Of a stretch of DNA of 38,858 bases, positions 1 to 38,858 are shown piece by piece; within the stretch, counting starts at the first letter, position 1, and the number at the start of each line of letters is the position of its first letter. Source of the DNA: Candidatus Cloacimonadota bacterium (GTDB taxonomy: Bacteria > Muiribacteriota > UBA6191); contig JACFNL010000027.1 of the NCBI GenBank assembly GCA_019454875.1, positions 1-38,858 of the forward strand, in the 5' to 3' direction. A program made the position numbers and the translations under genes. The notes below the pieces were generated by a model. It worked only from the letters and a program-made list of their open reading frames with translations. It did not search any database and was not told the DNA's origin.

Positions 1-12
1 CCCCGCCCATAA

Positions 13-189
13 CCCCGTCTGAGATTATGGACCATTCGGTTGGTTCCTCTACATCGAACTGAAAAATGGATGACTTTAACATCAGAACTCCTACACAAGT
101 TTGAAACAGCATCTGATTTTGCGGTATTGTATCGCAAAGGGATATTTTATAGATACAAAGAAAACTACTTGGTCGAAACTGTGTACTAA
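13..189 (+). other. Unresolved coding fragment, possible C-terminal tail of an upstream gene
   Basis: After a TAA at 10-12 this frame stays open to a TAA at 187-189. It reads as a plausible C-terminus rich in Leu, Arg, Tyr and Phe and ending VETVY. The only ATG in it is at 70, which would leave 39 residues, and no convincing ribosome binding site precedes that ATG. A second frame, up to the TGA at 70-72, also reads protein-like (GPFGWFLYIELKNG). A frameshifted or truncated tail of a gene lying mostly outside the window is therefore possible. I cannot assign a family. The window edge prevents deciding between a real small gene, a broken gene and chance. Confidence 0.25.
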
Positions 190-235
190 TGATAATGTCG
201 TCTTGTCGATTTTTTAAATATTTGTGGAGATGAAC

Positions 236-3200
236 ATGACATTCTTCAAAAGACTGATTTTTGTACTGCTAACCTTAAGTTTTACGCAAACTCTTTTGAG
301 TAATAGCTACCAGATTTGCCTGGGGTATGCCACATCAGACCAGACTGTTTCCGAGCTTGTCGAAGCGATACATCCGGATCTATCAGGGTATACAGTATAC
401 AGTCTTGGGGCAGGTGGCTGGCATCACTACTGGGACAAAGGAGTTTTGAACCGTGTTAATTCTTCCTCACACAGACTCCGTTCCAAACCACTGGTTTCTT
501 TAAAGAGGGGACAGGGTTACATTTTAAGAACAGACGCAGCCTGTGATGAGAGCAATTCAGGTTCATCCCAGAATTTGCAGTTTCTCAATGATGGCTGGAT
601 TCTATTCGGATTTGGAAACCCAAACACTATCTTTTTAAATGATTTGACAATCCTTGATAAAGAGGGAAAAACCAGTCCGAACCTAGTGCTTGAAGCCCTC
701 GTATTTGTTAAGGAATCGGGACAGTGGATGCCAGTTTCAAAACGGGGAATTCTGCCTTATGAACCAGTACTCTTAAGGGCCCTTGCAGGAACCCAGATTC
801 TTATCTCCCCATCCGAGGAAATCATATCACTAGCAGCAGCACCCCACCATTTTACACCCAGACAATCCATAAGCATGAGCGAGCTGGAATCTGAAGATGG
901 TCCTCAAATTCTGGTAGAGGTGCATTCTTCCAATGATAAAACCATCACTGGATTGGAATGGCAGGTATCACTGGATGGAGTGATTGGTTCCTATCAGCCA
1001 GCAACCGGCTTTAGTCCATTTGTGTCCACCCTGCATCATAAATTGCTTCTACCCCGATTCACGGGCGATGCCTGGGTAAGAGTCAAAGCAATACGAAATG
1101 GAGACACAAATCTGGAATCAGAATGGCTTAAACTTCGTTCTAATCAAGCGGGCTGGAATCTTTCAAAGATGTTTGATCTGTTAAAAACTGGATCAAATCC
1201 CACTCTAAGCCTTTCCCTGGCATCTTTAGGTTCTGTTTCCGGCGTTCTGCCAGCGGGTTATCCCTCGGCTCGGATTCAGAATATCGAGCTTTCTTTATCG
1301 GGAGCAGATTTTTCTACCAGATCCTTTCAATTTTCTGGGGCGGAAACATCAGCCAGAATTCCAGTTCCATTTGGAAACGATAGAAAAATTGATTTGAGTT
1401 ATTATGATGATTCAGGAGATCTCTTGCGCCGTGGAACCAAGGTTTTTCAGGCAACGCAGGCCAATGTCGCAATTACTCCTGAGCCAGTGCCAACGGGGTT
1501 GCCTCAGCCAGTTGCTTCCGTGGCAAGCATGGCGTTTTTGAGTACACAGCCAGTTTCATTTTCCTTAAGTGAGGCACTCACCAATGCCACTCTGGTGATC
1601 ATGAAAGGGCTGTCAAATCCTAAATCTTTGCAAAGTACCCAGTCCTTGATTCGAGTCACTACCTATTCTGAGGATTTGACCCAAAGCACAACTTTTCAGA
1701 TTTTTGTGGAAATGGCCGATGGACGCAGAGGCGGGACATTCAGTTACCACTATGTAAAAACAGAGATTCCCCAGGTAATAGCAGCAGTTAGCGGTCTTTT
1801 GCCTGAAACTGACAGTTATTTTTCTCAAAATGCCCAACTAGTCATTCACAGTGATATTCCCGGCTCCAGAATTTTTTATACCCAGGATGGAAGTATTCCC
1901 ACAATTAATTCTCCCAATGGAATTTCCCCCTTAAGTCTTCAGGTATCCCAGTCCACGACCTTTCGCTATTTTGCCCAGTCTCCCTTTGGATATATGTCTT
2001 CCATTGAAACAAAGGAGTTAAAACGAACCATCATTCCAGAGCTTCAGGTTTTGTACTCCAACTCAAGAAGTGATGGCCGATTTTTAGATAGTTTGACTTT
2101 GACCTTTAGCAGTAATGACAACCTGGGATTTGTCAGGATTGCCAATCAGAATCGAAGTCTGCCACATACTTTGGTAGTTTCAGATACGGGCATTTTAGTT
2201 TATGAACCTGTTTCTTTAGAAGGCTTTTTGGGTTCGGCTATCAGTCTGAATCTTCAGAAAATCACAACCCCGTCTGTGCATTTTGAATTGTATCCCTACC
2301 ATCCAGATAATACTTTTGTAGGCTCGGCCCTGGCCCAGTTTATGGGGCAAATTAATCACAGGCTTTATTATACGACCAACGGGGAGCTACCAACTCCTGG
2401 TAGTGCCAATGTATTGTTGCCTGTTACCTTCACCCTAACCGATTCTGTGATGTATCGATATTTTGCTGCAGATGAGTTTGGATTTGTCTCTCCGATTCAA
2501 TCGGTATCTTTAAGCAGGGTAGAACCACCTTCCATTGTGCTTGAGACAATTCCTGAAAACGCATTGATTGAGGGGTTTGATGATTCTGTCATTGTCAAGA
2601 TTCTTAATGTTGAACCTGGCCATACCATTCGTTATACCTTTGATCCAGTTTTGCCAGTGGAACAGTGGTTAGTGTTGGGGGGCAATCAGATTGCGGTTTA
2701 TGATAGTACTGATCTTCGTTATCAGGTTCTTGATTCTGCCTCGAATGTGATTTTTGATCAGACCCTTGTTTTGGTCAAAAATGAGCCAATTTCTTTGGAT
2801 CTTTATTCTGATACTGTGTTTGCCCAGGGCAATACCTTTAAATTTAATGTGCCATCAGCGGTTGCCCCAAACATTTTAGTTGAAGTAGATGGATCTCCCA
2901 TCAGCTTTAGCAGTGAAAATCTTGGGAATTTGACAAGAATTACTGTCTCCGATTTGTCAACAGGATCAATTGTGAGAGTTGTGCAGCTGGATCAGGATGA
3001 CAATGAAATCAAGTCCAGAACAGTTTCCGTAGTTCAACCAAAAATGAACAGCTTTTTTGAATCGGATCCTTTTGGACTAAGGCATGAGTATTACAACCAG
3101 TTTAGTCATGGGATGATTGCTACCGTTGCCTACGATCATGAATTGGGTGAAGTTTATTTTATGAGCAAGGGCCCGGGTCGGGTGATGCGCCTTGATAATC

Positions 3201-6200
3201 AAGGTGTATTACATTCTGTATATGAGCCGGCCTTCTACAGCGACTCGTTTTCCGGTGTTGTAGGTGCTCCCTTGGCTGTGTCTGGTGGCAAAGTATTTAG
3301 AATTTTGCCATCTCAACCAAATGGCACTCCTAATGTTCTGATTCAGTACGACAGGTTTTCTCAGGAGAAAATTGATTTAAGCAATGCTTCTTCGATTTGT
3401 ACTGACTGTGTCAATTTGTCGGACATGATTTTTGGAGGAGAATCTTACCCACTTAACAAGGTTTCATTTGATGTGCCTTATATTGACTTATACACACAAA
3501 CCAGTTCCATATACTCCATGCAAGTCGTGGGTGATCGCCTCTATTTTCTCTTAGATGGAATTCTTATGGAGGCTGATTTGCAGTTAAATACCCTGCAATC
3601 GGTAGCTGGTAACCTCGGACAGTATGTAGGGCCAGACAATGGTCTGTCAGAGTGGAACTCAATTGCTGATTTTGCCGTAACACTGGAACGGACTGCTACT
3701 GACAGTTTATTGTTAAGCACAATCACTTCCAATTTCCAGCTTGGATTTTACATGCTAAAAGCTGATGGTTTAGAAAGAGGATCTGTTACAACCCATTGGT
3801 TTATGGGACCTGAACTAGGAAGCTACGATCCAAATCAGTCAGTCTCTTTTGAGAATTTTCCTGTGGATCAGGTTAATGGGGTGAATGCCATTATGAGGAA
3901 TAATGGTATTGAGATTTATCTCAAGCTAGGCCATGAACTGGTAAGAATTGATCCTCAGACTCAGACAATTGTACCTGTAGTCGGATTTAGTCTTTCCGGT
4001 TTTTCTGATCAGATTCCGGCCCGTTTGTCACAGATGCGAAGAATTGTAGGTGATGTATACAGTGCAAATGATCGTCTGGTAATAGGGTTTAAAAACCTTT
4101 CTTCTTATGAATATCCAGGCAGTAACTATGAATATTTTGGAATTGCGAACCCTTCCACGGATATCATTAACCCCTTGTTTCATTATTCTGGCCAAGGTGC
4201 ATCCGGTTTGCTCAGGATTGATGACATGGTTTCCTTAAATGATGGTTCCATGCTTTTAGAGTACGATTACCCTTCATATCAGATGTATTTTAAAAGGCAC
4301 GGGATTTCTGAGGTGTCGGACGATGATAGCCTTTTGAGGTCTCCCAATAAACTGTCAGGTCTTTATCCCGTAGAGTCCAGTAAACGGATGTATACAGTAT
4401 CCTCTGCCTCCTATTATGGGGAATTTGGCAGATTTGTATTTGTAGATTGGCTTTCCAGTCAATCCTCTTATCTCAGCATGGGTCTAGCCGATCCTGGTGC
4501 TGATCCGATGTCGCTATATATGAATTTGCCCGGTTACATGTTTAACCATGAACCCATTCAGGGAATTGACTGGCTTGATGTGGCATATCGGAATCAGCTT
4601 GGTGTTTCTCAGATTCTCGTTCCTGCCAATCCCCATTTTTCAGCGTATTTTTCAGGGGAAGAAATCATCTATTATTTGTTAAGACAGGCTAGTGGAGATT
4701 ATGTTTTATACAAAGCCTCACTTGCTAATCCTGAATTGCCTGTTGAAAAACTCCGCACCTATTTTAACGGGCAAATCCCCTTGGCCAACAATGAGACATA
4801 TACATTGGATTTGCGGGCAGGTTTACGCACGGACGGGACATCATTGTTTGTAATTAATGAAGGCAGCCTGATTCAACTGGATCAGACCAACTGGTCGGCC
4901 AATTTGATTTTTAAGTCCTACGCAGATACGGACAATGAGTTCTTGGCGGGACCGAGTCGGCAACTGGAAGTTCAATTCATCAAAAAGGTTGGTGATAAGG
5001 TATATATCCTTGGTAGTTTGCCTTCCGGGTCCAGGAACCTGATTTTATGGGATGATGGTCAGTTTGTGCCCATTATGCCCGTAGGTTTCCAGATTGGTGA
5101 TGAACATCTTTATCCTCATGTCCCACTAATAGCACACACAAATTTTCATGGAAGGCTTACTGGTTCTTTTCCATTCCAAACCCCTAATGCTCAAATTTTT
5201 GACTGGAGAGGAGCACTTCTGGTTCTGGGTTCAGACAATTATTCAAGTGCAGGGTTTATTCTTGATTTAGATGGTGGGGATGGCCCGGATATTCCAGTCA
5301 TCGATAATGTTGTGCGCAATGGGAATTTAGTGACTGCCAGCCGAAGCGAGTCGGATAATGACCTTTTGGGTTATGCGGCATCAACTGAGATTTCATACAA
5401 CAGCACCCAGGTCACATTTTTTGAAGAAACAGGCACTGCAAGCTACAGTGGCACTCTGTTTGAAGGTCTGGTAGCTATAGATTCCTTAGGTCGCCGTTCT
5501 ACTCCATCTTTTGCAGGTGCTTCCATAAATTTTGATTTTGTGGCTGACCTTAGCTCTTACCTTAGTTTATCGGGTCCCTTGAGTATACCCTCGGGTTTTT
5601 CATCTGTGATTGATGAGAATATGTATTCTATTCCGCTGTATTTACCGAGTTTCACCTATCGGGTGCATTTAAGATCAGTGGATGCTTATGGAAATGAGCT
5701 GGCACACAATGTACTTGAAACGGATTCCAGAATTTCTCATTATCATGAGATTCAGTATTTTTGGACTAGTGATTTGATAGTTCCGGGAGCAGTAAAGATT
5801 GTAGCCTCTGTGGATAGTTTTTCCGGTACTTTCTCTGCGGTTGAGTTTGACCTGGTGCAGCCATACTGGCTGGGAGTAATGGGGCTTGAGGGCGCAGGCT
5901 TACCTGCAAGTATGTCCAATCTTGCAGAATTTTCCAAGATTAAGACCATTGGTTCCCATGTATTTTTGGTTCCTTCTGTGACTCAGGGCTATGATACCGT
6001 GTATCCCATCTCCAGCTTGTTTGTAATGGACGAATCAGAAACTATCAACGAGATTCGTATTAAGCGGGTGGATCTTGAAACTCCAGCCTACATTGGTCCT
6101 CTGGATGTCACTGTCGGAAACGATGGTCATTTGTATATTTTGCACACAGACAGTAGTGCGACCATTGTTTTACGGTCCATTGAATCATGGAATGCACAGA

Positions 6201-9200
6201 TGAAAACCGTAAATGTGGAGCTTTTGGTTGCCTTACCTGTGGTTGCATCCTTTATGGATTCGCTGGATGATTATATCATTTTGCCAGGCATCAGTTTGGA
6301 TGTGGACAGCTATTTGGAAACCGTGGTAGTCCGAGTTAAGACGGGTTTTTCGAGTTTTCCTCCCATCGGCCTTCGTCGACTTGAAGTAAGTCCAGATGTT
6401 TATATGACAGGTCAGCAGATTACTTCCTTAGATAAGGTAGACAACCAATTGTACATGGGTCTTAGGGATAGCACTAATGCGGATTTGGTAGTGTTAGGCT
6501 TAAGCTCGCCAACTACAAGTGCTATGGATGTTTCATTTGTACTTGAAAACCCTACCTCAAGTAGAGGTTCTTTAGATTCCGAAATTGTGAGTTCTGGTAA
6601 CTGGCAGCAGTTTGCTTCTTTAGGTAGTGTTTTATCCATTGTGCCAGTTAGTGCAACCCATGCCATGTTTGTAGTTAATGCCAGTCCAGTAAACTCTCCC
6701 AATGTGTTTCTGGCTGATATTAGCGGGGCAAATCCGTTAGAGACTCCCTTAGTCAAGGCCTTTGAACATGAAATTCTGAGTCCTCCCTTCACGAGATTTC
6801 AACCTGGAAACTTGTCAAAGTTAAGTGCACTTACCAAACGCAATGGTGTGTTTTACGGAATCAATGATTCAGGTCAGTTGATTCGAATTGAAGGGGAACA
6901 GGCTAAAGTACTGACACCTGTATCCAGAACACAACTCAAGGCGACTACTGACAACAGTCTGGAGTTGCAGGCCGCTCATTTTCAGGACAATATTTCGAGA
7001 CTGATTGGGGTTCCTGATACCAGCTGGTCAGGAAATCATAATCCTCCCAGCAATCACTGGTTCGTGTTATCAGAGAATGGCGAGATCTATTACTGGCAGG
7101 TTCAGACAGGATTTATGATGCCACTTGAACATGGTTTTCGGTTTTTAGATATGAAACTGGATGCCCAGAATGAGGATAAGGTATTTGCACTAGATGAGCT
7201 TGGGGTACTGTACGAGTTAACCGTGGAGACAGATCCTTTGATGATTAAGACTGAGGAAGTGTTAAGGCTTAATCCTTTACTTTCTGGATCTACCATGCGT
7301 TTTGAATACGCACAGGCAGCCGATATCCTGTTTTATTCTGTGAATGGCACCCTGTATCGTAGGGATAACGGTCAGGAAACGGTTTTTGCAGAAACGAATG
7401 AGGACCAGTTTCATTTTGACGAGATTTTTATGACAAACCCATCTGGCAATGAGATTATTGCTTCTGTCAGACGCGGATTTGGTGCCTTTAGCTTCTACAC
7501 CTTGGAAGCAATTTATGCAAGTTCCATGAGTCGTATGCGTTTTAGCAACCACAAAATTATTTTTCATCGTCATCAGGGCAAAGCGTTAGGAGTTATAGAA
7601 TTTGTCTACGGTGACCACCTTGATTCCAACAGCTTGAAACCAGTGGGAACGGATGTTGATTTGTCTGGTGGCATGATGTCTTCCGACATGCCTGCTTCTA
7701 CAATCTTTTTCACAAAAAATCAGGCTGGTGTTACCCTGGCCGGTGTTTCAAGACCGGAATCAGGGCGAATGTCTGTTGTTCAGAGGTTCAGTCACAGACC
7801 ATTGGGTATGGGTATGCCCGAGGTTATTGACATGACCCTGACAAAAAGTGGGGTACCGGACATTTTGCAGACCGGCGATCAGTTTACAGCCAGAATACGG
7901 TTGCAGAACTGTATGGGGCTTTGTCAGCCAGTAGCAACTCTGTTTCAGCATCCGTTGCACTTCCGATCGTTACCAAATCATGAGTTTGAGGCTCATTTTG
8001 TGGCTGGCCCCCGGGAAGCGTTTTATAATGGTGTGACTCTTAATAATATTCATATTCTCTCTGAGCATGGAGTACATCGCTCCTTTGTAAGTTCGGAAAT
8101 TTCATTCAGTTCCAATGAGATTGAAAGCGCAGCACCTGTGAGTGTTGGCATAGTGTCAGCTGGATCTTTAACTAGTTCCACGCCACAGTCTGTAGTGCTT
8201 GCCTTTAAGAATAGAACAGACATTGGTTTGAGCGGCACCCATATGCAATTGTTTAGAGATGGTGGGAAGGCATGGCAGGGTTTTGTTTCCCTAAACCCCG
8301 GTATTTCTTCATCGGGGATTGAGACAAGGTCTGTTACATTGAATTCTCAATCGATAGCCGAATACCCCATCACCTCCAATGAACCTTTAATTTTTAGCCT
8401 CGGTAGTTCTAGTTTTGGAGGGCCTCCCGTTCCCATGGAAATCAAGGGTGCTGGTCAGCTTGCAGTATTTTCAATGAATCTTACTTCAGGGGTGACCCTG
8501 AATTTATCTGGTCTGGGGCTACCCGAGTTTGTGGGAGATTTGGCCCTGGAAAACTGTGGCCCAAACACCCAGATTTTTCTTCCTAATGAATATTATATGG
8601 ACTCTGTTCCTGTGATAACTGGAAAAATTCTGGAGGTTGATGCAAATTTTAGTGGACAGTGCAGGGTGGGCCTGAATAGTCACGACCCATCAAAAAGATC
8701 GGTACTGTTCAAATTCAACAAGTCTGAGTCGGGATTTGTGATGCCAAGGATTCGTGTCAGTGCTGGTACATTCACTATGGGAGCACCGGCTGGGGCTGAA
8801 TTTCAAAACAGTGATGAAGCCTTAAGGCAGGTTACATTGACCAAAGATTTTTTTTTGGGAACCTATGAAGTCACTCAGGCTGAGTGGCTTATGGTTATGG
8901 GCTCATGGCCTGATATCTCTCCATCACTGGCAGGAGATAACTATCCAGCAATCAATGTTTCCTGGGTTGATATCAATCAGGTAGGTGGATTTCTGGATCA
9001 ACTCAATACTATGGTTGGATGTGATATTTCCTCATTGCCTACAGATTTGAACACCCGTTACCAGCCTGATAATCTAGGAGCGGGATGTTATCGATTGCCG
9101 ACAGCGGCTGAGTGGGAATATGCGGCTAAGGCAGGCACTAGTACACTATGGAGTTTTGGAGATGACGGATTAGATGGTGACCCTTATGTGTGGCATAGTG

Positions 9201-9493
9201 GAAACTCCTCCGGCTCTTACCAGGAAGTGGGCGGAAAACAGCCTAATCCCTGGGGATTTTACGATATGCATGGCAATGTAGCAGAATTTGTCTTTGACAG
9301 AAGCGGTCTGCATACAACAAATCCGAGAACAGATCCTTTTGGACCTGATCAGTTTGTTGGTCCAAATCCTGAGCATAGAGGGGGAGCGTACAATCAGACA
9401 ATTGGATTCACCCGTTCGGCTAAACCTGGTAATGGTGGGGAGAGTAATCGTCAGAACAATTTGGGATTTAGGCTTGTCTACACTGTTGAGTAG
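236..9493 (+). CDS. Giant exported protein with chitobiase-C-like repeats and C-terminal SUMF1-type domain (3,085 aa)
   Basis: I chose ATG 236 because GGAG at 226-229 sits 6 nt before it; GTG 224 and ATG 230 lack a properly spaced site. Residues 1-24 form a Sec signal peptide (MTFFKRLIFVLLTLSF...). Around residues 531-598 and 690-762 are two chitobiase C-terminal-type Ig modules, with FYTQDGSIPT and LYYTTNGELPT as hallmark strands, and a weaker third near 797. From about 945 to 2600 the chain is beta-rich with propeller-like repeats, such as VYFMSKGPGRVMRLD. The last 245 residues, from about 2840, are a SUMF1/formylglycine-generating-enzyme-type fold: RLPTAAEWEYAAKAG, NPWGFYDMHGNVAEF, RGGAYN and a final GFRLV. 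The C-terminal stretch holding the FGE catalytic cysteines has no Cys here, so a binding or structural role is likelier than sulfatase activation. The gene converges with its neighbour, stops 2 nt apart. Localisation is extracytoplasmic; the actual role is unknown. Confidence 0.85.
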   Translation: MTFFKRLIFVLLTLSFTQTLLSNSYQICLGYATSDQTVSELVEAIHPDLSGYTVYSLGAGGWHHYWDKGVLNRVNSSSHRLRSKPLVSLKRGQGYILRTDAACDESNSGSSQNLQFLNDGWILFGFGNPNTIFLNDLTILDKEGKTSPNLVLEALVFVKESGQWMPVSKRGILPYEPVLLRALAGTQILISPSEEIISLAAAPHHFTPRQSISMSELESEDGPQILVEVHSSNDKTITGLEWQVSLDGVIGSYQPATGFSPFVSTLHHKLLLPRFTGDAWVRVKAIRNGDTNLESEWLKLRSNQAGWNLSKMFDLLKTGSNPTLSLSLASLGSVSGVLPAGYPSARIQNIELSLSGADFSTRSFQFSGAETSARIPVPFGNDRKIDLSYYDDSGDLLRRGTKVFQATQANVAITPEPVPTGLPQPVASVASMAFLSTQPVSFSLSEALTNATLVIMKGLSNPKSLQSTQSLIRVTTYSEDLTQSTTFQIFVEMADGRRGGTFSYHYVKTEIPQVIAAVSGLLPETDSYFSQNAQLVIHSDIPGSRIFYTQDGSIPTINSPNGISPLSLQVSQSTTFRYFAQSPFGYMSSIETKELKRTIIPELQVLYSNSRSDGRFLDSLTLTFSSNDNLGFVRIANQNRSLPHTLVVSDTGILVYEPVSLEGFLGSAISLNLQKITTPSVHFELYPYHPDNTFVGSALAQFMGQINHRLYYTTNGELPTPGSANVLLPVTFTLTDSVMYRYFAADEFGFVSPIQSVSLSRVEPPSIVLETIPENALIEGFDDSVIVKILNVEPGHTIRYTFDPVLPVEQWLVLGGNQIAVYDSTDLRYQVLDSASNVIFDQTLVLVKNEPISLDLYSDTVFAQGNTFKFNVPSAVAPNILVEVDGSPISFSSENLGNLTRITVSDLSTGSIVRVVQLDQDDNEIKSRTVSVVQPKMNSFFESDPFGLRHEYYNQFSHGMIATVAYDHELGEVYFMSKGPGRVMRLDNQGVLHSVYEPAFYSDSFSGVVGAPLAVSGGKVFRILPSQPNGTPNVLIQYDRFSQEKIDLSNASSICTDCVNLSDMIFGGESYPLNKVSFDVPYIDLYTQTSSIYSMQVVGDRLYFLLDGILMEADLQLNTLQSVAGNLGQYVGPDNGLSEWNSIADFAVTLERTATDSLLLSTITSNFQLGFYMLKADGLERGSVTTHWFMGPELGSYDPNQSVSFENFPVDQVNGVNAIMRNNGIEIYLKLGHELVRIDPQTQTIVPVVGFSLSGFSDQIPARLSQMRRIVGDVYSANDRLVIGFKNLSSYEYPGSNYEYFGIANPSTDIINPLFHYSGQGASGLLRIDDMVSLNDGSMLLEYDYPSYQMYFKRHGISEVSDDDSLLRSPNKLSGLYPVESSKRMYTVSSASYYGEFGRFVFVDWLSSQSSYLSMGLADPGADPMSLYMNLPGYMFNHEPIQGIDWLDVAYRNQLGVSQILVPANPHFSAYFSGEEIIYYLLRQASGDYVLYKASLANPELPVEKLRTYFNGQIPLANNETYTLDLRAGLRTDGTSLFVINEGSLIQLDQTNWSANLIFKSYADTDNEFLAGPSRQLEVQFIKKVGDKVYILGSLPSGSRNLILWDDGQFVPIMPVGFQIGDEHLYPHVPLIAHTNFHGRLTGSFPFQTPNAQIFDWRGALLVLGSDNYSSAGFILDLDGGDGPDIPVIDNVVRNGNLVTASRSESDNDLLGYAASTEISYNSTQVTFFEETGTASYSGTLFEGLVAIDSLGRRSTPSFAGASINFDFVADLSSYLSLSGPLSIPSGFSSVIDENMYSIPLYLPSFTYRVHLRSVDAYGNELAHNVLETDSRISHYHEIQYFWTSDLIVPGAVKIVASVDSFSGTFSAVEFDLVQPYWLGVMGLEGAGLPASMSNLAEFSKIKTIGSHVFLVPSVTQGYDTVYPISSLFVMDESETINEIRIKRVDLETPAYIGPLDVTVGNDGHLYILHTDSSATIVLRSIESWNAQMKTVNVELLVALPVVASFMDSLDDYIILPGISLDVDSYLETVVVRVKTGFSSFPPIGLRRLEVSPDVYMTGQQITSLDKVDNQLYMGLRDSTNADLVVLGLSSPTTSAMDVSFVLENPTSSRGSLDSEIVSSGNWQQFASLGSVLSIVPVSATHAMFVVNASPVNSPNVFLADISGANPLETPLVKAFEHEILSPPFTRFQPGNLSKLSALTKRNGVFYGINDSGQLIRIEGEQAKVLTPVSRTQLKATTDNSLELQAAHFQDNISRLIGVPDTSWSGNHNPPSNHWFVLSENGEIYYWQVQTGFMMPLEHGFRFLDMKLDAQNEDKVFALDELGVLYELTVETDPLMIKTEEVLRLNPLLSGSTMRFEYAQAADILFYSVNGTLYRRDNGQETVFAETNEDQFHFDEIFMTNPSGNEIIASVRRGFGAFSFYTLEAIYASSMSRMRFSNHKIIFHRHQGKALGVIEFVYGDHLDSNSLKPVGTDVDLSGGMMSSDMPASTIFFTKNQAGVTLAGVSRPESGRMSVVQRFSHRPLGMGMPEVIDMTLTKSGVPDILQTGDQFTARIRLQNCMGLCQPVATLFQHPLHFRSLPNHEFEAHFVAGPREAFYNGVTLNNIHILSEHGVHRSFVSSEISFSSNEIESAAPVSVGIVSAGSLTSSTPQSVVLAFKNRTDIGLSGTHMQLFRDGGKAWQGFVSLNPGISSSGIETRSVTLNSQSIAEYPITSNEPLIFSLGSSSFGGPPVPMEIKGAGQLAVFSMNLTSGVTLNLSGLGLPEFVGDLALENCGPNTQIFLPNEYYMDSVPVITGKILEVDANFSGQCRVGLNSHDPSKRSVLFKFNKSESGFVMPRIRVSAGTFTMGAPAGAEFQNSDEALRQVTLTKDFFLGTYEVTQAEWLMVMGSWPDISPSLAGDNYPAINVSWVDINQVGGFLDQLNTMVGCDISSLPTDLNTRYQPDNLGAGCYRLPTAAEWEYAAKAGTSTLWSFGDDGLDGDPYVWHSGNSSGSYQEVGGKQPNPWGFYDMHGNVAEFVFDRSGLHTTNPRTDPFGPDQFVGPNPEHRGGAYNQTIGFTRSAKPGNGGESNRQNNLGFRLVYTVE
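8741..9490 (+). other. SUMF1/FGE-sulfatase-type domain within the giant exported protein
   Basis: The domain runs from MPRIRVSAGTFTMG to the terminal NLGFRLVYTVE. Visible landmarks are the opening V-x-x-G-x-F-x-M-G, YEVTQAEW, INVSWVDI, RLPTAAEWEYAAKAG, PWGFYDMHGNVAEF, a late RGG and GFR. This matches the SUMF1 family in order and length. The segment between RGG and GFR, where true FGEs carry their active-site cysteine pair, has none. Confidence 0.85.
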
Positions 9494-9495
9494 TC

Positions 9496-11958
9496 TTAGC
9501 CTTCTGCAACAAACAGGGACTCTTCAATTGGTTTGATTTCGTGCAGGTACTGAACCCTGGACTGTACTTCCTGATCCATGAGAATTTTGTATTTGAGATT
9601 GGGAGCGACTGATTCATCTATTGAGTCCAGATTGGCTACAAGACAGGGCGTACGGTAAAGACTATCACCGAGGCACACAAATGTGGTTTGTTGCGTAGAT
9701 ATTCTACATACCATTTTTACATGCTCGGGAAGCAGGTGTGCCAGATCCAGAGCCGCTAAAAAGCTGTCGACCTGGGGCCTTGCACTCAAGGAGTATGGGA
9801 TAGCCATAAGAAACTTGAGGCAGATGTCTTCTGAGTACAGTAGGGGATATCGTGCACATATTTTTTTCAGATGAGAGCGGGGATCAAAATTTAAGTCCTG
9901 GCTGATAAACTGAAGCTGAATTGATACCGATTGTTCCATCTTTTGGGGTATTGAGTGACTTCCCTGACTCAAGTAAGTTTGTGATGCAGGACTAAGGTAG
10001 GGGAGTGCCTTTAGTTTTTCCAAAATGGTTTGCCTTAGAAGCAGAAGTTTTTGCGTAAGGCTGTTTTTGAAATTAGTATCCTTTTTTAGTTCCTCTGATT
10101 TGTAGAACTTCAAATCAAGAACCATTTCTTTGAGATTTTTCAAAACCAGTAGTAATGCGGATTTGAATTGCAGGAGCTGCCATACAACAAAAACCAGGGC
10201 CAGAAACATCAAAAGCATAGGTGTGCGAAGATAAATATTGTGCTGATTATGGATGTTCTGAACCGAACTCAAAACCAGAAACTTGCGATCCGTTGGAAAT
10301 TCAAAACCCCAAAAAGTACTCAGCCATAATCCCAGATAGTTCCATTCCAGCCACAGAGATTCACGGACTCCATGCAGGTTAATGAGATTTTCTACTTCAT
10401 ATTGTGGGATTTCATTTTGTGTAAATTCTTCGGGCGGCCTGGAGGCTGCATCAAAAACCATCATCAGGCTTTTGATGTCCATATTTTGGCTTTTCATCTG
10501 TTTCAGAACTGTAGGTAACTGAGACCCAAACCACTGGTTGGCAATATCCTTTTGGGAATAGCAGAAAGATTCGGCATGAACTGGTTGTAGGGACAGGGTT
10601 TTTGAGCTGCAAAACAGGGTATCCTCCTGCCAGCTAACCAGGATTAGATCGTTGGCAAAGGGATTATTTAAAGCCTGGTCCACCATTTTTCTGTAGTTGT
10701 GACTGCCTCGGCTCAAATTTCTGGCAAGATTACGGGCTAATGGGGCAACAGGGGTTTTATCGTGACGATTGGAACCTAAAATGGATAGCAGCAGTACCTT
10801 AAGCACAGGGTCATTCACATTCTCAAAGTGAGCCTGGTCGTTGTCTAAGCGACAGCGATAAACAGGCAGGTTTGTAGTTGTTTGATCCAGTGAGGAGAGA
10901 TGATTTACATAGTCATCGATATTCTGTTTAAGAATCGAGCTAATATTTAAAACGGTCTGGGAACGAAGATACCCCTGATGATTCAGATGATATGGCTCAA
11001 GCCAGATCCAAAGAAGAATCATGGATATCAAAATTGGAAGAGATGTATATAAAAGATAACGAAACTCAAAACGGGTAGCCAATATCAGATAACCGCCCTT
11101 GCGATAGAGCCAGATACCGGGAAGCAGAAGACAAAGTATCAAATGGGGCCTGATGCTTAGATGTTCATAAAATGTTTCAGGCTGTCTTGAGTAGACAATG
11201 CCGGGACTCACTTCGGAGTAGACTTTTTTAGCCTGTCCCCATATAAAGGCATCCTCAAAACCAAGAGACAGGTTTTTATGCCCTCCAATAAACATCTGCA
11301 TGGCTTCCTGCTTCAGATTTTCCGGTTGCAGAGGATCCAGATGCACCACATAAAGGACATTCCAGTCACCCAGTGAAAAATACCAGCGCAAAAGGAAGTT
11401 GCCTTTTTTGAATATCATTTGAAAACGGTTGGCAGTAGCTAAAAACTCTTCATAAGTTATGGGAAAACTGTAAAGAGATTTTGCCCTTTGCACAAACAGA
11501 TCCCCTCCGGTTCTCATACTTAGAAATAAAAGCCTGGCCCAGTCCTTGCCAAAATACTCCTCAAAGTTTTGGCCAAAATGGTGGGTGAGGCGACCTTTGC
11601 GGGAGACAAACAACCCTGTTGCCCCGATCATGGGGAGTTTTGGAAAATCCGTTGGTGCCAGAGTTTCTGAGGTGGCAAGAATGGACCGTAGTCTGGAGAG
11701 AAAGGGATGGGAAACAATCTCGGCTAGACGGATGGTTCTTTCATCATTTACAAACGAGGACTGCTTTTCACCAATCAGCCCTAAAAAATTGACCTTATGA
11801 TTCAAAATTCGTTCAAATTCAGCTTGAGCCACCTGTTTTTGGCGTTGTACAGAGGTAAGCCAGCTAATCGAGCACAGGGCAAACCAAAGAAGCATAAGAC
11901 AAATCACGAAGATAAGCTGCAATCCATAATATCCCTGAAAAAACTTTAGTATTCTCAA
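9496..11958 (-). CDS. Four-TM membrane protein with two extracytoplasmic domains, sensor-like (820 aa)
   Basis: No family is recognised. Hydrophobic segments lie at about residues 12-33, 269-287, 297-320 and 578-595. This predicts an inside N-terminus, two extracytoplasmic domains (34-268 and 321-577) and a cytoplasmic tail of about 225 residues that begins with a helical, Lys/Leu-rich stretch. The tail shows no histidine-kinase, GGDEF or PP2C motifs by eye. The start is TTG at 11958, overlapping the TGA of the upstream gene (TTGA). A full GGAGGT sits at 11965-11970, 6 nt away, so the unusual start codon is well supported. It is the last gene of the minus-strand operon and abuts the 3' end of the giant exported protein gene. 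Together with the preceding HAMP protein it may form a membrane sensing pair; that is inference. Confidence 0.8.
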   Translation of the reverse strand: MRILKFFQGYYGLQLIFVICLMLLWFALCSISWLTSVQRQKQVAQAEFERILNHKVNFLGLIGEKQSSFVNDERTIRLAEIVSHPFLSRLRSILATSETLAPTDFPKLPMIGATGLFVSRKGRLTHHFGQNFEEYFGKDWARLLFLSMRTGGDLFVQRAKSLYSFPITYEEFLATANRFQMIFKKGNFLLRWYFSLGDWNVLYVVHLDPLQPENLKQEAMQMFIGGHKNLSLGFEDAFIWGQAKKVYSEVSPGIVYSRQPETFYEHLSIRPHLILCLLLPGIWLYRKGGYLILATRFEFRYLLYTSLPILISMILLWIWLEPYHLNHQGYLRSQTVLNISSILKQNIDDYVNHLSSLDQTTTNLPVYRCRLDNDQAHFENVNDPVLKVLLLSILGSNRHDKTPVAPLARNLARNLSRGSHNYRKMVDQALNNPFANDLILVSWQEDTLFCSSKTLSLQPVHAESFCYSQKDIANQWFGSQLPTVLKQMKSQNMDIKSLMMVFDAASRPPEEFTQNEIPQYEVENLINLHGVRESLWLEWNYLGLWLSTFWGFEFPTDRKFLVLSSVQNIHNQHNIYLRTPMLLMFLALVFVVWQLLQFKSALLLVLKNLKEMVLDLKFYKSEELKKDTNFKNSLTQKLLLLRQTILEKLKALPYLSPASQTYLSQGSHSIPQKMEQSVSIQLQFISQDLNFDPRSHLKKICARYPLLYSEDICLKFLMAIPYSLSARPQVDSFLAALDLAHLLPEHVKMVCRISTQQTTFVCLGDSLYRTPCLVANLDSIDESVAPNLKYKILMDQEVQSRVQYLHEIKPIEESLFVAEG

Positions 11959-13616
11959 GGTTTGACCTCCGCGATATGAGGCGGGAATCCAGGTCTTGGG
12001 GGCAGGAGACGAACCGTTACGGGTCTGGTTTTAAAGGCAGGTGGTAACACTAGTACAATCTGCTTGTTACTGGTGAAGATCAGGGTCTTGTGATTCAGAT
12101 GCAAAATGGCGGCATCGGATAACTGGCTTAAAATTTCGGGAGCATGATCTAGCATATTGCCGGATACTTCGGTTGCGTCCAGAACCTGGTTCTGATGGGC
12201 AAGAATCGTTTTTAAGGTCTGATTGTTTGGCTCCTTGTGCAGGTTCCACCAGGAGTTAATCTCTAGCATTGTTTTAGAATGAAACTGTTCTGTAGCCAAA
12301 GATTCTGCCCGTTCGATGAGAAACTGATTAAAGAGCTGGGCAATTTCTGAGACCTGATCACGGCCTGTTCGTGTTAGGGGTAGAGGTTGTTTATCTTCTA
12401 TGAGCTCGTCAATTGCCTTATGGATGTGTCTTAATGGTTTTCCTAAACTGTAACCCATCAATAGGGACATGGGTAGTGGAGCAATTATCAAGGCAAGGCC
12501 TATCAGATAGAGGGTGTTTTCGGATTCTATCTGTTTTTGTAACAGTTCATCTGCTGAAATTTCCATCAATAGATGGGTTTTTTCTAAAAGACCGGCAATG
12601 GGCTTAATGCCATAAACCCTAAGACCGCTTCTGCCTAGGCAAACAAATTTATCCGGCAGGGATTTAAAAACCTGATTTTTATTGTCATTTAGATTAAGAA
12701 GGTGGGTTTGGGCAGGTAGGCGATATGGTCTTTGTTTTGCTCTTTCTGCAAACTTTTTTAGTTGTAACTTTACGGAAAGATCGGTTTTTTCCTCTGTGAC
12801 TAATCCAATCATGAACCAGAAGCCGTTTTTTTCAAGATCAATATAGGTCCAAAATGCTTTAACATCTTTGGAAGATTCAAAGAGCCTCAAGGAACTGGCG
12901 TTAAACAGACGGTTAGGGTTGTTAAGAAACAAATCCAGAAACTGGATCCCATGAAATGAGTCTCTTAACATATCTTTGGCCATACTCAGGGTCTGGTACA
13001 CGGAGTTGGAACTGTCTTCCTGGGCTTCCCGAACCTTTAATCTGACAATGCTTTGCAGGGTAGGTAGCAGCATGAGGCTGTTTTCATGCATAAGTTCCGA
13101 AGTCAGATTGATTAACTGACTCCCATTGCTTAATACTGCCTTTACCTGTGAGGTGTCGCTCCAACGGCGAAACCACTGGCTTAACTCGTCTTTGGCATCA
13201 GTTGGAATCAAAAGAAGTTCAGCTTTGCCTTTTTCTACAAACTGTTTTAACTCCAGGGAAAAACCTTCTTCTAGCTGATCGGAGAGCCGGTGTACTTCCT
13301 TAAAGTCAGACTCAAGTTCTACAAGTTCTTGCACAAGCCCTGTTTCTACACCTTTGTGGATAGAATAAAATCCTGCCCCATAGAGTAAAATTCCGGATGG
13401 AACTAAGAGAAAAGACAATTGTTTAAGAATTGGTCCATATAGGTCATTGTCTTTCAGATAGCGATAAAACAGAAAAAGACCAAAGAGACAGGACATACAA
13501 AGAAATAGGCCCCATACACTCCTACCCAAAGAGTGAATCAGGCTAGGAATCATTTGGATGGCATCCTGTTCAATCAGCCCAAACTGAATTTCATCGGCTA
13601 AAAGACTAGGACTCAT
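11955..13616 (-). CDS. HAMP-domain membrane protein, receptor-like without visible output domain (553 aa)
   Basis: The frame is open up to 13718, but that extension lies inside the cNMP-binding gene upstream. I place the start at ATG 13616, 16 nt after the upstream stop (13633-13635); ATG 13553 with AGGA upstream is an alternative. Two hydrophobic segments (about 34-52 and 66-86) precede a mainly helical, probably extracytoplasmic region to about 365. A third TM follows (LIGLALIIAPLPMSLLMGYS, about 369-390) and then a HAMP module (residues about 390-440) with PLRHIHKAIDELI and GRDQVSEIAQLFNQFL. The roughly 110-residue tail has no kinase, cyclase or methyl-accepting motif that I can see. It resembles a chemoreceptor/kinase front half without the usual output, so its signal may pass through a partner, possibly the co-translated downstream protein. 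Confidence 0.8.
   Translation of the reverse strand: MSPSLLADEIQFGLIEQDAIQMIPSLIHSLGRSVWGLFLCMSCLFGLFLFYRYLKDNDLYGPILKQLSFLLVPSGILLYGAGFYSIHKGVETGLVQELVELESDFKEVHRLSDQLEEGFSLELKQFVEKGKAELLLIPTDAKDELSQWFRRWSDTSQVKAVLSNGSQLINLTSELMHENSLMLLPTLQSIVRLKVREAQEDSSNSVYQTLSMAKDMLRDSFHGIQFLDLFLNNPNRLFNASSLRLFESSKDVKAFWTYIDLEKNGFWFMIGLVTEEKTDLSVKLQLKKFAERAKQRPYRLPAQTHLLNLNDNKNQVFKSLPDKFVCLGRSGLRVYGIKPIAGLLEKTHLLMEISADELLQKQIESENTLYLIGLALIIAPLPMSLLMGYSLGKPLRHIHKAIDELIEDKQPLPLTRTGRDQVSEIAQLFNQFLIERAESLATEQFHSKTMLEINSWWNLHKEPNNQTLKTILAHQNQVLDATEVSGNMLDHAPEILSQLSDAAILHLNHKTLIFTSNKQIVLVLPPAFKTRPVTVRLLPPRPGFPPHIAEVKP
11965..11970 (-). promoter_or_regulatory. Strong Shine-Dalgarno site deciding a TTG start
   Basis: The minus strand reads GGAGGT, then CAAACC, then TTG. 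The spacing of 6 nt is ideal and no other in-frame start nearby has a comparable site. It lies inside the last codons of the upstream HAMP-protein gene, so the two genes are translationally coupled. Confidence 0.75.
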
Positions 13617-13632
13617 TAAAATCAGATTCCCA

Positions 13633-14112
13633 TCAGGGTTTAGTTTCCAGTGATTCCAGCTCCTTGCGCAATGCCCCGAATTCCCCATTTTTCTTGCGAA
13701 AATCATTGGAAAGTTCAATGATCAATCTGAGTTCCAGCTTTGCGAGGATGGCTGCCGCCGAGTTTTGCAATCTTCGAAAATCCAGGGTGTTGATCCATAA
13801 CAAATCCAGTTTATCCATGGCCCTGGCATTGTACCGTCTGGCTGCGGCCTCACCAAACAGGGTATTTTCACCCTCAAAATCCCCTGGATACAGGGTGTCT
13901 ATGTTTAGATGTTCCTTAGCGTCCCCAATGGAATCATAAAGCTCCATACGGCCTGAAAGTATTAGGATGATCCCGGCCTGAATTCTACCCTTCTCAAAAA
14001 CCACAGAACCTGCTGTAAAGCGTTTGATACTGGAAAACTGTAGCAGTTTTTTCAGCTCAAGCAGATCCAGATCCACAAACAGATTAAATTTATGAAGATC
14101 GTTAACCAGCAT
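13633..14112 (-). CDS. Stand-alone cyclic-nucleotide-binding-fold protein, second tandem copy (159 aa)
   Basis: This is a single CRP-like beta-roll with no DNA-binding helix-turn-helix; the C-terminus is one helix. The frame opens at GTG 14121, but ATG 14112 is chosen because it aligns exactly with the start of the neighbouring paralogue (MLVNDLHKFNLF versus MLIEEIKNFDIF). The phosphate-binding cassette keeps G81-E82 and R93. The following residue, normally Ser/Thr, is Tyr94 (ARRYNA), and charged residues surround it, so ligand binding may be altered. The paralogues share the motif TLDFRRLQ near the C-terminal helix. The gene is translated 1 nt after the paralogue's stop. It likely acts as a cytoplasmic regulatory module of the membrane or pilin proteins in this operon. 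Confidence 0.85.
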   Translation of the reverse strand: MLVNDLHKFNLFVDLDLLELKKLLQFSSIKRFTAGSVVFEKGRIQAGIILILSGRMELYDSIGDAKEHLNIDTLYPGDFEGENTLFGEAAARRYNARAMDKLDLLWINTLDFRRLQNSAAAILAKLELRLIIELSNDFRKKNGEFGALRKELESLETKP

Positions 14113-14113
14113 T

Positions 14114-14593
14114 TTAGGCACTCTTTGTTTTTAATTCTGCAATTTTTTCGCTGGCTTCCCGTATATCCAGTTTTAGTTTCTTGTGTCTTACAGACAGGGC
14201 CATAACCATTCGTAACAACAGTTTTGAAAGAATTTTGGGGCCTGAACTTTGTAATCTGCGAAAGTCAAGAGTAGATATCCAGACAGCAGTCACCCGTTCA
14301 AAAGCCAGAGCCGATGCAGTTCGTTTCTGGGTTCCGTCGCCAAACAGAGACATCTCCCCCATAAACTCACCAGCCTTTAATTTTGCCAGGGAAATTTTAT
14401 TTCCACCTGGTTCAATAAAGATTTCAATGACACCCTTCAGAATAAGAAACAAACCGGATCCAGGATCTCCCTGTCTGAAAATGATCTCATCCTGAGCAAA
14501 TTGTTTCACCTGGGCAAACTGCAAAAATTTCTTTACTTCAATTTCTTCCAGGTCCTTGAAGATGTCAAAGTTCTTGATCTCTTCAATCAGCAT
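14114..14593 (-). CDS. Stand-alone cyclic-nucleotide-binding-fold protein, first tandem copy (159 aa)
   Basis: A CRP-type cNMP-binding domain occupies almost the whole protein: IIFRQGDPGSGLFLILKG, then the phosphate-binding cassette G79-E80 ... R91-T92-A93 (GEMSLFGDGTQKRTA). That cassette keeps the Gly-Glu and Arg-Ser/Thr-Ala pattern used to bind cAMP or cGMP in CRP, so binding of a cyclic nucleotide is plausible. The C-terminus is a charged helix (about 130-159) and there is no HTH or enzymatic domain. The start ATG 14593 lies 4 nt after the FecR-domain gene, with GGTGA upstream. It is probably a regulatory subunit, not a transcription factor; the partner is unknown. Confidence 0.88.
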   Translation of the reverse strand: MLIEEIKNFDIFKDLEEIEVKKFLQFAQVKQFAQDEIIFRQGDPGSGLFLILKGVIEIFIEPGGNKISLAKLKAGEFMGEMSLFGDGTQKRTASALAFERVTAVWISTLDFRRLQSSGPKILSKLLLRMVMALSVRHKKLKLDIREASEKIAELKTKSA

Positions 14594-14597
14594 TACA

Positions 14598-15338
14598 TCA
14601 CCAGGTTTCCGTCAAAGGATTAAATTTGGTTACTTCCAGGAGTGCCCCATTTACAATGGAAATGGTTTCTCCGGTCTGTAATATCACAGACTTTTCTCCC
14701 CGTTCAAAGCGCACAGCCCCGGCAGAAACCCTTATGTCGGCCCCATTAGGCTTACGAATTACCTTAAAGAGGGAAGGTCTTGCATAAACGGTACCGTCAA
14801 GAACCTTGATTTCGAGTAAACCATCCGAGCCTCTGGAATCAAAAACCACATCCCCGGCCTCGACAAACAGATTTGATTTACTGCCTTGATTCTGATTAAA
14901 AATTTCCATTCCTGTCAGAAAAAGTTCACTCTGTCCCAAAAGTCTGATGATGACACGATCAAATGTTTCCAGATTCAGAGTGGAGTTGGCTTGTGTACGG
15001 AATTGATGTTTTATGAAGCGCTGTGTACCCGGTTTTACAGGAGTCCAGTCCACTGTGGCATCTTCGCGTTCCTGAGCTGTTCCGGTAAAGCTGACCATGG
15101 ATATAAACATTTTGGATCGGGCATCTTCGTCTTTTTCGCGCTGGGACATGATAACCATCACAGAGCCAAGGCTAACAAATAAAAACAGGGTTAGAAAAAT
15201 GCCGGCAATAGTAAAATTGGAACGAGCTGCAGTCTTTTCTGTAAACTGCTCCTGCTCCGCCTGCCTTTTTTTGATACGGCGGCGACGCTGTCGTTCCTTA
15301 TAATCTACAAACTCTAATTCCTGCCACTTTTTTGCCAC
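14598..15338 (-). CDS. Membrane-anchored FecR-domain protein (246 aa)
   Basis: Residues 1-42 are strongly charged and basic (KERQRRRRIKKRQ) and should stay in the cytoplasm. Residues about 43-65 form a single TM helix (FTIAGIFLTLFLFVSLGSVMVIM). The remainder is a periplasmic beta-rich FecR-type domain: RVIIRLLGQSELFLTGMEIF, LFVEAGDVVFDSR, IKVLDGTVYARP, ADIRVSAGAVRFERG. Classical FecR proteins are anti-sigma regulators, but I see no sigma-factor gene here. In this operon the domain may be structural or peptidoglycan/surface associated. The start is GTG 15338, 23 nt after the pilin stop; the ribosome binding site is weak. It sits between the pseudopilins and the cNMP-binding pair. Confidence 0.82.
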   Translation of the reverse strand: MAKKWQELEFVDYKERQRRRRIKKRQAEQEQFTEKTAARSNFTIAGIFLTLFLFVSLGSVMVIMSQREKDEDARSKMFISMVSFTGTAQEREDATVDWTPVKPGTQRFIKHQFRTQANSTLNLETFDRVIIRLLGQSELFLTGMEIFNQNQGSKSNLFVEAGDVVFDSRGSDGLLEIKVLDGTVYARPSLFKVIRKPNGADIRVSAGAVRFERGEKSVILQTGETISIVNGALLEVTKFNPLTETW

Positions 15339-15361
15339 GACACTACCGTATCGTCAATGCC

Positions 15362-16267
15362 TCACGGTGTATTGACGGTTACCCCTACATTTGCCTGAAA
15401 TGTTTTACGAATCACTGCGTTTCCCATCCAGGGGGCTACACATACAATATCAAGCTCCACAGTTCTGGAGCGGTCATTATCCTTGGCATAAACTTTAACT
15501 GCAAGTGTAGCAACACCAGAAGCCAATCTTTTTTTTCCGATCAGGCCTCTTTGTTCCGGGGTCATATTGCCACCGGCTGCCGTCTGATAGCTAGGATTGT
15601 AGTTTCCTTCCCCCTGTAACACATTGGTGGGATTCATTACCCCCGTGTAGGAATATCTGGTTTCCAGAAAGAGTTCTGAATAGAACCCATAGGACTGTGT
15701 ATTGGCTGAAAGAACCCTCTTGGTTCCTTCCAGGTAAAGCTCATGAGTTCCACACAGGGGATTGTTTGGTGCGCCTTCAAATCCGGGGACATCCCTGTAG
15801 CCAGGATCACAGGTAACCCACTCCATGATAGATATTTTGTTGCCAGTCGCTTCGGATAAACCCGTTTTTGTACCGGAACCAAAAAACTGAAGTGTCTGGG
15901 CTGCTCCCGAATCGATTTGGGGATCCCCATCGGCTAAATTGATGGTGGCTGTGGAATAAGCTTCACTGGCGTTTAAATTTCCCGTTTTGACTTCTACAAA
16001 AAACTGGGGGCGTTTGTCCCTTACCGTACCTTGAAAGGTGTTAAGAGTAGGATAAGAAGCTTCGCGTAAAAGTTTATTGATCCGTACTGAGGCTGCATCC
16101 AGACTCTGCTGGGTCTGGTTTCTCCATAAGGATTCATTAAACTGTCTTGAACCCCCCAAAAACAATTGACCGATAAACAGGCCTAAAAATGCCAGAATAC
16201 CTGAAACAATCAGGATTTCTACCAGAGTGAATCCCAGACGGCCCTCATACCTTATAAAATTTGGCAT
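15362..16267 (-). CDS. PilW/GspJ-like minor pseudopilin (301 aa)
   Basis: The protein carries a class-I type III signal: a short basic leader ending in Gly, cut before Phe, in RLG/FTLVEILIVSGILAF, with the conserved Glu at mature position 5. The hydrophobic helix that follows should insert in the inner membrane and pack in a pilus core. The globular part, about 265 residues, is larger than a major pilin, fitting PilW or GspJ minor subunits. The start ATG overlaps the stop of the preceding pilin-like gene by one base (TGATG). It would need a prepilin peptidase and assembly ATPase encoded elsewhere; none is in this window. Confidence 0.85.
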   Translation of the reverse strand: MPNFIRYEGRLGFTLVEILIVSGILAFLGLFIGQLFLGGSRQFNESLWRNQTQQSLDAASVRINKLLREASYPTLNTFQGTVRDKRPQFFVEVKTGNLNASEAYSTATINLADGDPQIDSGAAQTLQFFGSGTKTGLSEATGNKISIMEWVTCDPGYRDVPGFEGAPNNPLCGTHELYLEGTKRVLSANTQSYGFYSELFLETRYSYTGVMNPTNVLQGEGNYNPSYQTAAGGNMTPEQRGLIGKKRLASGVATLAVKVYAKDNDRSRTVELDIVCVAPWMGNAVIRKTFQANVGVTVNTP

Positions 16268-17172
16268 CAGTCGTCTCCCCGTCGTACCTCATAAACTCCG
16301 GTTACTACTTCTCCTCGTTTGGCTGAGGCAAGAGTGGAATCAAATTCCTGCCCGAAATTAAATTTTTCCTGGTTTGAGACCTGCATATCTACCATTTCAT
16401 CAAATCCGGAGCCAGCCTGGGAAGTGGAGTATCTTAAATAGACCCGGGTCAGATTTTTAGCCCCGGAAGATGCTCCAGCTGTTACAGGGGAAATCATATC
16501 ATCTCGTTTCACATATCCACGGGTAGAAATCATAACGGATTCTGTGGTGTAGCTCATTGCCCCCTGAGAACCAAAAACAAAGATTCTTTCCAGAATATAG
16601 TCCCCTGAAAATGGATCGCGCCAATTCGGTCCCATTGCCAGATCGTTGTGAGCCGTAGAATTGATGTGTACTACCTTCTGGAAGCCGTTTTCAGGATAGC
16701 TGGTACGAATGTCCTTGATGAAGCGGTTAAGATGGGTGGCCATCGGCCCGTCAAATCTTAGATCCTGAGGAGTGAGATTCCATTGCCCTGTACGGGATAC
16801 TACGGGAGGGGGTGGATTGGCTCCGGTTTGAGGGCAGCCTGTCACTGTAACAGTGCCTGTAAAAAACATGGGCCCTGGATTGGTATCCATATCCAGACAG
16901 CGGGTAAAATCATAATAGGGATTTTTGCCGATTGCGTAGGCGACCGCATCGTAGAACTGGGTTGGCAAAGAGCGTATTTTTGCCAGGGCATGCTGTTGCC
17001 CACCCTTGGCAACAAACAGGGATTGTAGTCTCTCGCGCATCTCAAAAACCCGTTCTTTGGATTCTCCACCAGTCTGCATCATGATGATGGCAAAGGCCAT
17101 CAGGGTCATACCGATCATGATGACAACCAGAACACTAAAACCCTTTTGCTTGTTGATTGGGGATGGTCTCAT
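16267..17172 (-). CDS. PilX/GspK-like minor pseudopilin lacking Glu5 (301 aa)
   Basis: The N-terminus is a basic leader and prepilin-type cleavage site, KQKG/FSVLVVIMIGMTLMAFAI. Mature position 5 is Val, not the usual Glu, a property of the tip subunit GspK and some PilX-like proteins. The globular part carries a Cys pair (RCLD...VTGCPQ) and a Pro-rich PPPPVV segment. The start ATG shares ATGA with the stop of the PilV-like gene. By analogy it would sit at the tip of a pseudopilus primed with its PilV- and PilW-like neighbours. The role is inferred from the N-terminus and gene order. Confidence 0.8.
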   Translation of the reverse strand: MRPSPINKQKGFSVLVVIMIGMTLMAFAIIMMQTGGESKERVFEMRERLQSLFVAKGGQQHALAKIRSLPTQFYDAVAYAIGKNPYYDFTRCLDMDTNPGPMFFTGTVTVTGCPQTGANPPPPVVSRTGQWNLTPQDLRFDGPMATHLNRFIKDIRTSYPENGFQKVVHINSTAHNDLAMGPNWRDPFSGDYILERIFVFGSQGAMSYTTESVMISTRGYVKRDDMISPVTAGASSGAKNLTRVYLRYSTSQAGSGFDEMVDMQVSNQEKFNFGQEFDSTLASAKRGEVVTGVYEVRRGDD

Positions 17173-18212
17173 TTATCCCTCGCAAGGTTGGCCTTAAACG
17201 ATACAAGCCAGAATTCCTGGTCTTCTCTGGCAGCTCCTGCACCGCCAAGCCCTCGAGGGCTCCACTTGATTCCTAGTACAATTTTCATCAAGGCCCCATC
17301 GTCCTGACCGTCACCATCAGCATCATGTCTGTGGTGGGTCGGTTTGTCGTCATAACGGGGCTGGTAGGGTCGATCCAGAAGAATCTCATCCAGAATTTCA
17401 TCGGCGGCATTTTCCCTGGCACGGTTGTTGGGAGCAGAATGTCCATCAGTAAAAGCCGTGGTTCCAGGAGAGGGGAAGCCAAAACGATAGTTTGGCCCCA
17501 TTGGGTCTGAGGCATTGTTGCTGTAATGTTTGCCTGCACTTGCTCCCGAGAGCTGTTTGTAGGGATTGATTGGTCTGACATTGGTAACTCGGCATCCGGT
17601 ACTGTCAGCTGCTAGTCCACTCAGAGATGCAGAAAAATCCAGGGCACAGTCATTTTGGGCATCAAACCAGGGATTGGGGTAGTAGGAAAAGGTCAGCTCC
17701 CCTCCGGGATTGGCATTTCGTTTTAGTCTGATAGTCCGGCTGCCACCCCCAGGAGAAAGAGATGTATCGGGATTGGTAGCCCCGTTTTCTTTATAAACTC
17801 CGGCATAAAAAAGAATTTTATAGTCTGTGCCTCTGCGAGAAATAATCCTGTCCCCATCCGCATCGGTTTTGTAGGTTCCACCATTGCCTCCTAGCACTGA
17901 TTTTAAATCAAAGGACGCAAAGTTAAGACTGCCACGGGAATCCAGAAACTCGGCCTGGGTACGACCGGAAAGGGTGGCTGTCCCACCTCCATAGCCTTGT
18001 TCATCAATCGCTAGAAAGGGAACATCTTCAGAAATTAATCTTTCCATGATGTTGTTAGCCATGTCCATAGCCACTACCCAGGATTCGGAGAATTCGTTGG
18101 ACCGGTTGTTCATACTGAACAGGCCCATAACAGGTAAAAGAAAAGTCACCAGAATCGAGATTCCGACCATGATTTCCACAAGGGTCATGCCGATTCTGGT
18201 AACTTTTTTCAT
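17169..18212 (-). CDS. PilV/GspI-like minor pseudopilin (347 aa)
   Basis: The prepilin signal is RIG/MTLVEIMVGISILVTFLLPVMGLF, with Met at mature position 1 and the conserved Glu at 5. About 300 residues of Gly/Asn/Asp-rich globular domain follow, including DADGDRI and DADGDGQDDG stretches that look like calcium-binding loops. The start ATG overlaps the PhoH gene stop (ATGA), with GGAG 5 nt upstream. It is the first of three consecutive minor-pilin-like genes, the order usual for PilV-PilX-PilW or GspI-K-J clusters. Length is well above the roughly 130-180 residues of typical PilV, pointing to a specialised exposed domain. Confidence 0.85.
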   Translation of the reverse strand: MKKVTRIGMTLVEIMVGISILVTFLLPVMGLFSMNNRSNEFSESWVVAMDMANNIMERLISEDVPFLAIDEQGYGGGTATLSGRTQAEFLDSRGSLNFASFDLKSVLGGNGGTYKTDADGDRIISRRGTDYKILFYAGVYKENGATNPDTSLSPGGGSRTIRLKRNANPGGELTFSYYPNPWFDAQNDCALDFSASLSGLAADSTGCRVTNVRPINPYKQLSGASAGKHYSNNASDPMGPNYRFGFPSPGTTAFTDGHSAPNNRARENAADEILDEILLDRPYQPRYDDKPTHHRHDADGDGQDDGALMKIVLGIKWSPRGLGGAGAAREDQEFWLVSFKANLARDK

Positions 18213-19567
18213 AGTAGCTCCACCGCCAGGGCAGCTAGTTGACTCCGCTCCGATTTCACAAAGTTTGTGTGGGCAAATATACTCTGTCCCTTAAAGCGTT
18301 CTACCACATAAGTAAGACCATTGCTTGAAGGATCAAGGTATGGATTATCAATCTGATAAGGATCCCCGGTGAGGATAACCTTGGTATTGGTTCCGGCCCG
18401 GGAGATGATGGTTTTCACTTCATGCGGGGTCAGGTTCTGGGCCTCATCCACAATCAGCCACTGATTGGCCAAAGAACGGCCACGGATGTAGGTAATTGCC
18501 TCCATTGCGATTTTGTCATTTTTCATCAAAAACTCAACATATTCACTAGGAGTACTTTCGGTGATGTAGTTATCGGTAATAAAGGAGAGATTATCAAAAA
18601 TTGGCTGCATCCAGTGGCTGAGCTTTTCTTCCTTGCTTCCAGGCAGATAACCAATGTCTCGGCCTAGTGGCATAATGGGGCGAGATACCAGCATTCGTTT
18701 ATACCGTAGATCATCCACAGCCTTTTTTAAACCTGCTGCTAATGCCAGAAGTGTTTTTCCAGTACCGGCTTTTCCCACGAGAGTTACAAGCTGAATCCGA
18801 TCATCAAGAAGAGCATCTAAAGCAAATTCCTGCTGTTGATTCATGGCGGATATACCCCAGGGATTTTCTCCCTGATTGGATAAGCCTAAAATGGTTGAAG
18901 TCGGTTTATCATATCGTCCTAAAAGTTCCTCGGAAGCATTTTTCATCTTCAGAATGACATATTCATTATGAAACAGGGACGGATCCAAAAACTGTACTGT
19001 GCCATTGGAGGCAAAATCAGCATAAACATCAGGGGATACATAAACTTCTTTCCATCCCTGATAAAATTCATCAAAATTGATTTTTTCTGACTCAAAGTCC
19101 TCGGCCAGAAGCTGTAAGGCATCACCCTTGATTCGGGCATTGATATCCTTGCTGACAAAAACGACCTGCATTTTTTTCTGATTTTTGATTTGCAGAAATT
19201 TGGCACAGGCTAATATCTGATTGTCTGTGATATCCATATTCATGTGATGGGGAAGATGATTTTCAAATTCCGTCAGAACCTGAATATTGCCTCCCGCTTC
19301 AGTAGGTACACCTTTCATCAGACTGCCTTTGGCACGAAGATTATCCAGAATGCGGGCAACTTCGCGGGCATTTCGTCCTCTTTCGTTGGTTTCTTTCTTG
19401 AAGCGGTCAAGTTCTTCAATCACCTGGATTGGCAGCACAACATCATTATCCTTGAAGGCCATCAGACTTGTGGCACTATGTAGAAGTATATTAGTGTCAA
19501 GGACAAAAATCTTTTTCAGATTGGACTTTTCTTTTTTCTTGGGTAGGGTTGTATTTGCTTCAGTCAT
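18209..19567 (-). CDS. phoH2: PIN-PhoH fusion ATPase (PhoH2 type, 452 aa)
   Basis: The N-terminal PIN nuclease domain starts at FVLDTNILLHSA (Asp24) with further acidic positions at Glu51-Glu52, in MDITDNQILA and in VFVSKDINAR. The C-terminal PhoH P-loop domain has Walker A GKAGTGKT (residues about 264-272), SRPIMPLGRDIGYLPG, Walker B LIVDEAQN (about 375) and LTGDPYQIDNP. The architecture and length match PhoH2 proteins, which are reported RNA-unwinding nucleases acting in the cytoplasm. It leads the minus-strand operon, overlapping the PilV-like gene by 4 nt, an odd partner for pseudopilins. Its start ATG is 53 nt from the oppositely oriented lipoprotein gene, so a short divergent promoter region controls both. 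The ribosome binding site is weak. Confidence 0.95.
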   Translation of the reverse strand: MTEANTTLPKKKEKSNLKKIFVLDTNILLHSATSLMAFKDNDVVLPIQVIEELDRFKKETNERGRNAREVARILDNLRAKGSLMKGVPTEAGGNIQVLTEFENHLPHHMNMDITDNQILACAKFLQIKNQKKMQVVFVSKDINARIKGDALQLLAEDFESEKINFDEFYQGWKEVYVSPDVYADFASNGTVQFLDPSLFHNEYVILKMKNASEELLGRYDKPTSTILGLSNQGENPWGISAMNQQQEFALDALLDDRIQLVTLVGKAGTGKTLLALAAGLKKAVDDLRYKRMLVSRPIMPLGRDIGYLPGSKEEKLSHWMQPIFDNLSFITDNYITESTPSEYVEFLMKNDKIAMEAITYIRGRSLANQWLIVDEAQNLTPHEVKTIISRAGTNTKVILTGDPYQIDNPYLDPSSNGLTYVVERFKGQSIFAHTNFVKSERSQLAALAVELL

Positions 19568-19582
19568 ACTAATAGGTTACTC

Positions 19583-19610
19583 TTTACAAAAGACAAAAAG
19601 CAATTAGAAT
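19583..19610 (+). promoter_or_regulatory. Putative sigma70-type promoter giving a near-leaderless transcript
   Basis: TTTACA (19583-19588), a 16-nt spacer and TAGAAT (19605-19610) each match consensus at 5 of 6 positions. The -10 box ends 10 nt before ATG 19621, so the predicted 5' leader would be only a few nucleotides. The box also overlaps ATG 19609, which argues that the upstream ATG is not used. Confidence 0.4.
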
Positions 19611-19620
19611 GGGCTGTCAC

Positions 19621-20451
19621 ATGAAAACTAAGAAAAAACCTGGTTCATTTTTAGCCGTACTCTTTATACTTTTAGTGTCCTGTGGCCACTGCTCTCTTGC
19701 TGGGACAGAGTCTTTGGATCAGGCCATTTTGAAGGTTCAGTCCTTAAATCTGGCTGGCCGGTATGAAGACGGGTTAAAACTCTTAAAGTCGGTAGAGGGG
19801 CGATTTATCCTCAGCTACAGGAAAGCCCAGTACTATATCTTAAGACAAAGGATTCTTCTTTTAGAGAATCGTCCCTATCAGGAAAAGATGATGCAGGAGG
19901 CCAAGGCCATGATCCGGCTTTTGGAAACAACTCCTGATAGCAGTTTTTTATCACATGGGCAGTCAGAGATGGATTTTTTTGTGTTAGGCCTGTCCCATTT
20001 AAAAAACAAACTGTCACTGATTCAGAAAACTTCCTATTCTTCCATGCTTTTGGCCTCACAGAGGGCCTTTAAAACCTGGGGCAATAAAAAGCATGAGTGC
20101 TATTGGACAGCCGTTTCGACAGCCAAACACAACGGTTCCATGGCTCAGACTCACTGGCAGTGGAAATCGGATCTGAGCTACCGAAGAAAGTCTTTGGCCA
20201 AAATTCCTGAGGCAATTGAAAAAGGTGTGTTAAAACCCGGTATGGTGGTATATGCCAACCGACGACCAGGTACAGATCCCAAATCCAGTAATCTCAGTAA
20301 CAAACCACATTGGTTCACTTTTCTTGGCTACAATGAAAAGGGACAGCCCATGTTTTCGGATCAGTATTTTGTGGCGACGGATTTTTCCAAAATGAAAACC
20401 TGGATTGCTGGCAGACTGATTGATAGCTTCTACGACCCCTATGATCGCTGA
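19621..20451 (+). CDS. Lipoprotein with possible NlpC/P60-like C-terminal domain (276 aa)
   Basis: The frame opens at ATG 19609, but ATG 19621 gives a clean signal (MKTKKKPGSFLAVLFILLVSC) whose L18-V19-S20-C21 is a good lipobox, predicting lipidation at Cys21. Residues about 28-130 look helical and TPR-like (LNLAGRYEDGLKLLKSVEG). The C-terminal part has Cys160 (HECYWTAVSTAKHNG) and, after KPGMVVYANRR, His230 in PHWFTFLGYNEKGQPMFSD. The order Cys ... His followed by hydrophobic strands recalls NlpC/P60 or CHAP peptidases. This is inference from spacing only. The gene stands alone; its TGA overlaps the first base of a 21-bp direct repeat. Confidence 0.7.
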   Translation: MKTKKKPGSFLAVLFILLVSCGHCSLAGTESLDQAILKVQSLNLAGRYEDGLKLLKSVEGRFILSYRKAQYYILRQRILLLENRPYQEKMMQEAKAMIRLLETTPDSSFLSHGQSEMDFFVLGLSHLKNKLSLIQKTSYSSMLLASQRAFKTWGNKKHECYWTAVSTAKHNGSMAQTHWQWKSDLSYRRKSLAKIPEAIEKGVLKPGMVVYANRRPGTDPKSSNLSNKPHWFTFLGYNEKGQPMFSDQYFVATDFSKMKTWIAGRLIDSFYDPYDR

Positions 20452-20471
20452 GATCATGAACAGGCTCTAAG
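20451..20471 (+). repeat. Left copy of a 21-bp perfect direct repeat bracketing a 6.2-kb module
   Basis: The sequence beginning AGATCATGAACAGG is identical over 21 bases to 26657-26677; the flanking bases differ. Its first base is the last base of the lipoprotein gene stop codon. The offset between copies is 6,206 bp. Confidence 0.9.
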
Positions 20472-20540
20472 AATCCTGAATATTAGAAAAGGATCGGATA
20501 TTCGCGTGGTTGTCTGTAGCCCCGCGATTCAATTTATCCA

Positions 20541-20569
20541 TTGACCCTATGCAAACAGCCACCCATAAT
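20541..20569 (+). promoter_or_regulatory. Putative sigma70-type promoter of the protease module
   Basis: TTGACC (20541-20546), exactly 17 nt, then CATAAT (20564-20569), each 5 of 6 to consensus, lie about 29 nt before the ATG at 20598. The rest of the 126-nt gap from 20472 holds an imperfect hairpin (CGCGTGG at 20503-20509 against CCCCGCG at 20520-20526) without a T-tract. No other gene-like signal is visible. Confidence 0.5.
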
Positions 20570-20597
20570 TATAATTGGTATTTGAGATTAAATATTT

Positions 20598-23500
20598 ATG
20601 TATAAAATTACCTGCCTGTTCCTGTACGCCTTATTTGGCACTGCCTTCGTGTTTGCTGAACCGCCTAGTCATTCAGATATTGCTATTGTTCGTGAGTCAG
20701 TGCAGTCGGAACCACCTTCATCAAATATCACAGCTTCAGATTTTCAGATCATCATTCCCCCTGTTACAGAACAGTACACAATCGTATCCGAATCCGCTCT
20801 TTCCTCTGTTACCGAGGTTGCCAGAATATTACAAAATGCCTTGTTATCGGCTATCAGCACCCCATCAGAAACCCAGACCTCACAGCAACTGTACATCCTG
20901 CAATTGGTGGAAAGCACCCTGGGACAGTTGGTAGTTTCTGAGCCTTTACGGGAATTATTGTTCAGTCATACCCAAACTCTATTCAATCTCTTCAAAGATC
21001 AACCACCAAAATTGGAAAATCTTGCTCTGACTATGGTTCATGCCTTGTTTTTGGAAAATCTCTTTGGGGTTCAGACACTGCCAGAGCAGGATCTATTAAG
21101 AAATACAAAGGTTATACAAAACCAGCCTCTACTATTAGAAATTACGGCATTAAGACCACTGATGAATTCACAGCGTAGTTACCATCGACTACAGCTACTG
21201 GAAAAAGTGGACTCCATAGAAACCCAGATACGGGGAAGTTCTATACTTCGTGGAGAAATTGTCGCCCTGGTACTAGCATCTTTGAGAAGTTTGGGTCAGA
21301 GCAGACAACAAGCGGAGATTCAAGCAGGTAATTTTGTGACCAGACTCAGCTCATTCCCTGAATATGCTCCTAGAGCTAATCGTTCTTCTACCCAGTATAT
21401 TCATCTGCCAGATCAAAAGCTCCAGCTTGTAAAAACAGCCACAGGAGCAAAAATTCGTCTGACCGGTAAAGTGGCATGGTGTGGGAAATTTTTTGGTGGT
21501 GGCCCATGCTGGCCCCACGACTGGTTACCCGTATACATTATTGCACGACATAGTACGGTAGACTCGTACCAGTATCACGATCTTTTTCGGGTACCATTAG
21601 CTTCAAAAATAGCTCCCGGGACTGAAATTGATATTCAATCGGAAGATATTTTTCAGCGATTCAAACAACAGTCTTCCGCCAAACCAGGCATATACAATAT
21701 AACCGTCATGTTGGCTCATTTTTCTATCAGTTCTTCACAATATTTTTCCTACTATCCTAGCCTTACCACTGAATGGCAAGATGTGGAATACACGGAAGGT
21801 GGGCAAGAACCCCCATCTGGCATGACCGTAAGCTTGGATTCTTTGAGTGTAACTCAGGTTGAGGGAGCCCCGCCATCTGCCAAGTCGGATGTTATTTATC
21901 TCTCCAATAAAAAACCCGTCAAACTGGAGTCCAGACTGTCTCTGACAGAAAAATTTACCCAAAATGATCAGTATGAGTTTGAATTTTTAATGGAGATGGA
22001 TGGCAACAAGCAGTCGCTTTTGAAACGAAGAGTTAATGCGGCCACCTTTTCTGGGAGTTCTGCCGCCAATATAGCCATGACTCTTTTGCCTCTGGAAATG
22101 GTTGGCTTTGAAGGTAAAGAGGGTAAGATTATTGCCAGTTTAAGAGCTATGGATCGTAGTAAATCAACAACCATTAACAAGTTGGTTAGGTATGGTCAAT
22201 GGTTGGTTAAGGTATTGAGTTGTGATGAACCAAAAGCTGAGGTTGCCCCAACCAACGGGATTTTAAGTGACTATTACAATGTACAAAACTGTAATTTTGA
22301 GGTGGAGGGGGACTCTGATCCTGATGAATATTATATCCGTATTACGGAACATACACTATCTTTGAGATCGGATGGTGAGGATGTAGCTGCAGTGTTTCAT
22401 AGAGGCTCACTGGCATTGAATAATGTCAGTCCAAAAGAGGAGCCACTTATTGATGGAATCACAAGCCCAGGAACTTGGACATCCAGTCTGAAAACGAAAG
22501 GAAAAAAGTTTTCCTTTCGTTTTGTTTCCCGACCAGTATATTTCCCGATTGATTTATCTGATGGGGAGCACTTTTATAAAACCCCGGTAGAACCTTTGGT
22601 AAAATTTCATATCAAACCAGTTAGCTCTATTCTTCAATTGTATACAACAGCACCAGTCTTATTATCAGATAGTGGAAATGCAGAAGCTACTTCCATGCAG
22701 TTTCCAATAAAACAACCTAGGGAAACCATCGTTTCTCATCAGGGAGTCTCCAATCCATTCTGGTTTGCCAAATCTATAGAACAGTTTCTTGAGCATTATA
22801 AACATATTCCTTATGTCAACCAGGTGCTTCGTCAACTGGATATCCACTATGGCATGGAAAAAAAAGTTCAAAGAGAAATTGTGAATAATCCTTATGTGGT
22901 GAAATTGTGGTATGCCCATATTTTGGATGATACTGCCTCAGTAGAACATCCGGCGGGTATATTTAAGCCGGGAGACTTGTCTGATCTGAGTGTGCCTGGA
23001 AAAGTTGTTGTTGAATCCTTTTATTCAATAACCCGCCGTAATGCGGAAGGCTCTGGGGTTTATCATGGAATTCCACAGGACATGACTTTTAAGTATAATC
23101 TGCTTGGAACTCTATTGCATGAGCTACGGCATGCCTACCAGCATGTACTGGCCCATACGGATCATACAAAGAATCTGGATAAGGATTATTTTGTACCTTG
23201 TGATGCTTTGGCAACCGGATTTTCAATTTATGGCTATGGAGAATGTAACAAGTTTCAAAATGGACTGACGATTCAGGGGATACGGAGTTTTAAAGAAATT
23301 GATCATGGATTTTTAATTGATCCTGTAAAGCTGCAAATCAGCAATCAAACGATTTCTCTGGGCTGTAATATCCTGCCTGGCCATGATTTTATTGAAGGAG
23401 TAAATAATAGTTTACCCGACAGTGCCCTGGGTTCTATGGCCCGTGAGGCCGATTCTCACTATTTTGAATGGTGGTTCACTAACAACCTGAATGACAAAAC

Positions 23501-24623
23501 TCCTTTACCAATAAAGCCAACCACCTCTTTGCCTGCACCTCAGTTCTCGAATCTTCCCTCCGCCCCCACAAGTTCTCTGGTTATTTTCCCCAGTAATCCT
23601 CCCTTGCTGTGTCATCTCCCTGTGAACACATTTTATAAGGCAGAACAGGATTGGATAGAAAGTAAGGATCACACTGTGATCATTCCATTTCATAAAGTAG
23701 CCAATCAGTGTGTACTGGTAAATGGAAGTATTGCCAATAAGACAGAAAAAACTGTGCAGGTACAATTCCGTAGTGCTGCCGGGGAAGGTGCTGTAAGTAG
23801 CCCTATCAAGGAAATAAAACTTTCTTTTCTTGGTCTGGAAAAAATACCGGAGAATGTTCAGTCTTGTGATGGGGGGGTGAGTAATTTTCCTAAACCAGTT
23901 CTAATTGGAGACCCATCTGGCTCAACAGATTCTATGATAAGGGTAAAAGTTCAGAATTTTCCAAATTCGACTTCGCAGCCAGGTGTCAAGATCTGGATTC
24001 AAGTGAACAGTGTCAATGTCAGTTCTTCCTTTAACTATAATGGGAAATACCTGGATATTCCATTTAATCCCCAATACTCCTATTGCACCAAACCAGGTAG
24101 TGCAATGATCACGCAAACCAAAAAATCAATAGTCGCCAGATTTATGCATGCGGATTTTCCTAATACCGTGGGACTACCAGGGAGTCTTGAAATATCTCGA
24201 GTGGGTGTGGAAATTGCTCCAGCAGGCTACACTTGTTTTCAAAATCCTGTACCACAGCTTAAAGCACCAACAACAAATTTGAATACAAATGTGGTCCAGA
24301 CAAAAACCTTTGATTTTGAGTTACTGAATCTGCCTTCTGCACAAGGGGCAATTACTAAGGTATCTAGCACTTCTCAAGCTGTGGGCGGAGTGGCTCAATC
24401 TGATACCAAGGAGGTTCGCGGCAGCAGGGTAACTATAAATTATAGAAAATTGTTTTCTCATTGCGCCTACCTGCAAAACCCACCATTATACGGTCATCAA
24501 AAACAAATTTCCTTACAGTATAAAGTACCTGGATTATCCCCGGGACCAACCACTAAATGGACTCAGAATTTTGAAGGATGGGACTATCATCCGGGGCCCT
24601 CCTACAGTTGCCACAGGGAGTGA
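20598..24623 (+). CDS. Secreted putative zinc metalloprotease with Ig-like tail (1,341 aa)
   Basis: A Sec signal peptide (MYKITCLFLYALFGTAFVFA, cut before EPP) starts at ATG 20598; the ribosome binding site is weak. Residues 841-845 are HELRH in the context LLGTLLHELRHAYQHV, a gluzincin-type HExxH helix. A likely third ligand is Glu950 in MAREADSHYFEWW, about 105 residues downstream. This pattern suits a zinc peptidase; substrate unknown. Before it lie an N-terminal helical region (about 40-260) and several beta domains. After it, from about 1,150, at least two similar Cys-containing beta modules repeat (landmarks NPQYSYCTKP and RKLFSHCAYL). Codons near 22491-22523 form a perfect 15-bp inverted repeat. 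Its stop lies 4 nt before the next gene, whose ribosome binding site is inside its last codons, so they are coupled. No known family is identified beyond the motif. Confidence 0.75.
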   Translation: MYKITCLFLYALFGTAFVFAEPPSHSDIAIVRESVQSEPPSSNITASDFQIIIPPVTEQYTIVSESALSSVTEVARILQNALLSAISTPSETQTSQQLYILQLVESTLGQLVVSEPLRELLFSHTQTLFNLFKDQPPKLENLALTMVHALFLENLFGVQTLPEQDLLRNTKVIQNQPLLLEITALRPLMNSQRSYHRLQLLEKVDSIETQIRGSSILRGEIVALVLASLRSLGQSRQQAEIQAGNFVTRLSSFPEYAPRANRSSTQYIHLPDQKLQLVKTATGAKIRLTGKVAWCGKFFGGGPCWPHDWLPVYIIARHSTVDSYQYHDLFRVPLASKIAPGTEIDIQSEDIFQRFKQQSSAKPGIYNITVMLAHFSISSSQYFSYYPSLTTEWQDVEYTEGGQEPPSGMTVSLDSLSVTQVEGAPPSAKSDVIYLSNKKPVKLESRLSLTEKFTQNDQYEFEFLMEMDGNKQSLLKRRVNAATFSGSSAANIAMTLLPLEMVGFEGKEGKIIASLRAMDRSKSTTINKLVRYGQWLVKVLSCDEPKAEVAPTNGILSDYYNVQNCNFEVEGDSDPDEYYIRITEHTLSLRSDGEDVAAVFHRGSLALNNVSPKEEPLIDGITSPGTWTSSLKTKGKKFSFRFVSRPVYFPIDLSDGEHFYKTPVEPLVKFHIKPVSSILQLYTTAPVLLSDSGNAEATSMQFPIKQPRETIVSHQGVSNPFWFAKSIEQFLEHYKHIPYVNQVLRQLDIHYGMEKKVQREIVNNPYVVKLWYAHILDDTASVEHPAGIFKPGDLSDLSVPGKVVVESFYSITRRNAEGSGVYHGIPQDMTFKYNLLGTLLHELRHAYQHVLAHTDHTKNLDKDYFVPCDALATGFSIYGYGECNKFQNGLTIQGIRSFKEIDHGFLIDPVKLQISNQTISLGCNILPGHDFIEGVNNSLPDSALGSMAREADSHYFEWWFTNNLNDKTPLPIKPTTSLPAPQFSNLPSAPTSSLVIFPSNPPLLCHLPVNTFYKAEQDWIESKDHTVIIPFHKVANQCVLVNGSIANKTEKTVQVQFRSAAGEGAVSSPIKEIKLSFLGLEKIPENVQSCDGGVSNFPKPVLIGDPSGSTDSMIRVKVQNFPNSTSQPGVKIWIQVNSVNVSSSFNYNGKYLDIPFNPQYSYCTKPGSAMITQTKKSIVARFMHADFPNTVGLPGSLEISRVGVEIAPAGYTCFQNPVPQLKAPTTNLNTNVVQTKTFDFELLNLPSAQGAITKVSSTSQAVGGVAQSDTKEVRGSRVTINYRKLFSHCAYLQNPPLYGHQKQISLQYKVPGLSPGPTTKWTQNFEGWDYHPGPSYSCHRE
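22491..22523. repeat. Perfect 15-bp inverted repeat with 3-nt loop inside a CDS
   Basis: The left arm AAAACGAAAGGAAAA (22491-22505) and right arm TTTTCCTTTCGTTTT (22509-22523) are exact reverse complements separated by AAG. It lies in frame within the protease gene and encodes a Lys/Phe-rich stretch (KTKGKKFSFRF). Confidence 0.95.
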
Positions 24624-24627
24624 TTTT

Positions 24628-25611
24628 ATGATTTTTTTTATACTCATATTTTTAAGTTCCCATGCCTACGCCTATGAAGATATGGAGAAGTGGCCTTTTT
24701 GCCAGGATCTTCTAAGCGAATATTCACCAGAGAAAATTCGGGATGATGTTATAACAGATATCAATTTAATGAATGATGTGGCATCCTTAGAATATACAGA
24801 TAAAACTATTTGGGTAAAAGATACAATTTATCATCGTGCAGCAGTCAATAGGGTTTTGGCAATTGCTAAAATGCAGAGAACCCGTGCTGAACCTGCTAGG
24901 ACATTGCAGGATATAGGACATCTCAAAGATCTCTATGTACAAGCTACTCTGTGTATTGCTGGCCTTACTGAGTTGTCAAATTTAATCGAATGGGTAGGGC
25001 AAAACTCTTCTTATTACTCGAGTTTATTATTGATCCATAAAGATGCTCTTGGCACTAGAACGGATTATCTTGATTATCTCTGGAGTATTCGCAATGAAAC
25101 CTGGGACCTAAGTATTGGGCAGCGAGGTATTGTGGTGCGCCTAATGCAAGCAGGTTTAGAAGATAAAAAGTTTTTTGATTTTGTTTCTCCTGGAATCCGC
25201 AGTAGTTACATTCACTACATTCCCATGCTTGAGTTTTTTCAGAGAAGTACTGGGTTAAATCATGAGACTCTGAGACAGGCTTTAAGACATGAGGACTATT
25301 ATGTATTTGAGTGGGCAGTAAAAAAGATTTCCTCCCAGCATATTACTGATCTTTATTCAGAGTTAGCGGATGCAATTAATCAGTTAATTCGTGTAACAGG
25401 TAGAACTGTACCGGATAAATCTGAAATGAGGAAAGGGAAATTGCGTTTGTTCACTCAATATAGATATTTACCTTTTGAGGATGAAGTTCTGGTCTATGAA
25501 TATACCCCTCACCATCTTCATCCACCTCCTGCATGGAATCTCCATCCCATTCCCCCCGATCCCAAAATCAAGGAGGCGTACCAAACCAGAAAAAGTGATA
25601 AACTTTATTAA
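24628..25611 (+). CDS. Secreted protein of unknown family, mosaic paralogue A (327 aa)
   Basis: The open frame begins further upstream (TTG 24571), but ATG 24628 is chosen: AGGGAG lies upstream, the paralogue has the same arrangement, and the reading gives a short signal peptide (MIFFILIFLSSHAYA). I recognise no domain. Residues 16-42 (YEDMEKWPFCQDLLSEYSPE...) and about 146-327 nearly match the neighbouring paralogue. Residues about 43-145 are related but strongly diverged, still sharing a Cys (LCIAGLTELSNL). The middle/C-terminal part is helical (LRQALRHEDYYVFEWAVKKI); the tail is His/Pro-rich (TPHHLHPPPAWNLHPIPPDP). Eight T residues follow the start codon region. It sits 4 nt behind the protease gene and is probably co-expressed. 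Candidate roles are protease substrate, inhibitor or surface factor; all are inference. Confidence 0.75.
   Translation: MIFFILIFLSSHAYAYEDMEKWPFCQDLLSEYSPEKIRDDVITDINLMNDVASLEYTDKTIWVKDTIYHRAAVNRVLAIAKMQRTRAEPARTLQDIGHLKDLYVQATLCIAGLTELSNLIEWVGQNSSYYSSLLLIHKDALGTRTDYLDYLWSIRNETWDLSIGQRGIVVRLMQAGLEDKKFFDFVSPGIRSSYIHYIPMLEFFQRSTGLNHETLRQALRHEDYYVFEWAVKKISSQHITDLYSELADAINQLIRVTGRTVPDKSEMRKGKLRLFTQYRYLPFEDEVLVYEYTPHHLHPPPAWNLHPIPPDPKIKEAYQTRKSDKLY
25358..25576 (+). repeat. 219-bp tract identical to 26405-26623, copy 1
   Basis: By eye every base, synonymous positions included, is the same in the two paralogous genes across this tract. Sequence before and after it differs. The copies are 1,047 bp apart. 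It encodes the C-terminal helical and His/Pro-rich part. Confidence 0.9.
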
Positions 25612-25677
25612 CTTCCGTAGCGGTATCAAGGAAACTGTTCCCGGGTTCAGCGCACAGCAGCCACAGGGAGTGATTTT

Positions 25678-26658
25678 ATGATTTTTTTTATGCTTATATT
25701 TTTTAGTTTCCCGGTCTACGCTTATGAAGATATGGAGAAATGGCCTTTTTGCCAGGATCTTTTAAGCGAATATTCACCAGAGAAAATTCGGGATGATATA
25801 AGCAGAGATATTAGTCTTCGTATGAGTGTTCCAGAATCCGAATACATTACAAGGACTATATGGCATACGGATCCTGGGTATCATACGGTTGCATTAAATC
25901 GGGCTAAAGACATCGTTAAATGGCCTGCAACGCCAGAAAGTGCGATGCAGCACCCTAGTCATATTGATGGCATTATAATTGAGTCTGTGTCCTGCATTGC
26001 GGAAATGGTTACTCTGTCTAATTTTCCTGCTTATTTTGAAGGCAGAGGATTTGATCGTATCGCGGTCAGATTGAACTTGATACAAAAGGATATCTTTAGC
26101 ACTCGTACAGAGTATCTCGAATATCTTTGGAGCATTCGCAACGAGAACTGGAATTGGGGAACGAGTCATCGAGTTATCCCTGTACGCTTAATGCAAGCAG
26201 GCTTGGAAGACAAAAAGTTTTTTGATTTTGTTTCCCCACGAATCCGTAGTAGTTACCCTCACTACATTCCCATGCTGGAGTTTTTTCAGAGAAGTACCGG
26301 ATTAAATCATGAGACTTTGAGGCAAGCATTAAAGCACGAGGACTATTTTGTGTTTGAGTGGGCAGTAAAAAAGATTTCATCTCAGCATATTACTGATCTT
26401 TATACAGAGTTAGCGGATGCAATTAATCAGTTAATTCGTGTAACAGGTAGAACTGTACCGGATAAATCTGAAATGAGGAAAGGGAAATTGCGTTTGTTCA
26501 CTCAATATAGATATTTACCTTTTGAGGATGAAGTTCTGGTCTATGAATATACCCCTCACCATCTTCATCCACCTCCTGCATGGAATCTCCATCCCATTCC
26601 CCCCGATCCCAAAATCAAGGAGGAGTACAAAATTAGGAAGAGTGAGAAACTTTATTAG
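25678..26658 (+). CDS. Secreted protein of unknown family, mosaic paralogue B (326 aa)
   Basis: This tandem duplicate of the preceding gene has the same leader DNA (GCCACAGGGAGTGATTTT before ATG 25678), the same short signal peptide type (MIFFMLIFFSFPVYA) and the same His/Pro-rich tail. It keeps N-terminal YEDMEKWPFCQDLLSEYS and differs most at residues about 43-145. The 5' homologous block starts within what was the 3' end of the protease gene, so the duplication carried the ribosome binding site with it. Homology to copy A runs to the codons for KLY and then breaks; its TAG stop is completed by the first two bases of the right 21-bp direct repeat. The spacing from copy A is 66 nt and shows no clear promoter. 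Function is unknown. Confidence 0.75.
   Translation: MIFFMLIFFSFPVYAYEDMEKWPFCQDLLSEYSPEKIRDDISRDISLRMSVPESEYITRTIWHTDPGYHTVALNRAKDIVKWPATPESAMQHPSHIDGIIIESVSCIAEMVTLSNFPAYFEGRGFDRIAVRLNLIQKDIFSTRTEYLEYLWSIRNENWNWGTSHRVIPVRLMQAGLEDKKFFDFVSPRIRSSYPHYIPMLEFFQRSTGLNHETLRQALKHEDYFVFEWAVKKISSQHITDLYTELADAINQLIRVTGRTVPDKSEMRKGKLRLFTQYRYLPFEDEVLVYEYTPHHLHPPPAWNLHPIPPDPKIKEEYKIRKSEKLY
26405..26623 (+). repeat. 219-bp tract identical to 25358-25576, copy 2
   Basis: This is the second copy of the perfect tract in the tandem paralogues. Immediately upstream the copies show scattered differences, and the core of the genes is far more diverged. Confidence 0.9.
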
Positions 26659-26677
26659 ATCATGAACAGGCTCTAAG
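26657..26677 (+). repeat. Right copy of the 21-bp perfect direct repeat
   Basis: Identical to 20451-20471. It begins in the stop codon of paralogue B and contains the stop codon (complement of 26673-26675) of the giant minus-strand lipoprotein gene. Collapsing the two copies would leave the lipoprotein gene at 19621 and the giant gene converging with 15 nt between stops. Confidence 0.9.
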
Positions 26678-29600
26678 GTCTCATACTTCTTTGATATAAA
26701 AGTCCTGAATCTGAACTACTGTACAGGTCCAGCACTTCTGTACCAAGGGGTAAGAATCCTATGTCTTTTGCCAGTGTTTTGATGTTGCCTGGGGTTTCCA
26801 GCCAGGTTGTCCCCATATTTTGAGAATAATAGATGCCTTGATTGGTCATGGCGTAGATTCGTAATCCACCACTTCCTTCCAGAATCTGTAGTTTTTGGAT
26901 AGAGGCATCAAGATTCTGGGTTATTAGGGTGAACGAAGGAGCGCCTGGGTAGTAGAGATATCCTTTTTCATTGATTACGGCAAAGATGGCTTGTGTGGTT
27001 TGGGTGGCGGCAATTAAAGAAGAAATAGATGCCTGAGTCACCATTAGGGCAAAATTCTGGGCATTATCCAAAGAGCGATACAACCCGGTACTGGTAGCTG
27101 CATAGACTTCAGAGTTCAAACTGGTTAATCCAGTGATGGTAGTAGCACCCAAGGCTGGTAATGCCGTTGTAAAACTAATCCCTCCATCTGTGGAACGAAA
27201 AAGCCCGTGTGTTTTTGTACCAACTAAAACCAGGTTGTTAATAGCTGGAGCAAAGTGAATCTGTACAACTTCAGTACTAGGAGTTTGCAAGGGCAGCGAG
27301 TGGCTGATGGTGGAACCACCCATCATGCCAATCGAAAATATTCCCTGGGTTGTTCCCAGATAAACTCTTTGAGAGGACTCTTTTAAAGCCAGACTCAAAA
27401 ATTCTGTGGCCGGAGCCTCCATAGGAGTTAGGACAGAGGATGTGGGGAAATAGTGGTACAGGGAATCTGTCAGCATCAGTACCATGGAAGTTTGCAGGCT
27501 AAGGATTGAGTGAAGTTTTGGTTGAAACAGGGTGCTAACTGTTTGTGGGTTGGCAGAAAATGGTTGGGTTAAGTTGTATACAAGATTTTGCGAACCAACC
27601 AGAATAGGATTAGTGGTTCCGATATTTGCCCCTAGAGCTAAAATGGTGTCTGAGCCAAGGCTTTGGGTCTGATTCCAGCTAACACCGGCGGAATTGGAGG
27701 CGTACAGTGCTGAAGTTGAGGCGGCAAGAAACTCTCCACTTTGCAGCACTAAAAAATCCTGGATGGGGGATGTGACCGTAACCGATTGAAACACTGGTTT
27801 TACAAACTCGGTTTCATCGCCGAGATTGCTGGTAATCAACAAGGTTTTATCCTGTAAGATAAGTCCCATGTAATTTGGCTGGGATGGATGCAGGCGGATT
27901 TTAACCACATTGGTAGTGGTTGTGGTGGGAATGGAATTTCCCGAGGCTTTAAGATTCCAGGAGCCAAAAGAGCCCGTTTTATCGGTAAAAAATACCCCGC
28001 CTTTTGTGGCGACAAACACCTTTTGCTGGTTCACTGCTAAATCCACAATGTTGGTGTTATTGGCATCCAGGGTCAAGGGGCCAAATTCGTTCATGTTAAA
28101 AGGAAAATTTAAGCCAGAGTCTTCAGAACGATACAGATACTGGGTTGTACCGGCATAGGCTCTGACAGAACTATCTGGATCAAAGGCTACGGCCTGTACC
28201 TGCCGATTCTGGTGATTTGCCTTCGGAACCATAGACCAGGTTGTACCCCCGTCTGTGGATCGAAACAGACCAGTATCATAGGCGGCCAAAAGGATATTGG
28301 TGGAAGTTGGATGCTGAGCAAAGGACAGGAGACTGGTATTGGGAAGGCCTTTTTGTAAAGAGACATAGCTTAAAGGATTTAAGCTGATTTTCCCCAGTCC
28401 ATTTCTGGAGTGAATAAAGTAGGTATCATTGCCTGGATAGGATGCAAAAACTTTTTGAATATTCAAATCTGTCACAGGAATCGTTAAGGAAGAAAGTTGA
28501 ACTTCAGAAAAAGCAGTCCTAAGAACTTTAGCCGTGGTGAGTAATGAGGTATTTTGAGAGGGCTCTCTAAAAAAATACTCATAAACATGGGCCGATTCGG
28601 AGTTTAAACCAGTGCTGTATGTTGTTGAACCGGATGAGTTAGTTTGCCCAATGGCCAGAGAGTTCAGATAAACAGAGGTACTGGCCTGGCCAGTTACACT
28701 AAATTGAATCGTAGCGCTACTGGTGACAAACCAGGATGGAGTAAGCGAGGGCGGCTCTGGAATACTTCGATCGATGGTTTTGAACACTGCGGCTGTAGAG
28801 CGAAGAGGTGATGTATTTCCGGCTTCGTCTCTTAGACTAATGGAATCCAGACTATAAAAGCCAGCTTCATCGCTACCAGATTGTACTGTGTAATGTGTGC
28901 GAAAGGTAATCCCGTCTACCGAGGAGAAGTGTAAAATTTCACCTAAAAATGTTACCGGAACAAGGTTTCCCGAGGAGTATTTGATAACAGTTGCTCCCAT
29001 TTCGGAGGCCTGGGAGATCAGTTCAAAAGTTACTCTTTGTCCAACCCCCACGGACTCTGGTTGTGGGTTAAGAAAGTTAAAGGAAGAAATAACCGGAGGA
29101 TTGGCATCAATTCTGGAATACACATCGGTTGTGGATATAGATGTGCTGAGCCCGGCCGCATCAGTAGCCGTCAGACTTAATTGAAGGGGTGATGATTGGT
29201 CAGGATGGTTGGTGTCGATGGTGTAGGTGGCTTTCCAGATTGTTCCTGAGTCTGTGCTTATAAAGGACAGAGGTATGGAATTATAGGTAGCTGAGGTAAA
29301 AGATAGATTGGCCTCAGCCGTACTTAAGACCAAAGTAAATTGAATTGAGTCTCCAACCTTTAGAGATGTTGATAATATGGATGGTAGAGAACTAAGGCTC
29401 AGAGCCAGTGGTGGATTCACATTGATTGGCAATGTTACTCCACCCAAAAGAGCATTGGTTGAACCCGTATTGAGGGATTCGTTTCCAGCACGGTCGTAAA
29501 ACCGTACTCCACTCAGTTGCAAGGGTAAATTCTGATCCGCATGAGTTGTCAACACAGTATAGGTCGATTTATATGTCCCGGAATTTTCACTAAATGTAAG

Positions 29601-32600
29601 CAGTTGTCCGTTATAGACAGCCGTAGCATAACCCTGAAGCTCCACCGATGTACCCTGGCCAGAACGAGGAGAGGCAATCAGTTCAAATTGTAAAAAATTA
29701 CCAGGAGTTAAAACAGTGACTGGACTTGAGGATAGTACACTGACACTTTGGATCTGAGGGGCGATTGAATCCAGAATTCTTGTGATGGGAGGAGTGCTTA
29801 AGATACTTTGGGTCAGATTTCCGGCTGTATCTCTGGCGGCGATTCCGGTGAGCGCAGGGATAGCTAAATTGGTATTGGTACCACCTTCCACTAGAGTGTA
29901 ACTGCTGGTCCAGTGAATTCTATCGGTGGAGCTAAAGGTCAGGGATTGAGAATTGTATAAAGCGGTAATACTGGCTGGAGCATCATTTTCGCAACTATTG
30001 TCAAGACATGCACCAGTTGCCACAATAGTGAATTGTATAGAGTCCCCAATTTTTATGTATTCTGTACTGGTACCAGTTCCAGCATAGCTGAACAAAAGCT
30101 GATTTAAAATGGGGCGGGAAACATCTATGCCTTTGGCGACACTGGTAGTTGAGACATTAGCTTGATTGCCAAAGGAGTCGGTAACATTTACGGTTAGCTG
30201 TTCGGGAGTAGGGTTTGATGCATATAGTGTAGTTACTTGAAAAGTGCCTCGTTTGAGAGTGTAAACACTGGGCTCAGGCGAAGTGACCGTATTAAAATTG
30301 AGAGGAAACCCTTTATACAGTGAGTTGACCTGAGCTGATGCGTCTGGAGGGCTAATCTGCACATCAAAAACGATTTGATTGTCCGTTGTAGGCTTATCGT
30401 TATATATGCTTAAAATGCCAGCCGTGGCCGCATTGTGAGTGATTACCACTGTGGGTGGCTGGGCCTTTAATCTGTAGGGTAAATTTGTGGTAATGAGGCT
30501 TGGTCCAAGGTTTCCCACTCTGTCAATCAGTCGGGCCTGTAATTGGGGCGCGGTTATGGGTGCATCAGGAAAGGAACCGGAATGGACATAGGTGGCTATA
30601 AAAGATAAGGAGCTACTTTGGGTGAATGAGAGCGAGACTGTGTTGTAAACGGCAGTTACAGATACAACATCTGATAAGGAAGAAGTCTCAGGAATAATTG
30701 TGAAAACAATGGCTTCCCCAGATGCAACCGTTTGATCCTGGGCTGAGTGAAGCAACTGCGAAATCACAGGCTCTTTAGCAAGTATGGCTCGCAAAATATC
30801 CGTACTTGAGGCCGCAACACTGGCATTATTGGCTTTGTCATAAGCAATAATATTGCTGAACTGTACCGGGCTGGTTGTACTTCCATCCAAAGAAGTTATG
30901 GTGTGGTACCCCAGCCATTGACTACCATTTGTAGTGTTCAAGGTTATTGGGGATGAACCAAACTTGGCTTCTACCCTATCTACCGGATCCATACCCCCAC
31001 TGGTATTGTCAGCAGAAACGGCTACCGAGAGAGTCAGGGTATCCCCAATCTTAAACAGGGTTGGCACAAGTGAGGAACTTATGGAGGTCGTACTTATGGT
31101 CTGAATGATTGGTGGTAAGGTGTCAATTCCAAGTTGAAAGTTAGTACTTAGATAAGAGGTAAGGTTGGAGGCCTGATCCAATATGGTCAGACTTAATTGA
31201 GGCCATGAGGGATTGTGGACATGAGTGGATAAAATTGTTATAGAAGTGGAGTAGCGACTGCCTTCAGCATTACTGGTTAAAACCAGAGGCAGTGAGTTGA
31301 ATACTCCGGTAACAATCAGACTGATTTCTGAGGTAACCGGGTCCATATAAAATTGTACAGAACTGCCTATGCCAACAGTACTTGCAAATGATGGCACCAC
31401 CCCTGCGGTCATCACAGAAACGGGCAGATTATCCAGAAGCCAGGTCATGGAAGTAGTACTGGTCGAAGAGGAAGTATTGCCTGAGGAGTCTGTGATTATG
31501 ATCTGGGTTAGTTGTGGTGGACTGGACAGGCTTAAGGCATGGGTACTTAAGAGGGTGTAGGTGGATATCAGGTTGGGACCAAAACTCAGTGGAATTCCAT
31601 TAAAGAGGGCAGTGGCGGCAGTTACATCTGTGCTGGCTGGGGAAGTCTGTAGGCTGAATGTAACTTGGTCCATTAATTTCAACCAGGTTCCAGGACTGGA
31701 TTTTGCAAGGCTTAGAGATGCAAATACAGGGCGCACCGGGTCTATGTCACGCACCGGGGTAGTTGGCGAGTTAAACGGTTCCGATGAATTACCCCATCTA
31801 TCCGTAATTTGAACCTGAGTAACAGGCAGACTCCCATAAAATGACAGATCGTTCTCAGCTATAACATAGGTTGCTATCAGAGTCTCAGAAGTTGATTCCC
31901 TTAAAAAATTTAAGGCTCTGGAATTTAAGCTAAACTGAAGGTTTAGATCAGTTTCCCATTGTTGAGGTTTAATGGAGTAGACAATTTGATCCCCAATCCC
32001 CAACGACAGGGGTTTTGAGGGTAGAGCAGAAATCAGACTGATTTGAGGTCGGGTAGTATCAATTGACAAAAAAAAAGGGTAAGTCCCGGCGGTGCTGGGA
32101 TTGCCGGAATTTCTTTGCACTACCAGATTTTCCAAATGCAGAAGACCGGTGTTTATATTCCACTCAGGTAAAGAAAATGTGGTGCTCAATTGATTTTGAA
32201 TACCTTGATAAACAAAGGTCAGAGGTATTGAAGGAGTGGCAGGATTAAGATTAGCTGTTGCTCGAAATACATCCGAATCTGAATTGAAGTTTAGGTGAAT
32301 TTGAATTGTGTGGCTGATAATAGCCGTACCTGAGGTTGACAGGGATGTAGCCCCTACCGATTGCGGTATTGAGGTTCTTGTGTCTATGGTTTTACTCACT
32401 GGAATGCTTAATCCAGTGGAAACATTTTTGGCAGGGTCACTCAAAAAAATCTGCAAATTGGAGGGCTGAAAACTGGTGGGAATGGTTTCAAGGATGGGAA
32501 TGGTTGTTTTAAATAGGGGGGGAGTGGAGATAAATCCGTAGTCTTGACCCAAAAATGACACAGTAGCAGTTAAGGGAGTGGTTGAGCCCAATGGTTCTTT

Positions 32601-35600
32601 GGAAGCATCGGGAAGAATCTCAAGTTCCAGGTAGTCCCCAATCCGTAGAATACTGGCAGTAGTACTGTAGTTAAGGCTCGATTGAGCAATGGCTGGCCGC
32701 AAATTATCGTAGATTGCCATCACGGATTGAATTCTATCACTCGTAGGCAACATGGCCGGATTTCCAGCTAAATCAGTTACGGTTAGCACAAGTTGCGGTG
32801 GTACCCCAGTGCCTGGAAAAGGTGACATTGTCTCATCAATTGTGACCTCGGCTCTCCAGTATGCTCCTGAGGCAAAAGGAGTGAACGACAAAATTTTTCC
32901 GGCATAACTTGATGAAAATTGCAGGTTTGGATCAGCCTGAAAGAAGGAAACGGTAAATTCAATTTTTTCTTGCAGTCCTAGAGTGGCTGGACTTGATCTG
33001 TTGTTGCTAATGAGAGCGATTTCCGGGGATGTGGTATCAATACGGTGTTGTGACTCTCGGCTTGTTACCAGGGAATTGCCGGCCGAGTCCCTTATGTTTA
33101 TAAGCAAACGATATGGCAGGGATGCATTATCCAGATCCTGGGCAGTGGCGGTGTAAATCATCCGATATCGCAGGTTATCCGTACTGGTAAAACTAAGATT
33201 CTGAGCCAGGGTCTCGGAATTTGCCCCCAGTCTTAAGGCAGAGGCAATAAGATTAGGCTCCGGCTTTGAAAACAATAGTTCTGTCACTATGGACTGATTG
33301 GCGCGGATGAGGGTCTGGGGTGCTGTGAAACTTACACTGTTTAAGATTGGAGCCACCGTGTCCAAACCAACCGGAAGAACATGCATAGTCTGGGTCTGAT
33401 TTTTTAGCTTGTCTTGGGAACTAAGGTAAAAAACCGGGGTCAGGGTTTCTATGGACAGTTGTGACAGAGATAGACTGGTCTGAAATAGTGAGTTATTGAT
33501 ACTGGCAAGCGACAGGTTAAAGGTGGGATGAGAGATGGATACAAAGGCATCAGGTTCGGGTTGAATGGTTTGATAAGAAAAAGTGATCGAATCTGTAGAA
33601 CTTAAAACCGGCTTTGGGTTGTGCGAAAATGATAGGGTTCCCTGAGGGGGGAGATTGTCCTGCAAAATCTGGATTTGCGTGCTTGTGGAACGATTGCCGG
33701 CCCTGTCCTCGAGCAAAAAACTCAGGAAATTGTTTTGATTCTCCATTAGGGGAATCGCTGTCAGAAAGTTTCCTGAAAACTGGCTGGTAATAGGAACTGA
33801 AGTCAAATACAAGGCTGTATTACTTTCTCCGCTAAATTGGATTGATATTTGAGTCGAACTGGTTTCAAAGGCTTGAGGTACAGCCACTGGTGGCAGTGGT
33901 GCCGTGGTGTCAAGAATAGTTGTGAAGTCGTAGGTTTTTGGATTTCCTGCTCTATCGGTTAACTCCCATTCAAACTTCCAGGCTCCATCCGAGGGTGTGG
34001 CAGGCAGAGGCAGATACATCTGACATATGCTTGTGCTTAGGCTTGTGCTTAGGCTTGTGGGAATAAATCTAAGATGACAAGTGGTTTGCGCCAAAATTTG
34101 TTGGCTGGTTTGATAAACGGTACTACCCAGACTTGCCTTTAATACGGTATGTGAGATTTCTGATAGAGAAAATTCCAGCGGCAGCAATAGATTTTGGGTC
34201 AGAATTGGGTGGGCCGGAGTGGATACAAATTGTGGAGGTATGCTGTCATACACAATATTTGTCATACATTTGCCCTGATCGGCTGGGGAAATGGGGTTAA
34301 AGTTGGGGCAGGCTAAAGAGTTGCCGGCCAAATCCTGCCCTTCCAGATCCAGATAATAAGTTCCATTGGGGCCATCAAACAGAAGATTCAGGATGTTTGT
34401 ATTCAGGCTTGTATATTGCAAATTGGGCGCGGAAACTGGGTAAAAGCGGTAGCGTAAATTGTTGACCTGTTCGCTAAGGCCCAGATTTAAGCTCAGGCTT
34501 TTATTGGCAAATTCGGGTAGAGATATGGGAATCACTGGCTTGGTATTGTCCATAATTCCCGAATAGATTAAGGTCTGTGAGTTTATGTCATCTGTAATAA
34601 CTAGCTCGAGCTTCAGTTCGCCCGGGACAAGATTTTGAAGGCTTATGGAACCGGTTTGTAGTGAGATAGTACCCTGGCTACTTTTTACAGTGGTGATGCG
34701 GGATTGATCGGATGAGTCACTGAGATTGAATTGAAAGTTGAGCTGGGTTTGATTAAAAAATACAGGAAATGTTGGGTTTAGGGTAATGGAAGGGGGTAAA
34801 TCGTCATGAGTTACCGTAAACGATGCCCTGGACTCCAGTCCCTGACTGGCAGAAACAATTTCCAGAAAGCTCGAAGTGTTAAGATTTAATGCAATGGGAA
34901 TAGAAAACTTTCCATCAGTTGCGGATACGGTACTGGCAACCAGTACTTTGTCGCGATAAAACGAAACAACCTGGCTAGGGGGGCTGGTTATCCCTTTTAA
35001 TTCAATGGTGGGAGTGGAGGTTCTTAAAGCGATTGGTTCAAAACTGAGTTTGACCCCAGCTAAAAGGTTGCCATCATTACTTTTAATGCTTTGTATTAGT
35101 CCGTTATCCAGGGTTAAACCACTGGTGTTGCGAGTAGAAATTAAAAAACTCTCAACCGAGGCCGCTAGTTCATTGGTTGCAAACCCACTGGCGATTTGTT
35201 GCTGGTTTAGAATCAGAGGACCATTTTCAGATATACCGTCAAGTTTTCCATCTTTGGCATCCTGGCCTAAAAGTTCTGTGATTGTATCTGGATGTGTCAG
35301 GTATTTTGCGGCCAGTTCAGAAACACCAGCCAGAACACTCTGGTAACGGCTGGTATCCTTCATGACCAAAATGTCGCTTAAGCCATAGATGGAGGCCACG
35401 GCACTAGAGACGGTTTTGATGGCTTCTGAATTGAGATTGGGCTGAGACTGAAGCATCTTTGCAGCAATCTCTGTCAGCGGTGTGACCGAAAAGGTGGTTT
35501 CTGCCTGATTGGAGGGAATGATGGCGTTTAACTGGCCTAAGGTATAAGTTTTTTGGGTGGCCTCATCGGTGTAAGTGCCTCCCTGGGCCTTAAATTTTAA

Positions 35601-35900
35601 GGGTCTGGTGGTTTGTTTAATCTGTCCGCTAAACTTTCCTTCTGCATTGGTTTTTACGGTACCAATCAGTATTTCCTGTCCCTGATCCAGGATCTCAAAA
35701 ACCTCCACTGTGGCTGAAGATACAGGGCCTTTTATTACTAACCCACTAACACTCATGGTTGGGGTGTCCGGGAACACTCCAGGGCTATCATTTAAGCCTG
35801 AATTCACGCCTGGACCTGTCGAACCTGAGCCCCCACAGCCGCAAAAAATCAAGGCAGCCCAGAGCAATAACCCAAAATTTAGACAGATTTTTTTGTTCAT
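26673..35900 (-). CDS. Giant lipoprotein with Ig/cadherin-like repeats and BNR propeller (3,075 aa)
   Basis: The signal peptide MNKKICLNFGLLLWAALIFCGC predicts lipidation at Cys22 (the -3 residue is Phe, slightly unusual), followed by a Gly/Ser linker. Residues about 50-150 resemble a carboxypeptidase-regulatory-like beta module (VSGLVIKGPVSSATVEVFE ... TPLTEIAAKML). From about 350 to 2,450 there are many repeats of about 110 residues, each with a GN-x-S/T and (I)D-x-x-P-x-I boundary and an IGDSIQFTI-like strand, typical of bacterial Ig/cadherin-like stalks. The C-terminal 600 residues carry Asp-box/BNR motifs (FRSTDGGTTW, YRSEDSG, FRSTDGGIS, YYSQNMGTTW), as in sortilin/sialidase-type propellers; no sialidase active site is visible. 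It is probably a long surface stalk ending in a binding head. No ribosome binding site precedes ATG 35900. Confidence 0.87.
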   Translation of the reverse strand: MNKKICLNFGLLLWAALIFCGCGGSGSTGPGVNSGLNDSPGVFPDTPTMSVSGLVIKGPVSSATVEVFEILDQGQEILIGTVKTNAEGKFSGQIKQTTRPLKFKAQGGTYTDEATQKTYTLGQLNAIIPSNQAETTFSVTPLTEIAAKMLQSQPNLNSEAIKTVSSAVASIYGLSDILVMKDTSRYQSVLAGVSELAAKYLTHPDTITELLGQDAKDGKLDGISENGPLILNQQQIASGFATNELAASVESFLISTRNTSGLTLDNGLIQSIKSNDGNLLAGVKLSFEPIALRTSTPTIELKGITSPPSQVVSFYRDKVLVASTVSATDGKFSIPIALNLNTSSFLEIVSASQGLESRASFTVTHDDLPPSITLNPTFPVFFNQTQLNFQFNLSDSSDQSRITTVKSSQGTISLQTGSISLQNLVPGELKLELVITDDINSQTLIYSGIMDNTKPVIPISLPEFANKSLSLNLGLSEQVNNLRYRFYPVSAPNLQYTSLNTNILNLLFDGPNGTYYLDLEGQDLAGNSLACPNFNPISPADQGKCMTNIVYDSIPPQFVSTPAHPILTQNLLLPLEFSLSEISHTVLKASLGSTVYQTSQQILAQTTCHLRFIPTSLSTSLSTSICQMYLPLPATPSDGAWKFEWELTDRAGNPKTYDFTTILDTTAPLPPVAVPQAFETSSTQISIQFSGESNTALYLTSVPITSQFSGNFLTAIPLMENQNNFLSFLLEDRAGNRSTSTQIQILQDNLPPQGTLSFSHNPKPVLSSTDSITFSYQTIQPEPDAFVSISHPTFNLSLASINNSLFQTSLSLSQLSIETLTPVFYLSSQDKLKNQTQTMHVLPVGLDTVAPILNSVSFTAPQTLIRANQSIVTELLFSKPEPNLIASALRLGANSETLAQNLSFTSTDNLRYRMIYTATAQDLDNASLPYRLLINIRDSAGNSLVTSRESQHRIDTTSPEIALISNNRSSPATLGLQEKIEFTVSFFQADPNLQFSSSYAGKILSFTPFASGAYWRAEVTIDETMSPFPGTGVPPQLVLTVTDLAGNPAMLPTSDRIQSVMAIYDNLRPAIAQSSLNYSTTASILRIGDYLELEILPDASKEPLGSTTPLTATVSFLGQDYGFISTPPLFKTTIPILETIPTSFQPSNLQIFLSDPAKNVSTGLSIPVSKTIDTRTSIPQSVGATSLSTSGTAIISHTIQIHLNFNSDSDVFRATANLNPATPSIPLTFVYQGIQNQLSTTFSLPEWNINTGLLHLENLVVQRNSGNPSTAGTYPFFLSIDTTRPQISLISALPSKPLSLGIGDQIVYSIKPQQWETDLNLQFSLNSRALNFLRESTSETLIATYVIAENDLSFYGSLPVTQVQITDRWGNSSEPFNSPTTPVRDIDPVRPVFASLSLAKSSPGTWLKLMDQVTFSLQTSPASTDVTAATALFNGIPLSFGPNLISTYTLLSTHALSLSSPPQLTQIIITDSSGNTSSSTSTTSMTWLLDNLPVSVMTAGVVPSFASTVGIGSSVQFYMDPVTSEISLIVTGVFNSLPLVLTSNAEGSRYSTSITILSTHVHNPSWPQLSLTILDQASNLTSYLSTNFQLGIDTLPPIIQTISTTSISSSLVPTLFKIGDTLTLSVAVSADNTSGGMDPVDRVEAKFGSSPITLNTTNGSQWLGYHTITSLDGSTTSPVQFSNIIAYDKANNASVAASSTDILRAILAKEPVISQLLHSAQDQTVASGEAIVFTIIPETSSLSDVVSVTAVYNTVSLSFTQSSSLSFIATYVHSGSFPDAPITAPQLQARLIDRVGNLGPSLITTNLPYRLKAQPPTVVITHNAATAGILSIYNDKPTTDNQIVFDVQISPPDASAQVNSLYKGFPLNFNTVTSPEPSVYTLKRGTFQVTTLYASNPTPEQLTVNVTDSFGNQANVSTTSVAKGIDVSRPILNQLLFSYAGTGTSTEYIKIGDSIQFTIVATGACLDNSCENDAPASITALYNSQSLTFSSTDRIHWTSSYTLVEGGTNTNLAIPALTGIAARDTAGNLTQSILSTPPITRILDSIAPQIQSVSVLSSSPVTVLTPGNFLQFELIASPRSGQGTSVELQGYATAVYNGQLLTFSENSGTYKSTYTVLTTHADQNLPLQLSGVRFYDRAGNESLNTGSTNALLGGVTLPINVNPPLALSLSSLPSILSTSLKVGDSIQFTLVLSTAEANLSFTSATYNSIPLSFISTDSGTIWKATYTIDTNHPDQSSPLQLSLTATDAAGLSTSISTTDVYSRIDANPPVISSFNFLNPQPESVGVGQRVTFELISQASEMGATVIKYSSGNLVPVTFLGEILHFSSVDGITFRTHYTVQSGSDEAGFYSLDSISLRDEAGNTSPLRSTAAVFKTIDRSIPEPPSLTPSWFVTSSATIQFSVTGQASTSVYLNSLAIGQTNSSGSTTYSTGLNSESAHVYEYFFREPSQNTSLLTTAKVLRTAFSEVQLSSLTIPVTDLNIQKVFASYPGNDTYFIHSRNGLGKISLNPLSYVSLQKGLPNTSLLSFAQHPTSTNILLAAYDTGLFRSTDGGTTWSMVPKANHQNRQVQAVAFDPDSSVRAYAGTTQYLYRSEDSGLNFPFNMNEFGPLTLDANNTNIVDLAVNQQKVFVATKGGVFFTDKTGSFGSWNLKASGNSIPTTTTTNVVKIRLHPSQPNYMGLILQDKTLLITSNLGDETEFVKPVFQSVTVTSPIQDFLVLQSGEFLAASTSALYASNSAGVSWNQTQSLGSDTILALGANIGTTNPILVGSQNLVYNLTQPFSANPQTVSTLFQPKLHSILSLQTSMVLMLTDSLYHYFPTSSVLTPMEAPATEFLSLALKESSQRVYLGTTQGIFSIGMMGGSTISHSLPLQTPSTEVVQIHFAPAINNLVLVGTKTHGLFRSTDGGISFTTALPALGATTITGLTSLNSEVYAATSTGLYRSLDNAQNFALMVTQASISSLIAATQTTQAIFAVINEKGYLYYPGAPSFTLITQNLDASIQKLQILEGSGGLRIYAMTNQGIYYSQNMGTTWLETPGNIKTLAKDIGFLPLGTEVLDLYSSSDSGLLYQRSMRP
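34029..34059. repeat. 12-bp in-frame tandem repeat in the giant lipoprotein gene
   Basis: The unit GCTTGTGCTTAG occurs twice in full and once as its first 7 bases. On the coding strand it gives a Ser-Thr-Ser-Leu repeat (TSLSTSLSTSIC). Its length, a multiple of three, allows expansion without frameshift. Confidence 0.9.
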
Positions 35901-35908
35901 CGTTTAAT

Positions 35909-35914
35909 ATTATA
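35909..35914 (-). promoter_or_regulatory. -10 box 8 nt before the giant lipoprotein start
   Basis: The minus strand reads TATAAT, a perfect -10 consensus, then 8 nt, then ATG 35900. No Shine-Dalgarno sequence lies between. The -35 region at 17 nt is poor (TCAAAA). If used, the transcript would start at or next to the ATG. Confidence 0.4.
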
Positions 35915-35944
35915 TCGGAAGATTGCCTGATTTTTGATGCCCCG

Positions 35945-35973
35945 TTGCGATTTAAGTCAGGTTTCACTATACT
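35945..35973 (+). promoter_or_regulatory. Putative promoter of citrate synthase
   Basis: TTGCGA (35945-35950), a 17-nt spacer and TATACT (35968-35973) match consensus 4 of 6 and 5 of 6. The start codon is 67 nt downstream. It shares the 140-nt divergent intergenic region with the giant lipoprotein gene. Confidence 0.4.
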
Positions 35974-36040
35974 CAGTGCCCTGAAGTGTTCCTACAGATT
36001 TGTATGTAGGTTTAAGTTTAAGTTGTGGAAGGGAGTTCGC

Positions 36041-37186
36041 ATGGCCGAAGTGAATTATGTGAGGGGTCTTGCCGGAGTAGTGGCAGATGAGTCAAGGATT
36101 TGCACAATTGATGGAGTCAAGGGCGAGCTTTATTATTACGGATATCCGATCCAGGTTCTGGCTGAAAAGTCTTCCTTTATGGAAATTTCATTTCTTCTGC
36201 TAAATGGAAAACTTCCTGCCAATCGACAGGAACTGGCTTCATTTGAAAAAGAGCTGTCGAGTCACAGGGAGATTCCGGGATTTGTAGAATCCATTATCAA
36301 GGCCTTCCCTAAAGAGGCCCATCCTATGAGCAGCTTACAGGCAGTTGTGGCAACCATGGGAATGCAGGAACCTGAGTCTTTGAATGATACCCTGGAAGGC
36401 AATCGAACCAGAGCTATTCGACTTACGGCTATGTTTCCTACCTTGGTTGCCTACATCCACAGACATAGAATGGGCCAGGAATTCATTCGCCCCAGACAGG
36501 ATTTGAGCCATGCGGCCAACTTCTTATATATGTTAAATGGTCAGGTACCTTCAGCCCAAATTGAAAAAATGTTTGATATCTGTCTGATTCTGCATGCAGA
36601 ACATACATTTAATGCATCTACTTTTGCAGGCAGGGTAATTGGCTCAACCCTGGCAAATCTGTATGCTTCAGTATCTGGAGCTGTTGGTGCTTTGTTTGGT
36701 CCCTTGCATGGGGGGGCAAATGAAATGGCTTTGGAAATGGTCAAATCTATTGGCAGTGTTGAAAAAGCGGACCCCTGGTTTGCTGATACAGTTTCAAAGA
36801 AGAAAAAGATCATGGGAATGGGGCATCGTGTCTATAAGACCATTGATCCAAGAGCTAAAATCATTCGCAGAATGCTGGAGGAGCTTGCTCATCAGAAGGG
36901 CGAGACCACGGGGCTAAAAATTCTGGATCGTCTCGCAGAACTGATGAGAAAAAAACTGGAGGGTACAGGTAAAGAAATCTGGCCTAATGTAGACTTCTAT
37001 TCAGGGAGTTTGTACACGCTGATGGGCATTGATTCTATTAACTTCACTCCAATCTTTGCTATATCAAGAATTACGGGCTGGTCGGCCCATATTCTGGAAC
37101 TTTGGTCGGATAACCGCTTATACAGGCCAAAAGCCCAGTATGTGGGTGAGAAAGATTTACCCTTCTTGCCTATAGATGCGCGTTAA
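36041..37186 (+). CDS. gltA: Citrate synthase (381 aa)
   Basis: It condenses acetyl-CoA and oxaloacetate to citrate at entry to the TCA cycle. The catalytic triad is visible: His223 in GPLHGGANE, His262 in MGMGHRVYKTIDPRA and Asp318 in NVDFYSG. The N-terminal signature GLAGVVADESRICTIDG ... LYYYGYPI and HAEHTFNAST are typical. The frame is open far upstream (to 35759), but ATG 36041 is the start: GGAAGGGAG precedes it with good spacing, and the length fits short bacterial citrate synthases. The last 11 bases overlap the lytic transglycosylase gene, an unexpected partner. No regulatory NADH-binding domain of the long type is present. Confidence 0.95.
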   Translation: MAEVNYVRGLAGVVADESRICTIDGVKGELYYYGYPIQVLAEKSSFMEISFLLLNGKLPANRQELASFEKELSSHREIPGFVESIIKAFPKEAHPMSSLQAVVATMGMQEPESLNDTLEGNRTRAIRLTAMFPTLVAYIHRHRMGQEFIRPRQDLSHAANFLYMLNGQVPSAQIEKMFDICLILHAEHTFNASTFAGRVIGSTLANLYASVSGAVGALFGPLHGGANEMALEMVKSIGSVEKADPWFADTVSKKKKIMGMGHRVYKTIDPRAKIIRRMLEELAHQKGETTGLKILDRLAELMRKKLEGTGKEIWPNVDFYSGSLYTLMGIDSINFTPIFAISRITGWSAHILELWSDNRLYRPKAQYVGEKDLPFLPIDAR

Positions 37187-38189
37187 TCTGATTTTTGTGT
37201 TTCTTTTTTGTTTTCTGCCTGGGTCTGTATTGTTGCAGGCCCAGGTGGAAGATGATTATGAAAAATCCTTTGATAGACTAAAATCTGCCTACAGTGGAAA
37301 GCAGAAGTTTTTTGATGTGCTTTCGGCTAACGAGTGGTTTGCCCTCCGTTCCCTTCTGAAGTCTAACGAGTCCGCAGATGAGTTAAGGGCATTTCTGGCG
37401 GGCCTCCCTGAGTTTGATCCGGTCTGGATCACAATCCGTTCCTATACAGCTCCTAAGCGGCAGCAGATCGCCACGGTAGCCAATCAGGCCAACGCCAGAA
37501 GTTCATTAAGTACTCAGGCCCTTGAAAAACAGAAGCAGTGGTATACCAGTAACCGTTCCGATCTTTTGCACATTGAACGGGTTACCAGTGTGAACGCTGA
37601 AATTCTGGCTTCAATCTACTACGCTGAGACCAAACTTTCCTCGTATAGACTGCCCCATGTCCTGTACCAAGTTCTTTTTACACAGATCCTGTTTTTAAAG
37701 AATGGGATTTTGAGTAATGAGCCGTCCCAGCTCGAGAGGCTTGAGAGACTTCTTAGGCTGGCCAGATCTTCACTGATTTCCCTGTTTAGATATGCCAGGG
37801 ATCACAAGGTATCTGCTGATACACTCCGCTCATCATGGGCTGGGGCTACGGGACCGATGCAACTTATGCCATTCAATTTTCATTTTCTTCGTGATGGAAA
37901 CGCCAATGGGGTTGTCCATGCTGAGGAGGAACTGGATTCCCTTTTTGGCGCAGCCTTATTTTTGGCGGCTAAGGGATGGGGTGAAAGTGAATATCAGGAC
38001 TTTTTACAGGGGAAAAATCGGGATCATCTAGTCAGGATTCTATTAAAATACAATGCTAGTTCCCCTTATGCACATGGTGTCCTGGATGCGGCCAATTCTT
38101 TGCGACAGATGGTTTTAGAATCTGAAAATAAAGTTTTAAAAGAGGTGAATCCTCAAATTGCTCCCGACTGGTTGAATACCTCTCCTTGA
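37176..38189 (+). CDS. MltB-like lytic transglycosylase (337 aa)
   Basis: A signal peptide (MRVNLIFVFLFCFLPGSVLLQA) directs it to the periplasm; there is no lipobox. The catalytic domain shows the SLT_2/MltB features. These are VNAEILASIYYAETKLSSY with candidate acid Glu151, then SWAGATGPMQLMPFNF (Trp221 onward, aligning with the MltB SWAGAMGQPQFMPSS), DGNANGVVHAEEELDSL and a final AAKGWG. It should cleave peptidoglycan between MurNAc and GlcNAc to form 1,6-anhydro ends. The domain is more diverged than housekeeping MltB, e.g. GPMQLMP for GQPQFMP. The ATG lies inside the citrate synthase gene, 11-bp overlap, and has no clear ribosome binding site, so translation probably depends on coupling. 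A terminator follows. Confidence 0.8.
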   Translation: MRVNLIFVFLFCFLPGSVLLQAQVEDDYEKSFDRLKSAYSGKQKFFDVLSANEWFALRSLLKSNESADELRAFLAGLPEFDPVWITIRSYTAPKRQQIATVANQANARSSLSTQALEKQKQWYTSNRSDLLHIERVTSVNAEILASIYYAETKLSSYRLPHVLYQVLFTQILFLKNGILSNEPSQLERLERLLRLARSSLISLFRYARDHKVSADTLRSSWAGATGPMQLMPFNFHFLRDGNANGVVHAEEELDSLFGAALFLAAKGWGESEYQDFLQGKNRDHLVRILLKYNASSPYAHGVLDAANSLRQMVLESENKVLKEVNPQIAPDWLNTSP

Positions 38190-38240
38190 TTCCTTATCAA
38201 GCCTGTGATAATCTGTTCGGCCAGGAAGATTATTTATGGG

Positions 38241-38260
38241 GTGGCCTCGGCCACTTTTTT
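38241..38260 (+). terminator. Intrinsic terminator after the lytic transglycosylase gene
   Basis: GTGGC (38241-38245), loop CTCG, GCCAC (38250-38254), then six T and a further T-rich stretch. It separates the citrate synthase/transglycosylase unit from rimP. Confidence 0.85.
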
Positions 38261-38300
38261 ATTTTCCTGAAAATTTGAATCTGGAAGTGATGGGAGTATC

Positions 38301-38741
38301 ATGGGAATGCCAAATGAAATTCAGGCAGTGCTTGAGCCAGTGCTGTTAGGCACGGGAGTTCATCTGTATTCCATTCATGTCGTGAATAGCCCGAAACAGA
38401 AAACCGTAGAAGTGTTTCTGGATAAGGCTGGCGGGTTGACCGTAGATGATTGCAGTTCCATTCACAGGAAGTTTCTGAAAAACTGTCCTGAAGCAGTCTG
38501 GGACGATTTTGACATTTCATTTTCGTCACCAGGAATCGGGCGCGACTGTCAGTTTCCAGTGGATTTTCTGTTCTATCCGGAGCGGGACTTTCTAATCCGA
38601 ACCAAGGAGGGCAAAGACCTTTGTGGTAAGGTGAAAATCCTGGACACAGAAAATCAGGAGCTACAAATAGAGGGTGATGCTTCTGTAGTTCGGCTCAAAT
38701 GGTCCGAAGTCAAACAAGCCCATTTTCACCTGCCTTTATAA
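38301..38741 (+). CDS. rimP: Ribosome maturation factor RimP (146 aa)
   Basis: RimP assists 30S subunit maturation in the cytoplasm. Family marks are LDKAGGLTVDDCSSIHRKF in the N-terminal alpha/beta domain and FDISFSSPGIGRDCQFPVDF, matching the usual LEVSSPGxxRxL segment; the C-terminal SH3-like domain follows (DLCGKVKILDTENQEL). GGGAG lies 4 nt before ATG 38301; ATG 38307 is an alternative. It sits directly upstream of nusA, the classic rimP-nusA order, with a 36-nt gap. Confidence 0.92.
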   Translation: MGMPNEIQAVLEPVLLGTGVHLYSIHVVNSPKQKTVEVFLDKAGGLTVDDCSSIHRKFLKNCPEAVWDDFDISFSSPGIGRDCQFPVDFLFYPERDFLIRTKEGKDLCGKVKILDTENQELQIEGDASVVRLKWSEVKQAHFHLPL

Positions 38742-38777
38742 TTCGTTCCCTTAACAATCAGTACTAGGAGAGATGTC

Positions 38778-38858
38778 ATGAAAGTCAATCTCGCTGCCGC
38801 ACTCAAAGAAATTCAGAAACAAAGAGGGATTCCAACCGAAGAAATGTTTTTGACATTG
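38778..38858 (+). CDS. nusA: Transcription elongation factor NusA, N-terminus only (cut by window end)
   Basis: The 27 visible codons (MKVNLAAALKEIQKQRGI...) match the start of the NusA N-terminal domain that contacts RNA polymerase. AGGAGA precedes the ATG with 6-nt spacing. Position right after rimP strongly supports the call; the remainder lies beyond the window. Confidence 0.85.
   Translation, partial: MKVNLAAALKEIQKQRGIPTEEMFLTL

What the first reader, a model, noticed from the sequence alone, without database searches (positions are those of the whole stretch)
9496..19567. Nine-gene operon linking PIN-PhoH, three pseudopilins, FecR-like, twin cNMP proteins and HAMP membrane proteins
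Gaps are minus 4 to plus 23 nt, with several stop/start overlaps, so co-translation is likely. The combination joins an RNA-acting ATPase, pilus tip-type subunits, a periplasmic FecR domain, cyclic-nucleotide sensing and two unrecognised membrane receptors. I know of no described system with this set. A second-messenger-controlled surface appendage or secretion pseudopilus is a reasonable hypothesis.
Basis: partly seen in the sequence, partly recalled or inferred. Interest (0 to 1): 0.6.

Follow-up and report, generated by a model that had tools for sequence, protein, structure and literature searches.

The report
Pilus-tip operon with dead cyclase receptors
This is a real gene cluster in an uncultured bacterium that most likely builds the tip of a thread-like surface pilus, has been kept in the same order across much of its phylum, and in this lineage has gained two cyclic-nucleotide-sensing proteins and a pair of membrane sensors that descend from signal-making enzymes but have lost their catalytic parts.

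Summary
The nine minus-strand genes exist, are tightly packed and are under selection. They are a layered assembly, not one unit. Core: PIN-PhoH, then PilV/GspI-, PilX/GspK- and PilW/GspJ-like minor pilins. PhoH and PilX lie together in 28 of 36 PhoH-bearing genomes of the phylum (Riflebacteria/UBP17 lineage), 25 with a FecR-domain membrane protein after them; in sister groups FecR precedes uvrA (25 of 28 loci examined). The twin cNMP genes follow FecR only in the window's family (4 genomes). The two membrane receptors are attached only in its genus (2 genomes). The receptors are no longer unrecognised: they belong to a multicopy tandem pair family whose intact members carry class III cyclase domains with the active site split between partners (A: K, D, N, R in 10 of 10, no metal Asp; B: both metal Asp in 9 of 9, no N/R). 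The window pair has lost these residues but stays open and conserved. Best reading: a type IV pilus tip/priming operon with a recent cyclic-nucleotide/pseudo-cyclase sensory add-on. The anatomy is shown by computation; control of the pilus is inferred.

The parts
18209..19567 (-). PIN-PhoH protein (PhoH2 type), 452 aa; only PhoH match in the genome
   Evidence: PF02562 157 bits, PF13638 113 bits; single match in G000
17169..18212 (-). PilV/GspI-like minor pilin, 347 aa, E5 present
   Evidence: class III signal read directly (RIGMTLVEIMVG); TIGR02523 pilV 3e-4 and gspI 1.3e-3, both below cut-off; alignment A3
16267..17172 (-). PilX/GspK-like minor pilin without E5 (KGFSVLVVIM), 301 aa, lineage-restricted family with a PTxxYDA..GKNP signature
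   Evidence: alignments A2/A7; 39 of 39 phylum genomes, 4 of 50 others and only in the N-terminal helix; model matches type IV pilins
15362..16267 (-). PilW/GspJ-like minor pilin, 301 aa, E5 present (LGFTLVEILIVSG)
   Evidence: TIGR02532 15.5 bits, cut-off 16.3; alignment A5
14598..15338 (-). bitopic FecR-domain protein, 246 aa: conserved basic N-terminus, one TM, FecR domain after it
   Evidence: PF04773 28.9 bits; invariant K3 W5 E9 D12 K14
14114..14593 (-). cN6: single-domain cyclic-nucleotide-binding protein with an intact GE...RTA cassette
   Evidence: PF00027 69 bits; aligned to PKG
13633..14112 (-). cN7: second cNMP protein, degenerate phosphate-binding cassette
   Evidence: PF00027 45 bits; alignment A4; weaker PDB matches
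11955..13616 (-). HAMP8: partner A of a receptor-cyclase pair family; sensor region, TM and HAMP-like stretch kept, cyclase domain lost
   Evidence: paralogs carry PF00672 and PF00211; residues lost; at this place in the genus only
9496..11958 (-). MEM9: partner B; two Cache-like sensor regions, degenerate cyclase-like C-terminus
   Evidence: paralog matches to 4.6e-33; Cache matches Z 8.3 and 8.5, guanylate cyclase Z 6.3 on 629-820; residues lost

Best explanation
It is a minor-pilin operon of a type IV filament. PilV, PilX and PilW form the GspI-GspK-GspJ-like complex that primes and caps the filament, with E5-less PilX at the tip. FecR is an inner-membrane protein whose conserved cytosolic tail binds a cytosolic partner while its periplasmic domain sits by the assembly site. 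PIN-PhoH, first in the operon, would tune this transcript or a linked RNA. In this family cN6 reads cyclic nucleotide and, with the degenerate cN7, forms a cytosolic sensor unit at FecR. In this genus HAMP8-MEM9, a catalytically dead descendant of a two-gene receptor cyclase, adds periplasmic ligand sensing without making the messenger. SHOWN (computed): gene content and order, layers of conservation, minor-pilin features, intact versus degenerate cassettes, homology to cyclase receptors, loss of catalytic residues, purifying selection. INFERRED: tip function, FecR contacts, RNA role of PhoH, control of the filament by cN6/cN7 and the dead receptors.
For: Order V-X-W with E5-less X; the PilX model's top three VIA matches are pilins, Z 7.0, 6.8, 6.0, next 4.4; pilB-, pilT-, pilC- and pilin-like genes together on contig C193 (L336, read by eye; T2SSE matches); PhoH-PilX linkage 28 of 36, with FecR 25 of 36; seven-gene order in all four family genomes and nine in both genus members; FecR-cN6 and cN6-cN7 gaps of 0-4 nt in all four (coordinates); cN6 cassette intact; cyclase ancestry of the receptors; selection on the genes; another cNMP protein lies 8-9 nt after a T2SSE-like gene in G000 and G001.
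Against: cN6-cN7 and the receptors are late, lineage-limited neighbours, so they cannot be essential for the core. FecR travels with uvrA in lineages where it is far from the pilins. G026 and G037 keep PhoH-V-X-W without FecR, and G032 has lost PilW and the PilV signal. A gap of 162-221 nt precedes FecR in G003 and G002 (coordinates), so FecR may have its own promoter there. No physical contact or expression was tested.
Confidence: 0.5

Rival explanations
1. Conserved gene string without a joint machine: housekeeping genes (PhoH, and in sister groups UvrA and RadA) flank a minor-pilin set; FecR, cNMP proteins and receptors are passengers that share transcription.
For: FecR is followed by uvrA in 25 of 28 loci, also where FecR is not by the pilins; members join and leave the string.
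Against: V-X-W stay together and their 1-4 nt overlaps recur in distant relatives (L218, L219, L222); FecR-cN6-cN7 are 0-4 nt apart in all four family genomes.
Confidence: 0.3
2. The pilins belong to a type II secretion pseudopilus, not to a type IV pilus.
For: GspI and PilV models match the first pilin about equally; the genome has several GspE/PilB-like ATPases.
Against: A PilT-like gene next to pilB-, pilC- and pilin-like genes on contig C193 (L336, by eye) points to a retractable pilus in this genome; no Gsp-specific gene was seen in the window's cluster.
Confidence: 0.2
3. DNA-uptake (competence) pilus: the minor pilins bind DNA, and the neighbouring PhoH, UvrA and RadA process or integrate it.
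For: uvrA follows FecR in 25 of 28 loci and a strong RadA match follows it in 11; two of the three best structural matches of PilX are Thermus competence pilins, Z 6.8 and 6.0.
Against: The best match, Z 7.0 and tied, is a Streptococcus pilin not titled competence; FecR-uvrA linkage is wider than the pilin linkage; in the window's family uvrA lies elsewhere; no ComEA, ComEC or DprA search was run.
Confidence: 0.12

Closest known systems
Core minor pilins PilV-PilW-PilX / pseudopilins GspI-GspJ-GspK
   Same: Three adjacent genes, one without E5; PilV matches TIGR02523/gspI weakly; equivalence PilV=GspI, PilW=GspJ, PilX=GspK and GspK as tip cap seen in passages of PMC7248040
   Different: Order V-X-W, large proteins (301-347 aa), PilX family without a Pfam or NCBIfam match and nearly confined to this phylum; no FimU/GspH-like or PilY1-like gene recognised in the cluster
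PhoH2 (PIN-PhoH) proteins
   Same: N-terminal PIN and C-terminal PhoH ATPase domains; NCBIfam PhoH2 271 bits
   Different: Below that family's cut-off of 680; sits before pilins. The mycobacterial PhoH2 toxin-antitoxin was seen only in a search listing and start of abstract (PMC7390352)
Receptor class III nucleotide cyclases (transmembrane adenylyl cyclase C1/C2, soluble guanylate cyclase, heterodimeric rhodopsin-cyclases)
   Same: Intact paralogs of the receptors have the active site split between two partners, as in tmAC; heterodimers that complement missing residues are described in passages of PMC8815786
   Different: Here each partner is a separate, overlapping bacterial gene with its own sensor region; the window's pair lacks the catalytic residues
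FecR sigma regulators
   Same: Short cytosolic N-terminus, one TM, FecR domain (architecture of FecR recalled)
   Different: No sigma factor gene beside it; distinct invariant N-terminal motif; neighbours are pilins and uvrA

Membership tests
Type IV core minor pilins (PilV/W/X, GspI/J/K) | class III prepilin signal and hydrophobic N-terminal helix | tested here: met
   Read in PilV and PilW with E5; PilX has the signal with V in place of E5; Pfam N_methyl only sub-threshold for PilV and PilW, none for PilX
Type IV core minor pilins (PilV/W/X, GspI/J/K) | adjacent genes for V-, W- and X-type subunits | tested here: met
   window and relatives
Type IV core minor pilins (PilV/W/X, GspI/J/K) | pilin fold | tested here: inconclusive
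   PilX model mean pLDDT 54.2; Foldseek best E 0.089; VIA top three are pilins at Z 6.0-7.0
Type IV core minor pilins (PilV/W/X, GspI/J/K) | location at the filament tip | not testable with these tools
   needs microscopy or cross-linking
PhoH2 | PIN plus PhoH domains in one chain | tested here: met
PhoH2 | curated NCBIfam PhoH2 score | tested here: not met
   271 against cut-off 680; that model may be narrower than PIN-PhoH proteins in general
FecR sigma regulator | FecR domain | tested here: met
   28.9 bits, cut-off 24; 6 of 8 relatives match at E 0.1
FecR sigma regulator | adjacent ECF sigma factor gene | tested here: not met
   none among the nine proteins; neighbours in other genomes were not scanned for sigma factors
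cyclic-nucleotide-binding protein | phosphate-binding cassette GE...RTA in cN6 | tested here: met
cyclic-nucleotide-binding protein | phosphate-binding cassette in cN7 | tested here: not met
   PF00027 domain itself is present
class III nucleotide cyclase | homology through paralogs with PF00211 | tested here: met
class III nucleotide cyclase | two metal Asp, purine K/D, transition-state N/R in HAMP8 and MEM9 | tested here: not met
   absent in HAMP8 and, but for one K-aligned column, in MEM9

The most novel reading that the evidence does not exclude
Bacteria of this family use two-gene receptor adenylyl cyclases whose active site is complete only in the heterodimer (metal half in one subunit, purine and transition-state half in the other, as in animal adenylyl cyclases), and at least twice such a pair has been turned into a dead sensor; in the window that dead pair, with a competent and a degenerate cNMP protein, gates assembly of a pilus tip.
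Probability: 0.25. Interest if true: 0.75.

Novelty: new variant of a known kind. Interest (0 to 1): 0.5.

Why it matters
It gives the operon a testable anatomy in an uncultured lineage: a nearly phylum-specific minor-pilin family tied to PIN-PhoH and a FecR membrane protein, with a cyclic-nucleotide layer added later. The pseudo-cyclase pair and its intact relatives would be a bacterial case of two-gene heterodimeric cyclases and of their reuse as pure receptors.

Tried and rejected
Led nowhere: PDB sequence searches with the PilX and FecR profiles found only chance matches; Foldseek with both models gave nothing significant, so only the second look by VIA is used, with its caveat that Z under 8 can be a common arrangement. 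The promoter/terminator scan found fewer sites than shuffles (8 against 16.3, 7 against 10.9) and no minus-strand promoter-like site just upstream of PhoH. Papers: searches for PhoH with PIN domain and type IV pili and for Riflebacteria with pili listed nothing on this linkage; searches for bacterial heterodimeric class III cyclases listed eukaryotic or unrelated papers by title and abstract start; the library is open-access only, so absence is weak. PMC2447327 was searched for 'heterodimer': no occurrence in the held text.

Rejected: the nine genes as one ancient system (the layers differ); the cNMP pair as fixed to the pilins (elsewhere in the phylum cNMP genes lie by a protein that looks like DnaE, see Noticed in passing); HAMP8/MEM9 as pseudogenes (no stops, pN well below pS). 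A single origin of the dead pairs is not favoured: the window pair and the G002:C21/G003:C9 pair do not group in FastTree trees, supports 0.92-0.95 at the relevant nodes for B but poor for A, so 'at least twice' is tentative. The mechanical gene callers in my scripts list false ORFs in the GC-rich G004, G005 and G007, so absence of genes there is weak.
Full report
What is there. The nine ORFs are confirmed with gaps from -4 to +23 nt once cN7 is started at 14112 and HAMP8 at 13616. Upstream, a divergent gene starts at 19609; downstream, a 3089-aa gene on the plus strand ends at 9493. The organism is close to UBP17_UBA6191: contig DITF01000099.1 has the length and gene coordinates of G001:C366; other records with the module are titled Riflebacteria and, once, Wallbacteria.

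Conservation in layers. In G001 (same genus) PhoH, PilV, PilX, PilW, FecR, cN6, cN7 and the start of HAMP8 are on contig C366; HAMP8 continues and MEM9 follows on C296, and the two contigs share an exact 150-base end. In G002 and G003 (same family) the first seven genes are in the same order and other genes follow; HAMP8 and MEM9 are not there. In the class (G004, G005) PhoH, pilins and FecR are kept without the cNMP pair beside them. Across 39 phylum genomes PhoH was found in 36. PilX lies on the same strand within 2.5 kb downstream in 28 of these 36, and FecR follows in 25 of 36 (from the best places on a shared contig). Of the 8 without linkage, G006 and G036 are cut by contig ends and six (G008, G009, G010, G012, G015, G017) belong to families f4, f5, f6 and f8, where the linkage is absent. 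Of the 28, G026 and G037 have FecR elsewhere and G007's contig ends in PilW; G032 has FecR but lacks PilW and the PilV signal.

Outside the phylum. Of 80 PhoH loci, seven carry module genes: L062, L064, L065, L066, L069 and L101, and L063, whose PilV fragment was seen as L239. Of the other 73, 63 have at least 2 kb downstream, and only L085 (Nitrospirae) has pilin-like ORFs within 6 kb downstream (the pattern needs E5 and would miss PilX-type pilins). The PilX profile A2 matches 39 of 39 phylum genomes at 1e-5 (in f4, f5, f6 and f8 mainly over its first 90 to 110 positions), while profile A7 matches 4 of 50 other genomes, weakly and only in the N-terminal helix (50 of the 73 loci's genomes were given).

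FecR. The invariant residues K3, W5, E9, D12 and K14 lie in the basic N-terminus before the single TM, so this tail is better kept than the FecR domain. In the sister groups FecR is followed by uvrA in 25 of 28 FecR loci examined, with a strong RadA match after it in 11; exceptions are L225 (contig end), L251 and L253, and in L250 a small ORF lies between. One such UvrA was confirmed by NCBIfam at 1434.8 bits; the others by similarity to it. In the window's family uvrA lies on another contig or far away, so cN6-cN7 stand in its place.

cNMP pair. cN6 keeps GE and RTA as in PKG domains. cN7 lacks the RTA register, and in G002/G003 also the Glu. In the same genome another cNMP-domain gene directly follows a gene with a T2SSE match, also in G001.

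Receptors. HAMP8 and MEM9 have no meaningful Pfam match, but both belong to a tandem pair family in family f1. Ten proteins of these pairs, all from G000 or G002, were scanned; 8 of 10 match PF00211, and the two without are a truncated B partner and the decayed G002:C21 A partner. On an alignment with five ordinary cyclases of G000, ten A partners have K, D, N and R in 10 of 10 and the two metal Asp in 0 of 10 each; nine B partners have both metal Asp in 9 of 9, R in place of K in 9 of 9, and the transition-state N in 0 of 9 and R in 0 of 9. Left out of these counts are the window pair, its G001 counterpart and the decayed G002:C21 and G003:C9 pairs, which keep almost none of the residues, and the truncated C119 B partner, which was not aligned. 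This is the division of transmembrane adenylyl cyclases (residue roles recalled; the principle seen in passages of PMC8815786). MEM9's model (mean pLDDT 59.9) matches Cache-type sensor domains within 73-215 (Z 8.3) and 317-583 (Z 8.5), and soluble guanylate cyclase at 629-820 (Z 6.3, rmsd 7.1); these are suggestive only. Between G000 and G001 the receptors are 62% identical, the other seven genes 87-97%: the receptors change fastest but stay open.

Function. The pilins fit the core minor pilins that prime and cap a type IV filament (passages of PMC7248040). The genome has pilB-, pilT-, pilC- and pilin-like genes together on contig C193 (read by eye) and 21 T2SSE match segments, so which filament uses this tip is open. 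Everything about how cN6, cN7, FecR and the dead receptors act on the filament is inference.

Noticed in passing
G000 contigs C23, C35, C77, C119, C157 (L328, L305, L308, L304, L307); G002:C9 (L302), G003:C6 (L310): Overlapping gene pairs of membrane receptor class III cyclases with complementary active-site halves (A: K/D/N/R, B: two metal Asp).
   Followed up: yes
L302:1388-1705, L303:3164-3490, L304:3879-4199: A small similar-looking ORF of 105-108 aa sits directly before partner A in three of these loci.
   Followed up: no
L148:13609-17780, L149:3458-6837, L154:596-4412: cNMP genes (two in tandem in L148 and L154) sit directly before a large protein that looks like DNA polymerase III alpha (by eye).
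   Followed up: no
L313, L314, L315 and L312: A second PilV-PilX set, with a divergent PilW in L313-L315, exists in the window's family.
   Followed up: partly
L331:5224-7385 and L333:1228-3390: A cNMP-domain protein directly follows a 405-aa gene with a T2SSE match.
   Followed up: partly
window 224-9493 and 26673-35900: Two giant proteins of 3089 and 3075 aa flank the region; the first ends in a formylglycine-enzyme-like sequence (by eye).
   Followed up: no
window 24571-26658: Two similar tandem proteins of 346 and 326 aa, apparently a recent duplication.
   Followed up: no

Follow-up and report, generated by a model that had tools for sequence, protein, structure and literature searches.

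The closest described relatives of the repeat analyzed here are prokaryotic MITEs (reviewed in PMC10969869): like them, the element that carries the repeat core is about 176 bp long, has terminal inverted repeats (TIRs), contains no gene, is present in multiple copies and shows a 3-bp duplication at some of them. Unlike those elements, the window studied here (the whole 38,858-nucleotide stretch of DNA that was analyzed) shows just single 16-bp TIR scars, and no matching autonomous element was identified. For the genes enclosed by the repeat, the T6SS immunity-gene arrays of Vibrio cholerae, which arose through displacement of effectors and homology-facilitated illegitimate recombination, provide a second comparison (PMC5361080). 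In both systems a large effector-like gene precedes a set of related small genes, orphan copies of which occur elsewhere, and both appear to be reshaped by recombination in the related genes; unlike the V. cholerae arrays, our cluster has no T6SS parts that we could see and its sites are unrelated intergenic ones, so that the likeness to displaced effector–immunity arrays may serve as a lead only. HNH homing-type endonuclease genes offer a further parallel, as multi-copy genes of this kind (PF01844) lie beside two loci of the cluster, one in the window's own genome (G000) on contig C12 and one in its sister genome (G001) on C372. Here the parallel stops at the window cluster itself, which has no HNH gene, and mobilization of the cluster as cargo is a proposal of the present work.

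The bracketed cluster and its flanks

The window contains a cluster of three genes, encoding an exported putative metallopeptidase (the protease) and two paralogous proteins (A and B), bracketed by two copies of the 21-mer AGATCATGAACAGGCTCTAAG that are identical at 21/21 positions (Table 1). Leaving the paralogue pair aside, the window has no other direct repeat that reaches 18 bp, and with about 2e-4 exact 21-bp pairs expected in 38.9 kb by our own arithmetic, a chance origin is rejected. The first base of the left copy is also the final A of the ORF280 TGA, and the right copy both supplies the AG of the paralogue B TAG (26656-26658) and encloses the stop codon of the giant gene (CTA, 26673-26675); the positions and the relations to all three stop codons given by the initial annotation are thus exact. 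Its two further observations here, a break in A/B homology at this point and the lack of an integrase or transposase inside, hold as well, in that the homology ends at the stop codon and no integrase or recombinase is found among the three cluster genes. Between the left 21-mer and the protease start (20598) lie 126 bp, including the likely promoter, and the left limit of conserved cluster sequence falls in this leader/promoter region, not at 20451.

Table 1. Coordinates of the cluster, the bracketing repeats and the flanking genes in the window.
Feature	Position	Strand	Description
ORF280, left flanking gene	19609..20451	+	280 aa; native C-terminus; collinear with G001 C366 to the contig edge
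Left 21-mer	20451..20471	+	probable single MITE TIR; 16-bp core 20452-20467, then TAA; abuts TGA of ORF280
Protease leader/promoter region	20525..20597	+	start approximate; conservation shared with the G001 C9 copy from about 20540
Exported putative metallopeptidase	20598..24623	+	1341 aa; HELRH motif; relatives G001 C9 (78%), G000 C12 (57%)
Paralogue A	24628..25611	+	327 aa; signal-peptide-like N-terminus
Paralogue B	25678..26658	+	326 aa; mosaic
Right 21-mer	26657..26677	+	probable single MITE TIR; core 26658-26673, then TAA; same junction in G001 C372
Giant right flanking gene	26673..35900	-	3075 aa; Ig-like and BNR/sortilin-like repeats; collinear with G001 C372

The protease has a sub-threshold match to DUF6782, keeps its HELRH motif in three homologues, and is encoded twice in G000 and once in G001. 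The G001 orthologue on C9 (L036, 123-4209) is spread over two reading frames by a frame shift, which may mark either a pseudogene or a sequencing error. Four copies of the A/B paralogues are found in G000 and about six, fragments included, in G001; beyond the genus there are two marginal matches only (G003, G036). The paralogue matched no Pfam family above the cut-off and no NCBIfam family, and its AlphaFold model was poor (pLDDT 51), with no fold match in the PDB. Paralogue units share the spacer CTTCCGTAGCGGTATCAAGGAGA... (25612-25677 in the window, 520-596 in L040), which at C372 and C330 of G001 combines with the HNH-side leader into the inverted repeat ACCGCTA...TAGCGGT. Consisting of an exported putative metallopeptidase and exported, recombining partners, the cluster could encode an enzyme together with its inhibitors or partners. 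Outside the cluster, a second giant gene occupies 224-9493 (3089 aa; both giants have about 3,080 codons), and its C-terminus carries a putative formylglycine/sulfatase-modifying-factor-like domain, as read from the sequence.

A MITE-like element family carrying the repeat core

When DNA of the left junction was searched against G001, many short matches that stop at the same bases were returned. The core of the 21-mer, GATCATGAACAGGCTC, is the 16-bp TIR of a MITE-like element of about 176 bp, found with up to 2 mismatches at 47 places in G001 (9 exact) and 19 in G000 (of which the 2 exact ones are the window copies), compared with 0 matches for the reversed 16-mer used as a control. Inverted 16-bp ends bound gene-less elements of 176-178 bp in both genomes, and a whole-element search recovered at least eight full-length copies in G001 (C72, C160 twice, C127, C200, C370, C144 and C337) and two in G000, both on C110. 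In an alignment of five full G001 copies (C72, C127, C144, C160, C200), the two from G000 and one internally deleted copy of 63 bp (C41), 3-bp target duplications are seen as TTA/TTA at C127 and C144 and as TAA/TAA at C200; the duplication is imperfect at other copies, with 2/3 bases, and none is visible at the G000 C110 copies. By its structure, with inverted ends, a short target duplication and dispersed multiple copies, the element is a MITE. Its TNA-type duplications presumably resemble those of the IS1031 group of IS5-family elements. An IS matching the MITE would have GAGCCTGTTCATGATC ends; among the 16-mer matches listed for the incomplete G000 and G001 genomes, there are no TIR pairs that have the proper orientation and lie 0.7-2 kb apart. 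In G001, MITE copies or single TIRs lie less than about 100 bp from HNH genes on C39, C56, C127 and C247, and the TIR on C39 abuts an HNH gene without its 5' part.

Lone TIRs occur at about ten places in G001 in addition to the two in the window. In nine of the ten listed single TIRs the preceding dinucleotide is GA or TA, as it is before the right TIR within the MITE, and the single TIRs on G001 C199 and C126 are exact 19-bp insertions relative to the orthologous G000 sites. Because the G000 orthologues are without exactly these 19 bases, single TIRs are likely to be either short insertions or remnants that deletion has left of MITEs. The window junctions read CGCTGA-TIR-TAAG on the left and TTATTA-TIR-TAAG on the right; as both fit the single-TIR pattern, the 21-base identity can be accounted for by the 16-bp TIR, the A that precedes it, the family's preference for TAA targets and one chance G. 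The window 21-mers are therefore probably one-ended MITE relics, not insertion scars of the cluster. The initial annotation had considered that the 21-mer might prove to be an unrelated dispersed element; for its core this is the case in the sister genome, and in G000, a 3.83-Mb assembly in 214 contigs, the full 21-mer has no other copies at up to 3 mismatches.

Cluster positions and junctions in congeneric species

To locate the cluster sites, flanks were found in the other genome by a concatenated query of the flanking genes. A cluster in G001 is split over C9 (pilX, protease and the start of a paralogue) and C135 (the paralogue tail, the paralogue B orthologue and potD), two contigs joined across an assembly gap on the basis of the empty site in G000 C34, where pilX and potD overlap with nothing between them. 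Likewise, the second G000 cluster comprises C12 (mraY, an HNH gene directly upstream of the protease copy) and C208 (paralogue and a rhodanese/selU-like gene), joined across a gap on the basis of G001 C13, where mraY and the rhodanese/selU-like gene overlap. Paralogues are also carried by G001 C330 and C282, and the orthologous G000 regions are without one; a scan of genome contigs added no further relatives. Judged from these comparisons, the cluster sits at different intergenic places in congeneric species. The proposal that a cassette of roughly 6.2 kb is mobile as a unit thus stands as far as a relocating cluster is concerned, each of the two genomes having one site that is cleanly empty, and is not supported as far as the 21-mer was taken for its footprint.

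Between the species, DNA identity is 80-88% for the protease and paralogues and 77-82% for the flanks; since the cluster has diverged about as much as its flanks, vertical inheritance with relocation is more probable than recent import. Recent acquisition from a phage or plasmid is likewise rejected, as tblastn searches of 72,556 plasmids with the protease and of 50,697 phages with paralogue B gave no match, and the divergence is about that of the flanks. Neither a 21-bp bracket nor a comparable duplication is found at the pilX-potD, mraY-selU, C330 or C282 sites. Directly after paralogue B at the G001 pilX-potD site, on this one side only, there is a 40-bp degenerate MITE end, and given this fragment the MITE and the cluster may be mechanistically linked. 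To the left of the window cluster and of the C9 cluster, no MITE remnants rose above shuffled background.

On the right side of the window cluster, the comparison is with G001 C372, where the paralogue ends in ...GAGAAACTTTATTAG, with ATCATGAACAGGCTCTAAGG directly after it and then the giant gene, giving the order paralogue-TTATTAG-ATCATGAACAGGCTCTAAGG-giant gene; as this is the same junction, the right 21-mer predates the species split. Window positions 25609 to 28607 are collinear with C372 at 82% DNA identity, and the gene upstream of the C372 paralogue is not ORF280 but a divergent HNH endonuclease gene, after which the contig ends. On the left, the ORF280 orthologue in G002 ends at about the same residue, and G001 C366 stops inside its ORF280 orthologue, before the junction. 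Among the genomes compared, none has ORF280 next to the giant gene with the cluster missing. Whether ORF280 and the giant gene are an ancient neighbor pair cannot be polarized with G002 and G003, because the two genes lie apart in G002 and the giant gene has another neighbor in G003. The view taken in the initial annotation, in which the 21-mer marks an insertion footprint or crossover site, accordingly fares poorly: the core is a dispersed MITE TIR, other cluster insertions have no such bracket, and the right copy is already present in G001 beside a different paralogue.

Paralogue B is itself a mosaic. Its identity is 85-98% to G001 C135b over about 25838-26290, 98-100% to paralogue A over about 26398-26617, and 95-98% to the resident C372 paralogue at the giant-gene locus from about 26618 (the last 40 bp or so of the gene) through the 21-mer. 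Because its identity switches so sharply along the gene, homologous exchange among paralogues has likely shaped the end of B.

Possible routes of cluster placement

We consider it most probable, at roughly 0.6 and jointly with the reading of the 21-mers as MITE relics, that a resident cluster family was placed by recombination beside an old paralogue-giant junction, with the MITE scars as bystanders. Insertion or deletion of MITEs would have left the two single TIRs of the window, each of which lies directly after a stop codon, and the cluster family (HELRH protein and tandem exported paralogues, elsewhere beside HNH genes) occupies differing intergenic sites in congeneric species. Homologous recombination in the paralogue gene would place or reshuffle the cluster with that gene as one anchored end, and the left end would be joined without extended homology. 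Recombination in the paralogue is the most likely route because the right junction is old and B carries the 3' end found there in G001; it remains our interpretation, as do the direction and order of the moves.

The main rival makes the TIR itself the crossover, with a TIR-bearing cluster entering a TIR between convergent ORF280 and the giant gene, by a Campbell-like or short-homology event, and leaving direct TIR repeats; it is the idea of the initial annotation in a form that takes a MITE scar for the site. What keeps it in play, at perhaps one chance in four, is that the only exact TIRs in G000 lie at exactly the two cluster edges and in the same orientation, an uncomfortable coincidence if these insertions are unrelated. 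Collapsing the repeats also yields a compact convergent gene pair, of the kind found at the empty sites elsewhere, and the age of the right copy fits a TIR that was there beforehand. Such a crossover is harder to reconcile with the pilX-potD and mraY-selU insertions, which have neither a left-edge TIR nor a direct repeat, with the separate locations of ORF280 and the giant gene in G002 and the other neighbor of the latter in G003, and with the right end of B, which points to paralogue recombination instead.

It is about equally tentative that HNH genes move the clusters in a homing-like manner by cutting new intergenic sites, the protease and paralogues being cargo; this could be combined with either of the preceding accounts, so that the likelihoods given are not exclusive. 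HNH genes adjoin the G000 C12 protease and, in G001, the paralogue next to the giant gene, a matching HNH-side leader is found at a third cluster locus (G001 C330), and the HNH protein matches PF01844 (E=3.9e-6). The window cluster, however, has no HNH gene, nor does one lie to the left of the G001 C9 cluster, and with so many copies around, a shared preference for intergenic sites may be enough to explain their proximity. Copies and fragments number dozens per genome in G000 and G001, fall into at least two N-terminal subfamilies, and lie in many cases at or near contig ends. Somewhat more speculative still is the idea that MITE TIRs or HNH genes act as entry points by which a cargo cluster with no mobility gene relocates from one convergent gene junction to another, which would make it a new kind of non-autonomous genomic island.

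A misjoining of contigs through the shared 21-mer is very improbable: the MAG is in 214 contigs, and in both genomes a number of contigs end within these repeats, but the right junction recurs in an independent assembly, and a wrong join on the left could have formed only if both pieces already contained the 21-mer. Least credible of all is a 21-bp target-site duplication made by a recombinase of unnamed type at cluster insertion, for despite the perfect direct repeat and the two intact flanking genes, the 16-bp core is a dispersed TIR, the clear 3-bp duplications are the MITE's and not the cluster's, no integrase or transposase lies inside, and nothing comparable is found at other cluster sites. 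As a general rule, a 21-bp target duplication or att site is rejected on the same grounds, other insertions having no 21-mer.

In conclusion, the position of this cluster is truly polymorphic between species of an almost unstudied phylum, and the repeat that brackets it in the window is probably transposon debris. The clean pairs of empty and occupied sites at two places in these genomes offer a system in which to learn how cargo without an integrase may move among intergenic sites.
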